A stretch of 59,823 nucleotides of DNA from Candidatus Margulisiibacteriota bacterium (GTDB taxonomy: Bacteria; Margulisbacteria; Riflemargulisbacteria; GWF2-39-127). The translations under genes and the position numbers were made by a program. This document shows positions 1 to 59,823 of the stretch, piece by piece; position 1 is the first letter of the stretch, and the number at the start of each line of letters is the position of its first letter. Where the stretch lies: the NCBI GenBank assembly GCA_003242895.1, contig QKMY01000061.1:1-59823 (forward strand). Reading direction: 5' to 3'. The notes beneath the pieces are model-generated. The model worked only from the letters and a program-made list of their open reading frames with translations. It ran no database searches and had not been told where the DNA came from.

Positions 1-90
1 TATCCATTAGGTTGTTTTAATTATGGAAAGTATCTTTTCAGGTTGGGTTATCTTGAGAAAATGCAGGACGTTTTAGTTGCTTTATTTTAG
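1..90 (+). CDS. C-terminal end of an unrecognised protein, open at window edge
   Basis: A reading frame is open from the first base and ends at a TAG at 88-90, giving 29 codons. The visible tail is rich in aromatic and hydrophobic residues (for example GKYLFRLGYLEK). I do not recognise the family. It sits directly before a cassette-like gene, so it could be the end of another cassette or of a flanking chromosomal gene. A frame this short could be open by chance, so confidence is low. Confidence 0.3.
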   Translation, partial: YPLGCFNYGKYLFRLGYLEKMQDVLVALF

Positions 91-138
91 GATATTACAG
101 ATGCACACGGTGACAGTAAGTAAAATAAATAAAATCCT

Positions 139-993
139 ATGACCAAACTACCAAAAAATTTATATCACTATACAAGTATTGAAAATTTTACTAATATCAT
201 TAATTCAAATGAACTATGGATGACAGATGTAAGATTTCTCAATGATAACTCAGAATTAAATTACGCAATCGAATCATATAAACAATACATAAAGAAAATA
301 GATGATAATCCTAAAAAAATAATAGAGAAATTCAAAATTTATAATCCTAATTTTAATAAATACACATTGGATAAACTTTTAAGCATTTTGTTAAACCTAA
401 TAGAAACAGTTAATAATCTACACTGTTACTCTTTTGTATTTAGTTTCTCAGAGAAAGGTGATTTATTAAGTCAATGGCGAGGGTATACCTCATTTGGTAA
501 AGGTATTAGTATTGGTTTTAATTATGAAAAGTTCAGTAAAGAAATTAAAGATTCATGGCAAAGTCCTACTAATTTTTCTCGAATTGGCCAATTATTATAT
601 CATTGTCTGTATTCAAAAAAGAAGCTATATGAAATAGTCGAAGGCACTTTACTTGAAATTTATGCAAACAATTTCTCTAAAGAATTAGTTTCGATAAACT
701 TTTTTGATGTTTGGGGTGACTGTTTACACATTAAGCACCATGCATTTAAGGAGGAAAAAGAGTGGCGCCTAAGTGCAAAGTTAAACAATCAGCAAAAAAT
801 AAATCATCGTACAGGTAGCCATAGCATTATTCCAATTTACAAAAATAAGTTTGATAATATTTCGAATTATATAGATCATGTCATAATAGGCCCAAATCCT
901 AATATGATTAGTGCTGTTAAGGGACTTAAGTCTTTTCTAGGAGATAGAAAAATCGACATTAAAACTTCAAAAATACCTTATACTGGTGGGTGA
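139..993 (+). CDS. DUF2971 family protein
   Basis: This 284-residue protein begins with the pattern LYHYTS, followed by LWMTDVRFLNDNSE near residues 27-40. Both are hallmarks of DUF2971 proteins. The mid-protein segment FSEKGDLLSQWRGY and GKGISIGF, and the late HHAFKEEKEWRL, fit the same family. The biochemical role of DUF2971 is not established; members are common in mobile and accessory regions. Base composition is very AT-rich, clearly different from the HEPN/Toprim gene downstream, which fits a mosaic of acquired genes. No good ribosome binding site is visible before the ATG. An attC-like repeat lies about 200 bases downstream. Confidence 0.8.
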   Translation: MTKLPKNLYHYTSIENFTNIINSNELWMTDVRFLNDNSELNYAIESYKQYIKKIDDNPKKIIEKFKIYNPNFNKYTLDKLLSILLNLIETVNNLHCYSFVFSFSEKGDLLSQWRGYTSFGKGISIGFNYEKFSKEIKDSWQSPTNFSRIGQLLYHCLYSKKKLYEIVEGTLLEIYANNFSKELVSINFFDVWGDCLHIKHHAFKEEKEWRLSAKLNNQQKINHRTGSHSIIPIYKNKFDNISNYIDHVIIGPNPNMISAVKGLKSFLGDRKIDIKTSKIPYTGG

Positions 994-1064
994 TCTCATA
1001 TATCAAAATCGTATTATAGCTTAGGCACGCTGGTGCGGAAATAATAAAAAGCAAATAAACATGA

Positions 1065-1193
1065 GAGAAACTGCTGGTTAACGAAGAAGATGCAGATAAA
1101 ATACGGAATGAATAAATGAAAGAATATGCAGCTATTGTTGAAAATTAAATAGACACTTAACTAGAAGCTGACGGATTTGAAAGAAGCAAATAA
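1065..1193 (+). pseudogene. Possible decayed small cassette ORF
   Basis: One frame between 1065 and 1193 reads like a soluble, charged peptide: EKLLVNEEDADKIRNE, then MKEYAAIVEN, then LEADGFERSK. It is broken by three in-frame TAA codons and is out of frame with the ATG at 1061. It ends three bases before the attC-like site at 1196. The intact cassette gene at 1352-2077 likewise ends 12 bases before its own site. This suggests a small cassette gene that has decayed, but chance cannot be excluded. Confidence 0.3.
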
Positions 1194-1195
1194 AG

Positions 1196-1326
1196 GCATA
1201 ACAAAACGCTGCACCAGACCGCTTTAGTGCTAACTTACCTAGATTATGATGACTAGGAATAAGGCAATGGTTAGTTTATAAGCAGAATCCCAGTGACCCA
1301 AGCGCAGGTGAGCTTGGTCGTTAGGC
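1196..1326 (+). repeat. attC-like integron recombination site 1
   Basis: The segment starts with GCATAAC (1196-1202) and ends with GTTAGGC (1320-1326), matching the outer attC boxes, which have consensus RYYYAAC and GTTRRRY. Inner arms ACGCTGCACC and GGTGAGCTTGGTC are largely complementary with offset bases, as in folded attC sites. The length of 131 bases fits the long attC class. The 3' half closely resembles the repeats at 2089-2205 and 3580-3607, while the genes between them are unrelated. That is the arrangement of a cassette array. Confidence 0.75.
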
Positions 1327-1351
1327 ATACCAAAATGAAGAGGTACGTATC

Positions 1352-2077
1352 ATGGATAATTTTGAAAATGCAAAACAATTGACTGAATATTCGGAAGAAA
1401 CGTTTCAAAAAATTAAGAACATCTACAATGCTTCATTATATGAAAAAACTATAAAAGCTGCTTTGCTGATAGAAATAAAGAATTTAATGGAGAACCTACG
1501 ATCAGCGTTAGACTATTGTTCCCATGGACTATTTGATAAATACGGTGATACATCAAAAAAACAGAATATCTACTTCCCTTATGCTTGGGCAGGATTGAGC
1601 GCGACCGAATTTCGGTCGAAAAGAATAATTGACAATAAAATTCCGGGGCTGATAAGAAATCGTCCGGACATTGCGTCAAAAATTGAATCATATCAAGCTT
1701 TTGCTAATCCAAGTAATGAATGGTTCCCAAAATTTATGGATTTAAATAACGAAAATAAACATCAGCATTTGACTCCACAAGAAAGGAAAGAAACTAGACA
1801 ACTGAATATTTCCTCTGGTGGTGCATCGATATCGATGGGAGAAGGTTGCAGTATTCAGATGGGGGCCGGAGCAATGATTCAATTTGGTGGAGCAATAATT
1901 CCAGGAGGGCAAAGAATCGATGTAAATAATCCAGCTATGATATTGGGCAACGCAAAACAAGAGGTTATTACATGGGTTTCTTTCAATTTTCAATCAAACG
2001 GTGAACCTGTATTGCAATTGTTAGAAAAAGCTGTTAATGGTGTCAAAAAGATTGTCTCTGAATTGTCGACAATGTAA
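1352..2077 (+). CDS. Hypothetical cassette protein with a glycine-rich repeat segment
   Basis: This 241-residue protein has no family I can name. The first 150 residues look helical and contain ENLRSALDYCSHGLF and the conserved-looking NENKHQHLTPQERKETR. Residues 153-188 form a Gly/Met/Ile repeat (SGGASISMGEGCSIQMGAG and similar), which suggests short stacked beta turns. The C-terminus looks like a compact alpha/beta segment. It is flanked by attC-like sites at 1196-1326 and 2089-2205, so it is the cargo of one integron-type cassette. No signal peptide or membrane segment is visible. The start ATG follows AAGAGGTACG, a usable ribosome binding site. Confidence 0.7.
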   Translation: MDNFENAKQLTEYSEETFQKIKNIYNASLYEKTIKAALLIEIKNLMENLRSALDYCSHGLFDKYGDTSKKQNIYFPYAWAGLSATEFRSKRIIDNKIPGLIRNRPDIASKIESYQAFANPSNEWFPKFMDLNNENKHQHLTPQERKETRQLNISSGGASISMGEGCSIQMGAGAMIQFGGAIIPGGQRIDVNNPAMILGNAKQEVITWVSFNFQSNGEPVLQLLEKAVNGVKKIVSELSTM

Positions 2078-2088
2078 AAATATCGAAT

Positions 2089-2205
2089 ACATAACAAAAC
2101 GCTGCACCTGACCACTTTTACGGTCAGTTTTTCTAGAATCTGAATGACTATTAACAAGGTAATGTGTTAAAGAGTCCAAGCAGCAGGCGAGCTTAGTCAT
2201 TAGGC
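2089..2205 (+). repeat. attC-like integron recombination site 2
   Basis: The 5' part reads ACATAAC followed by AAAACGCTGCACC, nearly identical to site 1. The 3' part reads GGCGAGCTTAGTC then ATTAGGC. The outer 3' box departs from the GTTRRRY consensus at its first base, so this site may be less active. It begins 12 bases after the stop of the preceding gene, the usual cassette layout. The length is 117 bases. Confidence 0.72.
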
Positions 2206-2265
2206 ATCACGAAATATATAAAAAATAGACTACAAAATTTAAATTTTGGCTGGAAGGCATATTAA

Positions 2266-3558
2266 ATGGGAACTTCCATAGAACTCTGCATTGCTAACGT
2301 GTCCCTATCGTATTCCAAAAACTTCATGGGGATAGATTACGGGTTACTGTTTCAGGAAGGTGATCTCATTCGCCGCAAGACGGACTCAATAGATTACGGT
2401 TATTACGAAGAACATCCCGAAGAAAAGGGAGAGCTTGACGAAGCTGAGGAACTTTTTGCTAGAACGCTTTCTCGCATCTTGCCTCGCCTTGAGCTACTCG
2501 GCTTCACTCTTGAAGCCGCACGCGCCGAATATCAAGCGGTGGTTGCGGAATCGGTCGAGATGGATAGCTATAGCGAGCTAGAAGAGCAAAAAAGCGAGTA
2601 TCTAACGTTTGAAGAATTCTGTAATTTAGCTTGCCGCCATCCGCTAAGCAATCTGAAAAGCGGTTATGTCGAGTACGAAGGGCCAGATCGAGACACGCTT
2701 TCACAGGGGCGGTTTGCCGCTGATATCGGCATATTTGCGCGGATTCCCATGACCGACAACTCTGATTCTTATTGGTCCGAAACTAGCTTCCTTTCCTCGA
2801 AAGTTTGCATTCTGAGTGCGGAGTCGATGCTTCAGATCTTTGCCCTGAATGAGGCCAATGCTGAAGTTGAGGTCACATGGGCGTTTGGTCCTATTGTCCA
2901 TGCCGGTTGGGTTCAACGTGAAGCATTCCAGCCGGGTGCGCGGCAAAAACAAAAAATTCTGATCGCAACAGAGGGCGCATCTGACGCACGCATCATTCGG
3001 CGGTCGCTCGATATTTTCCGTCCGGACGTGGCAGATTTTTTCAATTTCGTGGATGTCGATGAACGCCATCATTTCTGGGGAACCGGCAATCTCGTCAAAT
3101 TCGCAGAGGGGCTTTTGCGAATTGACGTTCTCAATCAGGTCTTATTCGTTTTCGACAACGATGCGGAGGGCGTTGACGCTTTTCGCAAGCTCGAAAAACT
3201 GAAACTACCTGCGAACATGCGAGCGATGCTCTTACCCGATCTTGAGGAATTTAGGAAGTTCGCCACCCGAGGTCCGGAGGGTGTTAGCGTTTCTGATATC
3301 AATGGACGAGCCGCTACGATTGAATGCTATCTCGACCTCCGTTTGGATCAATATCCCGGCCCTCAGGTCACATGGAGCAACTTCAAAAAGGACATCAACG
3401 CATGGCATGGAGTGTTGGATTTCAAAGAGACCTATTCAAAATATTTCTACGATCAGCCCAATGATCTGCTGCGAAGCGGTAGCTACGATGTCACTAAGAT
3501 ATTAAAATTACTTGATGCACTGATCCAACAGACCGGGTTGGTAATCCCGGTGATTTGA
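2266..3558 (+). CDS. HEPN/Toprim-associated domain protein
   Basis: This 430-residue protein starts with MGTSIELCIANVSLSYSKN and a GIDYGLLF segment, matching the N-terminal domain of HEPN/Toprim-associated proteins. Residues about 232-315 form a Toprim fold: the Glu motif ATEGASDARI and the acidic motif FDNDAEG supply the metal-binding residues seen in OLD-family nucleases and primases. Family knowledge suggests a nucleic-acid-cleaving or defence role; the substrate is unknown. The gene is visibly more GC-rich than its neighbours and uses a different codon style, so it was probably acquired separately. It follows attC-like site 2 and precedes a partial site 3. Confidence 0.75.
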   Translation: MGTSIELCIANVSLSYSKNFMGIDYGLLFQEGDLIRRKTDSIDYGYYEEHPEEKGELDEAEELFARTLSRILPRLELLGFTLEAARAEYQAVVAESVEMDSYSELEEQKSEYLTFEEFCNLACRHPLSNLKSGYVEYEGPDRDTLSQGRFAADIGIFARIPMTDNSDSYWSETSFLSSKVCILSAESMLQIFALNEANAEVEVTWAFGPIVHAGWVQREAFQPGARQKQKILIATEGASDARIIRRSLDIFRPDVADFFNFVDVDERHHFWGTGNLVKFAEGLLRIDVLNQVLFVFDNDAEGVDAFRKLEKLKLPANMRAMLLPDLEEFRKFATRGPEGVSVSDINGRAATIECYLDLRLDQYPGPQVTWSNFKKDINAWHGVLDFKETYSKYFYDQPNDLLRSGSYDVTKILKLLDALIQQTGLVIPVI

Positions 3559-3579
3559 GGGGTTACCCTGATTTTTTTG

Positions 3580-3607
3580 CCGGCACGGCTGAGCTTAGTC
3601 GTTAGAC
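3580..3607 (+). repeat. Partial attC-like site 3 (3' half)
   Basis: GGCTGAGCTTAGTC followed by GTTAGAC (3601-3607) matches the 3' halves of sites 1 and 2, and the last box fits GTTRRRY exactly. No convincing 5' half is present between the stop of the HEPN/Toprim gene at 3558 and this point. The site is probably truncated, which would leave it inactive or mark the edge of the array. Confidence 0.55.
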
Positions 3608-4016
3608 GGAAAAATTAACAACGCAGATGGTCATGGTAGAATCGGTCAATTATCATAGAGATTCAGAAATAAAATATGGAATGGTGACGATATAAATAAT
3701 TATTACAAGGAGGTAGCTCCTCTTGAGTAGTCAGATTTACGGATGTAAATAAAATGAGGATTGTTAATCCGTTATATAAATCCGTCCAGAACAGGACGTT
3801 CTGGACACCATCAGTCGGCGAAAAAATAACCTGAACAAACTATGTAACTTGTTAGCAATCCTAAACCAGTCAACAATTGAACATAACTAAATCATATGCG
3901 AAGTGTTTTGGTGGATAAATGTGGAATTTGGTATGTTTTGCGAACTATTGCGTTAATTTGTTTTATCGATTATAATGTGACGTAAATTATCGCATATTTC
4001 TGATTGGTAGCGTAAT
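3608..4016. other. Intergenic stretch with a perfect hairpin
   Basis: No gene is supported here. A perfect 9-base inverted repeat lies at 3784-3792 and 3798-3806 (GTCCAGAAC and GTTCTGGAC, loop AGGAC). A smaller hairpin with a GGAG/CTCC stem lies near 3710-3723. Neither is followed by a T-run, so they are not obvious intrinsic terminators. They may be remnants of recombination sites or mobile elements at the right edge of the cassette array. Confidence 0.5.
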
Positions 4017-4668
4017 ATGATCACTCATGTTGAAAATGTAGAACGCGAATTGCGGATTCGAAATTATAGTGCTAAAACTATCAAAAGTTACAGGTTTTGT
4101 TTAATTCATTATTTTTCTGAATTGCATAAAGATCCATCAGATGTAACAACTGATGAGATCAAAAACTACTTACATAATCTTTATCTGCGAGGGAAATCTT
4201 CTCAATCAGTAAGTGTGTATTTGAACGCGATCAAATTTTTTTATAGCAAATTACTAAAAACGAGATTGTGCATAACAATTAAATATCCTCAGAAAGAGAA
4301 GCACCTCCCTGTTGTTTTTAATCGGTGTGAAATCCAAAAAATCATTCAGTTCACAAGAAACGAAAAACATAGATTGATGATCTCTTTGGCTTATGGAGCT
4401 GGGTTGCGAGTAAGTGAACTGCTTAATCTGAGGGTCAAGGATATTGATTTTGATAATCTAACGTCCATATTAAACAGGCTAAAGGACACAAAGATAGAAT
4501 AACTATTCTTCCGACAAGCTGAGTCTTCAATTACAAGACTATATAGAAAACAAAACCGCTGAATCATACATATTTTGTAGTGAACGCGGTGGAAAGCTAA
4601 CTTCCCGGACTGCACAAAAGGTTGTCAGTTCTTCCATAAAAGGTACACGACTTCCTTCGGTCAGGTGA
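4017..4668 (+). pseudogene. Tyrosine recombinase (XerC/D-like), frameshifted and truncated
   Basis: The first 155 codons encode a SAM-like N-terminal core-binding domain (RNYSAKTIKSYRFCL) and the start of the catalytic domain with the first catalytic Arg in YGAGLRVSELLNLRVKDID. The frame then breaks near 4478. The next frame continues as AKGHKDRITILPTS up to a TGA at 4520-4522, and the third frame resumes as LSLQLQDYIEN and LTSRTAQKVVSSS until 4668. The conserved HxLRH, H/W and Tyr motifs are missing. The intermediate region is the generic Xer type and lacks the extra insert of integron IntI. It is therefore a dead recombinase, not a working integron integrase. Confidence 0.8.
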
Positions 4669-4775
4669 GGCGGGCATTCCGCAATCATTTCCTCGAGGCT
4701 GAAGCCTGGTTGATTAAGTCAGGGTGTTTATATATGATGAGCGTATATTATTACTGTATGTTGTAACGAGACATT

Positions 4776-5210
4776 ATGAGACTTTGGTCATTACATCCCG
4801 GATATCTGGATTCTAAGGGCTTAGTTGCGCTCTGGAGGGAAGGACTACTTGCTCAAAATGTTTTGCAGGGTAACACAAAAAGTTATAAGAATCATCCTCA
4901 ACTAATAAGATTTAAGCATGCCAAAGACCCGGTTGGCGCTATTGCCAGTTTTTTGAGGGGTGTTGCTGACGAGGCTGATATTAGAGGGTACAGGTTCAAT
5001 CGAAGGAAGATTGTAAATCAAGTATATTCAGGAAAAATACTGGTAACAAGCGGGCAGGTCGACTACGAATTCAATCGTCTGTTGGGGAAATTAAAAGACA
5101 GGGCGCCCTCGTTATATGAACAGCTAAAAATGATTAACCGTATAGAGACTCATCCGCTATTCAAAAAAATAACCGGGGACGTTGAGCCTTGGGAAGTAAT
5201 TAAGCATTGA
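4776..5210 (+). CDS. Pyrimidine dimer DNA glycosylase (endonuclease V-like)
   Basis: This 144-residue protein matches the Pyr_excise family, related to phage T4 endonuclease V. It starts with MRLWSLHPGYLDSKGLVA and continues with LWREGLLAQNVL, the conserved Arg-Glu segment near the active site, then KSYKNHPQLIRF. T4 endonuclease V nicks DNA at cyclobutane pyrimidine dimers. Cellular homologues of this length are usually annotated the same way, but their activity is less tested. The length is normal for the cellular family. It stands alone between the recombinase remnant and a chemoreceptor. No strong ribosome binding site precedes the ATG. Confidence 0.75.
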   Translation: MRLWSLHPGYLDSKGLVALWREGLLAQNVLQGNTKSYKNHPQLIRFKHAKDPVGAIASFLRGVADEADIRGYRFNRRKIVNQVYSGKILVTSGQVDYEFNRLLGKLKDRAPSLYEQLKMINRIETHPLFKKITGDVEPWEVIKH

Positions 5211-5314
5211 ACATAACAGTGTATATAAAAATTATTTTCGAAAACTTTTCGCTAGTGTCGGAAAAAGATGCTAAAATAAGAATAGCAAATAACTGTAAAG
5301 AAGTTTATTGATGC

Positions 5315-7387
5315 ATGGGAATATCGAATTTATTATCTTTTTCTAATAGTTTGCGGGTCCGTCTGGTAACAGTGTCTGTTATAACAGTTACTATTCCATT
5401 ATTCCTTGTCTCGATATATATGTTTGGCCTTTTAAACGTGTATACCGGAAGAGAAACCTCCAATAAAATCAGAAATAACCTTTCAATGCTGCAACTGACC
5501 TATAATAATAAGTCTTCTGCAGTAGGTTCCGCAGCCGGTTCTCTGGCTAGTGACCAATCAATTATTAGAATGACCTTAGAAAAAAATACGCTGCAACTTT
5601 CGAATTACCTTGCATATATGAAAAAGGATAAAGGGCTCTCGATGATAACCGTAGTTGATACTAATTTAAGGGTTATCGCGAGGGGTCATAATCAGGATAG
5701 CTTTTATGATCAGCTTCCGGGGAGCGATATTTTTCGCCAGGTGAAACAAGGCAATTCTTTTACTTATGCCAGTGTACTCACAAAAGAAGCGTTAGCCGCC
5801 GAAAATTTGATTTCCGTAGCTACGGTAGCTGGCGTTTTTTCAGGAATGATGATCCAATCGGTTTGTCCTATGTTTAATGAGACGAATTTGGTCGGTATTG
5901 TGATAGTCGGATATCTTCTCAATAATAGCGCTTTTCTGGAAGATCTGCATGAACAGATTACTCTTCACTCGGCTGTGCTGCAAGGTGATACCATTATCTC
6001 GTCATCACTCGAGGGAGATAAAAATAATCGTCATTTTATCGGATCAAAAGTTGATTCGACGATAGCAAAAGGATTAGTTGAAAAAAAACTCGACAAGGTA
6101 GTTGGTACCGTCTCTTTTCAAGGGAAGCAAATGTTGATGGGGTTTCTTCCCATAATAGGGCTTGAAGAGAAATATATCGGAGCTCTTGGAACTGCATTAG
6201 ATCTCAAGGAAAGTAATCGTTTGAAATATGCCAGCATGGCAGGGATACTGCTTATTTCCTTTATGAGTATTGTGCTTGCTGTGGCCTTGATTTTGTTGGC
6301 GTCTTCACTTATCACCAAGCCGCTGGATATTGTGAATAAAGCGTTGGCGGAAATGTCTGAAGGCGGCGGCGACCTTACCAGAGAGCTTCCGGTGCTGGCG
6401 GATGACGAAGTCGGCAAACTGAGCCTTAATTTTAACAAATTCCTTGCTGTGCAGAGAGCAATTATTCGAAGTATTTTGGAGACTGCCAGCAAAACTGCTG
6501 CACTTGCGGAAGAGCTGAGTGCTACCAGTGAACAGTTAAATGTTACTGCCGAGCAGACCTCGATTTCGATTACCGGGATAGCGATCGAAAGCAATTCTCT
6601 TTCTAAAATGACCGAAAATACGAAATCAGAGATTGAATTGCTGTTGCAGCACATTAACTATATAAAAGAAGCCAATAGTGAAGCGATAATTGGTACTCAG
6701 GAAGTTAATAGTTCAGCTCAAGACGGGTTGAAGTCAGCTAATATTGCCGGAGAAAAAATAGAGTCGATTAAAACAAGAGTAGCGATTTCCAGAAATTTTG
6801 TAGATGAGCTGAAAGTAAAAAGTAAGCAGATCAATCAGGTTGTTGAGGTTATTAATACCATCGTTAGCCAGACGAATCTCTTATCATTGAATGCGGCAAT
6901 TGAGGCTGCAAGGGCAGGTGATGCCGGAAGGGGATTCGCAGTTGTTGCAGAGGAGATTCGCAAATTGTCAGATAGCACTAATAAAGCTGCTAATAAGATA
7001 AAGGTAACGGTTGGTGAAATAATAGAAGGTACTGATAAAGTTGTTTCCAGTATCCGCAGCGAAGTTGACGAAGTTAACGAAGGCGGGGAAATTATCAAAA
7101 GCGCTTTAAATGAGTTGGATTCGATTGGAAATAAAGTCGAAAGCATTGCTCAATTATTCGCAAATGTAGATAAGATCATTAAAACCCAGATAGCGCTATC
7201 CGGGCGGGTACAAAATTCTATACAGGAAGTTGATAATTTTGCTAAGTTAAGTTATCAGTCAAGTGAAAATGTTAATTCCAACTTTAAACAAGTGCATTCC
7301 GCGACTGAGAACATAGCGACGGCCCTTTGTGTTCTCGCAAAAGAATCGTATGACCTGCTGAACCTGGCACAGAAGTTCAAAGTATAA
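5315..7387 (+). CDS. Methyl-accepting chemotaxis protein with a periplasmic Cache-like sensor
   Basis: This is a 690-residue chemoreceptor. A transmembrane helix spans about residues 16-42. A periplasmic sensor of about 260 residues follows; [15 protein letters not shown] and the later ARVIV-like strand pattern ([11 protein letters not shown]) resemble Cache domains. A second membrane helix lies at about 306-335 and a HAMP segment at about 336-390 ([13 protein letters not shown]). The cytoplasmic signalling helices follow, with the conserved hairpin tip [17 protein letters not shown] and [14 protein letters not shown] at about 518-550. It should signal to CheA/CheW, which are not in the window. 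Its stop overlaps the convergent pabBC gene by 11 bases. Confidence 0.92.
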
Positions 7388-9215
7388 CGTCTGCTTCGAT
7401 TAGTTTCCTTACAGAATTTCCAACAAAAATTTTATCAGCGGTTTTGAGGTCTTCTATGGAAAGAATTTTTTCTATAGCTTGGTTTTCTTTAATGAGTGAT
7501 TGCCTCAGTACTCCGTCTAATATGCCGCACCTGATTGGCGGGGTATAGAGCTGTTCCGACTTTTGGATGAATATATTTGTTATTGTTCCTTCAGTTAATT
7601 CCCCCCTGGTATTAAAAAAAATAACCTCGAAGAATCCTTCCCTGCCAGCTTTCTCCTGTTCCTGGTTATAGAAATACCTGTTTGTGGTTTTGTGATAGAG
7701 GAATATATTGTCAGGGTCGATTGCAGTCTCGCTTATCTTAACCTTTACCGGTCCTGTAATGGGGGATAGGGGGGCTTTCTCAATGGTAATAACACCGTTT
7801 GTCACTATGAGCCTGACCTTATAGTCCATATCATTACTTATTGTGATATGGGATAGTTCGTGCTTGATTTTCTCTATATCTAACGAAAAGCCGAAGTAAG
7901 AGCTTGACGAGATTAATCTTTTCAGGTGGAGGTCTAAGAGATAATAGCCTGTGTCTTTTTCCCGGAGTATGCTTTCTAAGAGACCAAACGTGGGCTTTAG
8001 CGATACGAGGAAATTTGATTTGAGGAGCGCTTCTTCATATTCGGTCGCTTCGATAGAGTCTGCAACGATGCCGCCTCCGATACCCATTGAGCCTTTCCCT
8101 GCTTTAACGGTAATAGTTCTGATGGCGACGTTAAAGCAAGATTCACGATCGGGAGCTATGTATCCGATAGCCCCGGTATAGATACCCCGCGGTTCTTTTT
8201 CTAATTCTTTTATTATCTGCATCGATTTTATTTTGGGTGCACCGGTAACTGAACCGCAAGGAAATACTGCTGTAAAAATGTCTTTGAGTGATATGTTTTT
8301 TTTTAATGAAGCTTCAATTGTCGAGGTCATCTGGTAGAGTGTTTTGTATTGTTCAATAGAGAAGAGCTCAGATACTGTAACGTTTTTTGCGATCCGGCCG
8401 AGATCGTTTCTGAGGAGATCGACTATCATGACATTTTCTGCCTGGGTTTTGGGGCAGGTAGACAGCTGATGTCGTTGCCGTTGTTCCTCGGCCTCGGTCA
8501 CGCCTCGCTTAATAGTTCCTTTCATAGGTTTTGCGGTAATTATACCGTTATTTATGCGGAAGAATAGTTCCGGTGAGAGGGATACAATCGAAGCCTCTCC
8601 GGTATTAATCAGCGCAAGGTACGATGTCGGCTGGTTTTGTCGTAACCTAAGATAGAACTCAAGGATACTCCCGGAAAAATCAAAATCCAGCTTGAAAGTA
8701 TAATTGATCTGATAGGTATGTCCCTTATGAAGATACTCTTTGATTCTAGCAATACCTTCCGAGTATTCTTCTCTGCTGATCGAGGGGGTTATGTCCTTCA
8801 GAGCAAAAACTTCGGCAGGCAGCTGTGAGCTCAGGGGATTGGTATGGTTAGCTTCGGCTGGTGAATCGCTTGAGTGACTGATGATTTGGGGCGCTTTCCA
8901 GACCCCGATCCAGGTATAGGGCGCTGAAGCCTCATTTACTAATGGACGAAGCGTGGGTTCCAGGAAATATCCGAATTCATAATCAAATGATCCGCAGATC
9001 CAGAACCCTTTATCGAGATATTCTTCCATCCTGTCAAAGAGCTCACTTGGTTCGTAACTGCCATCATATGCGATTACGTCGTGTAGTTCGGAGAAAAGAT
9101 ATGAATGGGTTTCCTGATTGCTGGTTGCGGCGGTCTCAAGAAAAACATAGGGCATAGACAGTTTGCTGCTTAGCAGATGCCGAATATGGCCTGAGCTTAA
9201 TTTCGTGTATATCAT
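7377..9215 (-). CDS. pabB: Fused aminodeoxychorismate synthase component I and aminodeoxychorismate lyase
   Basis: This 612-residue protein joins two steps of p-aminobenzoate (folate) synthesis. Residues about 1-400 are a chorismate-binding enzyme with [23 protein letters not shown] and [17 protein letters not shown], the PabB/TrpE signature. Residues about 410-612 are a class IV aminotransferase-fold lyase (PabC): [12 protein letters not shown], the probable PLP lysine in [10 protein letters not shown], then [12 protein letters not shown] and [13 protein letters not shown]. PabB-PabC fusions are known in several bacterial groups. The glutaminase partner PabA is not in the window. TrpE can be ruled out by the lyase fusion. 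The gene is transcribed divergently from the hydro-lyase pair. Confidence 0.92.
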
Positions 9216-9373
9216 TGAATTATCCGATTCTTAAGAATAGATATTATTATAGTAAGTAGTTTGTGTATGGGCAATGTTCGAAATATCCATATTATTTGTA
9301 TTATCCGGGTTCAAATCTTGACGAAGATGATATAATTATGAAGAGCAATCAAAATAGTGTTAAGGTTAGGGTT

Positions 9374-10630
9374 ATGGGAAGAACAATAATTCAAAAAATA
9401 TTTGATAGTCACCTGGAAAAAGTTGTCGAAGAAGGTAAGGTTGCTATTGTTAATGTCGATGCCTTAATGGCTCAAGACGGTTCGGCAGGTATCGTTATTG
9501 ATATGTTTAATCAATTGCGTGTTCCGTTACATGACAAGAATAATAACTATTTCGTTATTGATCACAGTACGCCTTCTCCATTACTCGGCGTATCAATGAT
9601 CCATAATAAGATAAGGCATTTCGCGCAGGCCCATCAAATAAAATTATTTGACGTGGGGTGTGGGATTTGTCATCAGATTATGATCGAAAGCGGGATTATC
9701 TGCCCTGGCGGGCTTATTGTCGGCGGGGAGTCACATTCCTGCATGTATGGTGCTTTGAACGCGCTTGGATTAGGTGTTGGCGCTTCGGACCTTGCTGCAG
9801 TTATGGCTACCGGCAAGTTATGGAGCTTTGTTCCGGAGACGTTGTTTGTCGAATTGAGAGGTAGTTTTTCTCCCGGCGTTTCAGTCAGGGACCTTATTTT
9901 TCACCTTATTTCAATTTTTAAAGTTGATTACGCGCATTTGAGAGATTTTGCTATAGAATACGGAGGAACTGCACTCGAAGAGTTCAATATGGCGTCACGT
10001 ACTGCTATATGCAATATGGCAAACGAAATGGGTGGAGTTACGGCATTAATGCCCTTTGATAAGCAGACTGAATACTGGACAAGGAAATATGTCAAAACTC
10101 ATTTTTGTCCGGTTGATCCGGACCCGGATGCAGATTATATCGAAAAGCTTGTGGTTAATCTTGAGGAAGTAAAGAATATGGTTGCTATGCCTCATAGCCC
10201 TGATAACATTGATTACATTAGCAAACTGAAAAATGTTAGAGTTGATCAGGCTATTATCGGTACCTGTGCATCCGGGCAAATAGAAGATTATGAGAGTGCA
10301 GCACAGATCCTGCGTGGAAAGAAATCTCTGGTCCGGTTGTTAATTGTTCCGTCTTCAAGAAAGATATTAAAAGAACTTATCAGGAGAGGCATAATTGATA
10401 TTTTTCTTGATGCCGGTGCGACAATATTACCTCCTGGCTGCGGGCCTTGTGTTGGTACCCATATGGGCATTGTTGCTTCCGGAGAAGTTGTTATTTCGAC
10501 GTCTAACAGGAATTATCAGGGAATTATGGGCAGCAAAGATTCGAGCGTGTACCTGGCATCTCCGGAAACTGTGGCAGCAAGTGCAATAGCCGGGAAAATT
10601 ACTAAAGCTATAGATGTTTTTGAGGGCTGA
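9374..10630 (+). CDS. Aconitase-family hydro-lyase large subunit (LeuC/HacA-like)
   Basis: The protein belongs to the two-subunit isopropylmalate/homoaconitate dehydratase family. It shows GCGICHQIMIESG, GLGVGASDLAA, the cluster-ligand Cys segments GTCASGQIEDYESA and PPGCGPCVGTHMG, and STSNRNYQGIMGSKDS. These ligands hold a 4Fe-4S cluster used to isomerise hydroxy-acids. The usual VGADSHT is replaced by VGGESHS, so substrate contacts may differ. An upstream in-frame ATG exists at 9263. MGRTIIQKIF at 9374 matches the usual family start, follows an AAGG/TAGGG stretch and gives the normal length of 418 residues. The small subunit starts three bases downstream. Confidence 0.85.
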   Translation: MGRTIIQKIFDSHLEKVVEEGKVAIVNVDALMAQDGSAGIVIDMFNQLRVPLHDKNNNYFVIDHSTPSPLLGVSMIHNKIRHFAQAHQIKLFDVGCGICHQIMIESGIICPGGLIVGGESHSCMYGALNALGLGVGASDLAAVMATGKLWSFVPETLFVELRGSFSPGVSVRDLIFHLISIFKVDYAHLRDFAIEYGGTALEEFNMASRTAICNMANEMGGVTALMPFDKQTEYWTRKYVKTHFCPVDPDPDADYIEKLVVNLEEVKNMVAMPHSPDNIDYISKLKNVRVDQAIIGTCASGQIEDYESAAQILRGKKSLVRLLIVPSSRKILKELIRRGIIDIFLDAGATILPPGCGPCVGTHMGIVASGEVVISTSNRNYQGIMGSKDSSVYLASPETVAASAIAGKITKAIDVFEG

Positions 10631-10632
10631 TA

Positions 10633-11142
10633 ATGAAAATAAAAGGAACTGTTTATAAATTAGAAAAAATTGAAGATGATGTTAATTGTGATTATATAAT
10701 ATCAGGAAAATACAAGTTTCAGTCAGAAGATAAAAGTTTTTTGGCAAAACATATTTTTGAAGATATCGAGCCGGGAATTAATGACAAAATAACCAGGGGA
10801 GATTTCCTGGTCGGCGGCTATAATTTCGGATGCGGGTCGACACGGGAACAGGCATTGCAGGCTCTATTGGCAGCCGGAATAAAAGTCATAATTGCCAAAT
10901 CATTTGCTCATACGTTTTATCGTAATGCTTTTAATAACGGTTTTCTGCTTATCGAATGTAATACTGATTACATGGAAACGAAAGATGAGATCGAGATAGA
11001 TTTGAAGAATAATTTTCTTAGGAATATTAATAAGCAATTAGGCATAAAAATGGTGCCTATCGAACCTGCTATTTTAAAGATATATTATGATGGCGGGATT
11101 ATTAACCATCTCAAAAAAAACAAAGGCCGTTATAATCTCTGA
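10633..11142 (+). CDS. Aconitase-family hydro-lyase small subunit (LeuD/HacB-like)
   Basis: This 169-residue protein is the swivel subunit that partners the preceding large subunit. It carries the family motif FGCGSTREQALQALLAAG and KSFAHTFYRNAFNNGFLLIE. In characterised members the loop after the Asp-Ile-Ile stretch decides the substrate, usually YLVYT-like for isopropylmalate and YLRTR-like for homoaconitate. Here the corresponding stretch reads IISGKYKFQSEDKSFLAKH, matching neither. The pair is therefore a bona fide hydro-lyase, but its substrate cannot be assigned. No other leucine or lysine biosynthesis genes are nearby. Confidence 0.85.
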   Translation: MKIKGTVYKLEKIEDDVNCDYIISGKYKFQSEDKSFLAKHIFEDIEPGINDKITRGDFLVGGYNFGCGSTREQALQALLAAGIKVIIAKSFAHTFYRNAFNNGFLLIECNTDYMETKDEIEIDLKNNFLRNINKQLGIKMVPIEPAILKIYYDGGIINHLKKNKGRYNL

Positions 11143-11151
11143 TTGATTTTT

Positions 11152-12414
11152 TTACCAAATTTTATTTGCACTAAGGATATCGAGATTAAGGTACTTCATT
11201 GGATTTATAGCCGTTCCTTTATTGATGACCTCATAATGAAGATGGGGGCCTGTTGTCAGTCCGGTTAATCCCGATTTGGCTATACGTTGCCCTTTTGATA
11301 CGCGCTGACCTTTGCGTACCAGTGCTTTGGAGAGATGTCCGTATAATGTTTCCAGCCCATAACCGTGGTTAATGATAACGGTAATTCCGTGTCCGGCATG
11401 CCAGCCGGTAAAACTGACATATCCGTCAGCCGATGCTTTGACAGGAGTCCCGACGAAAGCACTAAGATCGACACCTTTGTGGAAAATTACTTTTCCTGAA
11501 AACGATGATAACCGATAGCCGTATGCTGAGAGGACGTTGCCTGCTACGGGCCGTATCGACGGCGTTTGCTTGAAACGGTGATAGCATTTTTTTATCTTAT
11601 CTTCAACCTGAGTTGTATTGGCGGCAATTTTGGATATGACAGTATTGAGATGGGATAATTGCGCAGTGGTATTTTTTAGATGTTCCCTGTTAATTTGAAT
11701 GGTGCCGGGTAACTTTTCCTGTTGGTGTTTGCTGTTGTGACTGTATTCTTTGCTGAAGGTAATGAGGGCATTATGGAATATGCGGGCAGCCCTTTGTGCC
11801 TGGGCCAGCGTGTTGATCGAATTGTTGTAGTGTGCCTCGTGCGGAGTGATAGTGAAAATCAGGGAATTATTTATAATAATCCCATAGTTATTTTTCTCAA
11901 ATGGCCGAATGATAATTTTCTGGTATGCCGTTCTCTTTGCAATGAGGGCTTTGATGCGCTCTGCTACTAGGTTGGCCCGGTAGCTGGATTTGGCGGGATC
12001 TTTTTCTCTGCTGACAAGTTCCAGTGCCATGTTTTTTCCTAGGAAGATCCTGCTGATCTCCGCTTTGCCTTTTTTTGTGGTCGTAACCGTGATTTTCTCT
12101 AATACTCCTGATGGTTGGGTGCTGCTCCCGGGTTCCAGATAGAGTGCTGGGGTTTTGTCGATTTGTTTTAATCCTAATAAGGGGGAAAGCCTGTTATTGA
12201 TATTTACTATGTTTGAGATGTGTTTATTAAACTCGGTAGTCTGAGTATTAAATTGTAAAAAGGCTGCTTTTTCCTTTTTATACTGTTCTACTACCTGCTG
12301 ATTCTCTTTTATTCTAAGGGTCACAGATGCCGAGTAACTTATTACGGCAATAAGGAATATAGAAAGTATCACATAATATGGTCTAATTATTATGTTGCCC
12401 AGTTTAAAACCCAT
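11152..12414 (-). CDS. Membrane-anchored M23 family metallopeptidase
   Basis: This is a cell-wall endopeptidase of the lysostaphin/LytM type. One membrane helix lies near the N-terminus (YYVILSIFLIAVISY). A long periplasmic stretch with helical, coiled-coil-like parts follows. The C-terminal M23 domain carries the zinc motifs FHKGVDLSA and GPHLHYEV, plus HGITVIINHGYG and YGHLSKALV. All the expected metal-binding residues are present, so it may be active rather than a scaffold. I place the start at ATG 12414, which has AAGGA at the right spacing. An upstream TTG at 12444 in the same frame has none. It is preceded by, and overlaps, a small ORF on the same strand. Confidence 0.9.
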   Translation of the reverse strand: MGFKLGNIIIRPYYVILSIFLIAVISYSASVTLRIKENQQVVEQYKKEKAAFLQFNTQTTEFNKHISNIVNINNRLSPLLGLKQIDKTPALYLEPGSSTQPSGVLEKITVTTTKKGKAEISRIFLGKNMALELVSREKDPAKSSYRANLVAERIKALIAKRTAYQKIIIRPFEKNNYGIIINNSLIFTITPHEAHYNNSINTLAQAQRAARIFHNALITFSKEYSHNSKHQQEKLPGTIQINREHLKNTTAQLSHLNTVISKIAANTTQVEDKIKKCYHRFKQTPSIRPVAGNVLSAYGYRLSSFSGKVIFHKGVDLSAFVGTPVKASADGYVSFTGWHAGHGITVIINHGYGLETLYGHLSKALVRKGQRVSKGQRIAKSGLTGLTTGPHLHYEVINKGTAINPMKYLNLDILSANKIW

Positions 12415-12625
12415 AGAAATCCTTGCTTTTTGATGGTACTCCAATTCTTTTTATTACTAATAACAGTATTTCCATTAATGATAAAGGTTTTATATATTTT
12501 TGTATAGATACGCTATTTGTTATTTTTTTTATCGTTGACAAACTTTTCGATAGACCTGTCAAAAGTTTTTTCAAAGGTGCAATTGTACGATATGCAGTCT
12601 TCTTTCCGTACATATTGTCATTCAA
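12404..12625 (-). CDS. Small basic hypothetical protein upstream of the M23 peptidase
   Basis: This 73-residue ORF has AGAGAAG at good spacing before its ATG and overlaps the peptidase start by 11 bases, a layout typical of translational coupling. The product is Lys-rich and basic (GKKTAYRTIAPLKKLL) with one short hydrophobic patch (SLMEILLLVIK). I recognise no family. An ORF of this size could also be chance, and an open frame exists on the opposite strand over the same bases. Confidence 0.45.
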   Translation of the reverse strand: MNDNMYGKKTAYRTIAPLKKLLTGLSKSLSTIKKITNSVSIQKYIKPLSLMEILLLVIKRIGVPSKSKDFYGF

Positions 12626-12684
12626 ATCTTCTCTATACTATAATGAATATCAGGTGATCGGGTTTTACTAATTATTTGAGGGAT

Positions 12685-12709
12685 ATTATAGTCTGAAACC
12701 GACTATAAT
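12685..12709. promoter_or_regulatory. Inverted repeat carrying divergent -10-like boxes
   Basis: ATTATAGTC and GACTATAAT form a perfect 9-base inverted repeat around a 7-base centre. Each arm contains TATAAT in its outward direction: towards the glycosyltransferase at 12722 on the plus strand and towards the small ORF and peptidase on the minus strand. Good -35 boxes at 16-18 bases are not obvious. The site may be a divergent promoter, an operator, or both. Confidence 0.4.
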
Positions 12710-12721
12710 TGAATAAGAAAA

Positions 12722-13669
12722 ATGACTGTTTCCAATGCCTATAATTACGAATTGTCCGTGTTCATTCCTGCCAGGGATGAATCTGCATCTCTTCAGAAAG
12801 TCCTTAAAAAGATTGAGTCGGCTTTTGAGTCCTTAAACTTGAAGTCGGGCGAAATTATTTTTGTCGATGATGGAAGTACGGATGATTCTGCGCGAATATT
12901 AAAAGACCTGAAAAGTTCTTATAAGCTCAAAATTGTTACCCACAAAAAAAGCCTGGGCCTGACAGCTGCCATGAAATCAGGGTTCAGTGTTGCTGAAGGG
13001 GAGTATCTTATTTTTTTGCCGGGCGATCTGGAATCAGATCCTGAATCGGATATTCCCATTTTATATTCTAAGCTGCAGGAAGGCTTTGACGTTGTTTCCG
13101 GGTACCGGCAGGGACGCAAAGACGGTAAAGTGCTTGCCTCTAGAGTCTATAACTTTGTTTCTCGAAAACTTTTTCATTTGGACCTTCATGATATGAACTG
13201 GATTAAGGGGTTCCGGCTGGAGGTCCTGAGGGATATTGAACTGCGGTCTGACTGGCACCGCTTTATTATTATGATAGCTGCCGATATGGGGTATTCCGTT
13301 GCCGAGGTCCCGGTTTCCTGGCATCCAAGGATTGGCGGCAGGTCTAAGTTCGGTTTTTTGCGTATACCTATTTCTTTTTTTGATGTGCTAGCCCTCAAGT
13401 TTTTACTTATGTTCCGTAAAAAACCAATGCTATTTTATGGAACTGTGGCGTTCAGTATGCTGTTCGGTGGCGTTATGATCGGGATAGTGCTTGTCAGCCT
13501 GTGGTTGCTTAAAGGCGTACAGATACGGCCGTTTTTACAGTTGGCTTTTTTTTTGCTGCTTTCCGGGATGTTTATTTTGATGGTTGGGTTTTTAGCGGAG
13601 CAGATCGCTTCACTTCAGGACCGGGTGGACAAACTCTGCAAATCATGTGAAGATCGCTGTCCTAAATGA
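12722..13669 (+). CDS. GT2 family glycosyltransferase (polyprenyl-phosphate type) with C-terminal membrane helices
   Basis: The 315-residue protein has a GT2 catalytic domain (about residues 8-230) with LSVFIPARDE, IIFVDDGSTDDS and FLPGDLESDPE as the acidic metal motif. Two membrane helices follow at about 240-305. The layout resembles DPM1/GtrB-type enzymes that move a sugar from a nucleotide donor to a polyprenyl phosphate at the inner membrane. The conserved SKFGFLRIPIS before the first helix supports that subgroup. It opens a long plus-strand run, and its stop overlaps the deacetylase start by four bases. Confidence 0.85.
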   Translation: MTVSNAYNYELSVFIPARDESASLQKVLKKIESAFESLNLKSGEIIFVDDGSTDDSARILKDLKSSYKLKIVTHKKSLGLTAAMKSGFSVAEGEYLIFLPGDLESDPESDIPILYSKLQEGFDVVSGYRQGRKDGKVLASRVYNFVSRKLFHLDLHDMNWIKGFRLEVLRDIELRSDWHRFIIMIAADMGYSVAEVPVSWHPRIGGRSKFGFLRIPISFFDVLALKFLLMFRKKPMLFYGTVAFSMLFGGVMIGIVLVSLWLLKGVQIRPFLQLAFFLLLSGMFILMVGFLAEQIASLQDRVDKLCKSCEDRCPK

Positions 13670-14886
13670 CAGGCATCGAATATGATTTGACGATCAACGA
13701 AGCCTATAAGGCTCCCTGGCTTACCGTTAAAGCAGCCCTTCCTTTAGTTGATGTAAGAATTACCCGTCCTCGAAACGAAGAGGTCATCATGTGGGGGCAA
13801 CGCGATAGCGATCGCATACCGCTGATAACGCAAAATGGTTCTCAACCTATCTATAACTTTGATATCGGGAAAACGTTGAGAGCTATCATGTGCGATAACG
13901 CCTTTGTATCCCGGCGTCCTCTCTACGCCAGGCTGCCATTTGATATTAGAAGAATTGTTCCCAAAAAGTTTCGAAGGAATATTAAAAAAATACAAAGCTT
14001 TTTCCATTTTTCTGCCAAAAATCAGAATTTTCCTCAATGGCCGATTGAACCTTCGCTTATGGCCTTACACTCAGTATTTCTTAAAACAGGAGTGCTTAAT
14101 AAATTGCAGTATCCTGATAATAAACGCTATGGCGTTTGTATGACCCATGATATTGATTCTATCGATAGCTATAAGTCAATTCCTCTTGTTTCCACTATTC
14201 TGAGAAAAAAAAATATTCCGGCGACCTGGTTTCTTCTTTCTAGCGACTATACTTTGGACAGTCATTACTTGAGAGACCTTATTGCTTCTGGTGACGAGCT
14301 TGCCAGTCATGGAGATGTTCATGATAATAAACTTGCGTTTCTTCCAGAAAAAGAGATGGTGGCAAGGTTACGCTTGATCGCAGGTGTTTTTGATGAGCTC
14401 ACCGGTACACAGGTCGGGCTTCGCTCGCCATCTCTCTACATGACCAGGATGCTTAGAAAAAATATTTCGAAGAAGTTCCTTTACGACAGCAGCTGCGTTG
14501 ATACTGGGATACTTTCTCCTGATCCGGGACGGGGCGGATGCGGGTATCTGTTTCCTTATAGCATTGAAGGTGTCGTCCATATGCCGATTACGCTGCCGCT
14601 CGATTCGTCGCTGGTTTTCCAGGGAATCCGAGGAGATGCTCTTTTCGAGACCTGGATGAAAAAGCTGGCCTTTATCAAGGCAGTTGGCGGCGTGGCTGTG
14701 CTTTGTGCGCATCCTGAACCGCATTTGCTGATGCAAAAAGATGTTCTGGCGCAATATAGCCGGTTCGTTGATACTGTAGCTGCTGATCATGAAGCTTATT
14801 GTTGCCGGATGAAAGACCTGGTCTCGCTGTATAATCAGCAGCGGGTACAGAAGAAAATTGATATTTTTAATGATAGTGCTAAATAA
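13666..14886 (+). CDS. NodB-homology polysaccharide deacetylase-like protein
   Basis: The 406-residue protein contains a NodB-type fold from about residue 155. MTHDID supplies the catalytic and metal Asp (D162/D164), and ASHGDVHD supplies the two metal His residues (H215 and H219). GLRSPSLYM is the next conserved motif. Such enzymes remove acetyl groups from sugars in glycans. The N-terminal 150 residues are not recognised and may be lineage-specific. There is no signal peptide, so it probably acts in the cytoplasm on a lipid-linked precursor. It overlaps the preceding glycosyltransferase (ATGA). Confidence 0.82.
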   Translation: MTGIEYDLTINEAYKAPWLTVKAALPLVDVRITRPRNEEVIMWGQRDSDRIPLITQNGSQPIYNFDIGKTLRAIMCDNAFVSRRPLYARLPFDIRRIVPKKFRRNIKKIQSFFHFSAKNQNFPQWPIEPSLMALHSVFLKTGVLNKLQYPDNKRYGVCMTHDIDSIDSYKSIPLVSTILRKKNIPATWFLLSSDYTLDSHYLRDLIASGDELASHGDVHDNKLAFLPEKEMVARLRLIAGVFDELTGTQVGLRSPSLYMTRMLRKNISKKFLYDSSCVDTGILSPDPGRGGCGYLFPYSIEGVVHMPITLPLDSSLVFQGIRGDALFETWMKKLAFIKAVGGVAVLCAHPEPHLLMQKDVLAQYSRFVDTVAADHEAYCCRMKDLVSLYNQQRVQKKIDIFNDSAK

Positions 14887-14915
14887 TTATATGTAACCAT
14901 AAGGAAATTATATAA

Positions 14916-16349
14916 ATGATAAAAAAAATAACCTTAATTAATCCATCGATAGCCCCGGAAGAGATGTACGGTAAGCTTGCCGGAGCAGGCAGCACCGAGC
15001 CTAATCTGGGATTGTGTTCCTTAGCTGCTTATCTGAGAGCTCAAGGATACGAACTCAGCATTATCGACGCACAAGTTCAGGAACTTACTACGTTAGCCGT
15101 TATTAATGCTCTCGAATTCCAAGCCCCGGACCTTATTGGGATAACCTCTGTAACCCTGGGGATTGATAATGCCGGAAAACTGGCTGATCAGATTAAGCAG
15201 CGGTTCCCGGCGGTTCCTCTGATTATCGGCGGTGTTCATGTTACGGCTGTTCCTGAGGAAACACTGACGACCTACTCAGCTTTTGATGTCGGGATCATTG
15301 GCGAAGGGGAACTCACCTGCACAGAACTTGTTTCTGCCCTGAGCCAGGGTTTGCCGCTTAATCTAGTTCCCGGAATTATTTATAGAGATAAAAAGGGTTT
15401 TGTTAAAACAGAGCCGCGACCTTTTATCAAAAACCTGGATGATTTGCCGATCCCTGCCTGGGACCTGCTTCCTGAACTTACAAAATACTATCATACTCCT
15501 GCAACCGCCTGTAATAACAGCCCTTCCTGTTCTCTGGTAACTACTCGCGGCTGCGGTTCAAAATGTACCTTTTGTTTTCAGGGCGCCATGGGCCGAATAT
15601 GCCGCGGTCATTCGGCTGAACGGATTATTGAGTTGATTTTACATCTTTATAATACTTATGGTATTAGGGATATCCGGATACTTGACGATATTTTTGTGGC
15701 TAACCGGGCACGGCTCATCAAGGTGTGCGAGTTACTTATCAGCCTGAAGCTTGATCTGTCATGGTCATGTTATGCAAGGGTTGATACGATTAACGAAGAT
15801 GTCCTGCGTCTCATGAAAAAAGCCGGCTGCTGGCAAATCTCATATGGTATTGAGAGCGGCTGTCAGGAGATACTGGACCTTGTGAAGAAGAACGTTACAC
15901 TTGCTCAGATCAGGAACGCTTTGGCGTTAACGAAGAAAGTCGGAATCAGGAGCCTCGGATATTTCATGGTGGGATTCCCCACAGAGACTAAAGCTACGAT
16001 TGACAGGACGATCAGGTTTGCATGCAGCCTTGAGCTGAATGACTTTAAAATGAACTTTCTTACACCATTCCCAGGTACGGAATTGCATAGTGTTGCTGAA
16101 CAGTACGGAAGCTTCAATAAAGCCTGGAATAAAATGAATATGTATGTTGAGCCGGCCTTTATCCCTCACGATCTTACGCGAGAAGAGCTTATTGCAGCAA
16201 AAAAACGAGCTTTTTTCAGGTTTTATGTGAGGCCGAAAGTTGTGCTGAGCTATCTGTTCGGGATAAGGAACCTGGCTCATATAAAGAAGCTAGCAATAGG
16301 TACGTTTTCCTTGCTAAAATATTGGATTCTGCCTGAAAAGATAAAATAA
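14916..16349 (+). CDS. B12-binding-type radical SAM protein
   Basis: The 477-residue protein has an N-terminal B12-binding-like Rossmann region (residues about 1-150: ITLINPSIAPEEMYG, GEGELTCTELV) and a radical SAM core with C213, C217 and C220 in RGCGSKCTFCFQ binding the 4Fe-4S cluster. GIESGCQEILDLVKK and GYFMVGFPTET are typical downstream motifs. Family members methylate or rearrange unreactive carbons in lipids, antibiotics and glycans. An AAGGA box stands before the ATG. Its place inside a glycan cluster suggests that it modifies a lipid carrier or sugar. Confidence 0.88.
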   Translation: MIKKITLINPSIAPEEMYGKLAGAGSTEPNLGLCSLAAYLRAQGYELSIIDAQVQELTTLAVINALEFQAPDLIGITSVTLGIDNAGKLADQIKQRFPAVPLIIGGVHVTAVPEETLTTYSAFDVGIIGEGELTCTELVSALSQGLPLNLVPGIIYRDKKGFVKTEPRPFIKNLDDLPIPAWDLLPELTKYYHTPATACNNSPSCSLVTTRGCGSKCTFCFQGAMGRICRGHSAERIIELILHLYNTYGIRDIRILDDIFVANRARLIKVCELLISLKLDLSWSCYARVDTINEDVLRLMKKAGCWQISYGIESGCQEILDLVKKNVTLAQIRNALALTKKVGIRSLGYFMVGFPTETKATIDRTIRFACSLELNDFKMNFLTPFPGTELHSVAEQYGSFNKAWNKMNMYVEPAFIPHDLTREELIAAKKRAFFRFYVRPKVVLSYLFGIRNLAHIKKLAIGTFSLLKYWILPEKIK

Positions 16350-16443
16350 GCGTCTGGGTTTATTAGAAAATGATATTATATTTATAGGTTATGGGCTGTG
16401 ACCTCTGTAGTATAGGAATTGTCGGATTATAGGGTTGAGTCGA

Positions 16444-17373
16444 ATGGTAGGTAAATATAACGGGCTACTAAGAAAACGTTTGATTTTTGTTGCTAAAGTG
16501 GCAATTACTTTTGTTTTTTTTGTCTTTATTTTAAAAAAAGTAGATGTTGTTCATTTGGTGAGCTCGTTTTCTTTTTCCCATCTTCCACTGCTGCTGGTTA
16601 GTTTGTGTCTGGTCCCAGTGTACGTGGTGCTGAAAGCCTGGAAATGGCATATCATTGTGTGCAGAAAGAATTCGCATCACTTTTCCATATCTGTTAAGTC
16701 CTATATGGCAGGGCTGGTTGGCGGGTTGATAACGCCGGGCCGGTTGGGGGAGGTGTCCCGGGTTTTTTTTCTGCCTCCGGATAAAAGACTGAATTATATT
16801 CCCTTGGTATTTTTTGATAAACTGCTTGAGTTAATAGCTGTTATCGTTCTTGCCCTGTACGGAACACGGCATTTCGCTGGCGATATCGTATTTGGAATTA
16901 TCCTGGCCGGCATTATTCTGCTTATCGCTTTTTTATTTGATAAGAACCTGAGACTGTTTCTTTTCCGGCTTGCCGGCAGGTGCTTTTCCCGAAAAATTAT
17001 TAAAGAGCAGATCGAGAATATCCGCGATATGCTTCGAGATCAGCCAATGTACAGGTTACTCATGATTACGTTCATTTCATATGCTATTGTAATGGTACAA
17101 TTTTATCTGTTTGTCAGCTTACACAGTTCTGTTTCTTTGGTGGTGATCTTTCTGGTTGTGCCTATTATGATGCTGTCGAGCGCTGTTCCGTTCACGATTA
17201 GCGGGCTGGGAATCCGTGAGGCGGCGGGAATGGTCCTGCTTGCTACGTTTGGTATTCCCTACTATGTAGCGATCCAAGCTTCGCTTCTGTTGTTTTTGTT
17301 TGATTCTGTCTTTCCGGCGTGCATTGGCGCAGTTATCTTTTTGAGAGGAAAAAATCATGAGCAAGCCGTATGA
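16444..17373 (+). CDS. LPG-synthase TM/UPF0104 family membrane protein (flippase-like)
   Basis: This is a polytopic membrane protein of about 309 residues. The motifs WKWHIIV, YMAGLVGGLITPGRLGEVSRV and FTISGLGIREAAGMVLL are typical of the UPF0104/LPG_synthase_TM family. Members sit with lipid-linked glycan genes and are proposed to move or modify lipids. The N-terminus allows TTG at 16435 or ATG at 16444. I prefer the ATG because AGGG lies at usable spacing before it but directly abuts the TTG. The gene overlaps the following methyltransferase by 17 bases. Confidence 0.82.
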   Translation: MVGKYNGLLRKRLIFVAKVAITFVFFVFILKKVDVVHLVSSFSFSHLPLLLVSLCLVPVYVVLKAWKWHIIVCRKNSHHFSISVKSYMAGLVGGLITPGRLGEVSRVFFLPPDKRLNYIPLVFFDKLLELIAVIVLALYGTRHFAGDIVFGIILAGIILLIAFLFDKNLRLFLFRLAGRCFSRKIIKEQIENIRDMLRDQPMYRLLMITFISYAIVMVQFYLFVSLHSSVSLVVIFLVVPIMMLSSAVPFTISGLGIREAAGMVLLATFGIPYYVAIQASLLLFLFDSVFPACIGAVIFLRGKNHEQAV

Positions 17374-17965
17374 TTCGAAAAAATACAGATCAAAAAACCT
17401 TGTGGCCCAGGCCTTGTTGTTTAATTTTGAAACTAAATTAATCAAACTTATCGAGTCGGTCTCAGTAAAAACACTGCTCGATGCGGGCTGCGGGGAAGGA
17501 TATTTATTGCGTGTTCTCCATGAAAGATTATTAGCTCCTCCCGAGCTTAACGGATTCGAGCTTGTGCCGGAATTGCTTGAACAAGCGAAAATAAAACTTC
17601 CGGCGGCTCAGCTATGGGAAGATAATATCTACGCTTCTACCTGCAAGGATGAGGCCTATGAGCTGGTAGTATGTACCGAAGTGCTCGAACATCTTGAAGA
17701 TCCGGGAAAGGCCTTGTCGGAGTTGTTCCGTATTTCCAGCCGTTATGTGATCGTGAGTGTTCCTCACGAACCTTTTTTCCGATTGTCTTCTCTGTTGAGA
17801 GGAAAATACCTTAAGCAGTTTGGGAACCATCCCGGGCATATCCAGTTATGGGGACGGTCCGGGTTCCTCGATCTAGTAAAGGCGTACGGTACCGTTGTTG
17901 CTATAGCTTCACCGTTTCCCTGGACTATGGTGTTGGCTGAGAAATCTCAGTTGGAGTTGAAATGA
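17357..17965 (+). CDS. SAM-dependent methyltransferase
   Basis: This is a 202-residue class I methyltransferase. LLDAGCGEGYLLRVL is the SAM-binding glycine loop, and VVCTEVLEHLEDPGKAL and YVIVSVPHEPFF are the later core strands. The substrate is unknown. It overlaps both neighbours (17 bases with the membrane protein, four bases with the DUF2079 gene), so it is part of the same transcript and probably acts on the same glycan or lipid. Confidence 0.85.
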   Translation: MSKPYDSKKYRSKNLVAQALLFNFETKLIKLIESVSVKTLLDAGCGEGYLLRVLHERLLAPPELNGFELVPELLEQAKIKLPAAQLWEDNIYASTCKDEAYELVVCTEVLEHLEDPGKALSELFRISSRYVIVSVPHEPFFRLSSLLRGKYLKQFGNHPGHIQLWGRSGFLDLVKAYGTVVAIASPFPWTMVLAEKSQLELK

Positions 17966-19506
17966 AATTATTTGCAGATAAATATAATCGTATATTTATG
18001 GCGTTATTCGTCGCTTATGTCTTGATTTTCACGGTGTTATCTTTTTTACGGTTTGATACTCATAAGACGTACTTGAATGATCTGGGGAATATGGACCAGG
18101 CAGTTTGGTCTACCCTGCATGGTAAGTTTTTACATCAGTCTAATACCGCTGACGGACTTCTTTTAACACGGTTTAATGAACATTTTGATCCTGTTTTGCT
18201 CGTTTTTGTACCTTTTTATTTTATCTGGGCTTCTCCCCTCTGGTTGCTGTTTTTCCAGACCCTGGCGATTGCTGTTGGTGCAATTCCGCTCTACCTGTTA
18301 GCGAAGAAGCGATTATCCCCTTTTTTTGCAGTCCTTTTGACGGCTTGTTATTTTTTGTATCCGGCATTAGAGAATGCGAACCTTTATGATTTTCATCCGA
18401 TAGTGCTTGCAGTCCCGGTCATATCTTTTATGATCTGGGCGATAATTGAAGAACGGATGAAACTGTTCTGGATACTAGCCATTCTATTATTGCTCATAAA
18501 GGAAGAGATGCCGCTAACCCTTGTCGGCATGGGGATGTATCTGCTGACTAGAAAAAAATATATGCAAGGTTTTGCAGCTGTCTTCCTTGGTGCAATTGCC
18601 TTTGTTTTGGTAATGAAAGTGATAATTCCTTCTTTTTCGCCTCTTCATGAGCATCCTCTCCTTGCCGGTGGTTCGAATCTCTATGGTTCAGGGTATGTCT
18701 CGCGGTTTGCGTGGCTGGGGACTTCTCTTGGCGAGATTCTCCATACTCTGTTTGCGAGGCCAATGTATGTACTAAAGACACTATGCACCCAAGACCGGGG
18801 AAGCTATTTGATGTTCCTTGGCTTTCCTCTAATGCTCCTTCCTTTTTTTACCCCGGTGCTTCTCATCAGTATCCCTACGATTGCTATTAACCTGTTAGAT
18901 TCGACCGAGATGATGCACAGCCTGTTTTTTTACCATTCTGCAGTTGTTGCACCTGTCTTTTTTTTGGGAGCAGTTATGGTGTTAGAAAAAATCAAATATC
19001 GAAAGCCGCAATGGTCTTATCCGGTGTTGACTGGGATTGTAGGTATTTCGCTGATTATTCATTTAACCCAGGGATTGCTTCCCTATTCGGTGGCACCGCT
19101 GCGTTATTATTTGCAGGATTTTTATCCTCAGCAGCACTACAAGGAAGTTGCAGTAATAAAAAAAATTATTCCCCCGGATGCTTCTGTCTCGGTCCAGCAA
19201 AATCTTGGTATTTACTTTGCTCAACGCCTGGAAATATATCGCTTTCCCTTGAAGGCTGAAAGTGTCGATTATGTTGTTATGGACCTTACAAATAGCTATT
19301 ATGGAGAGGTGAGCAAAGCACGATTTGATTATATGCTGCTTATCACCAGGCCGCAAATAGCCTGGAAGCTTTTTAGTTTAGTCGATAATAACAGCTATGG
19401 CGTTTATTATCATAAGGACGGATACCTGGTATTAAAAAAAGGCTATTATAATATCCATTCTCGACAAATACTGGAAAATATTATAAAAAACTTTTATAAA
19501 GCATAA
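17962..19506 (+). CDS. DUF2079 family polytopic membrane protein
   Basis: The 514-residue protein has about ten membrane helices. GNMDQAVWSTLHGKFLH, FNEHFDPVLLVFVPFY, FHPIVLAVPVISF and LLIKEEMPLTLV are the DUF2079 pattern. DUF2079 proteins resemble GT-C glycosyltransferases in layout, with an acidic residue in the first external loop (NDLGNMDQ), but the activity is not proved. The start overlaps the methyltransferase stop (ATGA). Confidence 0.82.
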   Translation: MKLFADKYNRIFMALFVAYVLIFTVLSFLRFDTHKTYLNDLGNMDQAVWSTLHGKFLHQSNTADGLLLTRFNEHFDPVLLVFVPFYFIWASPLWLLFFQTLAIAVGAIPLYLLAKKRLSPFFAVLLTACYFLYPALENANLYDFHPIVLAVPVISFMIWAIIEERMKLFWILAILLLLIKEEMPLTLVGMGMYLLTRKKYMQGFAAVFLGAIAFVLVMKVIIPSFSPLHEHPLLAGGSNLYGSGYVSRFAWLGTSLGEILHTLFARPMYVLKTLCTQDRGSYLMFLGFPLMLLPFFTPVLLISIPTIAINLLDSTEMMHSLFFYHSAVVAPVFFLGAVMVLEKIKYRKPQWSYPVLTGIVGISLIIHLTQGLLPYSVAPLRYYLQDFYPQQHYKEVAVIKKIIPPDASVSVQQNLGIYFAQRLEIYRFPLKAESVDYVVMDLTNSYYGEVSKARFDYMLLITRPQIAWKLFSLVDNNSYGVYYHKDGYLVLKKGYYNIHSRQILENIIKNFYKA

Positions 19507-19519
19507 GGATAAAGAACGT

Positions 19520-19547
19520 TTGGTCTGCAAATTATTTTAAGTATACT
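19520..19547 (+). promoter_or_regulatory. Possible sigma-70 promoter before the membrane protein at 19572
   Basis: TTGGTC (19520-19525) and TATACT (19542-19547) are separated by 16 bases, with the expected start near 19554. The 65-base gap after the DUF2079 gene is the first clear break in this run, so the cluster may be split into two transcripts. Confidence 0.4.
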
Positions 19548-19571
19548 GAAAAAATAAGTTAGAATAGAGTT

Positions 19572-21128
19572 ATGGAAAAAAAAGAAATACCCTTTATCTC
19601 AAGATTATTTTTACCTTCGATTTTTGATTTGATCGTGGTTCTTGTTTTTGTCATTATGTTTATGGCCCATCAGACAATGAAGGATTTTGACATGTGGTGG
19701 CACTTAAGGACAGGACAGGTCTTGCTTCAAGGCATATTCCCTACTACGGATATTTTTTCTTTTACTGCTTATGGCAAACCTTGGATTCTCCATGAATGGG
19801 GAAGTGAAGTGATTTTTTACCTCCTCAATAAAACGTTTGGAGCCGGAAGCATCATGCTGCTCAGGGCATTGCTGGCGGCATTTAGCCTGGGTATGGTTTT
19901 TAAGATTATGATGAGGAAAAGGATTGATATTTTTGTTGCTCTTTTTCTCACTATTATAACCTTGTTCGCTACTTCAAAAATATGGGGTGAGAGGCCTCAT
20001 TTGTTTACTGTCCTGTTTTTGACGTTTCTAATATACCTGTATAACGAATATAAGTACTATAACAACAATAAAGTATTGCTTGTATTGCCGGTCCTTTTTA
20101 TTGTCTGGATAAATCTGCATGGCGGGTATGTTATCGGCTTTATTTACTTGGGGGCCTGTATCGCTGCCGAAACCTTTAATAACCTTTTTCAATTTAATAA
20201 GGACGATGTATTTCCCCAATCCCGGATCAATCGTCTGATAGGGATTACGGCATTGTCTTTTCTCTGTACGTTTATCAATCCTAACACATATAGGGGTGTT
20301 CTTTATCCCTTGCTTTATGTCGGGGATAAAATGCCTGATTTTCATAAAATTATTCAGGAATGGATGGTCTCTTCCTGGGAAAACAGCAAGGATTTTGTTC
20401 TGGTATTCCTGTTTGTTATTTCTATGCTGTCTCTTTCATCGATCAGACCAAAGCTTGATGAACTCGCTCTGATCCTGGTCTTTGGCTATTTTGCGTTTTC
20501 GGCTCAGCGGCATGTTCCCTTGTTTGTTATCGTTGTCTTGCCGATTATTGCTCCCCAGGTCCAAGGGACGATGGCTCATTTTTTTGATAGCTTTTTTCAG
20601 GTTGCTCCGCACAAAGGGAAGCAGACAATTCAGAAAATAATCAATTATTTTAAGGACCGGTCGGATAATTTTGTTTGCCTGGAAGAAAAGCTAAGTATCC
20701 ATGGGACTCTTGTTGTTTTTATCGCAATTGTGTCTTTTTTTGTTTTAAGCGGTAAGTTAGATAAACCCTTAGGTATCGGTATTGATAAAACAGTCTATCC
20801 TTATGAAGTCGTCGACTATTTGAAAACCAAGAAACTCAATGGAAATATGTTCAATCAGTATCGTTGGGGTGGGTATCTGATTTGGGAATTACCGGATAAT
20901 AAGGTGTTTATTGATGGCCGGCTGGATATTTTTCAAAAGAAGGGGATGGATGAGTATTACAAAGTGATGGGTCTTCAAAATGGATGGGAAGAGGTTTTGA
21001 AAAAGTATAATATTAACTATATACTCGTTGATAAAGAGCAAACTATATCAAAATTTTTGCTCAGAGTAAGCAATGATTGGTTCCTGGAGAAAGAAGATAA
21101 AAAAGCCCTGCTTTTTTCGCGAAAATAA
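19572..21128 (+). CDS. Large membrane protein, GT-C-like
   Basis: The 518-residue protein has about ten to twelve predicted membrane helices. The first external loop reads DMWWHLRTGQVLLQG and FPTTDIFSFTAYGKPW, then HEWGSEVIFYLL. This pattern is common in uncharacterised GT-C-like membrane proteins near glycosyltransferases. The soluble C-terminus (NQYRWGGYLIWELPDNKVFI) is also typical of that group. It probably uses a polyprenyl-linked sugar outside the inner membrane, but no activity can be assigned. AGAATAGAG before the ATG is only a weak ribosome binding site. Confidence 0.7.
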   Translation: MEKKEIPFISRLFLPSIFDLIVVLVFVIMFMAHQTMKDFDMWWHLRTGQVLLQGIFPTTDIFSFTAYGKPWILHEWGSEVIFYLLNKTFGAGSIMLLRALLAAFSLGMVFKIMMRKRIDIFVALFLTIITLFATSKIWGERPHLFTVLFLTFLIYLYNEYKYYNNNKVLLVLPVLFIVWINLHGGYVIGFIYLGACIAAETFNNLFQFNKDDVFPQSRINRLIGITALSFLCTFINPNTYRGVLYPLLYVGDKMPDFHKIIQEWMVSSWENSKDFVLVFLFVISMLSLSSIRPKLDELALILVFGYFAFSAQRHVPLFVIVVLPIIAPQVQGTMAHFFDSFFQVAPHKGKQTIQKIINYFKDRSDNFVCLEEKLSIHGTLVVFIAIVSFFVLSGKLDKPLGIGIDKTVYPYEVVDYLKTKKLNGNMFNQYRWGGYLIWELPDNKVFIDGRLDIFQKKGMDEYYKVMGLQNGWEEVLKKYNINYILVDKEQTISKFLLRVSNDWFLEKEDKKALLFSRK

Positions 21129-21145
21129 TTAACAGGTAAAATGCT

Positions 21146-21907
21146 GTGGATGATAAAGAAATCCGACATATGAGACGTGTTGAGGATGATCATTGGTGGT
21201 TTCGGGCAAAGGATGAGTTTATTCTTCACAAGCTTATTCCTTTTAAACAATTGTCTGGCAACGTCTTGGACATGGGCTGTGGTACGGGAAGATTTTTGCA
21301 TGTTCTTGAAACGTGTTTTTCTAATCATTTTAGCGATTATCAGCTTTTTGGCCTCGACATGTCCGATGCCTCGATCAATTATGCATCGGATCATTCGAAA
21401 GCCCTTATTGTAAAAGGGAATGCTGCTGTTACCGGATTCGCTGACAATTTTTTTTCTTTAGTGGTCACCTCAGATGTGCTTGAGCATCTTGAGGATGACG
21501 GAGCCGGGTTGAAAGAGATCTTTCGGATACTTTCACCAGGAGGTTATGTGGTGGTAACTGTGCCCGCATACCAGTGGTTATGGTCGGGTCATGACAAAGC
21601 TTTGTCTCATAAGCGAAGATATACCGGCACCTCACTTTCCTTTGCTATGAAAAAAAGTGGTTTTGCTCTTAAAAAGCTTGGATATTATTATGGGATACTA
21701 TTTCCTTTGCTGCTCGTACTCAGATCATTTATAATAATAAAAGAAAAGATAACTGCTTTTAAAGAGAAAAATGGTACGTATATCGACCAGGTACTCCCTC
21801 CGTCAGTGATAAATAAGTTGCTGTACCGGGTGTGTGTTTTTGAGAGAGAATTCTGCGCAGTGCCTTTTGGCAGTACAGTTTATGCCGTTGCGCAAAAGGA
21901 AAAATAA
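21146..21907 (+). CDS. SAM-dependent methyltransferase
   Basis: This is a 253-residue class I methyltransferase. It has VLDMGCGTGRFLHVL as the SAM loop, then LFGLDMSDASINYA, TSDVLEHLEDDGAG and ILSPGGYVVVTVPAYQWLWS. The last segment and SHKRRYT are typical of methyltransferases in polysaccharide clusters. The start is GTG with AACAGG nine bases upstream. It ends directly against the start of the next glycosyltransferase, so the two are co-translated. The substrate is unknown. Confidence 0.85.
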   Translation: MDDKEIRHMRRVEDDHWWFRAKDEFILHKLIPFKQLSGNVLDMGCGTGRFLHVLETCFSNHFSDYQLFGLDMSDASINYASDHSKALIVKGNAAVTGFADNFFSLVVTSDVLEHLEDDGAGLKEIFRILSPGGYVVVTVPAYQWLWSGHDKALSHKRRYTGTSLSFAMKKSGFALKKLGYYYGILFPLLLVLRSFIIIKEKITAFKEKNGTYIDQVLPPSVINKLLYRVCVFEREFCAVPFGSTVYAVAQKEK

Positions 21908-22612
21908 ATGAAGTTATCGATCGTAATTCCCACATACAATGAAGAATTGCGGATAGGTGCTACTATCAAAAAAGTAGTTTCCTATTTGAGCCGGACCACA
22001 ATGGATGCAGAAATTATTGTTGTTGATGACGGCTCGATTGATGGGACTGTCGGCATTGTTTCTCTGCAATGCGATCCGGAGATTCCCATAATTATTCTTA
22101 CTCAGGAAAAAAACAGCGGTAAGGGTGCTGCTGTCAGACGCGGTATGTTGCAAGCTGTAGGAGACCTGGTATTGTTTTCCGATGCTGACCTCTCTACCCC
22201 GATAGAAGAACTTGACCGATTTTTAGTTGAGATACAAAATGGCTGTGATATTGTTATTGGTTCCCGAGGCCTTGATTCTTCCCTTTTGGAAATCAGGCAG
22301 CCTTTTTATCGACAGCTTATGGGGAAAACCTTTAACAAACTTGTCCAATTACTCGTTTTTTCAGGGATTCAAGATACGCAGTGCGGGTTTAAATTATTCA
22401 CTCGTAAAGCAGTGCTGGCATTATTTCCTAAACAGAGAATTATAAGCTTCGCTTTTGATGTTGAGATTCTGTATCTGGCAAGAAAGATGGGCTTTTGCAT
22501 CAAAGAAGTACCTGTAACGTGGCGAAATGAAAAACATAGCCGCGTAAAAATTGTTAAGGATTCTCTCAAAATGCTCTTGTCTTTGCTTATAATTAAGACT
22601 ACTCATAGATAA
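21908..22612 (+). CDS. GT2 glycosyltransferase, dolichyl-phosphate beta-glucosyltransferase type
   Basis: The 234-residue protein has LSIVIPTYNEELRIG, IIVVDDGSIDGT and the metal motif FSDADLSTPIEEL, then GSRGLDSS and DTQCGFKLFTRKA. QCGFK and DVEILYLARKMG are hallmarks of the Alg5-like branch, which makes polyprenyl-phosphate glucose. There are no membrane helices, unlike the first GT2 of the cluster. It is probably the last gene of the run; the following 97 bases hold a promoter-like sequence for the pilus genes. Confidence 0.85.
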   Translation: MKLSIVIPTYNEELRIGATIKKVVSYLSRTTMDAEIIVVDDGSIDGTVGIVSLQCDPEIPIIILTQEKNSGKGAAVRRGMLQAVGDLVLFSDADLSTPIEELDRFLVEIQNGCDIVIGSRGLDSSLLEIRQPFYRQLMGKTFNKLVQLLVFSGIQDTQCGFKLFTRKAVLALFPKQRIISFAFDVEILYLARKMGFCIKEVPVTWRNEKHSRVKIVKDSLKMLLSLLIIKTTHR

Positions 22613-22641
22613 ATAGCTTTATGTTAATAAGAAATATTCAT

Positions 22642-22676
22642 TTGCCTTGTTATATTTATTAACTGTATGATAAAAT
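22642..22676 (+). promoter_or_regulatory. Possible promoter of the Tad pilus operon
   Basis: Two overlapping arrangements fit sigma-70 spacing: TTGCCT (22642-22647) with TATGAT (22666-22671), and TTGTTA (22647-22652) with TAAAAT (22671-22676), both 18 bases apart. They lie in the only gap before cpaB. Confidence 0.42.
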
Positions 22677-22709
22677 TTTAAGTAAAGTCTAAGGTGGTGG
22701 AATGCTCTA

Positions 22710-23639
22710 TTGGTTAACAAGAAGTTTTTGATTTTAGCTGTAATATTAGGTTTAATCACAACATTAGCAGTAAACCTTTATATAAAAAAACAAGTGAAAA
22801 ATGTTAAGGAAGATATCCCTCAATTCCCGGTTGTTGTTGCTGCCATTAACATTAAGTCACGGGATGTTATCGTTGAGCAGATGGTTAGCCTCAAGTATCT
22901 TCCTAAGGAATATATTTTGCCGGATGCCGTTACTGTTACAAAAGATGCGATTGGCAAGGTAAATTCTTCGGTATTGATACCCGGTGAGCAACTTTTAAAA
23001 TCAAAAATAAAAGAAAAAGGCTCATCGCTGGGACTATCTTTTAAAATTCCTCCGAATAAACGTGCTGTTTCGGTAAGAGTAGCTTCGGATGCCGGGATTG
23101 CAGGATTGATCCAGCCAGGAGATCTTGTTGATGTTCTTGTTACCTTCGAAGGGCTTGCGGGAGATGCTGGCGGTCCTCAAACAAGAACAATAACCGTATT
23201 GCAACAAGTAGAAATACTTGCCATAGATCAAACAACAGAATTTGTAGGCGATGAGAAGGATAAATCATCCGGGTATTCCGGAAATGCGGTAGTTACGTTT
23301 GCATTGTCTCTTGATGAAGCCGAAAGGTTGACATTGGCAAATGAAAAAGGCCGGCTTTCTTTGGCGCTACGGTCTTTTAACGATAAAGAGAATGTATATT
23401 CTCGCGGGGCAAACCTTAGCGAAGTTATCAGTGCTGGTACCGGAGGGTCTTCCCGGATATCAACACGGTCGACGGAGGACGTTGCAAGATTACTTAATTC
23501 ATCGAACCAGCCTGTTTATAAACAACTACGAAAACCTGCGTCAAAGCCAGTCAGCCTCAAGGATTCGAACAAGAAAAAATATAAGGTAGAAGTCATAAAA
23601 GGTACGCAACAGAATGTTGTTATTTGGGATAATCCTTAA
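22710..23639 (+). CDS. cpaB: Flp/Tad pilus assembly protein CpaB (RcpC)
   Basis: The 309-residue protein has an N-terminal membrane anchor (FLILAVILGLITTLAVNLYI) followed by a SAF-like domain, with VVVAAINIKSRDVIVEQMV and LIPGEQLLKSKI. The periplasmic RcpC domain follows, with RAVSVRVASDAGIAGLIQPGDLVDVLVTF. CpaB works with the secretin in Flp pilus secretion. The start is a TTG with GGTGG nine bases upstream; an ATG at 22702 is in another frame. The C-terminal 50 residues are Lys-rich and of low complexity. Confidence 0.9.
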   Translation: MVNKKFLILAVILGLITTLAVNLYIKKQVKNVKEDIPQFPVVVAAINIKSRDVIVEQMVSLKYLPKEYILPDAVTVTKDAIGKVNSSVLIPGEQLLKSKIKEKGSSLGLSFKIPPNKRAVSVRVASDAGIAGLIQPGDLVDVLVTFEGLAGDAGGPQTRTITVLQQVEILAIDQTTEFVGDEKDKSSGYSGNAVVTFALSLDEAERLTLANEKGRLSLALRSFNDKENVYSRGANLSEVISAGTGGSSRISTRSTEDVARLLNSSNQPVYKQLRKPASKPVSLKDSNKKKYKVEVIKGTQQNVVIWDNP

Positions 23640-23661
23640 GATTGGAGGAAATAATTAACTC

Positions 23662-25734
23662 TTGATATCACGAATTGTCAGATATTTTTTATTATTTATT
23701 ACCTTTATTATTTTAGGGTCAGCATTTGCTTACTGTGAAGATAACCCTGCTGTCTCAAAAAGAATCGCGTCTGATTTTGATGAGATCATGAAAGAAAATC
23801 TAATCTTTCAAGCAGTGAACCAAAAAGAGTACTTCTCCCCTTCAATAAAAGTGTTACAGGCTATGCTTGAGGAACTCGACGATAATCAAGGAGCTAAGTT
23901 TGTGACCCGTAACTATCTTACCCAGGGAGTTTTTGATTCGAGGACTAAGCAGGTTATATCAGCCTTTCAGATTGAATCTATGGGCATCAGCCCGGGAAAA
24001 GAGTTCATCGGTAATTTCGGAAGTACTACGCTTCAAGAACTTCGTCGCGTGCTTCGGTTCCAGAATAAAGCAGATGATATTATATCCTATATGAATAAAG
24101 CCGGTTTTGTTGTGGCAACCGATGATATTAAAACTTCCATCGAAGCAAACCCAGCCAGTTTCCCTGGTGTTCAGAGTAAATCTGCCGGTGAGGTTTCTGC
24201 GAACAATGACAGTGCGGGTAATCTTTCCCCTATAATAAAAAAAGTTGTGACGACTAAGCATGTAATACAACCGGGAGAGACCTTAAATTCTATAGCAGAA
24301 AAATATGAGATTCTACTTGATGCTTTGATTAAAGATAATGAAATAGCCAACCCAAAAAAAATCTATCCGGGACAGGCATTGCTTATTAAGAAAATGATAG
24401 AGTTCGTTCCTGAATCCGCTATAACCCGGAGTGAAGTGCCTAAAAGCAACGAACTTAAACCGGATACAGTCAACAGGCAGCCGGCAGCAGTTGATGAAGA
24501 CCTAGATACTCCTGCTCAAAAGAATAACCTGGATGAATCGCAAGCTTCTGCCCGCAAAAACACTCCTCCGGTGGAACGCATTGTACAGGGATACCTGCTT
24601 GAGGGAATCAAGAGTATTGATAAGAATAGCAAAGAAATATTACTGGCTCTTGGAGAAACCAGGATATTTAAGAATGTTTCTGATATAAAGAAGGTCGCGC
24701 TTGGAAGCTCTGATGTTGCAGATACCCTATTGCTTGACCCCAGGCAAATACTTGTTAATGCAAAGAATATCGGCAATACAACGATGACGATATGGGATGA
24801 TAAAGGGAAGCAGGAGCTTTATTATATTATTGTTTCTAAAAAATCGGCAGTCGTTCAGGCTAAAGTATTCAAACTTAAAAATCTTAAGCTGAAGAGCCCG
24901 AGTGCCGCTGGTGAAGTTGGCGTAAGGGTTAGTGTGGTCGAGGCTTTAAATATAATACTGAAAAGTATTCTGGACGAGAAAAATTATGCGGTATTTATTG
25001 ATCTCAATACAATTGCAGTCCAGGGGACGACTGATGAATTAAGAAGAATTCAAGATGTCCTTGAGAAAATAGATACGCCAATAGAGCAGATACTTATTAC
25101 TGCTAAAGTTGCTGAAGTAGATAAAGATTATAGTAATAGCCTTAAAGCGCTTAGTGAAGCAAATGGAAATAATCTTACAGGGAAGTTTTCCGAGACCGAG
25201 GGTGGCGTATTTACTTACACTTTAGGTTCGATTTATAATACTATTTTTGCCCAGCAAATGACTGCATTGATAACTGATGGAAGAGCCAAAATGCTGGCTA
25301 CGCCGAAGATTTTGGTTCAGAGCGGTGAAGTTTCTAGAATCAATGTCGGTGAAAGTGTTCCTTTTATTCAGTATGTTGATGGGAAATCTGCTATTACTTA
25401 TATTGAGTCCGGGGTTATCGGGACGGTATTTCCGCAGACTAACTTCAATGGGACGATTACAACGTATGTCCAATTCGAGGTGTCGAATCTGACTGCAGAG
25501 CGTTATCAAGGATATCCCTCCGTTCAGAAACGCAAGACCAGCACGGTAATGACCGTAAAAGACGGCGAAACAATTGTTATCGCCGGCCTGGTAAAAGAGG
25601 AAAAGACTGAGTCGGTTTATAAGGTGCCTCTTTTAGGTGATATACCTTTTATCGGAGAGTTGTTTAAGTCGACATCGAAAAAGACTAGAGATATTGAATT
25701 GATTATTACGTTAACGCAACATATTATTAAATAA
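23662..25734 (+). CDS. cpaC: Tad pilus secretin (CpaC/RcpA) with LysM and peptidoglycan-binding-like segments
   Basis: The 690-residue protein starts with a signal peptide (YFLLFITFIILGSAFAYC). Residues about 57-125 look like a peptidoglycan-binding repeat (LTQGVFDSRTKQVISAFQ). Residues about 199-246 are a LysM domain (HVIQPGETLNSIAEKY, YPGQALLIK). The pilus N-terminal domain follows at about 305-400 (LLLDPRQILVNAKNIG), then a short secretin N segment and the secretin core (AKMLATPKILVQSGE, GETIVIAGLVKEEKT, VPLLGDIPFIGELF). It should form the outer-membrane pore. LysM and peptidoglycan-binding parts are unusual in CpaC. The start is TTG, with GGAGGAA upstream. Confidence 0.92.
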   Translation: MISRIVRYFLLFITFIILGSAFAYCEDNPAVSKRIASDFDEIMKENLIFQAVNQKEYFSPSIKVLQAMLEELDDNQGAKFVTRNYLTQGVFDSRTKQVISAFQIESMGISPGKEFIGNFGSTTLQELRRVLRFQNKADDIISYMNKAGFVVATDDIKTSIEANPASFPGVQSKSAGEVSANNDSAGNLSPIIKKVVTTKHVIQPGETLNSIAEKYEILLDALIKDNEIANPKKIYPGQALLIKKMIEFVPESAITRSEVPKSNELKPDTVNRQPAAVDEDLDTPAQKNNLDESQASARKNTPPVERIVQGYLLEGIKSIDKNSKEILLALGETRIFKNVSDIKKVALGSSDVADTLLLDPRQILVNAKNIGNTTMTIWDDKGKQELYYIIVSKKSAVVQAKVFKLKNLKLKSPSAAGEVGVRVSVVEALNIILKSILDEKNYAVFIDLNTIAVQGTTDELRRIQDVLEKIDTPIEQILITAKVAEVDKDYSNSLKALSEANGNNLTGKFSETEGGVFTYTLGSIYNTIFAQQMTALITDGRAKMLATPKILVQSGEVSRINVGESVPFIQYVDGKSAITYIESGVIGTVFPQTNFNGTITTYVQFEVSNLTAERYQGYPSVQKRKTSTVMTVKDGETIVIAGLVKEEKTESVYKVPLLGDIPFIGELFKSTSKKTRDIELIITLTQHIIK

Positions 25735-25765
25735 AGTAAAGATACTTTTTGAATTTGTGCCTCTT

Positions 25766-25795
25766 TTGCTGCTTTGGTGGAAGAGGTGGTATGAT
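25766..25795 (+). promoter_or_regulatory. Possible promoter before tadZ
   Basis: TTGCTG (25766-25771) and TATGAT (25790-25795) are 18 bases apart, and TGG directly before the -10 box resembles an extended -10 element. It lies in the 100-base gap between the secretin and tadZ genes and may give the cytoplasmic half of the operon its own start. Confidence 0.4.
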
Positions 25796-25835
25796 ATTGA
25801 AATAAAATAATGCGGTATGCTTATTACAGGTTACC

Positions 25836-27026
25836 ATGAAAATAGTTATTGCTAATAAAGAACATGAAAATATTGACGATATTAAAAAGTTGTTGCCTCC
25901 TTTTGTAACGATAATAGGTGCTGTTACTTGCTACGAAGAATTGAAAGAGATCGTTATCACCCGTCGGCCTGATGTTGTATTGTTTAATATGAATATGGCT
26001 CAGGATTTTATTGCTGATCCGATGATTGATTGTCCCTATATATTAGCAGTTGCAGATATTCCTAATCCGGAGTACTTGAGATTGGGTGTTGAGATCAGAG
26101 CAAGAGATCTCTTGATCAAACCATTTCATGCCGAGAGATTAAATGATGCAATCAATAAATCTGTTGGGTTTATAGAAAAAGATCGAAGAGATAAACAAAA
26201 AAATGATGAAGGTTCCAAAGTACAGAATTCAAAAATAATCTCATTTTTCAGCACTCAGGGTGGTGTCGGGCAGACTGTTATGGCGGTCAATTTGGCTATT
26301 GATTTGAAACGAGTGACCAATGGCAGCGTTGTTGTTGTTGATGGAAATGCATTGTTCGGGAGTGTGCCGATTGTGCTTGATCTCTACAATGAAAGATCAA
26401 TGACTGATATTGTAGCGTCTAATTCGCAATCAGATATTGAATTTATCGAAAGTATGCTGTTAAGTCATTCGAGCGGTGTAAAAATCCTGCCTGGGCCGCA
26501 TGAAGATCTTACCATGAAAGTTTCTGATTTGATCACCATACTTAATACACTAAAAACAGCATATAATTATGTTATTCTTGATTTGAAAAAAATGTTTGTT
26601 GAGCAAACTATTGATATCCTGGATATCTCAGATATCATATTTGTGCTTATGTCACTTAATATTCCATGTATAAGAAATACCAATATAAGTCTGAACAAAA
26701 TGCGAGCGCTTTATTATTCTCCTGAGAAAATCAAAATAATTGTTAATGAATTCAATAGTAGCAGTGAGATTGAGATCAAAGACGTTGAATCCCATCTTAA
26801 TTGGACTTCCAGCGGGCATATACCGTATGACAAGAATGTTGTGCTGCAATCGATCAATGAAGGGAAACCGTTTGTGCTTCATCAACCGGGTACTGCTATA
26901 ACTGCCGCAATAAGGAATCTGAGCTATGTTGTCGAACCTTCGTTCCAGAAAGATGTGCCATCCGGGTCCAAAGGTACGGATAAATCTGATGAAAAAAAAG
27001 GTTTATTCAAATGGTTAAAGAAATAA
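25836..27026 (+). CDS. tadZ: Tad pilus localisation protein TadZ/CpaE with degenerate receiver and P-loop
   Basis: The 396-residue protein joins a receiver-like domain (about 1-115) to a MinD-type ATPase fold (about 133-370). In the receiver the usual phosphorylated Asp position reads LFNMNMAQ, so no acceptor is evident, while the Lys-Pro of LIKPFHAERL is kept. The deviant Walker A reads STQGGVGQTVMA: the two lysines expected in KGGxGKT are Gln141 and Gln146. VVVVDGNALFGSVP and NYVILDLKKMF fill the later motif positions. TadZ positions the pilus machine at the pole. Loss of P-loop lysines suggests a scaffold with weak or no ATPase activity. Confidence 0.88.
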   Translation: MKIVIANKEHENIDDIKKLLPPFVTIIGAVTCYEELKEIVITRRPDVVLFNMNMAQDFIADPMIDCPYILAVADIPNPEYLRLGVEIRARDLLIKPFHAERLNDAINKSVGFIEKDRRDKQKNDEGSKVQNSKIISFFSTQGGVGQTVMAVNLAIDLKRVTNGSVVVVDGNALFGSVPIVLDLYNERSMTDIVASNSQSDIEFIESMLLSHSSGVKILPGPHEDLTMKVSDLITILNTLKTAYNYVILDLKKMFVEQTIDILDISDIIFVLMSLNIPCIRNTNISLNKMRALYYSPEKIKIIVNEFNSSSEIEIKDVESHLNWTSSGHIPYDKNVVLQSINEGKPFVLHQPGTAITAAIRNLSYVVEPSFQKDVPSGSKGTDKSDEKKGLFKWLKK

Positions 27027-27039
27027 CGGAGGTTTTTTT

Positions 27040-28674
27040 ATGTCTTTGTTAGATCGTTTATCAAAAGATAAGAGTAATAAAGAAGATGCTATCCCCAAAC
27101 CTGTTTCCGACGATCATGATAAATTCAAGAGTGCTTTTTTTGCTCAAGAGAAATCATTCGCACCTGAATCAGCGTCACCTCAGGTTCATTCTAAAGCATA
27201 CTATCCTAATGATGTTTCTATCGAGTCAACACTTGCCAGAATAACGAAACCAGAGACCGAGAGACCGGAGCTTCAGATTCAGTCAGCAGTTTCAGCAACG
27301 CCGGAAGTGAAGCCCGATGTGATGTCTGCAAATAGTGAAGATGAGAAAAGAAAAACCAAGCTCGATATGAGGCAGCGCTACGCTTTTCTTGATAGAGTAA
27401 TAGAAATCCATAAGAAACTCATAAAAGAAGGGGAGTTAAGTATTACTGAAGAACAACTAACCTCTAAGGACCCGGCTGAAAGAGAGCAGATTAAGAAAGA
27501 TGTTGAAAAAGAAGTAATGAAGATCCTTGAAAAAGAAGAACAGAACACCTATATGTCGAGGACTGAAAAACTGGATTTAACTCGTGCAGTCATTGATGAG
27601 ACTATCGGTTTGGGGCCCCTTGAGAAGATAATTCAAGATGAGGGGATTTCTGAGATAATGGTTAATGGTCCTCATCAGACTTATGTTGAATACAAAGGAA
27701 AATTGACTCTCAGTGATGTTGTTTTTAAGGATAACGAACATGTGAAGAGGATAATTGACCGGATTGTCGGGCAAGTCGGCAGAAGAATCGATGAGGGTAT
27801 GCCGATGGTTGACGCGCGACTACTTGATGGGTCTCGTGTTAACGCAATTATTCCGCCGCTTGCTCTCAAAGGACCTACCATTACTATTCGGAAATTTTCC
27901 TCAAAACCCTTGCAGGTTAGCGATCTTGTTAAATATGGATCAATGACTGAATCGATGGGAAAATTTTTAAAAGCTTGTGTTGAAGGTCATTTGAATATCA
28001 TTGTATCCGGAGGTACGGGGAGCGGAAAAACTACCTTGCTTAATGTTCTGTCTTCATTTATTCCGGAAGAAGACCGGATTATTACTGTTGAGGATTCTGC
28101 AGAATTACAACTTCAGCAGGATCACGTGGTGACGCTGGAAACGCGTCCGCCGAACATGGAGGGTAAGGGCGAAGTGAGTATTCGGGATTTGATAAAGAAC
28201 TGTTTACGTATGAGGCCGGAGCGGATTGTTGTTGGAGAAGTCCGAGGCGGAGAAGCCCTTGATATGCTTCAAGCGATGAATACCGGACATGATGGTTCGC
28301 TTACAACAGGCCATGCAAACAAACCTAGAGATATGATAGCTCGGCTTGAGACTATGGTTATGATGTCCGGAATGGATATGCCTGTTAAAGCTATACGGCA
28401 GCAGATAGCTTCCGCTTTCCATCTCATTGTCCAGCAGTCAAGGCTGCAAGATGGCACCCGAAAAGTTATTGAGATTACCGAAGTAACAGGTATGGAAGGG
28501 GATATCGTTACTATGCAGCCTATATTTCGTTTCGTTCAAACGGGAATAGAACCTCAAACTAGAAAAGTTATCGGACGTTTTGAGGCGACGGGCGTTGTTC
28601 CCACCTTCTACGAAAAGTTTGAAGCCAAAGGATTAGATATCGACAGAGCTATATTTGATCCTTACGCGCATTAG
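27040..28674 (+). CDS. tadA: Tad pilus secretion ATPase TadA/CpaF
   Basis: This is the 544-residue type II/IV secretion ATPase that powers Flp pilus assembly. The N-terminal 110 residues are of low complexity. The core starts with [20 protein letters not shown] and ends near residue 510. Walker A is [12 protein letters not shown] at about 322-333, followed by [29 protein letters not shown] and [12 protein letters not shown]. All catalytic elements are intact. GGAGG stands before the ATG. It is co-transcribed with tadZ (13-base gap) and tadB (17-base gap). Confidence 0.93.
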
Positions 28675-28691
28675 AAAAACGGGTGAAATAA

Positions 28692-29657
28692 TTGTTTATT
28701 ATTACGCTTATTATCTTTCTTTCCGTTACTATTCTGGTTGTTTCTATCTCTGTTGCAGTTAGGTCACAGGAAATTTCTGCGAGAAAAGATGTCCAAGAGC
28801 GACTGAAATATATCGGACAGAATCGTCCTTCGGAGGCACAAAAAGAGAAGAATTTTCTTGTGCAGGCTGTTGATGGCTATCAAAGCTTGGTTAATAAATA
28901 TCTTCCTAAGGATTATTCTGATAAACTGGAAAAGCTTCTTGATAAAGCCGATCTCGATATTTCCGTTACTGAGATCGTTGCTTTGCATATCATGGGATAT
29001 CTGATTATCGCAACAATTTTTTTTATTCTTACAAAAGTTATTATCATTAGCCTTCTTTTTGGGGGGATCGGTTTATGTTTCCCTCTTTTATTTATCAGGA
29101 TGAAAATTAAAAAACGTAATAAGCAGTTTAATGATCTGCTGGTTGATACGTCGACGTTAATTGCAAATATCCTGAAGGCAGGATTCGGTTTGAGGCAAGC
29201 GTTGCAGGTTATTGCTGAAGAGATGGCGTCACCGGTACGAGAAGAGTTTTCAAAAGTACTTCAAGAAGTCCAGTATGGTTTAGGACTTGAAGAAGCTTTG
29301 ACCAATTTAACGAAAAGAGTTGATAGTAAGGACCTTGATCTTCTTGTTACGGCTATCTTGATACAATTAGAGATCGGTGGTAATTTATCTGAGATACTAG
29401 AAAAAATAGCTGAAACCATCCGGGACCGCATAAAAATAATTGGTGAAGTAAATGCTTTAACCGCACAAGGGAAAATGTCCGGCATTATGGTTGGCGCGCT
29501 TCCTTGGCTTATTGCGCTTTTTGTCTATTTTTTCAATCCGGATTATATTTCGCTGTTATGGACAACATTTCCGGGAATGGTAATATTAGGTTGCGCTTTG
29601 GTACTACTTGCTATAGGCGCAGGAACTATTTCGATATTGGTAAAAATTGAATTTTAA
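28692..29657 (+). CDS. tadB: Tad pilus inner-membrane platform protein TadB
   Basis: The 321-residue protein has an N-terminal helix, a central pair of helices (IVALHIMGYLIIATIFFIL and IISLLFGGIGLCFPLLFI), a T2SSF domain (FGLRQALQVIAEEM, EIGGNLSEILEKIAETIRDR) and C-terminal helices. TadB and TadC form the platform around TadA. The start is a TTG preceded by GGGTGAAA. The length is normal. Confidence 0.9.
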   Translation: MFIITLIIFLSVTILVVSISVAVRSQEISARKDVQERLKYIGQNRPSEAQKEKNFLVQAVDGYQSLVNKYLPKDYSDKLEKLLDKADLDISVTEIVALHIMGYLIIATIFFILTKVIIISLLFGGIGLCFPLLFIRMKIKKRNKQFNDLLVDTSTLIANILKAGFGLRQALQVIAEEMASPVREEFSKVLQEVQYGLGLEEALTNLTKRVDSKDLDLLVTAILIQLEIGGNLSEILEKIAETIRDRIKIIGEVNALTAQGKMSGIMVGALPWLIALFVYFFNPDYISLLWTTFPGMVILGCALVLLAIGAGTISILVKIEF

Positions 29658-29673
29658 CTGATAAGAAGGCGTT

Positions 29674-30609
29674 TTGACTATGCTAATAATTATTTTAGTT
29701 CTTATTATTATTACTGTCCTCGTTTTTGTGATGGCATTTAACGCACCCAAAAAAAACATTGAGATTAAAAGCCGGATCCAATTCGCAACTGCCTCGGAGC
29801 ATAAGAAAGTACTTGATAAAGATAGAAAAAAACCGCAGAAAGAGCGACTTCAGAAGGGGACCAGCCCTTTACTTGTCTTATTAGGCAAGCAACTCGGCGA
29901 AAAGATGCGTGCTTTTTTGCCTGCAGAAATATTTGACCGATACGGCAGAAAGCTTGTAACTGCCGGTATGGAAATGAAAGTTTCGGAATTGTTGGCGATG
30001 AAAATATTTTTAGGGTTGATTTTTCTTTTTGTAGGCGGGCTGCTAATTGTTATGAAAGGGGGAGGATTTCAGGGGAAGTCTCTTCTGACTATGGTTGGCG
30101 CTTGTTTGTTTGGGTTCTTTTTGCCGGATTTGCAGATTAAGCAAAATACTCAAAAACGTCATGATGAAGTAGAAAAATCGTTGCCGTTTACCCTTGACCT
30201 TCTGAAGATCTGCGTTGAGGCAGGGCTTGATCTTAATAGCGCTTTTTCCCGAGTTGTAGCGAAAACTACGGGTCCGCTATCCGAGGAGCTCGGGCGTATG
30301 GCTTACGAAATACGTATGGGGAAAAATCGGGCAACTGCGATGGTTGATTTGGGGAAGAGGGTCAATCAGCCGGACCTAACGTCTTTTATTACTATTGTCG
30401 TACAGGGTGAGAAGACTGGTATGAGCATGGGAAAGATATTGTCGCTTCAATCAGAGCAGATACGTATCAAACGATCTCAGCGAGTCAGGGAGAAGGCTGC
30501 AAAGATTCCGGTAAAAATGATGATCCCGATGGTTTTGTTCATTCTTCCTGCTATGTTTATGATCCTTTTAGGACCGGCAGTAATTATGATGATAAAAAAT
30601 TTTAGTTAG
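29674..30609 (+). CDS. tadC: Tad pilus inner-membrane platform protein TadC
   Basis: The 311-residue protein is a second T2SSF-domain protein: LPFTLDLLKICVEAGLDLNSAFSRV, GPLSEELGRM and GEKTGMSMGKILSLQSEQIR, with N-terminal, middle and C-terminal helices. It follows tadB by 16 bases. The start may be TTG 29674 or ATG 29680; AAGAAGG lies 4 or 10 bases upstream respectively, so I cannot decide. Confidence 0.9.
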   Translation: MTMLIIILVLIIITVLVFVMAFNAPKKNIEIKSRIQFATASEHKKVLDKDRKKPQKERLQKGTSPLLVLLGKQLGEKMRAFLPAEIFDRYGRKLVTAGMEMKVSELLAMKIFLGLIFLFVGGLLIVMKGGGFQGKSLLTMVGACLFGFFLPDLQIKQNTQKRHDEVEKSLPFTLDLLKICVEAGLDLNSAFSRVVAKTTGPLSEELGRMAYEIRMGKNRATAMVDLGKRVNQPDLTSFITIVVQGEKTGMSMGKILSLQSEQIRIKRSQRVREKAAKIPVKMMIPMVLFILPAMFMILLGPAVIMMIKNFS

Positions 30610-30639
30610 AAATAAATGTATTCGGAAAAGAGGAGAAAT

Positions 30640-31743
30640 ATGAGAAGTTTTATAAAAATAACCTTAATTATCAATGTCCTGGCGTTGTGGTTGCTTTCTT
30701 GTGCTGTTAGTGCGGCAACGGATGTAAAGAAGAATGTTCAAATAGCTGAAAGTCCTGTGGTTGCTAATGATCTACAGGTGGAAGTTAAGGAAGATCCAAC
30801 TCTAAGTAATATGCCTAAAATAATAGGAATTACCGATAAAATAGTTAATTGTCAACTTGTTAACGATGAAGATATTGATTATCTGGATAGCCTGTACAGA
30901 AGGGGCCAGGCTAAAGAACAGCATAGTATCTATACTACTGCTATCAGTAATTATCAGGACCTTCTTAAATATGCCTTTGATTTGCTGAGCAAGAATAAGA
31001 AAATAAGCGAAAACAAGATGCATAGCATTATGCCTTATGTCATCAGTGCTTCTTATCGTATCGGTATCGTTACCAACAAGTCGATAAAAGGTAATATGCT
31101 AAATCTTTATGATCAACTTGAGATGTATAAAAGTGCCAATGATATGATCAATCAATCAATATCTCTTATTGCTGATTATAAATATGAGAAACGCATCAGA
31201 ATATCAAAATCACTTTATGGAATGCTTTATTATGCCCGTGGTTATAATAAAATTGCTTTAGCCAAGGCACTTCTTGCCGGGAATATCTGGAAAAAGTACA
31301 CGATCTATCCTCCTTCGGACATTATCGCGCTTATCACCTCTGGAGTTAACGATATTGGTATTATGCTCGAATTCTGTAGCTTAACTAAAGATTCGCTCCT
31401 TATGGTGAACGGGTTGAGTGCTTCTGTGAACACAAATGCCGAATGGGAGTCCCTGGTTGATAATTATCTCGTTAAATATTTATTATTTATAAACACAATA
31501 AATTATGAACTAAAAACAATTCAATTAAGTTATTATACTGCTGATAAAAATTATATAAAGGAAGTTGTTAAAAAGAGAGTTGTGAATAGCGTTTATCCAT
31601 TGCTTGATTACTATAATTCTAAAAATGTTCAAAATGTATTGAATTCTTCTAAGAACATTAATTCCATAGATGATATTACTTTGATTTCACCGGAATTATT
31701 TAATGTTGTAAACAAAATATTTGATATAACACAGAATATTTAA
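30640..31743 (+). CDS. Exported hypothetical protein after the Tad genes
   Basis: This is a protein of about 367 residues with a secretion signal (IKITLIINVLALWLLSC then AVSAA). LLSC resembles a lipobox, but AVSA is also a good signal peptidase I site. The mature part is helical and Tyr/Asn/Lys-rich with no recognised domain. ATG 30640 is chosen because AGAGGAG lies directly before it; an in-frame ATG at 30616 lacks one. It follows tadC by about 30 bases and is likely in the same operon, so it may be a periplasmic or outer-membrane pilus accessory (TadD-like in position, but without visible TPR repeats). Confidence 0.65.
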   Translation: MRSFIKITLIINVLALWLLSCAVSAATDVKKNVQIAESPVVANDLQVEVKEDPTLSNMPKIIGITDKIVNCQLVNDEDIDYLDSLYRRGQAKEQHSIYTTAISNYQDLLKYAFDLLSKNKKISENKMHSIMPYVISASYRIGIVTNKSIKGNMLNLYDQLEMYKSANDMINQSISLIADYKYEKRIRISKSLYGMLYYARGYNKIALAKALLAGNIWKKYTIYPPSDIIALITSGVNDIGIMLEFCSLTKDSLLMVNGLSASVNTNAEWESLVDNYLVKYLLFINTINYELKTIQLSYYTADKNYIKEVVKKRVVNSVYPLLDYYNSKNVQNVLNSSKNINSIDDITLISPELFNVVNKIFDITQNI

Positions 31744-31789
31744 GTTTAGCTGAGTATTATTTCGCCTGTAAATTAAATGGGAGTAGCCG

Positions 31790-32302
31790 ATGTTGTTAAA
31801 AAAAATGAAAGAATATGTTACCCCGGATGATATATTTGATTCTGTTTGTGATATTACTGTTGAATATCTACAAAATCATTTTATAGAAGGTGTAGTTCTG
31901 GATTTAGACAATACACTTGTTCCCCGATCTGAAGATGTACCTTCATTACAATGCTTGAGCTGGGTTGAAGATTTGAAATCTGCGGGTATTAGATTATGCA
32001 TCGCCACAAATAATTCTAATAAGAATAGAGTTATAAAAGTCTCAAATTATCTTGATATCCCTGCAGTATGCCGAATGTATAAACCTTTACCCTATCTCAT
32101 GAGAAAAGTGCTCGCTGATTTGATCCGTTTGCCGGCTGAGAAAGTCCTGATGGTGGGTGATCAGCATTTTTCTGATATTATTGGTGGCAATCTTGTTGGT
32201 ATGAGGACGGTTTATATTGCGCCACTAGAGTTTGAGGCAATGTATTTTAGGAAATTGTTGCTCGATATGGATAAAAATCTTTATGAATTTTTTCAGGAAT
32301 AA
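31790..32302 (+). CDS. YqeG-family HAD-IIIA phosphatase
   Basis: This is a 170-residue HAD hydrolase. LDLDNTLVPRSE is the catalytic Asp motif, IATNNSNKNR is motif II, RMYKPLPYLMRKVL carries the conserved Lys, and LMVGDQHFSDIIGGN is the metal-binding motif. This is the pattern of YqeG-type phosphatases, predicted to remove phosphate from small molecules (phosphatidylglycerophosphate in some homologues). All key residues are present. It is close to the exported protein genes on both sides and may share their transcript. Confidence 0.85.
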   Translation: MLLKKMKEYVTPDDIFDSVCDITVEYLQNHFIEGVVLDLDNTLVPRSEDVPSLQCLSWVEDLKSAGIRLCIATNNSNKNRVIKVSNYLDIPAVCRMYKPLPYLMRKVLADLIRLPAEKVLMVGDQHFSDIIGGNLVGMRTVYIAPLEFEAMYFRKLLLDMDKNLYEFFQE

Positions 32303-32304
32303 TT

Positions 32305-32781
32305 ATGGATGCTTTTAACTTTAAGGTTTTGGATCGATTATTCAGCTTGGGAAAGAACATCCGGTGCATCGCTTTCCTTATGGTTTTGCTTAATGGCCTA
32401 TCATATGCCGAGGTTTTGCATATTTCATATGATGGCAAACCTATTGAGTATTATAATAAAGAGACAAAAAAGTACTTTGTAATTGTGAATAATTCCAGTC
32501 ATGAAGAAAATGTTTCGATAAATATTAATGATTTTAATCAAAATAACGGGACATTTGAATTGTCAGCTAAAAATTGGAGCTATGTATCAACTTCTAATCT
32601 AATAATTCCGGCTTATACTAAAAAAACCTTTAATATAGAAATTTGTCCCTATCCTTTTTTATCAAATAAAGAATACTACGCCACGGTAATTGTTTCCAAC
32701 AATAATACACAAACATTTTTTCCGGTAATTGTCCTTATGAAAAAAGATGAGAATGCAAATAATGAAGAAGATAATTACTGA
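32305..32781 (+). CDS. Secreted hypothetical protein with an Ig-like beta pattern
   Basis: The 158-residue protein starts two bases after the HAD gene. A hydrophobic segment (IAFLMVLLNGLSYA) is a probable signal peptide. The mature part alternates strand-forming and polar residues (KYFVIVNNSSHEENVSINI, KKTFNIEICPYP), like a small Ig or pilus-chaperone-type fold, and ends in an Asn/Glu tail. I recognise no family. The position after the Tad genes suggests a surface or periplasmic role, but this is inference. Confidence 0.6.
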   Translation: MDAFNFKVLDRLFSLGKNIRCIAFLMVLLNGLSYAEVLHISYDGKPIEYYNKETKKYFVIVNNSSHEENVSININDFNQNNGTFELSAKNWSYVSTSNLIIPAYTKKTFNIEICPYPFLSNKEYYATVIVSNNNTQTFFPVIVLMKKDENANNEEDNY

Positions 32782-33036
32782 ATTATTTCGTAAAAAGTTT
32801 ACAAAACGATTTAACAATTCCTCCGATTTTTTCAAAAAGCTTGTACTGCGGACCCAAATTAATTCTCATTGAGAAATCAAAAGAGTTTTCCAGATTAAAA
32901 AAAAAGTTGCATATTTGTCGGATTGTTATGATAATTACATGTAGGACATCTTCTTTTCTATCGATAGCTACAATAAATGATAGATCGACTGCGGAGTCTA
33001 TTATAGATTCTTTATGAATTATCCGGGAGGTTTATA

Positions 33037-35100
33037 GTGAATATTGTTTGCCAGTTTAGGAATATGAGTGTATCTAACAAATTCAAGACATTATTTTTCC
33101 CTATTATACTAATATCTTTAATTTATATATTTACTTTCTTTTTAACGGTAAGCCAGACTATGAAGTCTATAAGCTTTATGAAAGAAAGAGCTTTTCTCGG
33201 TGCAACTTATGCTAAAGAAATAGAACTTTCAATTATTCATATTCAGCATTGGCTGGTAAATATTAGTGCCACCCGTGGAAAAGACGGTCTTGATGAAGGT
33301 TTTAAGAAGGCAGTAGAAGCTGCTAAATGTGTCACTGAATATCTTTCAAAATATGAAGAGCTAGCTAAAAATGAGCCTGATACTTTGAAACAACTTGTAG
33401 AGATAAAGAAAAAATTTGCGCCATATTATTCAATGGGGACGTCAATGGCTCAAATTTATGTAGATCTTGGACCGGATGTCGGTAACATTTATATGGCAGA
33501 ATTTAATAAGAATGCTGCTGATTTGACTATTGCTTTGAATAAGTTAGGGTCTGAGAGCCAGGAGCTTTATAATAAGACGGTTAATGATCTGGAAGAATAT
33601 AGCCGGAACCGAATAACTCTTGTCACTGCTTTTAGTATTATTATCATCGGTTTTGTTTTGTTTGCATATTTTGTACTCAATAGAACTATCATAAAACAAA
33701 TTAAGAAAACTTCGCATGTTCTGAAGGACATATTGGAAGGGCAGCGAGATTTTACTCAAAGGATAGAAGTTGATCGAATAGATGAGTTGGGTGAAATGGC
33801 GAAACATGTTAACAACTTTTTTAGCTATATGCAAGGGATACTAACTGAGGTAAAAGAAAGTTCTGTTAAAGTTAAGAACTTTTCTTCAGATCTTTCTTCC
33901 ATAGCCTCAGGGAGTGTAGTAGGGATTTCACACATAAATACAGCTATGGGTGAGGTTGTAAAAGGTACGACTTCCCAGTCCAAAAATATTCAGGACGCAA
34001 CAATTTCTCTTGATGAGCTGACGATAATGATTGCTAAGATTGCAAGTGGAGCGGAAGAGCAGAATCTTAATTCAGAAAAAACAATGAGCGTTGCGAAGCA
34101 ATCAAATGAAGCGATGATTGAGATTTCTACCTTCGCAACTAATCAAGCTGCAAGCGTTGAGAAGGTCATGGTTATAGTCTCTGAAATGACAAGAGCCCTA
34201 GGTCAGGCGGCGAATGATACCTCAAAGGCAGCTGCAAATTCCAAGCAGACAAGGGATATCGCCTTGAACGGTGAACAGATACTCGCAGAGACTGTTGATG
34301 GTATGGATAGAATAAAAGAAAAAGTCTTAATTGCTGCTGATAAAATTACTGAACTTGGTAAGAATTCAATGAAGATTGGCGAAATTATTGATGTTATTGA
34401 CGATATTGCAGGACAAACGAATTTATTGGCCCTTAATGCTGCGATCGAAGCAGCTCGAGCGGGTGAGCATGGCCGGGGCTTTGCTGTTGTTGCTGATGAA
34501 GTGAGAAAGCTTGCTGAGAAATCAAGTAAAGCAACAAAAGAGATTGCTATCTTGATTAAGAGCATACAGGAAGCTACAGACATTGCTGTTAACTTTATGA
34601 ATGAGGGAACGTCTGAAGTCCATTCGGGTGCTCTCCTTGTAAATCAGACACGTCAAGCGATGGTAAGCATAATTAATGCGGTAAGGGATACTGTGAGCCA
34701 GATTGAAAGTATTTCTGCGGCTACAGAGCAAATGGCTGCTTCATCTAACGAAGTTGCTCAAAATGTTAAAAACCTTTCGGAGATGGCTGGAAGCAGTACT
34801 GCTTCTGTGGAAGAGGTTGCCGCCTCATCAGAGGGAGTTGTCCAATCTATATTAACTGTATATAAAATTGCTAAAGATAGTGCCTCTATTTCTGAAGAAA
34901 TGGTGAAAAAGATGGGGAATTTTTCTGGCCAGATTCTATCAATCCTTTCTGTGGCGGAAGATAATTCTTCGATCGCCGAAGAAACAACGGCGTCGACTGA
35001 AGAAATTACTTCATCAGTTAACATGATCAAGGAATCTGCGAATGACGTGGCGGACTTGGCGGTAAAACTTCATGATAGTATCTCTCAGTTTAAGATGTAA
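33037..35100 (+). CDS. Methyl-accepting chemotaxis protein with a four-helix-bundle sensor
   Basis: This is a 687-residue chemoreceptor. Membrane helices lie at about 17-38 and 191-214, bracketing a helical periplasmic domain of about 150 residues like the 4HB_MCP sensors. A HAMP segment follows at about 215-270 ([17 protein letters not shown]). The long signalling domain has the canonical tip [19 protein letters not shown] and [19 protein letters not shown] at about 453-495. The start is GTG with GGGAGGT in front. The sensor differs from that of the first receptor in the window, so the two should sense different stimuli. No che genes are near. Confidence 0.92.
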
Positions 35101-35163
35101 AATGGTGATTCGATTGTCTTGTATTTATCGCTGAGATAATAGATATCTGCTTATATGTTTTTA

Positions 35164-35192
35164 TTGAAAAAACAAATTGTAAGTGTTATAAT
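35164..35192 (+). promoter_or_regulatory. Strong sigma-70 promoter for the structured RNA
   Basis: TTGAAA (35164-35169) and TATAAT (35187-35192) are exactly 17 bases apart. The predicted start, near 35199-35202, falls at the foot of the folded RNA. Confidence 0.75.
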
Positions 35193-35199
35193 CTTTTTT

Positions 35200-35380
35200 A
35201 TAAAACCCGACTGTGTACGTGATGTGTATTTGCGTTGAGCCAACACATTGATGAAGGGTGGTAATTGCCATCTAAAGCTGTGGCTCTGATGGGGTTACCT
35301 GCAATCTAGCATTGCTAGAACCCACCTTGGCATTAGGGTTCATATGCCTATCCAACACACGGCACGGTGGGGTTTATTAT
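35200..35380 (+). ncRNA. ssrS: 6S-RNA-like structured RNA (ssrS candidate)
   Basis: A segment of about 175 bases has a good promoter, no ORF and extensive pairing. The ends close through AAACCC (35203-35208) and GGGTTT (35370-35375). Inside are GTTG/CAAC (35234-35244), TCTAGC/GCTAGA (35305-35319) and, as an alternative, GAACCC (35318-35323) with GGGTTC (35336-35341) around CACCTTGG. The length, the closed rod with internal bubbles, the 5' TTGAGCC and the 3' CACCTTG...GGGTTC pattern all resemble 6S RNA, which binds the sigma-70 RNA polymerase. 6S genes often lie near purine genes, and purA follows. An untranslated leader or riboswitch of purA is the alternative. Confidence 0.6.
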
Positions 35381-35401
35381 TGCCTAAAATTATTTCTTTT
35401 G

Positions 35402-35439
35402 TAAGTAAATGACCTATTTGCTTATATCCGGTTTTTTTT
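35402..35439 (+). terminator. Possible intrinsic terminator between the RNA gene and purA
   Basis: TAAGTAAAT and ATTTGCTTA pair with one mismatch around GACCT, and a run of eight T starts at 35432. The stem is AT-rich and the T-run is seven bases away, so it may be weak or allow read-through to purA. Confidence 0.4.
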
Positions 35440-35483
35440 GAAAAATTAATAGTTAATATATCTATAAAATTAGTAGGAGTTAA

Positions 35484-36743
<1,260 letters not shown>

Positions 36744-36765
36744 TATTTTCGCATAGTAAACGCTG

Positions 36766-36794
36766 TTGACAGGTTATGCTGAAACTGGTAATAT
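36766..36794 (+). promoter_or_regulatory. Promoter of tRNA-Lys
   Basis: TTGACA (36766-36771) and TAATAT (36789-36794) are 17 bases apart. Transcription should start near 36801, about 30 bases before the mature tRNA. Confidence 0.7.
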
Positions 36795-36829
36795 TCTTAA
36801 CCGTTGTTTGTTATTTATAACAACAAAAT

Positions 36830-36905
36830 GGGCCGGTAGCTCAGGTGGTAGAGCACTTGACTTTTAATCAAGTGGTCGAGGGTTCGAATCCCTCCCGGCT
36901 CACCA
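36830..36905 (+). tRNA. tRNA-Lys (anticodon TTT)
   Basis: The 76-base gene folds as a full cloverleaf. The acceptor arm GGGCCGG pairs with CCGGCTC, the D-arm starts TAGCTCAG, and the anticodon stem CTTGA/TCAAG holds the loop CTTTTAA with anticodon TTT. The T-arm is GAGGG TTCGAAT CCCTC. The CCA end is encoded (36903-36905). A strong promoter lies upstream and a hairpin downstream, so it is a single transcription unit. Confidence 0.97.
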
Positions 36906-36923
36906 AGCATATATAATTAAAGT

Positions 36924-36945
36924 GGCTGTCCCAAAAGGGGCAGCC
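36924..36945 (+). terminator. Hairpin terminator after tRNA-Lys
   Basis: GGCTGTCCC and GGGGCAGCC form a 9-base stem with one wobble pair around an AAAA loop, followed by a pyrimidine-rich TCTTCT. The T-run is poor, but the place and the stem fit a terminator. Confidence 0.6.
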
Positions 36946-37047
36946 TCTTCTGCATTGTATGACAGATATAGTACACCCAAAGTTTTTAAATCCATAAGCA
37001 CGTCTTGAAATTATTATCTGCTTTTCAGCATAGAATTATTATTAAAA

Positions 37048-37076
37048 TTGACAAGACTTCGTTTGTTGGCTATATT
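37048..37076 (+). promoter_or_regulatory. Promoter of the slipin gene
   Basis: TTGACA (37048-37053) and TATATT (37071-37076) are 17 bases apart, with an expected start near 37083. This is a near-consensus promoter 70 bases before the slipin ATG. Confidence 0.7.
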
Positions 37077-37144
37077 GATTTTGTTGTGGTTGATATTAAA
37101 TTCAATCATCGAAAGATCAGCTTGTTATTATTAGGAGGGTAATT

Positions 37145-37918
37145 ATGTTCGGATTTTTGGTATTTCCTATAATTATTGTAATTATTACGTTAATCATTCC
37201 GGGGTTTAGGATTGTTAATCAATACGAAAAGGGAGTTGTTTTTCGTTTTGGTAAGATTATTGGCTTCAGAGAGCCTGGGCTTAATTGGATAATTCCTTAT
37301 GTTGATATTATGAGAAAAGTTGATTTCAGGATTATTACATTACCAATTCCCCCGCAAAAAATAATTACGAAAGATAATGTCTCTGTGGATATTTCTGCAG
37401 TTGCCTACTTTCAAGTTACGGATGCCATAAAAAGCATTGTGGCTATCGCGGACGTTAGAAGTGCGATCGATCAGATAGCTCAAACGACGGTAAGAAATAT
37501 TACTGGAAGGTTTTTGCTGGATGAAGTGTTGTCCGAAAGAGATTCCATCAATAAAGAAATTCGTACGGTTCTAGACCAGCATACCGAGCCGTGGGGAGTT
37601 ATCGTGTCTTTGGTAGAGATTAAAGACATCGAGCTACCTGAGAATATGCAGCGTGCTATGGCTAAACAAGCTGAAGCTGAAAGAGAAAAAAGAGCAAAGA
37701 TCATCGCCGCAGAAGGTGAATATCTGTCAAGCCAAAAGCTGGGTGATGCTGCCGATGTAATTGCTGCGCATCCGATAGCCCTTCAACTGCGAAACTTACA
37801 AACATTGGCAGAAATAAGCACAGAAAAAAACTCTACGATTATTTTCCCGGCTCAACTGATGAGTACGATAAATGATATGAAGAAATTTATTGATAGTGAA
37901 AATAGCACCCTTAAATAA
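37145..37918 (+). CDS. SPFH/band 7 slipin (stomatin-like) membrane protein
   Basis: The 257-residue protein has one N-terminal membrane helix ([17 protein letters not shown]) and then an SPFH domain. [50 protein letters not shown] and [20 protein letters not shown] are typical of slipins. These form large cages in the membrane and are linked to membrane quality control. Slipins are often paired with an NfeD protein, but none is adjacent here. GGAGGG stands before the ATG, and a near-consensus promoter lies upstream. Confidence 0.9.
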
Positions 37919-38294
37919 TTGGTTTTTGAGTTAATTTATTAGCTAGCAGATACAATGTGTTTTTGCTGGCTTCCCTGAAACATGCGCAAAGAACAGTCAG
38001 GAAAAAGTAACGTTATTTAGTTGATTCTATAATTTATATTAATAATTACCATGCAGGCCGGGATCCTGATATTTTTTGATATTTCAAGACTTGAATTGCC
38101 TACGAGTGTTCGTTACAATACACTTACTTTAGTTGTTCGTACAATTAATCGATGTTCCTTTTGTTTTGTATATTTTTGAATCCGATAAACAATCACCACA
38201 AAATATTCTAGTTTATTATTAAAGCAGATGTGTCTCTGGTTGATGAGCATATTCAGAGACCTGTTTAACTATTAAAATATAAAGGATTGATGTG
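37919..38294 (+). promoter_or_regulatory. Intergenic region with a promoter for the MATE gene
   Basis: No gene is supported in these roughly 375 bases. TTGAAT (38091-38096) and TACAAT (38114-38119) are 17 bases apart and could start a leader of about 170 bases before the MATE gene. Near 37940-37970, GCTAGCA and TGCTGGC can form a weak hairpin after the slipin gene. Nothing else stands out. Confidence 0.45.
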
Positions 38295-39674
38295 ATGGAC
38301 CATGCTAAACAACTTACGGAGCTGACTATTTCCAGGCTTTTATTCAGGTTTTCTTTTCCAGCTATAATCGCTTTGCTGGTAAGCGTTTTTTATAATATTG
38401 TGGATAGATTTTTTGTTGGAAGAGCTATTGGCACGATGGGTATTGCTGCGACTACTGTAGCTCTTCCGATTATGCTGATATTAATGGCCTTTATTATGCT
38501 CGTAGGGGGTGGAGCCGCTACTCTGATAACCCTAAAACTTGGCGCGAAGAAAAAAGAGCGGGCTGAGCTGGTACTTGGCAATTCTTTTACGTTATTTATC
38601 GCTTTTTCGCTAATTCTTTCTGTTTTAGGTTTGGTATTCCTTGATCCCTTGCTGAAAATATTCGGTGCGAGTCAGGACGTATTGCCTTATGCCCGTATTT
38701 ATACCGGGATTATTCTTACCGGCAACATCTTTCAGACCATAGGCTTGGGGATGAACAGTTTTATCCAGGGAGAGGGCAAACCGAAGCTTGCCATGGCAGC
38801 GATGCTCATTGGCTGTTTAGTCAATATACTGCTCTGCCCTTTGTTTATTAATGTATTCAATCTTGGAATCGGCGGATCTGCGTTGGCAACGGTGATCGCA
38901 CAGATGGTGTCAGCGGCTTTTGTTCTGTATTATTATCTTTCTGGCCGCAGTATATTAAAGCTTTATCCCCGAAATCTGCTGCTCGACAGGGGCATTGTTT
39001 TCAGGATTGTTGCAATAGGAGTTGCTCCCTTTTCTATGCAGATAGCCGCGAGTATCCTCAATGCGATATTGAATAACCAGCTGCTTACGTATGGAGGTGA
39101 TACTGCCATATCGGTAATGGGAGTCATCTACAGTATACTCGCACTACTCCTCATGCCGATATCCGGTATTAATCAAGGTATGTTGCCTATAATAGGCCAC
39201 AATTATGGGGCAGGAAAATTCTGTCGTGTACAGAAAACTCTCAAATTGGCCTTGGTTTGTGCAACAATAATTGCAATTGCCGGATTTATATTAACCAGAG
39301 TATACTCTATAGGTTTAATTCATATGTTTAGCAAAGGTAATCATTATGTAGTGATGATGGGCCGTCATGCTATGTTGATCTTTTTTCTGGTGTTTCCGGT
39401 GATGGGTTTGCAGCTTATAACTACCAACTACTTTCAGGCAATTGGAAAAGCAAAGCATATGATGTTCCTTAATCTTTCAAGGCAACTGATCATTCTGATC
39501 CCTGCAATTATTATCCTTCCACGCTTTTGGGGGCTGGATGGAATATGGTATGTGATGCCTCTAGCCGACGCTGCTTCAGCACTTCTTACGGGCATATGGC
39601 TGGTAATGGAGATGCAGCGGTTAAATGTCAAAAAAAGTGAGCAAGCCAGGAATGAAGCAGCTCTTGAATCATGA
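38295..39674 (+). CDS. MATE family efflux transporter
   Basis: This is a protein of about 459 residues with twelve predicted helices in two similar halves. ALLVSVFYNIVDRFFVGRAIG is the conserved first-helix motif of the MATE fold, repeated weakly in the second half as IAASILNAILNNQLLTYGG. GMNSFIQGEGKPKLAM and INQGMLPIIGHNYGAG are the usual loop motifs of the MepA-like branch. It probably exports drugs or metabolites with a sodium or proton gradient. A GTG at 38292 is in frame; I prefer ATG 38295 because AAAGGA lies eight bases upstream. Confidence 0.9.
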   Translation: MDHAKQLTELTISRLLFRFSFPAIIALLVSVFYNIVDRFFVGRAIGTMGIAATTVALPIMLILMAFIMLVGGGAATLITLKLGAKKKERAELVLGNSFTLFIAFSLILSVLGLVFLDPLLKIFGASQDVLPYARIYTGIILTGNIFQTIGLGMNSFIQGEGKPKLAMAAMLIGCLVNILLCPLFINVFNLGIGGSALATVIAQMVSAAFVLYYYLSGRSILKLYPRNLLLDRGIVFRIVAIGVAPFSMQIAASILNAILNNQLLTYGGDTAISVMGVIYSILALLLMPISGINQGMLPIIGHNYGAGKFCRVQKTLKLALVCATIIAIAGFILTRVYSIGLIHMFSKGNHYVVMMGRHAMLIFFLVFPVMGLQLITTNYFQAIGKAKHMMFLNLSRQLIILIPAIIILPRFWGLDGIWYVMPLADAASALLTGIWLVMEMQRLNVKKSEQARNEAALES

Positions 39675-39694
39675 GTTTTGTAATAGCCGGATTA

Positions 39695-40195
39695 TCAGTT
39701 GGCTGTACTTTTAACCGTAACTTCTTGGGTGAAATATTTTTTGTTCCGGTAGAGCAGTATAAATAATGTTGCAGTAATGGCGGTTGTTACGAGTGCGAGA
39801 ACTATGACGGCTGGTTTAGAGAAAACCATATTTATCATATCCGTATCAACTGGTAATCCTTTTTTCACTCTTCCGACGTAGTAGATTGCTTTTACGAAAT
39901 CTGCATTAGCGAATAGTAGTGAAATGGAAAGTATATTTTTGACAAATGATAGTATTACGTTGGCTATTCCTATCTTGTATCCGATTGTTCGTGGTTTGAG
40001 CAGGAACCAGATGGCAAACGCGTCTAAAATCATTATCGGGACTAGAAACGCAAAATATAAAAATCCCAATTCCAAATGATTATAAAGACTGTAATCAAGA
40101 TTTGTGAACCGTATCAGATGTTCGATATTTTTCAGAAAGCTCCAGGTAAATACTACTAATAATGCAATAATTGTTTTCGGGTAATTCAGTTTCAT
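39695..40195 (-). CDS. Small polytopic membrane protein of unknown function
   Basis: The 166-residue protein has four predicted helices: residues about 8-25, 44-66, 75-97 and 128-150. I recognise no family. The start is supported by AAGGAG before the ATG. It converges on the MATE gene with a 20-base gap and stands apart from the phosphatase gene. The C-terminal tail is short and charged. Confidence 0.7.
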   Translation of the reverse strand: MKLNYPKTIIALLVVFTWSFLKNIEHLIRFTNLDYSLYNHLELGFLYFAFLVPIMILDAFAIWFLLKPRTIGYKIGIANVILSFVKNILSISLLFANADFVKAIYYVGRVKKGLPVDTDMINMVFSKPAVIVLALVTTAITATLFILLYRNKKYFTQEVTVKSTAN

Positions 40196-40326
40196 GATAG
40201 CTCCTTATTCAGTTTGGTTTAATATAATGATACCTTATTTGTTGAATAACTGTATAGATCTTATTATGGGAAAAAGGAAAGTTTTTAGGGGTTATTTGGG
40301 ATGTGAGGAGTGAAAGCCGATGCCCT

Positions 40327-41493
40327 TTAGGCTTTGACAATAATATCAATATTGCCGCCTGCCCAGGTCTCGGGGTCATACCAAGGATTAACGGACAGAT
40401 AGTTTGAGGCCCTTAGCGTGAGCCAGTATTCCCCTGGGGGTATCGAGGATAGTTCTGCCTGGTAATGGGTATCGCAAATTTTTGTCATGCGAATGTCTTG
40501 CGGTGCCTTGTTTTCATTTGTATTGCAGTGCAGAAATACAAATGGTTCGACAGGTCCTTCAAAAGACAAATGTGCGCGGACCAACAGCTTCTTATTCGCT
40601 TTGAGGTTTATTCTTTTATTTATAGCGTAATCCTCAAACTCTATACTTTTGATCTTCGTAGAGGATGGCCTCAAACTATCAGGATAGAGTGCTTCCAAGC
40701 TTTCTTTGAGTTGCATGTGCGGATAGATATTCTCTTTTCCTTCGATCATATTATCATCTCCGTGTCGGGCAATATGAACTGCCTGATGATAATTGAGCTG
40801 CTTGTTTTTTGCAAAAATATACGCCACAGCTACGGAACCGGAACGACCAATACCTGCCCGGCAATTGATGAGTATCCTGCGCTCTTTTTCGATTTGAAAA
40901 TTGAGCCAGTCAATTGCTTCAATAATAGATTCATCTGCAATAGGATTATTGCCCCAGTCTCGCAATGGAATGAACTTGTATTGGTTTGAAGGGAAGGCAA
41001 AATTGCCGTGCTCAATCAGGTTAAGGATACAGTCGAACCCAAGTTCAGTTCCCCTATAGGCAGCTTGTGAGTTGCCAACCCAAAGATGTTTATCTACTTG
41101 TTTATAGACCGGGCCGTTAATCCAGGGTTCCGGTTTTTGCGGAGCGACGGTTATTTTATAAGTTTCTGAGGTATATTGCTTTCCATTTATAGAAAGTTTT
41201 GCGTAATAAGTTATTGTTCCAATGCAATCAGGAATAATTGTTGTAACAAATATGTTATTACTGTCGAGGATGAGTTCTCGTTTTTCTATCCTTGAGGCAT
41301 GCCCGGGGTGCTTTACATAGATTTGGGCTTTTATCGCCTTGAGAGCGATTGCTGTTTTACAGGTAAAGTTAATTGTTACCGGTTCGAAAATATAGCAGTT
41401 ATCGTATGAAGCGTATCCCTTAACATCGTAAATGCTTTGATATTTCTCTAGTTTCGGCAAAAAAAATGAAAAATGTTTTTGATCAATTGTCAT
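40327..41493 (-). CDS. Dual-specificity phosphatase-like domain flanked by beta-rich domains
   Basis: The 388-residue protein has a central cysteine phosphatase fold (about 130-275): HLWVGNSQAAYRG, FIPLRDWGNN with the probable general acid D179, and the P-loop INCRAGIGRSGS with C211 and R217. The His normally before the Cys is Asn210. Residues 30-118 and 290-388 are beta-rich and look like carbohydrate-binding or Ig-like modules (LLVRAHLSFEGPVEPFVF, LSSIPPGEYWLTLRASNY). The arrangement recalls glucan phosphatases such as laforin, but whether it binds a glucan is inference. No secretion signal is seen. The neighbours give no clear pathway. Confidence 0.75.
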   Translation of the reverse strand: MTIDQKHFSFFLPKLEKYQSIYDVKGYASYDNCYIFEPVTINFTCKTAIALKAIKAQIYVKHPGHASRIEKRELILDSNNIFVTTIIPDCIGTITYYAKLSINGKQYTSETYKITVAPQKPEPWINGPVYKQVDKHLWVGNSQAAYRGTELGFDCILNLIEHGNFAFPSNQYKFIPLRDWGNNPIADESIIEAIDWLNFQIEKERRILINCRAGIGRSGSVAVAYIFAKNKQLNYHQAVHIARHGDDNMIEGKENIYPHMQLKESLEALYPDSLRPSSTKIKSIEFEDYAINKRINLKANKKLLVRAHLSFEGPVEPFVFLHCNTNENKAPQDIRMTKICDTHYQAELSSIPPGEYWLTLRASNYLSVNPWYDPETWAGGNIDIIVKA

Positions 41494-41541
41494 GGATTTT
41501 CTACTGAGTTATTAGTTGAACATATGATATCGTATCTGCTC

Positions 41542-41571
41542 AAAAAGAGAAAGAAGCAGTAAACTGCTTCT
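41542..41571 (-). terminator. Intrinsic terminator of the first BON gene
   Basis: Read on the minus strand, AGAAGCAG and CTGCTTCT form an 8-base stem around TTTA, followed by TTCTCTTTTT. It lies about 60 bases past the stop of the BON gene, the normal place. Confidence 0.65.
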
Positions 41572-41628
41572 CTAAAGCTATTTCAGTAATTTGATGTTTT
41601 TGCGGCTTAGTAGTTGTGTCCTGAGGGT

Positions 41629-42285
41629 TCACCCGAACCTAAGAAAATCGATAATATCGATCACTCCCGGGGTATGCCTTATGACATCGAGTATGGAATG
41701 GAACCCAGCCCATGTCGGGACTGATCCTCTTACAGTGACTTTTCCCTTTTCGACTTTAATATCGACGGTATCGACTGTAATATTCCGGTCACGGTTGAAT
41801 GCCGCTATAATATTTTCAGCAATAGCTTGATCGCTCAGGTTGTTAGCAGGTACCACCGCGAGTTCATTAATTATTTTTGCAACGCCTTTTATCTTGCAGG
41901 TAAGGTCCTCTGCCAGATGCCTTTTCCAGTAAGCATCGACAGTTCCGCTAATTGTTACAGATCCTTTTTGTACCTCAATGTTGATATGGGCAGCTTCGAT
42001 CGATGGGTTCCATAGAAGTATATCTCGAACCCGGCTACTGATCTCTTTGTCCGAAGGTAGTTCAAGCCCAGGTCTAAAGTGGACAATGAGTTCGTTGCGC
42101 ACACTGGTGACTCCCGGCACGTTATAGGCATCCTTTTGCGCAACTTTTTTCCCGAAATAGTCTGAGACCGATCCGAATAGTGTTACTTTGTCGCCTTTGA
42201 CTTCGACGCTTATGTCCGAGGCATCAACCCGGCTATCCCAGTATAGCTGGTCCTGTACGTTTTTCATGATTTCTTCTTTTGACAT
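41629..42285 (-). CDS. Protein with three BON domains (paralogue 1)
   Basis: This is a protein of about 218 residues with three tandem BON domains of about 70 residues. Each has a helix-strand unit ending in a Gly-Ser/Thr-Val or Val-Thr-Gly turn (KVTLFGSVSDYFGK, SVTISGTVDAYWKR, KVTVRGSVPTWAGF). BON domains bind phospholipids and are found in stress-induced envelope proteins such as OsmY. No signal peptide is present at this start. An in-frame ATG at 42324 exists. The start at 42285 aligns with the paralogue at 50142-50804 (SKEEIMKNVQDQLYWDSRV against TEEEIREDVLNHLYWDSRV) and has a G-rich ribosome site. Confidence 0.85.
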   Translation of the reverse strand: MSKEEIMKNVQDQLYWDSRVDASDISVEVKGDKVTLFGSVSDYFGKKVAQKDAYNVPGVTSVRNELIVHFRPGLELPSDKEISSRVRDILLWNPSIEAAHINIEVQKGSVTISGTVDAYWKRHLAEDLTCKIKGVAKIINELAVVPANNLSDQAIAENIIAAFNRDRNITVDTVDIKVEKGKVTVRGSVPTWAGFHSILDVIRHTPGVIDIIDFLRFG

Positions 42286-42345
42286 AGCCCACCCCCGTAT
42301 ATCAGCAATTATGAACAAGAACATCCTGTGCCGAGTTCGCGCTTG

Positions 42346-42374
42346 ATACTACATCTCACCTGTGGACGCGTCAA
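42346..42374 (-). promoter_or_regulatory. Promoter of BON gene 1, shared with BON gene 2
   Basis: On the minus strand TTGACG (42374-42369) and TAGTAT (42351-42346) are 17 bases apart. The -10 region reads GATGTAGTATC and is followed closely by GCGAA. The same arrangement, with the same box sequences, precedes the second BON gene at 50861-50889. Confidence 0.65.
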
Positions 42375-42419
42375 TAATCTGATATTTTGACATATGATGT
42401 CACCTTGTGAATATTAATA

Positions 42420-42452
42420 GCCTTAACCCCGAATGAATCCAAGGGTTAAGGC
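42420..42452 (-). terminator. Hairpin after the FAD/Rieske gene
   Basis: GCCTTAACCC (42420-42429) and GGGTTAAGGC (42443-42452) form a perfect 10-base stem with a 13-base loop, about 22 bases past the oxidoreductase stop. There is no clear T-run, so it may be a weak terminator or an RNA-stability hairpin. Confidence 0.5.
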
Positions 42453-42474
42453 AAATATCAAATATTTCTATAGG

Positions 42475-44055
42475 TTATTCAAGATTAATTTCTCCCAGAT
42501 CGGTTACTGCCGGGTCATGGATAACGCAGCCTTTATAATTGAACCGTGAGCCGTGGCACTGGCAATCCCAGGTGCTTTCTGCTTCGTTCCAAGTGACTGT
42601 ACAGCCCATATGTGTGCAATTGCCGGATAGCGTATAGATGTTCCCATCAGGGTCTTTATAGGCTGCTACTTTGTGGTCTTTGGCTTGAAGCAGCGCTCCT
42701 TCCCCCAACCCCAATTGTAATGGGTCCCCTGCAGGAGGCGATGGCGGAGTTTCTGACGCCAATCCCACAGCAAAGATGTTTTCTTTTTTAGCTTGTTCTA
42801 TATCGAATCTACCAGGATCAAAAACCTGTGACCAGGGGTTTTGCTTTCCTTGTATTAGATCTGTTAAGATCATCCCTGCGACAGTTCCATGGGTCATTCC
42901 CCACTTTTTAAATCCGGTTGCTACATACAGGTGACTGGAATCCTGGGTGAGCTTTCCAATATAGGGAACGAGATCTACAGATATGTAGTCTTCTGTGGTC
43001 CATCTGTACTCAACTGAAGTTACCTTGAATAGCTTTTTCGTGGCTTCTTCGAGTTTTTTATAGTGGATGATTGTATTTCCTCCTTGTCCGGTTCTGTGGT
43101 TTTCTCCGACAGCTATGACTAACTGCCCGGTTTCCACCGGATGTGAACGTAGAGAGTAAACCGGATTTCCGGTGCTTATATACATACCTTCAGGGAATGT
43201 TTCTTCAATTTTCAGACCTAAGGCATAGGACTGACTGGGGAACAGACGTGCGTTATATAGGCCATATTTATCATTAAAAGGATAGTTTGTTGCTATTATG
43301 ACATTTTTTGCCTTGAACTCACCCTTGTCTGTGATGACAGTGCACGGCGTTCCTTCCTTAACATCTACTGCTCTGGTTTTTTCAAAAATGTAACTTCCGT
43401 TACCATCGATTATTTTAGCGAGTGACAAAAGATATTTCCGGGGATGGAACTGAGCTTGATTATCAAAACGTATTGCTCCGTCAACCTTAAATGGAAGCGG
43501 GATAGATTCGACGAACGTAGCCGGTAGCCCAAGCTTTTTGGCGGCGGCTACCTCTTCGATAACCTGATCCCTCTTTCCACCAGGGAGGGTATAAGTATAA
43601 GCCGGTTGCCGAATGAATTCACAGTCAATGTGATGTTCCTCTGCTAAGGAAGCTATTTTCTCGATTCCTGCCTGGTTGGCATCAGCGTATTGCCTGGCAA
43701 GGACTTCACCGAATTTAGCGATAAGGTAGGCATAGGTGAGTGAATGCTGTGAGGTTATTTTTGCAGTCGTATTCCCTGTGACGCCTTTTATTATTCTATC
43801 TGATTCAATAACGGCAACTGATAGCCCGGCTTTCTTGAGCAAAAGAGCTGAAGTAATCCCGGTTATTCCTCCTCCGATGACAGCTACATCAACTGTCATA
43901 GCTTTTTTTAAATTTGGGAAGTTGGTTTCAGGCGTTGTTGCTATCCAGAACGATTCAGGTTTGCCAGGAATTCCTTTGTAAATATGGGCACTCACATTAA
44001 TCCCCCCCTTTTTTGATTCAGAGCTTTTTGTTGCAGAGTATTTATCATAGTTCAT
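42475..44055 (-). CDS. FAD-dependent oxidoreductase with a C-terminal Rieske domain
   Basis: The 526-residue protein has a DAO-type FAD fold with VAVIGGGITGITSALLL as the dinucleotide loop and GVTGNTTAKITSQHS after it, then YVATGFKKWGMTHGTVAG near the end of the fold. The last 90 residues are a Rieske domain with ligands in CTHMGCTVTWN and DCQCHGSRFNYKG. The family oxidises unknown amine or alcohol substrates and passes electrons to the 2Fe-2S centre. A GTG at 43995 is an alternative start with a strong GGGGGG site and would give 506 residues. The gene is probably cytoplasmic and monocistronic. Confidence 0.88.
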   Translation of the reverse strand: MNYDKYSATKSSESKKGGINVSAHIYKGIPGKPESFWIATTPETNFPNLKKAMTVDVAVIGGGITGITSALLLKKAGLSVAVIESDRIIKGVTGNTTAKITSQHSLTYAYLIAKFGEVLARQYADANQAGIEKIASLAEEHHIDCEFIRQPAYTYTLPGGKRDQVIEEVAAAKKLGLPATFVESIPLPFKVDGAIRFDNQAQFHPRKYLLSLAKIIDGNGSYIFEKTRAVDVKEGTPCTVITDKGEFKAKNVIIATNYPFNDKYGLYNARLFPSQSYALGLKIEETFPEGMYISTGNPVYSLRSHPVETGQLVIAVGENHRTGQGGNTIIHYKKLEEATKKLFKVTSVEYRWTTEDYISVDLVPYIGKLTQDSSHLYVATGFKKWGMTHGTVAGMILTDLIQGKQNPWSQVFDPGRFDIEQAKKENIFAVGLASETPPSPPAGDPLQLGLGEGALLQAKDHKVAAYKDPDGNIYTLSGNCTHMGCTVTWNEAESTWDCQCHGSRFNYKGCVIHDPAVTDLGEINLE

Positions 44056-44151
44056 TAGGGATGTATAGGAACTGATAGCCGCATGGTATGGGCAAAAATG
44101 AAGTCAAAAATTCCTGTATGAAGTGTTAGTGTTTTTTTGTTTTTGGACTTA

Positions 44152-44793
44152 TTAAGCAGCCTTGAGTATCGAGTCATATTGTTTATTAATATTTGTTTTT
44201 ACTAGGCTATCAACAAGGTGGATAAAGTTATTTCTTTCGACAAGTTCGCTGAGCATCTGTGTGTTGTCAGCAAGTCCTAATTCTTTTGCTGCTTGAATTG
44301 CTTTCTGGTCTGCGAAAGGAAACAGTTCTTCCCATATTGACTGTATTTCCCTGAAGAATATATCTGTACCCACATCGCCGATCCCATTGAATTGCTTTAA
44401 TAGCTGGCGTTCTTGTTGCGGATCATGGTGAGCAGCTTCTCTTAGCTGGTTCAAATCTCCATGATAATGATTTATGATCTTCCTTGAGTTTTCTTCGAGC
44501 TTAGACGAGGTTGACTCATCATATCTGGCATATCCGGCCCGATCGAGTGCTTCAACTCGTTGTTGCCAGCTAGCCTCAATCATTTTCTGAGGGGATGTCC
44601 AGCCGGCTGCAAAAAGTTCTTTAGCTGCCTTGACTGCTATATCTGACCTTATCCTGGTGCTGAATAACAATGCGGAACAGAATAACTTGAACAGTTCCGT
44701 TGGGGAATTGTCTATTTTTATCCCCACATCCGCTGCAAATGTTGTAGTGTATTTTTGGAGAAGAAGGTTTATGGTTTTTTGCTTGTCTGTCAT
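44152..44793 (-). CDS. HhH-GPD-like protein, DNA glycosylase fold without the catalytic Lys
   Basis: The 213-residue helical protein resembles endonuclease III-type proteins. LFKLFCSALLFSTRIRSD and AAKELFAAGWTSPQKMIEAS fill the first helical domain, and LLKQFNGIGDVGTDIFFREI is the helix-hairpin-helix. In endonuclease III this motif carries a catalytic Lys (LPGVGRKTA), but here the position is Val. The later Asp seems to be kept in FPFADQKAI. There is no iron-sulphur Cys cluster. It could be a monofunctional glycosylase or a non-catalytic relative. GGAGGAG stands before the ATG. Confidence 0.65.
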   Translation of the reverse strand: MTDKQKTINLLLQKYTTTFAADVGIKIDNSPTELFKLFCSALLFSTRIRSDIAVKAAKELFAAGWTSPQKMIEASWQQRVEALDRAGYARYDESTSSKLEENSRKIINHYHGDLNQLREAAHHDPQQERQLLKQFNGIGDVGTDIFFREIQSIWEELFPFADQKAIQAAKELGLADNTQMLSELVERNNFIHLVDSLVKTNINKQYDSILKAA

Positions 44794-45089
44794 AGCTACT
44801 CCTCCTTTTTTTTATCTGCCAGGATCAAGGAGAGAATAATAAGTTTTTCACCTGAAATGTCAATCTTTATTCTGGTAGCGCTTTTCCGAAGTTCCAGATT
44901 TCACACTGTGGCCAGTGTATTTTTAAATTCAGATAACTTTTTTTAGGTTCAATGACTTGCTTGCTATTTCGGACAATATGATTAGAATGCTGCATGTCGT
45001 CGGAGTGCTGGAATATTATGGTGGCGGATTGTTAGATTTAAAATAATGTATTGTCTTTATCGGATTAATGAGCCGTAAGGATAATTGTT

Positions 45090-46757
45090 GTGATAGCTCT
45101 TTTAGCTGCATTGCCAATTGTTATTGTCGGTGTTCTAATGGTGGCTTTCGATTGGCCGTCACGGAGAGCGATGCCGATCGGCTGGCTGGCTGCCTCTATC
45201 ATTGCTCTGACAGCTTGGAAAATGCCGGTACGCTGGCTCGCAGCGGCTTCTATTGCCGGAGCAATTAATGCCTTGGATATCCTTATTATTGTTTTTGGTG
45301 CTTTGTTACTGCTTCAACTGCTAAAGAAAAGCGGCGGCATCCATGGAATCTCACAATCTATGGCATCAATTTCTACTGATAGAAGAGTTCAGGTCATCAT
45401 TATCGCCTGGCTTCTGGGCTCGTTTTTCGAGGGTGCTGCGGGGTTCGGGACAGCTGCGGGTGTTGCAGCGCCATTGCTTGTTGGAATGGGCTTTCCCCCG
45501 CTGATTGCGGCAATCTCGTCATTAGTTGCCGATAGCGCTTCAGTCTCTTTCGGGGCTGTCGGTGTGCCGATTTGGGGAGGTTTCGCGCCTTTAGAACATG
45601 TTGCTAAAATGCCGGTTTTAAGCCAGGGCACTCCTATGGGTTTTGAACAGTTTTTGCATAGCATCGGTATATTTGCGGCCCTTTTACATTTTCTGGTAGG
45701 GACATTTATCCCTCTAATTATTCTTGCGATGATGACTAAAATAACCGAGGGATCGTTTAAACCGGGGTTGCAGGCCTGGCCGCTTGCTTTTGCCGGTGGG
45801 TTATCCTTTACTGTCCCGGAATTGCTTATTGCAATTGCAGCTGGTCCTGAACTTCCATCGCTTCTCGGCTCGCTGATCGGTCTTCCGGTTTTTATTTATA
45901 TTGTTAAACGCGGATATTTTCTTCCCAAAAAACCCTGGGACTTCCCGCCTCATGACCAATGGAAAGCCGGGTGGGAGGGAGAACTGCCTGCCGGAGAAGA
46001 ACCTGTGCCGCGAACAAAAGTTATCAGTCCTTTCCTGGCCTGGTTCCCATATCTTTTCATCGGTGTAATTCTGTTGTTCACCAGATTAGAGGTTTTTCAT
46101 CTGGCTCCAGTACTAAAATTGTGGAGCCTGTCTTGGAACAGTATTCTTGGTACATCGATTAATGCTGCTATTATCCCTTTTTATAACCCGGGAATATTCC
46201 CTTTTATCGGGATCGCCTTGCTTATTCCTTTATTACACGGACTCGATAAAGAGAGCACTTTCAAGGCATGGAAGGAGACGTTCCATCTGATCCAGCATGC
46301 TGCAATTGCTTTGTTTTTTGCTTTGGCTATGGTATTTGTGATGATCAACTCAGGAGAAGCATTTCATTCTGATTCGATGCTTATTGTGATGGCCAAAGCA
46401 GCTTCCGGATTAGGTGGACAGGTATGGTATTTGATCGCACCGCTGGTCGGGATCCTCGGTACGTTTATCTCGGGAAGTAATACGGTCTCCGATATTATGT
46501 TCGGGACCTTTCAATATAGTACGGCGGTTGTCTCGGGGTTGCCGGTGATACCTATCTTAGCTTTACAGGCAGTGGGCGGAGCTGCCGGACATATGCTCTG
46601 TATTCATAATGTTGTTGCCGCGCTTACAACTGTCGGCCTGGTTGGAAAAGAGGGTCTTGTTATCAGAGAAAACCTTCTGGTGTGCCTCTGGTACGGACTG
46701 ATGGCAGGCGTGATAACTTGGCTCGCCGTCGCTTTTTTTGTTCCCGGCATACCCTAA
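45090..46757 (+). CDS. lctP: L-lactate permease (LctP family)
   Basis: This is a 555-residue membrane protein with about thirteen helices. [25 protein letters not shown] and [14 protein letters not shown] are the LctP signature, and [21 protein letters not shown] and [17 protein letters not shown] lie near the C-terminus. It imports lactate or glycolate with protons. The start is GTG preceded by AAGG nine bases away. No lactate dehydrogenase genes are next to it, but the FAD/Rieske and alcohol dehydrogenase genes are near. Confidence 0.93.
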
Positions 46758-46799
46758 ATCCGGATAAGTTGCTGAAAACATCAACCGTCCTATTTCACA

Positions 46800-46844
46800 A
46801 GTAAAAAGCGACCTTTTTCCCGCGTTTATTGAAATGCTTTTACT
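46800..46844. terminator. Possible bidirectional terminator between lctP and the TPR-glycosyltransferase
   Basis: AGTAAAAAGC (46800-46809) and GCTTTTACT (46836-46844) pair with one bulge around a 26-base loop, in the gap between two convergent genes. The A/T-rich arms would provide T-runs in both directions. Confidence 0.4.
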
Positions 46845-46850
46845 CTTTTG

Positions 46851-48050
46851 CTAAAGAAGTTCAACGTGACTGTAGTCTAGTTTTGCGGGGTTTTCGTATA
46901 TGTCGATTATTGTTTCTTTTTGGTCCTTCAAAGCTTCAAAATCAATATGTGTGGTATCGGTGTATTCCGGTTGCAGCGATTTTTCTCCCCACTTTTCTCT
47001 GAATTGCTTGTATGCAGCTTGTACCAGGTCTCTTCTGTTGGACATGAGCTGTGTATATTCTTTTGATTGTCCCTTGATATGTCCGGCTCCTTCATGATGG
47101 AGCCATGCGCCTTTAGCACACACTAATTTAAAGCCGGCTCTTTGTGCTCGAAGACCATAATCCGGATCTCCGAAATAACCGAAAAACCGGGTGTCTAGTA
47201 TGCCGATCTTGTCTACTACAGCTTTTTTTATCAGAATAGCGTCTCCTGATAAAATATTGTTTTCTTCGCGGGTATATTGGTAACAGTCTGCGATATAGGC
47301 CGAGAATCTCAGGATATCCTTGTAATCGAGGACAGGAAATGGTGGTACGATTATATATTCGTTGTGGCTGTCAGTATACTGTGAGGTGCCTCTTACAATA
47401 CCTATCTGCTGGTCCTGAGCAGATACTTCCAGTAGTGTTTTTACAAATTCAGGAGTTATCATCATGTCGTTGCTCAGAAAGATGATGTTATCTCCTGTTG
47501 ATTGTGATAATCCGTAACTAAATGACCCGGTATAGTGTAAATGTTTCTTGCTATTAATTATTTTGACCGCACCTTTGACTTGTTCCCGGAATTTTAAAAA
47601 TAGATCAATAATGCCATGTTTTGGATCTGAATCGTCATTTATTAAGATATATTCTGTATCTTTTGTTAAGAAAGAGAATGTGAACGCTACTGATCGAAGA
47701 CATTTTAAGGTAAGGAGCTTATTATTTCTAACGGGAATTATGACAGAAAATTTAGGCTGGGTGATTTTTTTATTATCCGGGAGATTATTTTCTTTATTTT
47801 CTGTTTTTTTTTCGGGAACCGTTAAAAAATCATTATAGGCTGTTACCACGCGCTCATAGTTCCCTGCATTTTTTTTTATATCGAAAAGCTTCTTATGGGC
47901 TTTCGTATGATTGCAGTCCATTTCAATAATTGAGCGATAGAGGTCAGTAGCCTCTTTGAGGTTACCAGCTTGGTGATAAAGGTCAGCTTTGAAGAGCAGA
48001 CTTTCTGAATCAGGAGATGCGTTTTGTTCGGAGGTCATAAGCTCGCTCAT
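46851..48050 (-). CDS. GT2 family glycosyltransferase with N-terminal TPR
   Basis: The 399-residue protein has a TPR pair at about 15-80 (LLFKADLYHQAGNLKEATDLY) and a GT2 domain from about 100: FSVIIPVRNNKLLTLKCLRSV, YILINDDSDPKHG, IIFLSNDMMITPEFV and FFGYFGDPDYGLRAQRAG, with an acidic and His-rich segment (GAWLHHEGAGHIKG) typical of rhamnosyl-type GT2 enzymes. It likely modifies a protein or glycan in the cytoplasm. The TPR may bind the acceptor. It converges on lctP and diverges from the alcohol dehydrogenase. Confidence 0.85.
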   Translation of the reverse strand: MSELMTSEQNASPDSESLLFKADLYHQAGNLKEATDLYRSIIEMDCNHTKAHKKLFDIKKNAGNYERVVTAYNDFLTVPEKKTENKENNLPDNKKITQPKFSVIIPVRNNKLLTLKCLRSVAFTFSFLTKDTEYILINDDSDPKHGIIDLFLKFREQVKGAVKIINSKKHLHYTGSFSYGLSQSTGDNIIFLSNDMMITPEFVKTLLEVSAQDQQIGIVRGTSQYTDSHNEYIIVPPFPVLDYKDILRFSAYIADCYQYTREENNILSGDAILIKKAVVDKIGILDTRFFGYFGDPDYGLRAQRAGFKLVCAKGAWLHHEGAGHIKGQSKEYTQLMSNRRDLVQAAYKQFREKWGEKSLQPEYTDTTHIDFEALKDQKETIIDIYENPAKLDYSHVELL

Positions 48051-48335
48051 AATAATTAATTATTTTAATTTAAAATCTTCATTACTATTATAACGAGAAT
48101 TAGGACATAGTGCTATTTAATTACGGCATAATAATTTTTTATCTTGTTCGAAAAAAAACATTTTTTGGGACAAGCTCTATTTCGGGCATGAATATAACTT
48201 TTCATAATGTTTATAGTGATTCTATTAAATTGACGCTACCTATAAAGCGAGGTAATATCCCGCGACAAGGCATACCTGAGAATCGGATATCCGCAAAAAT
48301 TTGTTATCAATATATTAAATTAAAGGAGGTGTTGT

Positions 48336-49550
48336 ATGAAAGCTCTAGTCTTTGAAGGAATCGGCAACATTCAGCTCAAAGATGTTCCTGATCCGCAGAT
48401 CCAGGAGCCTACTGATGCCATAGTCGGTATAACTGCATGCGGTATTTGCGGTACGGATTTGCATATGGTCCGTGGAACAATCTCCATGATGGAACCGGGA
48501 ACTGTCTTAGGCCATGAAGGTGTCGGTGTGGTTGAAGAACTGGGAACTGAGGTCAGGAACTTGAATCTTGGTGATCGGGTAGTTATCCCGTCAACAATAG
48601 CTTGTGGCTACTGTTCGTATTGCCGTGATGGGTATTATTCGCAATGTGACAATGCAAATCCTCAAGGCAAGTTAGCGGGCACAGCTTATTTTGGCGGACC
48701 TAAGATGTCAGGTCCTTTTGACGGGCTTCAGGCAGAAAGAGCCAGAATTCCTTTTGCCAATGTCGGATTGGTGAAAATTCCTGACAATGTAACCGATCAA
48801 CAGGCAATCTTTCTGTCAGATATTTTTCCTACAGGGTACTTTGGAGCTAAACTTGCAGAAATTAAGCCGGGAGATACTGTTGCTATTTTCGGTTGCGGTC
48901 CGGTAGGGCAGATGGCTGTCGCAAGTGCTAAGCTATTAGGTGCAGGACGTATTTTTGCGATTGATCAGGTCCCTTCACGGCTGGAGATGGCCCGGGCTCA
49001 AGGTGCAGAGATTATAGACTTCAGCAAAGAAGACCCTGTCGCCACGATATTGAACCTCACAGGAGATATTGGGGTTGACCGTGCAATTGATGCTGTTGGA
49101 ATAGATGCAGAACGGCCCCATCAAGGAGAAGCAGTTAAAGAATCTAATGACAACGCCGAGATGTTTCTACAAGAGCTTCAGGAAATAGCGCCTCAGATAA
49201 CTCTTCAGGGAGATGGCTGGATGAAGGGAGACGCTCCTTCTCAGGTACATATCTGGGCGGTTAATTCACTCGCGAAAGCAGGTACTTTTGCTATCATTGG
49301 CGTTTATCCTGAAACAGATCGGTTTTTCCCTATCGGTAAGGCGATGAATAAAAACCTTACTATCAACATGGGGAACTGCAACCATCGTAAATATATTCCG
49401 CAACTCCTTGATTACATTGAGCAAGGAGTTTTCGACCCGAGTAAGATACTCACCCAAGTAGAACCGATTACGAATATCCTGCAAGCTTATAAAGCCTTCG
49501 ATAAAAAAGAATCAGGATGGGTCAAAGTTGAATTGGTCCCGGGTATTTAG
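48336..49550 (+). CDS. Zinc-dependent alcohol dehydrogenase (formaldehyde dehydrogenase-like)
   Basis: The 404-residue MDR enzyme has a catalytic zinc site (C38 in CGICGTDLH, H60-E61 in GHEGVGVVEELG), a structural zinc site with C90, C93, C96 and C104, and the NAD loop FGCGPVGQMAVASAKLLG. The extra loop around TAYFGGPKMSGPFDGLQAE and the length fit the glutathione-independent formaldehyde dehydrogenase-like branch. The substrate is not certain. AAAGGAGG stands before the ATG. Confidence 0.88.
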   Translation: MKALVFEGIGNIQLKDVPDPQIQEPTDAIVGITACGICGTDLHMVRGTISMMEPGTVLGHEGVGVVEELGTEVRNLNLGDRVVIPSTIACGYCSYCRDGYYSQCDNANPQGKLAGTAYFGGPKMSGPFDGLQAERARIPFANVGLVKIPDNVTDQQAIFLSDIFPTGYFGAKLAEIKPGDTVAIFGCGPVGQMAVASAKLLGAGRIFAIDQVPSRLEMARAQGAEIIDFSKEDPVATILNLTGDIGVDRAIDAVGIDAERPHQGEAVKESNDNAEMFLQELQEIAPQITLQGDGWMKGDAPSQVHIWAVNSLAKAGTFAIIGVYPETDRFFPIGKAMNKNLTINMGNCNHRKYIPQLLDYIEQGVFDPSKILTQVEPITNILQAYKAFDKKESGWVKVELVPGI

Positions 49551-49560
49551 CCGCAGGATT

Positions 49561-49604
49561 TGTTCCGGGATATGAGGGGGCTCAAAATCCGGTATCCCGG
49601 AACA
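49561..49604 (+). terminator. Long hairpin terminator after the alcohol dehydrogenase
   Basis: TGTTCCGGGATA (49561-49572) and TATCCCGGAACA (49593-49604) are perfect 12-base complements around a 20-base loop, followed by TTCTGGTTTT. It starts 10 bases past the stop. Confidence 0.65.
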
Positions 49605-49695
49605 TTCTGGTTTTACAGTTTAGCACATGCATGAAAACGGAAGGGCCTCTAAGGGATATGGATAAATGCTTTTTATATTGTGATGGCATATAAAT

Positions 49696-49717
49696 AATAA
49701 GCTTTACTTTGCTTATT
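49696..49717 (+). promoter_or_regulatory. Hairpin in the leader region of the cold-shock gene
   Basis: AATAAGC and GCTTATT pair perfectly around TTTACTTT. A second small hairpin (CATCTT/AAGATG) with a following T-run lies at about 49800-49820, just before the gene. Cold-shock genes often have structured leaders that respond to temperature; whether this one does is inference. Confidence 0.35.
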
Positions 49718-49838
49718 TGTAATGGTAGGCTGCCTGAGAAATATGAGTGAGGATAGAGAAGGAAAAGGCATAATAACCGCAATAATAGGCTTTATTTCAA
49801 GCATCTTTAAGATGTTTTTATGATGGAAGGAGTTAGTT

Positions 49839-50045
49839 ATGGCAACGGGAATGGTTAAATGGTTTAATTCAACAAAGGGATTTGGATTTATTTCACAGGA
49901 TAATGGAGGCAGCGACCTTTTTGTTCATCACACAGGTATTAACCGGGAAGGCTATCGAAGCCTTAATGAAGGTGAGAGAGTTATGTTTGATGTAGAACAA
50001 GGGCAAAGAGGGCCTTGCGCTACGAACGTTACCTTAGCTGCATAG
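49839..50045 (+). CDS. cspA: Cold-shock protein, CspA family
   Basis: This is a 68-residue single cold-shock domain. [19 protein letters not shown] contains the RNP-1 motif and DLFVHHTGI the RNP-2 motif. It binds single-stranded RNA and DNA and acts as an RNA chaperone. The length is normal. GGAAGGAG stands before the ATG, and a perfect terminator follows, so it is monocistronic. The gene name reflects the family, not a one-to-one orthologue. Confidence 0.95.
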
Positions 50046-50070
50046 TTGAATCAGGTGAGTAAACATATTG

Positions 50071-50097
50071 AGCACCAGATAATTCTGGTGCTTTTTT
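50071..50097 (+). terminator. Intrinsic terminator of the cold-shock gene
   Basis: AGCACCAGA and TCTGGTGCT form a perfect 9-base stem with a TAAT loop, directly followed by six T. It is 26 bases after the stop. Confidence 0.92.
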
Positions 50098-50141
50098 GTT
50101 GCTTTGTTTCAGGTTTTCTATCGCGCCGGTTATTTAGTCTA

Positions 50142-50804
50142 TCAACTGTGTGTGAGATAATTGACGATATCAACAACACCTTCAGTGTTCTTTGCAATAT
50201 TCCATACTGCATATATTTCTGCTGATGAACCTACTGTTCCGGCTAAGGTCACCTTTCCATCTTTGACGTTAATATCGATGGCATCTATAGTAATTATTTT
50301 ATCCCTGCTCAATGCAGCCGTAATGTCTTGTGCAATTTCATTGTCAGTGAAGCTTCTTGTCGGGACAACTGCGAGCTCGTTTATTACTTTGCTTGCACCT
50401 CTTACTTCAAATGCCATCTCTTCCGCAACTATCTTTTGCCAGTAAGATGCGGTGCTCCCCTTTAGGGTGACGACGCCGTTGTTTACAGAAACTTCGATTC
50501 GATTTGCATCAATGGCAGAATTCCAAAGAAATACATCTCTGACACGTGTTTCGGTATCTTGATCGTGCGAGCTTGTACTTTCCGGATTATGGCGAATAAT
50601 TAATTGATTATTAACAGTGCCGACATCCCGGACATTATGAGCGTCCCTTTGAGCCGCTTCGCGAGCAATATAGTCGGGCACGGAGCCTAGTAAGTTGACC
50701 GTATCGTTCTTAACTACTACATCTATGTTAGATTCATTTACACGGCTGTCCCAATATAAGTGATTGAGCACGTCTTCTCTAATTTCTTCTTCTGTCCTTG
50801 CCAT
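50142..50804 (-). CDS. Protein with three BON domains (paralogue 2)
   Basis: The 220-residue protein is co-linear with the BON protein at 41629-42285 and clearly a paralogue. The N-terminal segment (LYWDSRVNESNIDVVVKND), the middle FLWNSAIDANRIEV and the end VDIVNYL all have counterparts. It has three BON units (NLLGSVPDYIAREAA, VVTLKGSTASYWQK, KVTLAGTVGSSAEI). Like its partner it lacks a signal peptide. GAGGAG stands before the ATG. Family knowledge suggests envelope stress or lipid contact, but the missing export signal makes a cytoplasmic role possible. Confidence 0.87.
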   Translation of the reverse strand: MARTEEEIREDVLNHLYWDSRVNESNIDVVVKNDTVNLLGSVPDYIAREAAQRDAHNVRDVGTVNNQLIIRHNPESTSSHDQDTETRVRDVFLWNSAIDANRIEVSVNNGVVTLKGSTASYWQKIVAEEMAFEVRGASKVINELAVVPTRSFTDNEIAQDITAALSRDKIITIDAIDINVKDGKVTLAGTVGSSAEIYAVWNIAKNTEGVVDIVNYLTHS

Positions 50805-50860
50805 GAATAGCTCCTCTTTTCTGATGCGATACTTTAATCATTATTTTGTAATAATTCGCG

Positions 50861-50889
50861 ATACTACATCACCGGAATAGCCACGTCAA
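50861..50889 (-). promoter_or_regulatory. Promoter of BON gene 2, matching that of BON gene 1
   Basis: On the minus strand TTGACG (50889-50884) and TAGTAT (50866-50861) are 17 bases apart, again within GATGTAGTATC and followed by GCGAA. The shared bases extend beyond ordinary sigma-70 boxes, so a common regulator or sigma factor is likely. Confidence 0.65.
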
Positions 50890-51047
50890 TTAGTTTAAAC
50901 CGGATAATTCTTCGCAAATTATTACTAAGGATATTCCGATGATTAAAGCAAACTTATTCTAAAAAAATTAAGAATTAGTAAGGATAGTTCGAGGACAGTC
51001 TTTACTAATAACCGAAATTAATTTTCATAGAAAAGCTCAAAAACGGG

Positions 51048-51077
51048 TTGCTATAGAAAAGAAATTTGTATTAAAAT
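51048..51077 (+). promoter_or_regulatory. Possible promoter of the NUDT9-like gene
   Basis: TTGCTA (51048-51053) and TAAAAT (51072-51077) are 18 bases apart, 17 bases before the ATG at 51094. The leader would be very short, and no ribosome binding site is obvious. Confidence 0.4.
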
Positions 51078-51093
51078 AATACGATAACACATC

Positions 51094-52017
51094 ATGAAAA
51101 CTAAAATAATATCGACACAAGATACTTATATATCCATCCATGCTGATGCGGTATATAATCCAATTTCATATAACGATCTGACAAAAATAGGAGGCAAACC
51201 TATTTTAGGAAAAATAAGGAATCAATTCCTCGCAAAACTTAATACGGCTTCTGAGCACAGAGCCATGTCCCCTTACTACCTGGAGCATGATGGCGGAGTT
51301 AAGAGCTATTATGTCGACCAGAATGTTTTGACCAAAGGTGTTGAACGCGGATGGGCTGATCCGGAAGATCCCAGGCACGTTAATTATTCAAACAGGAAAA
51401 CATATACAGGTAATGGCACATTGGCGTTTAAAGATGGAGTTCCTCAGAATCCGTATCTAAGTGCAAATCAGGCACCGGAAGGGCGAGGGTTGTTGGGAAA
51501 ATGGGGTGTTAACGCTGCTGCTGATTTTTTGATCACTTTTACAGATAATGAAGGTAAACTTCGTATACTCATGATTCGCAGGGCCGATACCCGGCAGTTT
51601 GCTTTACCAGGAGGTATGGTTGATCCCGGAGAAAAATTCAGTCAGACTGCATTGCGTGAACTGGAAGAAGAAACGGGTATCCCAACCGGACAGCTCAGGG
51701 AAGAATTGGACAATTCAGGAGAAGCCATATATCAGGGCTACGTTGATGATCCTAGAAATACCCGAAATGCCTGGATGGAAACGAATGTTTTCCATCTTAA
51801 CCTTACCAAAGAATTAGCGAGTTCGATACAGTTGCAAGCTGGTGATGATGCAATGTCAGTTGAATGGGCTGTTGCAACACCGGAACTTATTTCCAGCCTG
51901 TATGCGTCACATGGTGATTATGTTTTGATGTCCGTAGCCAGATTGATAGACGAAGGAATACTGTCCGCACAACCTTACAAAGCCCTATTCGAGGCTAAGG
52001 GATATACCGTACAATAA
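51094..52017 (+). CDS. NUDT9-like ADP-ribose pyrophosphatase
   Basis: This is a 307-residue Nudix hydrolase. The Nudix box at 174-196 is complete (GMVDPGEK, RELEEETGI). The surrounding motifs match the animal NUDT9/TRPM2 type: GRGLLGKWGVNAAADFLIT, FALPGGMVDPGE, YQGYVDDPRNTRNAWMET, LQAGDDAMSVEW and LYASH. Enzymes of that type split ADP-ribose to AMP and ribose 5-phosphate. The N-terminal 120 residues are also of the NUDT9 layout. It converges with the ATP-grasp gene (36-base gap), next to an operon that starts with a macro-domain protein, which suggests a shared ADP-ribose theme. Confidence 0.85.
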   Translation: MKTKIISTQDTYISIHADAVYNPISYNDLTKIGGKPILGKIRNQFLAKLNTASEHRAMSPYYLEHDGGVKSYYVDQNVLTKGVERGWADPEDPRHVNYSNRKTYTGNGTLAFKDGVPQNPYLSANQAPEGRGLLGKWGVNAAADFLITFTDNEGKLRILMIRRADTRQFALPGGMVDPGEKFSQTALRELEEETGIPTGQLREELDNSGEAIYQGYVDDPRNTRNAWMETNVFHLNLTKELASSIQLQAGDDAMSVEWAVATPELISSLYASHGDYVLMSVARLIDEGILSAQPYKALFEAKGYTVQ

Positions 52018-52053
52018 TATCAACCGGATGGCTGCAAACGTCGCTATTAATTT

Positions 52054-53061
52054 CTAAGCATGTCCTGTAGTAAGTTCAGGGAAAATAAGGTCAGCCACGT
52101 ATGCGGCAACATTTTGCGGTTGTCCCTTGCCGGGTTTCATATGCAGCGCAAAGCCGGGATTTGCGTTAATTTCGACTATCGTATAACTATCGTGGTGCTG
52201 TTCGCGTGATGCATCTTTGGTTAGGATGTCTATTCCTGCATAAGGAAGGCCATGCATGGTTTTTAGGGCTTTTGAGGCTATTGCAATAAATGAAGGGTGA
52301 ACTATATCAGTACAATCTTCGCATGTTCCGCCCATAGACACATTAGTTGTATTTCTCAAGTAAATCTTTTCTTTCAGTAACGGTATGTAGTCAAGATCAC
52401 GGTTTTGAGCCGATAAATAATCTATCGCCACCTGATCAATGATAATCGGGGAATGGACTGTGTTACGCGGGTTTGTTCTTTTATTTGATTCTCGCTCAGC
52501 TAATTCTTTTATTGAAAGCATTCCATTACCAATAACGTGTGCCGGATCACGGTGAACAACGGCATATTTCCCGGATTTTGTAATAAAGACACGATATTCT
52601 TTTCCATGAAAATATTTTTCGATTATAAATGGAATGGCGCCTAGTTCCGACAGTATTTCGTGAATAGAGGACAGCAGGGCAGCTTCATTCTTGATATCAA
52701 TAAATACGCATCCTCCATGCGAGCCCCAATTAGGTTTTACCACGACAGGATAACCGAGCTGGTTGGCATAATTAATTGCCGGTTTGATCTCGTTTGGGTT
52801 AAAAACTTTGCCTTCAGGTACGCTGAGGTCTGCTGCTTTAAGCAACTTTTTTGCCAGTATTTTGTCCGAGGCCATTTTGGTTATATTATATTGATTAATC
52901 GATGTATATCGGTCTAATAGCCACTCTATATGGTTGCCCCAGGTTGCTTTGAGCAATTCGATTTCCTGATCTACAATTACTACGGTAATTCCACGGTTTT
53001 TAAGCTCCTGTACCAGGAGCCTTTGGTTTGTATGCAGTTTTGCCAGTTCTTCGTCGTTCAT
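52054..53061 (-). CDS. ATP-grasp ligase, GshF/CphA-like
   Basis: This is a 335-residue ATP-grasp enzyme. MASDKILAKKLLKAADLSVPEG starts the fold, YPVVVKPNWGSHGGCVF binds ATP phosphates, NVSMGGTCEDCTDIVHPSF and AGIDILTKD match the GshF and cyanophycin synthetase branch, and YTIVEINANPGFALHM carries the metal-binding Glu and Asn. Such enzymes form an amide bond through an acyl phosphate. Substrates are unknown. It is the last gene of the six-gene minus-strand operon, 10 bases after the methyltransferase, and would join an amino acid or amine to the pathway product. Confidence 0.85.
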   Translation of the reverse strand: MNDEELAKLHTNQRLLVQELKNRGITVVIVDQEIELLKATWGNHIEWLLDRYTSINQYNITKMASDKILAKKLLKAADLSVPEGKVFNPNEIKPAINYANQLGYPVVVKPNWGSHGGCVFIDIKNEAALLSSIHEILSELGAIPFIIEKYFHGKEYRVFITKSGKYAVVHRDPAHVIGNGMLSIKELAERESNKRTNPRNTVHSPIIIDQVAIDYLSAQNRDLDYIPLLKEKIYLRNTTNVSMGGTCEDCTDIVHPSFIAIASKALKTMHGLPYAGIDILTKDASREQHHDSYTIVEINANPGFALHMKPGKGQPQNVAAYVADLIFPELTTGHA

Positions 53062-53071
53062 ATGGTATTCC

Positions 53072-53794
53072 TTATATTTTATTTCTTTGGAAAATTATAA
53101 CGTTATGCTGTATTGTATCAGATTTTGTTTTACTTGCTACATGTTCTCCCCATATAGTCCCGATGACGTTGTAACATTCCTCCGGGCTATCAAACTTGAA
53201 GTAGGTATTAATCTTTTTTTTTACTGAAAAACTCGCTTTTGTGATCAGCCATTCGTTGTAAGCAGTGGTCCGGTTTTCCAGATTATCGATCCGGCCACGT
53301 ATTTCTTCAAATTCTCCTCCGGAATCATTTTCTATAAGGATTATACTTCCGGTAGGTCTTAGTACCCTGTTTAGTTCTTCAAGTATTCTAACTCGCTTTT
53401 CTTCTTCCAGCACTGTCCCTAAGAACCAGCTTCCGATAATCACATCAATACTGTTAGTCTCGATAGGGATACTGTCGGCGGAAACATTAACGAGGGTAAC
53501 GTTGTTAAATAATGCAGTGTTTAAATCAGCACTATCAAGCTGTGGCTTAGAAATGTCTACTCCTGTTATATTTGTTGCCAACGGCGCGAATAGCTCGATA
53601 TATTTACCAGTTCCGCAACCGGCATCAAGCATTACACTATCTTTTATTAGCGGCTTTAAATAATCTATGATCAATCCAGGGTGATCCTCTGCTGTTGCCA
53701 GCCGGTTATAGATACCATTATTATGATAATAAATAATAGAATCAGCAGATAAAGTATTCTGTAGATAATCAATGTCAGTGGGTTTTGATAACAC
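53072..53794 (-). CDS. SAM-dependent methyltransferase of the operon
   Basis: This is a 240-residue class I methyltransferase. MLDAGCGTGKYIELF is the SAM loop, ITGVDISKPQLDSA is motif II, DVIIGSWFLGTVLEEEKRV is motif III, and RPTGSIILIENDSGGEFEE follows. The start is GTG, overlapping the radical SAM fusion gene by 20 bases, with GAGGAT upstream. The methylated substrate is unknown. In betaine-lipid synthesis a methyltransferase follows a BtaA-type transferase, and the preceding gene here has a BtaA-like domain, so a similar two-step logic is possible. Confidence 0.83.
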   Translation of the reverse strand: MLSKPTDIDYLQNTLSADSIIYYHNNGIYNRLATAEDHPGLIIDYLKPLIKDSVMLDAGCGTGKYIELFAPLATNITGVDISKPQLDSADLNTALFNNVTLVNVSADSIPIETNSIDVIIGSWFLGTVLEEEKRVRILEELNRVLRPTGSIILIENDSGGEFEEIRGRIDNLENRTTAYNEWLITKASFSVKKKINTYFKFDSPEECYNVIGTIWGEHVASKTKSDTIQHNVIIFQRNKI

Positions 53795-55598
53795 AGATCA
53801 TATCCTCTTTGTTTTCCAGTACACCCTGGAATTTATACTCAATATATTCATGGTTCCTGCCTGTAAATAAATTATTCCTGATATCTTTTCTGTATATATC
53901 ATTCCTCGGGTTGCTATTATTGCAATCATACAGATAAGCTAAAATCATACATCCCTTGTTGTGCATCTTATCTAGAAGGTTATTAACTAAAGTATTGAAG
54001 TGCTGCAGTTCGTGAATATAGTCTGCAATATTTGATAATAATATTATGTCATAGCAGGATTGGTTATTACCACTCAGTTCTTCCAGTGAATATGAATGCC
54101 AGCAAAAACTTTTTATTAGTAACTGTTCTCTGGTTTTTTCATAAGTATTTTTGCTTTGCAAATAGGGATTATATCTGATTTTATTTGATCCGCGGTCATG
54201 TGTATTGTTGAATAATTCGGATTTTCTTAATTCTTCACCGTTACGATCAAAAATAGAGTACATCCTGTCAAAGAACATTCGCGTTGCCGGGGATAGCTGC
54301 TCGTCGATTTTTTTATAGGTTTCGTATGAAAACTGATTTTTACCATCGATAAGCAAGAATGCGAGAAAATCTTCATATGACAGGTGTTTTATCGCAACCA
54401 GTTTAAGCTCGACAAAATATCTTGACAGAAGGTTGAGATCAAAGCAGGTTACTTTTTTAGCCTTAGAGTAATAAGCATTGATCATATGGTCGCCTGAGCT
54501 GCCTACACAGAGTACTGTCTTGTCCGCAAAATCAATATATGGGTAATAAGCTGCGATGTCCTCCGTAGTAAATGAATATAGCCTGCCGAATCTGGAGAAT
54601 TTTTTGGTTTTATTGAAACGGGACCGCAATGTGTTTTTATTGTTAATTGTTTCTAAAAAAGATATTTCTTCAAGATTATTTTTGGGACAGCCGGTGAGAC
54701 CTTGATTTTCCAGACTGTCAATTAATGCAGTGTATGATTGCAGTGACTGTTCCATATTGTTAAAAGCGCAATTAAAGGCTTTGGTTTGTTCATATATCCA
54801 GGTACAGGGGGATAGCGTGCCCAGAGCATCTATGTAGAGTAACCGCCTGCCTCCAGGACAGGTTTTTGGTTGGTGTGCAACTGGTTTTGCAAAGTTAGAG
54901 GAGATAACTATAGTATTATGAAAAGTCTTTTGGAGGGCTGCTATATTCTTACCAAGCTCAGGTAAAGGAATATCAGCAATTATCGATAGGTCACCTTTCA
55001 GTTTCCCAATTGGTTCCAGCAATGAATATGCGATTTCCTTTACCCCTAACTGTGAGCAAAACTCAGCTATTTCTGTTAGCTTATCCTGATTTCCTTTATA
55101 AATGAGACAGCCGACCCGAATGTATATGTTAGTCTTTGTCAGGAGCTTGAGTCCGTTAATCGTTGGTTCGAAGCTATCAGGTCCTCTGACGTTTTCATGC
55201 GATGTTCTGTCGGGGCCATCAATGCTGACATGTATCATTTGGATATTTATTGTTTTAAGGAATTCGATAGTTTTGGGTGTGATCAGAGATGCATTGGTTG
55301 AGATGTCTATTATAAACCCACAAGAAGAAAAATAAGAAAGGACCTCATATATATCAGGTCTGATAAAAGGCTCTCCACCTGTAATTTTCAGATGAGTGAA
55401 CTCCAGAGACTTCAAGTTGTCGGCTATCTTCTTGATTTCGGTAGTGGATATCTTGTTTTCCCGGATGACGTTTTGAGAATTGGGCATGCAGTATACGCAG
55501 GAGTAGTTGCAGCGGTTAGTAATACTCCAGATAACACGCTTGCCATTTTCTGGAATGCGAAAAAGACAAGCCGGCTGGCCTTCTGATTTTTTATTCAT
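53775..55598 (-). CDS. Radical SAM protein fused to a DUF3419/BtaA-like domain
   Basis: The 607-residue protein has a radical SAM domain (about 20-310) with C30, C34 and C37 in NRCNYSCVYC, KITGGEPFIRPD and STNASLITP. Extra Cys at 247, 265 and 304 (CPGG, SPCTW, TGCP) suggest an auxiliary SPASM/twitch-type cluster. The C-terminal half (about 340-607) starts TVLCVGSSGDHMINA, KVTCFDLNLLSRYFVELKL and LSYEDFLAFL. It resembles DUF3419/BtaA SAM-binding domains, which transfer the 3-amino-3-carboxypropyl group. I know of no characterised fusion of this kind. AGGAGG stands before the ATG, which overlaps the kinase stop (ATGA). Confidence 0.8.
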   Translation of the reverse strand: MNKKSEGQPACLFRIPENGKRVIWSITNRCNYSCVYCMPNSQNVIRENKISTTEIKKIADNLKSLEFTHLKITGGEPFIRPDIYEVLSYFSSCGFIIDISTNASLITPKTIEFLKTINIQMIHVSIDGPDRTSHENVRGPDSFEPTINGLKLLTKTNIYIRVGCLIYKGNQDKLTEIAEFCSQLGVKEIAYSLLEPIGKLKGDLSIIADIPLPELGKNIAALQKTFHNTIVISSNFAKPVAHQPKTCPGGRRLLYIDALGTLSPCTWIYEQTKAFNCAFNNMEQSLQSYTALIDSLENQGLTGCPKNNLEEISFLETINNKNTLRSRFNKTKKFSRFGRLYSFTTEDIAAYYPYIDFADKTVLCVGSSGDHMINAYYSKAKKVTCFDLNLLSRYFVELKLVAIKHLSYEDFLAFLLIDGKNQFSYETYKKIDEQLSPATRMFFDRMYSIFDRNGEELRKSELFNNTHDRGSNKIRYNPYLQSKNTYEKTREQLLIKSFCWHSYSLEELSGNNQSCYDIILLSNIADYIHELQHFNTLVNNLLDKMHNKGCMILAYLYDCNNSNPRNDIYRKDIRNNLFTGRNHEYIEYKFQGVLENKEDMICVIKTH

Positions 55599-56245
55599 AG
55601 CGCCTCCTGGAATATCAGGTCGAAAAGTTTTTCAAATTCGCATTTATCCGGGTGGCTACCCGTATCAAAAATAGTATAAAAACCGTTCTCTTTATTCTGA
55701 TAAATTTCCTTTATTCTTGTAATCCTGTCTGTATCAGCCGGCTGGCACTGTATCCTTTTTTGTAACTGGCGCAAGGATAGATCGCTATTTTTGAGTCTGT
55801 GCATTCTTATATTATTTGCGCAGGTTATTAGAACAAGATTGTAATCCACCAGATTAAGCATCTTGTCTTCGATGAGCATAGCCCATTCCACAATTATCAG
55901 ACCATTTAAAGGTTGAATAAGAAGTTGCAGTTCTTTTTTTATCTCCGGGTTTATTAAGTTTTCATACTTTTTCCTTTTTTGAGAATCAGAGAAGATAACC
56001 TCACCAATCATATTGCCTGGGAGTTGATTGCTGAGAGAAAGTCCGAGCTGTAAGGTGCCGGCTATTTTTTTTCTTAACTCCATATGATTGCAGGAGCTTG
56101 AAAATTGAAGGATATTTCTCCTTACCTTATCGACATCGATTATATGAAAAGGGATGTTTTTGTTGGCAGCTATTTGAGCCAGCTCATTACAGGTATAACT
56201 TTTTCCAGAGGCCATATTCCCGGTTATTCCCAAGACCTTTTTCAT
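55595..56245 (-). CDS. CoaE-like (dephospho-CoA kinase family) P-loop kinase
   Basis: This is a protein of about 216 residues. GITGNMASGKSYTCNELA is the P-loop, HIIDVDKVRRNIL the catalytic Asp segment, YENLINPEI the counterpart of the CoaE His-Pro motif, and LRQLQKRIQCQ the last conserved part. The usual PLLFE reads EWAMLIE. CoaE phosphorylates the ribose 3'-OH of dephospho-CoA. It may be the cell's ordinary CoaE or an operon-specific kinase acting on another adenosine nucleotide. ATG 56245 is chosen because it is one base past the upstream stop and matches the normal CoaE N-terminus; an in-frame ATG lies at 56263. Confidence 0.75.
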   Translation of the reverse strand: MKKVLGITGNMASGKSYTCNELAQIAANKNIPFHIIDVDKVRRNILQFSSSCNHMELRKKIAGTLQLGLSLSNQLPGNMIGEVIFSDSQKRKKYENLINPEIKKELQLLIQPLNGLIIVEWAMLIEDKMLNLVDYNLVLITCANNIRMHRLKNSDLSLRQLQKRIQCQPADTDRITRIKEIYQNKENGFYTIFDTGSHPDKCEFEKLFDLIFQEAL

Positions 56246-56246
56246 A

Positions 56247-57617
56247 TTACCAGCCAATCCCATATTTTAGTGGAATGAATGAAAGGATTTTGGAATTAGC
56301 TTTAGTGGGAAAAAAATTGGACATATCAGCTGAGCTTTTTATAATTACATAGTTCCGTTTGCTAAGGTCTTGAGTTAAATGGTCAATCCTGTTTTGCAAA
56401 TATTTCCGGGTTACTTTTGCCGTAATAACAGTAGGGAAGGAATTATGAATATACTGCGAAGGAAACCGATCGCAAACCAGCTCGCGATGAATGGTGGAGC
56501 CAGCCCTTAATGCCAGATAATGTATCCGTATCTCATCAGTTTCTAATCTGGAGATCAGTTCAATTGTAGCCTCAAGATCAGATTCTTCGGTATCCGGAAG
56601 ATCAAGGATCCAACTGCTTCTGGTCCGAAACCCGAACTCTTTGCTCTGTTGCACGGTCTTCAGAATCATGTCGCGAGTGGAATGTTTTTTTATAGACTGA
56701 AGGATGCGCTCACTCCCTGATTCCAGTCCATAATGTATCCACCTGAAACCTGCCTCGTACATTTTTTTCAAGAGATCAGTATTAACTGTATTTACAGCGG
56801 CTAGGCAACCCAGGGAGACATCCAGTTTTTTCTCAATGATAAGGTTACAGATATCAATTATTCTTTGATTATCAACTGTTGCGTTATCATCAAGAAATAT
56901 AATCTTTTTTGATCCGGTAGTTTTAACTAAATATTCAATTTCGTCTGCAACAAGAGTAGCAGATTTACCCTGCCAGTTACCCCAGAACGAAGGGGTAGGG
57001 CAGTAAGAACAACTTCCGTTACAACCGCGGCTGCTCAAGATACTGCGAACTTCAATATAGTGGTCAATGTCAATCAGTCTCCTGTCTGGCATAGGGAGAT
57101 CGTTAATGTCAGTATATTCTTGCAGGCCGTTTTTGATGATTTTATTGGCACTGCGAAAAATAATACCGTTGATCGTTGATAAAACCGGTGTATCCCAGGT
57201 TTTTTCCTTTAGTAATTGTGATAAAGCGGTTTCCATGTGGAACGTTATTATTATGTCTAAAAGGTTACATTGCTCGAATACCAGTTCTGGAAAATAGGTT
57301 GCTGTTTTCCCGCCAAGAACCGTTTTGATATTGTGTTGTGCAGCGATATTGATAATCAGGTTAATTTCGATTAGGGTTCCTGTTGTGTGAAGCGGGATAT
57401 GGTAGTCAAGGGTAAGGACGATAACCTCCGGCTTTTTATTATCAAATACGTGTTCCAGATCATCGGCTTGTAATTGTTCCGTATCCATATCAATTATTGA
57501 TACCTTATGACCGAAAGTGGCGATATAGGTTGCCAGAGAGATGATATCAATGGGCTCGATAAGTATATTTTTATCCGAAAAGGGTACATTCGGGGGATTA
57601 ATAAAAAGAATATTCAT
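56247..57617 (-). CDS. B12-binding-type radical SAM enzyme of the operon
   Basis: The 456-residue protein has a Rossmann B12-binding-like domain (about 1-145: ILFINPPNVPFSDKN, DIISLATYIATFGHKV) and a radical SAM core with C199, C203 and C206 in RGCNGSCSYCPTPS. IIFLDDNATVDNQR, RWIHYGLESGSERILQSI and SSWILDLPDTEESDLEA are typical of the cobalamin-dependent branch. A clear DxHxxG cobalamin motif is not visible, so B12 use is not certain. It starts 39 bases after the macro-domain gene on the same strand. Likely reactions are methylation of an unactivated carbon or a ring rearrangement. Confidence 0.85.
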   Translation of the reverse strand: MNILFINPPNVPFSDKNILIEPIDIISLATYIATFGHKVSIIDMDTEQLQADDLEHVFDNKKPEVIVLTLDYHIPLHTTGTLIEINLIINIAAQHNIKTVLGGKTATYFPELVFEQCNLLDIIITFHMETALSQLLKEKTWDTPVLSTINGIIFRSANKIIKNGLQEYTDINDLPMPDRRLIDIDHYIEVRSILSSRGCNGSCSYCPTPSFWGNWQGKSATLVADEIEYLVKTTGSKKIIFLDDNATVDNQRIIDICNLIIEKKLDVSLGCLAAVNTVNTDLLKKMYEAGFRWIHYGLESGSERILQSIKKHSTRDMILKTVQQSKEFGFRTRSSWILDLPDTEESDLEATIELISRLETDEIRIHYLALRAGSTIHRELVCDRFPSQYIHNSFPTVITAKVTRKYLQNRIDHLTQDLSKRNYVIIKSSADMSNFFPTKANSKILSFIPLKYGIGW

Positions 57618-57656
57618 AATAAGAGTATACTAACATTTTTAATGCAAGATACGGAA

Positions 57657-59549
57657 CTATTCGTTACTTCCATAGCCTGAACTTCGACCGGAGTAAACTG
57701 GACTATATGATGATCTCTGCACGCTTTTAAGCCGGGCTGCTTCCAACTCCAGTTGTTTTTTATCCTGAACTAAGCTTTCATTTTTGCTCTGCAATTGGTA
57801 GTTGTCGCGTCGTAGTTTATTCATCTGATGTTTTGTATCTGCTAATTCCGTGTCCATTTCGGATAGTTGCTGTTTTAGTCTGGTGATTATTTCAGGATCA
57901 CCAATTGTGCCAAACATGGTATCGAAACCTTTTTTAAGATGGGTGCATTTTGCTTTAAAGGTGGTTAATTGGTCAAGTTTTTCATTGATAGCTGCAAACT
58001 GCGGCGCATCCGTGGATACTTCCATCATATCGGCCATATGGGCAAGTGCTGTCTTCTGTTTCTGGTAAGTATCTTCCAGTTCTTTTATTTTTTTTTCGAG
58101 TTCTTCAATGTTTAATTTGCATGAGACTTCGATTAAACGAGTAAGCTTTTCCTGAGATATGCTGTAACCAAAAGCCTCTAATACTTCATGAAGGAGCTCT
58201 TTATTCAAGGCCATTTTGGGATTGCCTGATTTTTCTACAATGAACTCTAATAGCTTGGACCTTGTATCTTTATCGGATTCTTTTCCGGTAATTTGTTCTA
58301 TTGCATCAACCAGGACCCTTCGGGCAACCGTATACTCCGGATTGAAATCTGTTTCAGTATGCGGGGTAAACTTTTTACTCAATTCTTCAATGAAAGTAAG
58401 ATAGGATTGTTCGCCGTATGCTTTAGTACTTACTCCTTCAGGCGCATCGATAGCCTTGCCGTGAGCAATAGCCTGATTGATCACGACCACAAAAGTATTT
58501 AAACTTTTGTCGTCGCCTTTTTCTTTAAGAAAACGATTTATTGCAGAATATAACGCTTTTGCTGATTCCCTGGGCGTCAGGTCACTTAATAGCCCTGTGT
58601 TTAGCGCTGGGAACGCAATTGATTTCAGCCCGGCAGCATCAGCTTGCAGCAAAGCATTATACGCTGCTTTTTCTGTTACTGCGTAAGCATCACTTTCCGG
58701 CAAAGCACTTACAATATTTACAAAAGCAACTGGCTGACCTTTTCTCTCTCTGAGTATCTTGTGTACAAGGTCTGTATGTTTCGAATATTTCGTTGAATCG
58801 AGCCCAAGATCGAGTTGATTGTCATGGTAGTTTATCGGACTAAGATAATAATTTTTCTGTGAACTTAATAGTCCGGTATTTGCCAGGACCTCCCTGATTT
58901 GTATGGAATCCTCAAGAGAGATAGTATCATTTACAAAGCTGTCATCGCTAACCCGGCTTATACCTTTTTGAGATAACAGTTCTAAGGTTTTTCTTATGAA
59001 AGGGTCATGCGCTGTAAATTTACCGGAATTGAGCCCAAGATTAACTGATAGGTCATTATAAACAATATTTGTTAGATAATATCGCTGGCCAGTTAGGAGA
59101 ATATTGTTCTTAACAAGAATTTCTCTGATTTTTTTTGAATCCTTTACTGTCAGGCCATCTCTGGCAAATAGATCTTCCTCTATACGCCCCTTATCCCAGG
59201 GAGCAGCGGTTAAGAAGGCATCGCCATAATCTTTGCCAGCAATCTCAGTGTTGATCTGTTCCCAGGTTTTTCTGATTGCTAGCTGGTCCCAATAATTTTT
59301 TCTTGCCGTGATAATTGATCCGGCGACCCCTCCTCTGGAAGCTTCATCTTTAAGATGAGGGACTACCCAGGCATCTACATTATCTAGTTTGGTAATGTCC
59401 CCAAGCGCGACAATAATCTCGGTTTTTTTAGCTATCCTTTTTCCAACCGCTGTTTTTATTTTTGCGTTGGATTTGATCCTGCCGAGAATCCCGGATGACT
59501 GGTCCTGATAAACCGGAATTGAGGCTGTTCCTATAATTTTTCTCAGCAT
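57657..59549 (-). CDS. Macro-domain protein with duplicated insert and C-terminal coiled coil
   Basis: The 630-residue protein shows the two halves of a macro domain, which normally binds ADP-ribose. Residues about 44-118 hold IIVALGDITKLDNVDAWVV and RGGVAGSII; residues about 272-360 hold FVNIVSALPESDAYA and LKSIAFPALNTGLLSDL. The usual Asn pair of the binding loop is replaced by PHL. Between the halves are about 150 residues with two similar units (131-192 and 208-267), each with DSxxIREVL/ILxxxxLL and YYLxxIxYxDxxxxLGLxS. A helical region and a long coiled coil (about 485-610) follow, then a Ser/Tyr/Gly tail. AGGAGA stands before the ATG. Confidence 0.75.
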   Translation of the reverse strand: MLRKIIGTASIPVYQDQSSGILGRIKSNAKIKTAVGKRIAKKTEIIVALGDITKLDNVDAWVVPHLKDEASRGGVAGSIITARKNYWDQLAIRKTWEQINTEIAGKDYGDAFLTAAPWDKGRIEEDLFARDGLTVKDSKKIREILVKNNILLTGQRYYLTNIVYNDLSVNLGLNSGKFTAHDPFIRKTLELLSQKGISRVSDDSFVNDTISLEDSIQIREVLANTGLLSSQKNYYLSPINYHDNQLDLGLDSTKYSKHTDLVHKILRERKGQPVAFVNIVSALPESDAYAVTEKAAYNALLQADAAGLKSIAFPALNTGLLSDLTPRESAKALYSAINRFLKEKGDDKSLNTFVVVINQAIAHGKAIDAPEGVSTKAYGEQSYLTFIEELSKKFTPHTETDFNPEYTVARRVLVDAIEQITGKESDKDTRSKLLEFIVEKSGNPKMALNKELLHEVLEAFGYSISQEKLTRLIEVSCKLNIEELEKKIKELEDTYQKQKTALAHMADMMEVSTDAPQFAAINEKLDQLTTFKAKCTHLKKGFDTMFGTIGDPEIITRLKQQLSEMDTELADTKHQMNKLRRDNYQLQSKNESLVQDKKQLELEAARLKSVQRSSYSPVYSGRSSGYGSNE

Positions 59550-59823
59550 TGTTTTCTCCTGTGAAGGTTCTATTGCTTGCTATTAGTTTTTGTTTGAATC
59601 TTGAGGAATTAAAACTTTAGCTGCATCTTATAAATGTATCGACATGAGTTTTTAAAAATCTCTCAAATTTTCAAATGTTTTTCCAAGAATATATGACCTT
59701 TATTCCGATATATATTCCGATATCCCCAACTCCTAAACAGAGAACTATATCAACTCAAAAAAACATTGTAGTGATATTGAAAAATAGAGTCAAACAAGGA
59801 TCACCTAATTGGTGAGAAAATAT
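59550..59823 (-). promoter_or_regulatory. Upstream region of the six-gene operon with short repeats
   Basis: No gene is supported in the last 274 bases. A 12-base tandem repeat (TATTCCGATATA, then TATTCCGATATC) lies at 59701-59724, and an inverted repeat TCACC-TAATT-GGTGA lies at 59801-59815. On the minus strand TATAAG near 59628-59633 could be a -10 box, but no good -35 box is present. The repeats are candidate binding sites for a regulator of the operon. Confidence 0.4.

Follow-up and report, generated by a model that had tools for sequence, protein, structure and literature searches.

We found that a macro/coiled-coil protein, whose macro domain is of the ADP-ribose-binding type, has a fixed partner in a stand-alone, amide-bond-forming ATP-grasp ligase: the two are kept together at three loci across 74 genomes of the phylum. 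In the 59,823-nt stretch analysed here (the window, an entire contig), the pair flanks four further enzymes in a six-gene operon. Related loci hold the same pair next to other tailoring enzymes, which speaks for a genuine, hitherto undescribed system for the synthesis or attachment of an unusual chemical group. With a confidence a little short of even, we read the operon as a second, private version of a class-specific macro/ATP-grasp system with variable radical SAM tailoring enzymes; its product would be a group that contains adenosine or ADP, carries an amino acid and is recognised by the macro protein. No library searched gave a match to a known pathway, in keeping with the first-pass annotation of this DNA, which knew of none with such a gene set; the closest known relatives are MoxR-vWA ternary systems and radical SAM/ATP-grasp clusters.

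Organization of the operon

All six genes named in the first-pass annotation are present as ORFs, head to tail on the minus strand (Table 1). Its spacings of 39, 1, −4, −20 and 10 bases were reproduced, the value of 1 requiring that the CoaE-like gene start at 56245, while its boundary of 57657 omits the macro gene, which spans 57657-59549. The calls of RimK/CphA-type ATP-grasp, Methyltransf_11, Radical_SAM with DUF3419, CoaE, and B12-binding with Radical_SAM were borne out, but DUF3419 is shortened by the loss of about 105 internal residues, and the macro call is weak on the window protein alone, reaching or passing the cut-off in two relatives. As had been proposed, the six genes make one plausible transcription unit. 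Shine-Dalgarno-like sequences precede the macro, fusion, methyltransferase and ATP-grasp genes, and none was seen before the B12-radical SAM or CoaE-like gene. Upstream of the macro gene the contig continues for 274 nt, a stretch that includes a sigma-70-like promoter; such sites are not in excess across the region (33 found, 27.5 expected from shuffles), which makes the promoter weak when taken alone.

Table 1. Positions of the operon genes, their parts and adjoining features in the window
Feature	Position	Strand	Basis
NUDT9/TRPM2-type ADP-ribose pyrophosphatase, convergent neighbour, putative system member only	51094..52017	+	human NUDT9 1q33, E 2.5e-30
Stand-alone CphA/GshF-type ATP-grasp ligase, 335 aa, conserved core	52054..53061	-	NCBIfam cyanophycin synthetase 235 bits, partial
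Class I SAM methyltransferase, 240 aa, GTG start	53072..53794	-	Pfam Methyltransf_11 1.4e-17
Radical SAM-DUF3419 fusion gene, whole	53775-55598	-	ORF
DUF3419 half of fusion, BtaA-type aminocarboxypropyltransferase family, shortened	53775..54587	-	Pfam DUF3419 5.8e-22
Radical SAM + twitch/SPASM-like half of fusion	54729..55544	-	Pfam Radical_SAM 2.4e-23
CoaE-like P-loop kinase, 222 aa, genome's second copy, start maybe 56245 (ATG)	55595..56263	-	Pfam CoaE 1.9e-18
B12-binding radical SAM enzyme, BchE/HpnJ-like, 456 aa	56247..57617	-	Pfam Radical_SAM 1e-19, B12-binding 1.3e-11
Macro/coiled-coil protein, 630 aa, operon's first gene, conserved core	57657..59549	-	ORF; relatives at C38, G034
Two tandem ~59-aa repeats inside macro domain, aa 131-189 + 208-266	58752..59159	-	alignment vs itself and relatives
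Sigma-70-like promoter TTGACT-17-TACAAT, upstream of macro gene	59765..59793	-	10/12 consensus matches

The macro gene and the ATP-grasp gene as a pair

Full-length relatives of the macro protein and of the ligase were each found, among the 74 genomes surveyed, at the same three loci only: the window operon, a second locus of the same genome (C38), and a locus in another family of the class (G034:C18). These three complete loci come from two genomes only; a 33-aa ATP-grasp stub cut off at a contig edge in G033 is likely a fourth. The three ligases group in a clade of their own (support 100/99), to which none of the cyanophycin synthetase, GshAB, Ngg or viral ligases sampled belongs. Over its whole domain the window ligase falls in the same ATP-grasp subfamily as cyanophycin synthetase, GshAB and Ngg (CphA structure 7lg5, E 6.3e-56), but unlike these it is a stand-alone domain with a macro gene beside it. 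It is not a cyanophycin synthetase, as only the ATP-grasp part of the profile is matched (positions 163-475 of 862) and both the N-terminal and the C-terminal Mur-ligase domains are missing. CphA-like ligases exist in viruses too, with none of the partner genes beside them. The possibility, raised earlier, that this is an ordinary housekeeping gene with other neighbours thus did not hold, given its own clade and its fixed macro neighbour.

Around the pair, C38 and G034 share a larger island of an HExxH-VWA protein, a dual AAA ATPase, a SLOG protein, a SPASM radical SAM enzyme and a methyltransferase, SLOG being present at both. The window contig carries neither the VWA nor the AAA partner; in this genome a full AAA gene was found at C38 only. 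The radical SAM enzymes near the pair vary from locus to locus: at G034 an RlmN-like enzyme, unrelated to those of the window, lies between the macro and ATP-grasp genes. C38 carries a NadR-like gene. The fusion, the CoaE-like gene, the methyltransferase and the B12-radical SAM gene are private to the window operon among the 74 genomes. Because the inner genes are private and the related loci have other radical SAM enzymes, the conserved unit is the macro and ATP-grasp pair (with the island), and the tailoring set is exchangeable. The conserved system that had been anticipated therefore exists as a pair kept at three loci, but not as the exact set of six genes.

It is quite unlikely that only the macro and ATP-grasp genes work together and that the four inner enzymes are an unrelated pathway inserted in the same transcript. 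Such an insertion would fit the lack of orthologs at C38 or G034 (0/4 inner genes), the low similarity found for the B12-radical SAM enzyme (only 21-27%) and the uniqueness of the fusion in the 74 genomes. However, the genes are tightly spaced and overlap, an unrelated radical SAM gene also sits between the pair at G034, and GC and GC3 of the operon are uniform with the contig, the composition giving no hint that the operon is chimeric or was recently transferred.

The macro/coiled-coil protein

Pfam Macro matches the window protein below the cut-off (E 0.0012) and the relatives at C38 and G034 at or over it (E 0.00013 and 7.1e-8), and a joint profile of the three matches the macroH2A macro domain. 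The tandem repeats of the window protein align with a score of 115 (shuffles: mean 25.9, sd 4.8, max 47) and are missing from both relatives, where the three-protein alignment has a gap. Typical macro domains bind their ligand through a NAAN motif, whose Asn is a feature of ADP-ribosylhydrolases. At the expected site we found DAWVVPH in the window protein and DAWVVPHF and DAWAIPEF in the relatives, so that the hydrolase Asn is lacking in 3/3 proteins; because these residues replace NAAN, ADP-ribose binding may be lost or altered. The structure predicted from the 3-row alignment (pLDDT 55.3) was too poor for fold searches.

The C-terminal tail is disordered and rich in Ser, Gly and aromatic residues. 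The tails of the three proteins (SSYSPVYSGRSSGYGSNE, ISGYLSASSRSSWG, TPITSPTYKKSY) have composition in common, without a clear shared motif. An FxSxx-type C-terminal peptide, considered for the window tail, which ends in YGSNE, was dropped, as the relatives are without it. The macro and AAA proteins had no match in plasmids or phages, and the macro protein none in viral contigs; scans of genome contigs with a few short exact peptide patterns returned no relative of the fusion or macro protein.

Tailoring enzymes

The B12-radical SAM enzyme has CxxxCxxC at aa 199. The possibility, likewise raised earlier, that the CoaE-like kinase is a housekeeping enzyme did not hold: a canonical CoaE is encoded elsewhere in the genome (C43, E 1.0e-34), so that the housekeeping role does not fall to the gene in the operon. 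It also falls below the NCBIfam cut-off for dephospho-CoA kinase (TIGR00152, 60.5 bits against 65.55).

The radical SAM half of the fusion carries CxxxCxxC at aa 30-37 and C-x12-G-x4-C at aa 247-265. It is not a prokaryotic viperin, scoring 62 bits against a cut-off of 180 (PADLOC pVip 73.4 bits), with a higher score for heme b synthase (123.7) and a twitch-like C-x12-G-x4-C present. The DUF3419 half, the sole instance of this domain in the 74 genomes, matches the BtaA-type profile in two stretches (27-119 and 227-296 of 357), positions 120-226 being missing; its structure predicted alone (pLDDT 34.3) was too poor for fold searches. BtaA and BtaB function in betaine lipid synthesis, their product being diacylglyceryl homoserine betaine. 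As in the Sinorhizobium arrangement of their genes, the gene that comes after DUF3419 encodes a class I methyltransferase and overlaps it, but here a radical SAM/twitch domain is joined to DUF3419, and a BtaB-like protein shows only general similarity to the methyltransferase (29% over 121 aa). With a DUF3419 domain that is not full-length, the fusion is not a true BtaA. The open-access literature searched held no description of such a fusion.

Proposed pathway and alternatives

Gene order, protein families, the co-occurrence of the pair, the separate ligase clade and the shared island are observed, whereas all the chemical steps that follow, what they yield and how it connects to the macro domain are inferred. 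The fusion and its partner methyltransferase would transfer a 3-amino-3-carboxypropyl (homoserine-type) group from SAM and methylate it, the B12-radical SAM enzyme would alkylate carbon, and the CoaE-like kinase would phosphorylate an adenosine-type part at a ribose hydroxyl. The acid or amine so produced would be coupled by the ATP-grasp ligase to an amino acid or a short peptide, and the macro/coiled-coil protein would bind the product as carrier or receptor. At the sister loci the dual AAA ATPase and HExxH-VWA protein may load, remodel or cleave the product-macro complex. The adenosine or ADP-ribose part proposed in the first-pass annotation is plausible on indirect grounds.

This pathway is favoured by the coincidence of macro and full ATP-grasp relatives at C38 and G034:C18, the ligase clade, the intact operon spacing, the paralogous kinase and the BtaA/BtaB-like gene order. 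Folds that handle adenosine, NAD or ADP-ribose also recur: macro at three loci, CoaE-like and NUDT9-like in the window, SLOG at the sister loci, RlmN-like radical SAM at G034 and NadR-like at C38. Against it stand the replaced NAAN motif, the truncated DUF3419, the missing VWA and AAA genes of the window contig, the small number of complete loci, and the chance that the NadR and NUDT9-like genes are independent neighbours. A bolder version, which we regard as unlikely, sees the loci as forms of one undescribed system. Exchangeable radical SAM sets would each assemble a different amino-acid conjugate bearing adenosine or ADP, a catalytically changed macro/coiled-coil protein would receive all of them, and in the full form a dual AAA/HExxH-VWA machine would handle them; the product would be a new kind of cofactor or signal with its own receptor. 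Macro/SLOG/MoxR-vWA systems are thought to handle NAD-derived ligands. If the proposed pathway is right, it would join them to radical SAM/ATP-grasp biosynthesis, usually a separate field. The ligase clade and macro family named here, in fixed partnership, and the fusion give concrete handles toward the product.

The main rival, somewhat unlikely in our view, is modification of a polypeptide by the radical SAM enzymes, the methyltransferase and the ligase. The substrate may be the macro-protein tail or a distant precursor, which at the sister loci the HExxH-VWA protein would cleave and the AAA protein remodel. The radical SAM half of the fusion has twitch/SPASM-like cysteines, and its nearest relative in the phylum is a radical SAM/SPASM-ATP-grasp fusion whose neighbour, a repeat protein, resembles a RiPP precursor; the three macro-protein tails would offer substrates, and MoxR-vWA systems are reported to occur with peptide-processing genes of the radical SAM and metallopeptidase kinds (PMC7159879). 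However, the tails share composition only, and no small precursor ORF, as a graspetide- or sactipeptide-type RiPP cluster would have, was found in the operon gaps or the preceding 274 nt. Grasp-with-spasm and other radical SAM/ATP-grasp RiPP clusters likewise combine a SPASM/twitch radical SAM enzyme with an ATP-grasp ligase, but the ligase here is of the CphA/GshF and not the MvdC/MvdD type, and the CoaE-like, DUF3419 and macro genes are additional, the first two not being known from peptide modification.

C38 and G034 also resemble the MoxR-vWA ternary systems of the VMAP, iSTAND and FtsH types (PMC7159879) in having a MoxR/dynein-related AAA gene adjoining a VWA gene, together with a conserved third protein; radical SAM and metallopeptidase functions are likewise shared. 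They differ in that the third protein is macro/coiled-coil (Pfam and NCBIfam show no VMAP, iSTAND or FtsH component), the AAA protein has two AAA regions, HExxH is fused to VWA, and a CphA-type ligase and several radical SAM enzymes are present; the window contig ends before any AAA or VWA gene. It is quite unlikely that the island is a conflict or immunity system of this kind, with macro in place of the known third components and the tailoring set making an NAD- or nucleotide-derived signal or effector. The AAA and HExxH-VWA genes, the constant core with exchanged accessories, and the listing of SLOG, macro and Nudix as NAD/ADP-ribose effectors in MoxR-vWA-type systems (PMC7159879) speak for it. 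Yet PADLOC gave no convincing match, the best being general radical SAM similarity to viperin models, no toxin-like effector was seen, and the window operon is without AAA and VWA. An immune role would be compatible with the tailoring pathway proposed above. A metallopeptidase-vWA/MoxR pair described in group 2.2 jumbo phages (PMC7824862) also speaks for a conflict system. The phage collection gave no DNA-level or protein match, and the loci here have macro, ATP-grasp and SLOG partners and no phage context, but the sister loci show the same arrangement, with HExxH N-terminal to VWA beside a MoxR-type AAA gene.

Organization of the operon

All six ORFs claimed in the first-pass annotation (macro-domain, B12-radical SAM, CoaE-like, radical SAM–DUF3419 fusion, methyltransferase and ATP-grasp, on the minus strand) are present as described, and the claimed intergene spacing is exact on condition that the CoaE-like gene starts at 56245; the range given for the operon, however, left the macro gene outside. 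The window makes up the whole of contig C61 of its genome (G000). The ORF check revealed no ORF of note upstream of the macro gene, where TTGACT-17-TACAAT is present, so this gene is probably the head of the transcript. The operon is real; the GC content of its six genes is 0.38–0.42, against a contig mean of 0.40, and GC3 also fits the contig.

Coordinates of features in the window and in stretches outside it (L-numbers); C7 and C38 are other contigs of the window genome (G000), G033 and G034 other genomes of the phylum
Location	Positions	Feature
Window	57657-59549	Macro/coiled-coil protein, 630 aa
Window	51094-52017	Bacterial ADP-ribose pyrophosphatase of the NUDT9/TRPM2 type; its closeness to the animal enzymes is striking
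L073 (G000:C7)	2-4258	One protein with two AAA regions, HExxH motif and C-terminal VWA domain
L091 (G000:C38)	4403-7387	994-aa protein with Zeta-toxin-type kinase domain, close to SLOG gene
L033 (G034:C31)	961-2829	Fusion of CoaD-like adenylyltransferase, CoaE-like kinase and HD-like C-terminal part
L089 (G034:C9)	1638-5110	Repeat protein with several EEGGG..TH motifs, then radical SAM/SPASM fused to MvdD-type ATP-grasp
L087 (G033:C61)	5671-10426	Four tandem radical SAM genes, then apparent creatininase-type gene
L088 (G033:C3)	1-5344	YcaO-like gene flanked by two B12-radical SAM genes
L092 (Rhizobium plasmid)	688-5086	Conserved cluster: MBL hydrolase, CoF synthetase, DUF3419 protein, another conserved protein; oxidoreductase upstream
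L093 (Shinella plasmid)	694-5086	As L092
L098 and related viral contigs	7410-9107 (L098)	Viral proteins with CphA-like ATP-grasp domain

A conserved macro/ATP-grasp pair

Within the macro protein, the macro domain can be recognised in its second half, and a profile from three relatives matched macroH2A (E 1e-4). The first macro motif, usually NAAN, is VVPH, with GD...DAW kept. Two tandem 59-aa repeats are inserted. C-terminal to the domain, the protein has a long coiled coil and a tail that is disordered and rich in Ser, Gly and aromatic residues. Across 74 genomes of the phylum, relatives were found at two further loci, C38 and G034:C18 (the latter genome from another family of the class); one extra weak match was an ordinary short macro protein.

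The operon ligase is the equivalent of the ATP-grasp domain of cyanophycin synthetase. We searched the ligase across the class and its profile across the phylum, and strong full-length matches occurred only at the window, C38 and G034:C18, each adjoining a macro relative; a 33-aa ligase stub lies at a contig edge in G033. The two genes thus coincide at three of three loci and are a conserved pair, in a sample of three complete loci in two genomes of one phylum. In a tree with a small outgroup sample (CphA, GshAB, Ngg and viral ligases), the three ligases formed one clade (support 100/99), with those of C38 and G034 as sisters.

The C38 island (L060, L091) runs HExxH-VWA (890 aa), dual AAA (1106 aa), macro, ATP-grasp, SPASM radical SAM, another radical SAM and two B12-radical SAM genes, with a SLOG gene and another methyltransferase ~7-9 kb beyond. 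On the minus strand of G034:C18 (L061, L062) lie SPASM radical SAM, SLOG, HExxH-VWA, dual AAA, macro, RlmN-like radical SAM and ATP-grasp, with divergent B12-radical SAM, methyltransferase and second RlmN-like genes. Identities between the islands are 35-36% (VWA), 40% (AAA), 30% (macro), 49% (ligase), 42% (SPASM radical SAM), 53-54% (SLOG) and 33% (methyltransferase). Elsewhere in the phylum we found no SLOG gene save one weak match. Another genome (G040) has a VWA-AAA pair accompanied by neither macro nor ligase. The L073 protein combines the AAA/HExxH-VWA pair in a single chain.

Only the macro and ligase genes are common to the window operon and both islands, and the radical SAM gene between them in G034 is unrelated to those of the window. 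The biosynthetic interpretation of the first-pass annotation finds partial support: the operon has a conserved macro/ATP-grasp pair, its other enzymes differ from those of the sister islands, and the tailoring set around the pair is exchangeable.

Tailoring enzymes and possible product

None of the island proteins tested passed curated NCBIfam cut-offs. Among curated families the operon B12-radical SAM protein is nearest to BchE and HpnJ, with scores far below their cut-offs. The CoaE-like kinase is a second copy, the canonical CoaE gene being on another contig (C43), and the fifth gene encodes a class I methyltransferase. The fusion joins a radical SAM half with a twitch-type C-x12-G-x4-C motif to DUF3419, which a profile built for this analysis, from a BtaA-like protein and two DUF3419 proteins of rhizobia, matched in two collinear stretches, the second weak, with ~105 internal residues missing; no DUF3419 was found in other genomes of the 74-genome set.

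The main alternative is that the operon modifies a peptide. The radical SAM half of the fusion is related to the radical SAM/ATP-grasp fusion that adjoins a RiPP-like repeat protein in G034, and MoxR-vWA systems have published ties to radical SAM and peptide processing (PMC7159879). The sister islands resemble these ternary systems, and also the metallopeptidase-vWA/MoxR pair of jumbo phages (PMC7824862), but their third component differs. The repeat protein and fusion at L089 resemble a RiPP precursor and its maturase in a single chain, and the L087 series is reminiscent of mycofactocin-type clusters.

We favour a product that bears a nucleotide, because adenosine, NAD or ADP-ribose enzymes and folds (CoaE-like, NUDT9-like, SLOG, RlmN-like, NadR-like) recur around the loci, an argument from theme rather than proof; of these genes, the NadR-like and NUDT9-like ones may lie nearby independently. 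The constant pair would likely consist of the ligase and a receptor or carrier for its product. By analogy with betaine lipids, where aminocarboxypropyl transfer and methylation by BtaA/BtaB are established, DUF3419 and the methyltransferase suggest that an aminocarboxypropyl group may be transferred and methylated. The L092 and L093 clusters are examples of DUF3419 outside betaine lipid synthesis.

Neither the combination of macro domain, radical SAM and ATP-grasp nor DUF3419 with radical SAM was found described in the open-access literature searched, and the system is 'undescribed' in that sense. Besides the L033 fusion, G034 has a separate CoaE.
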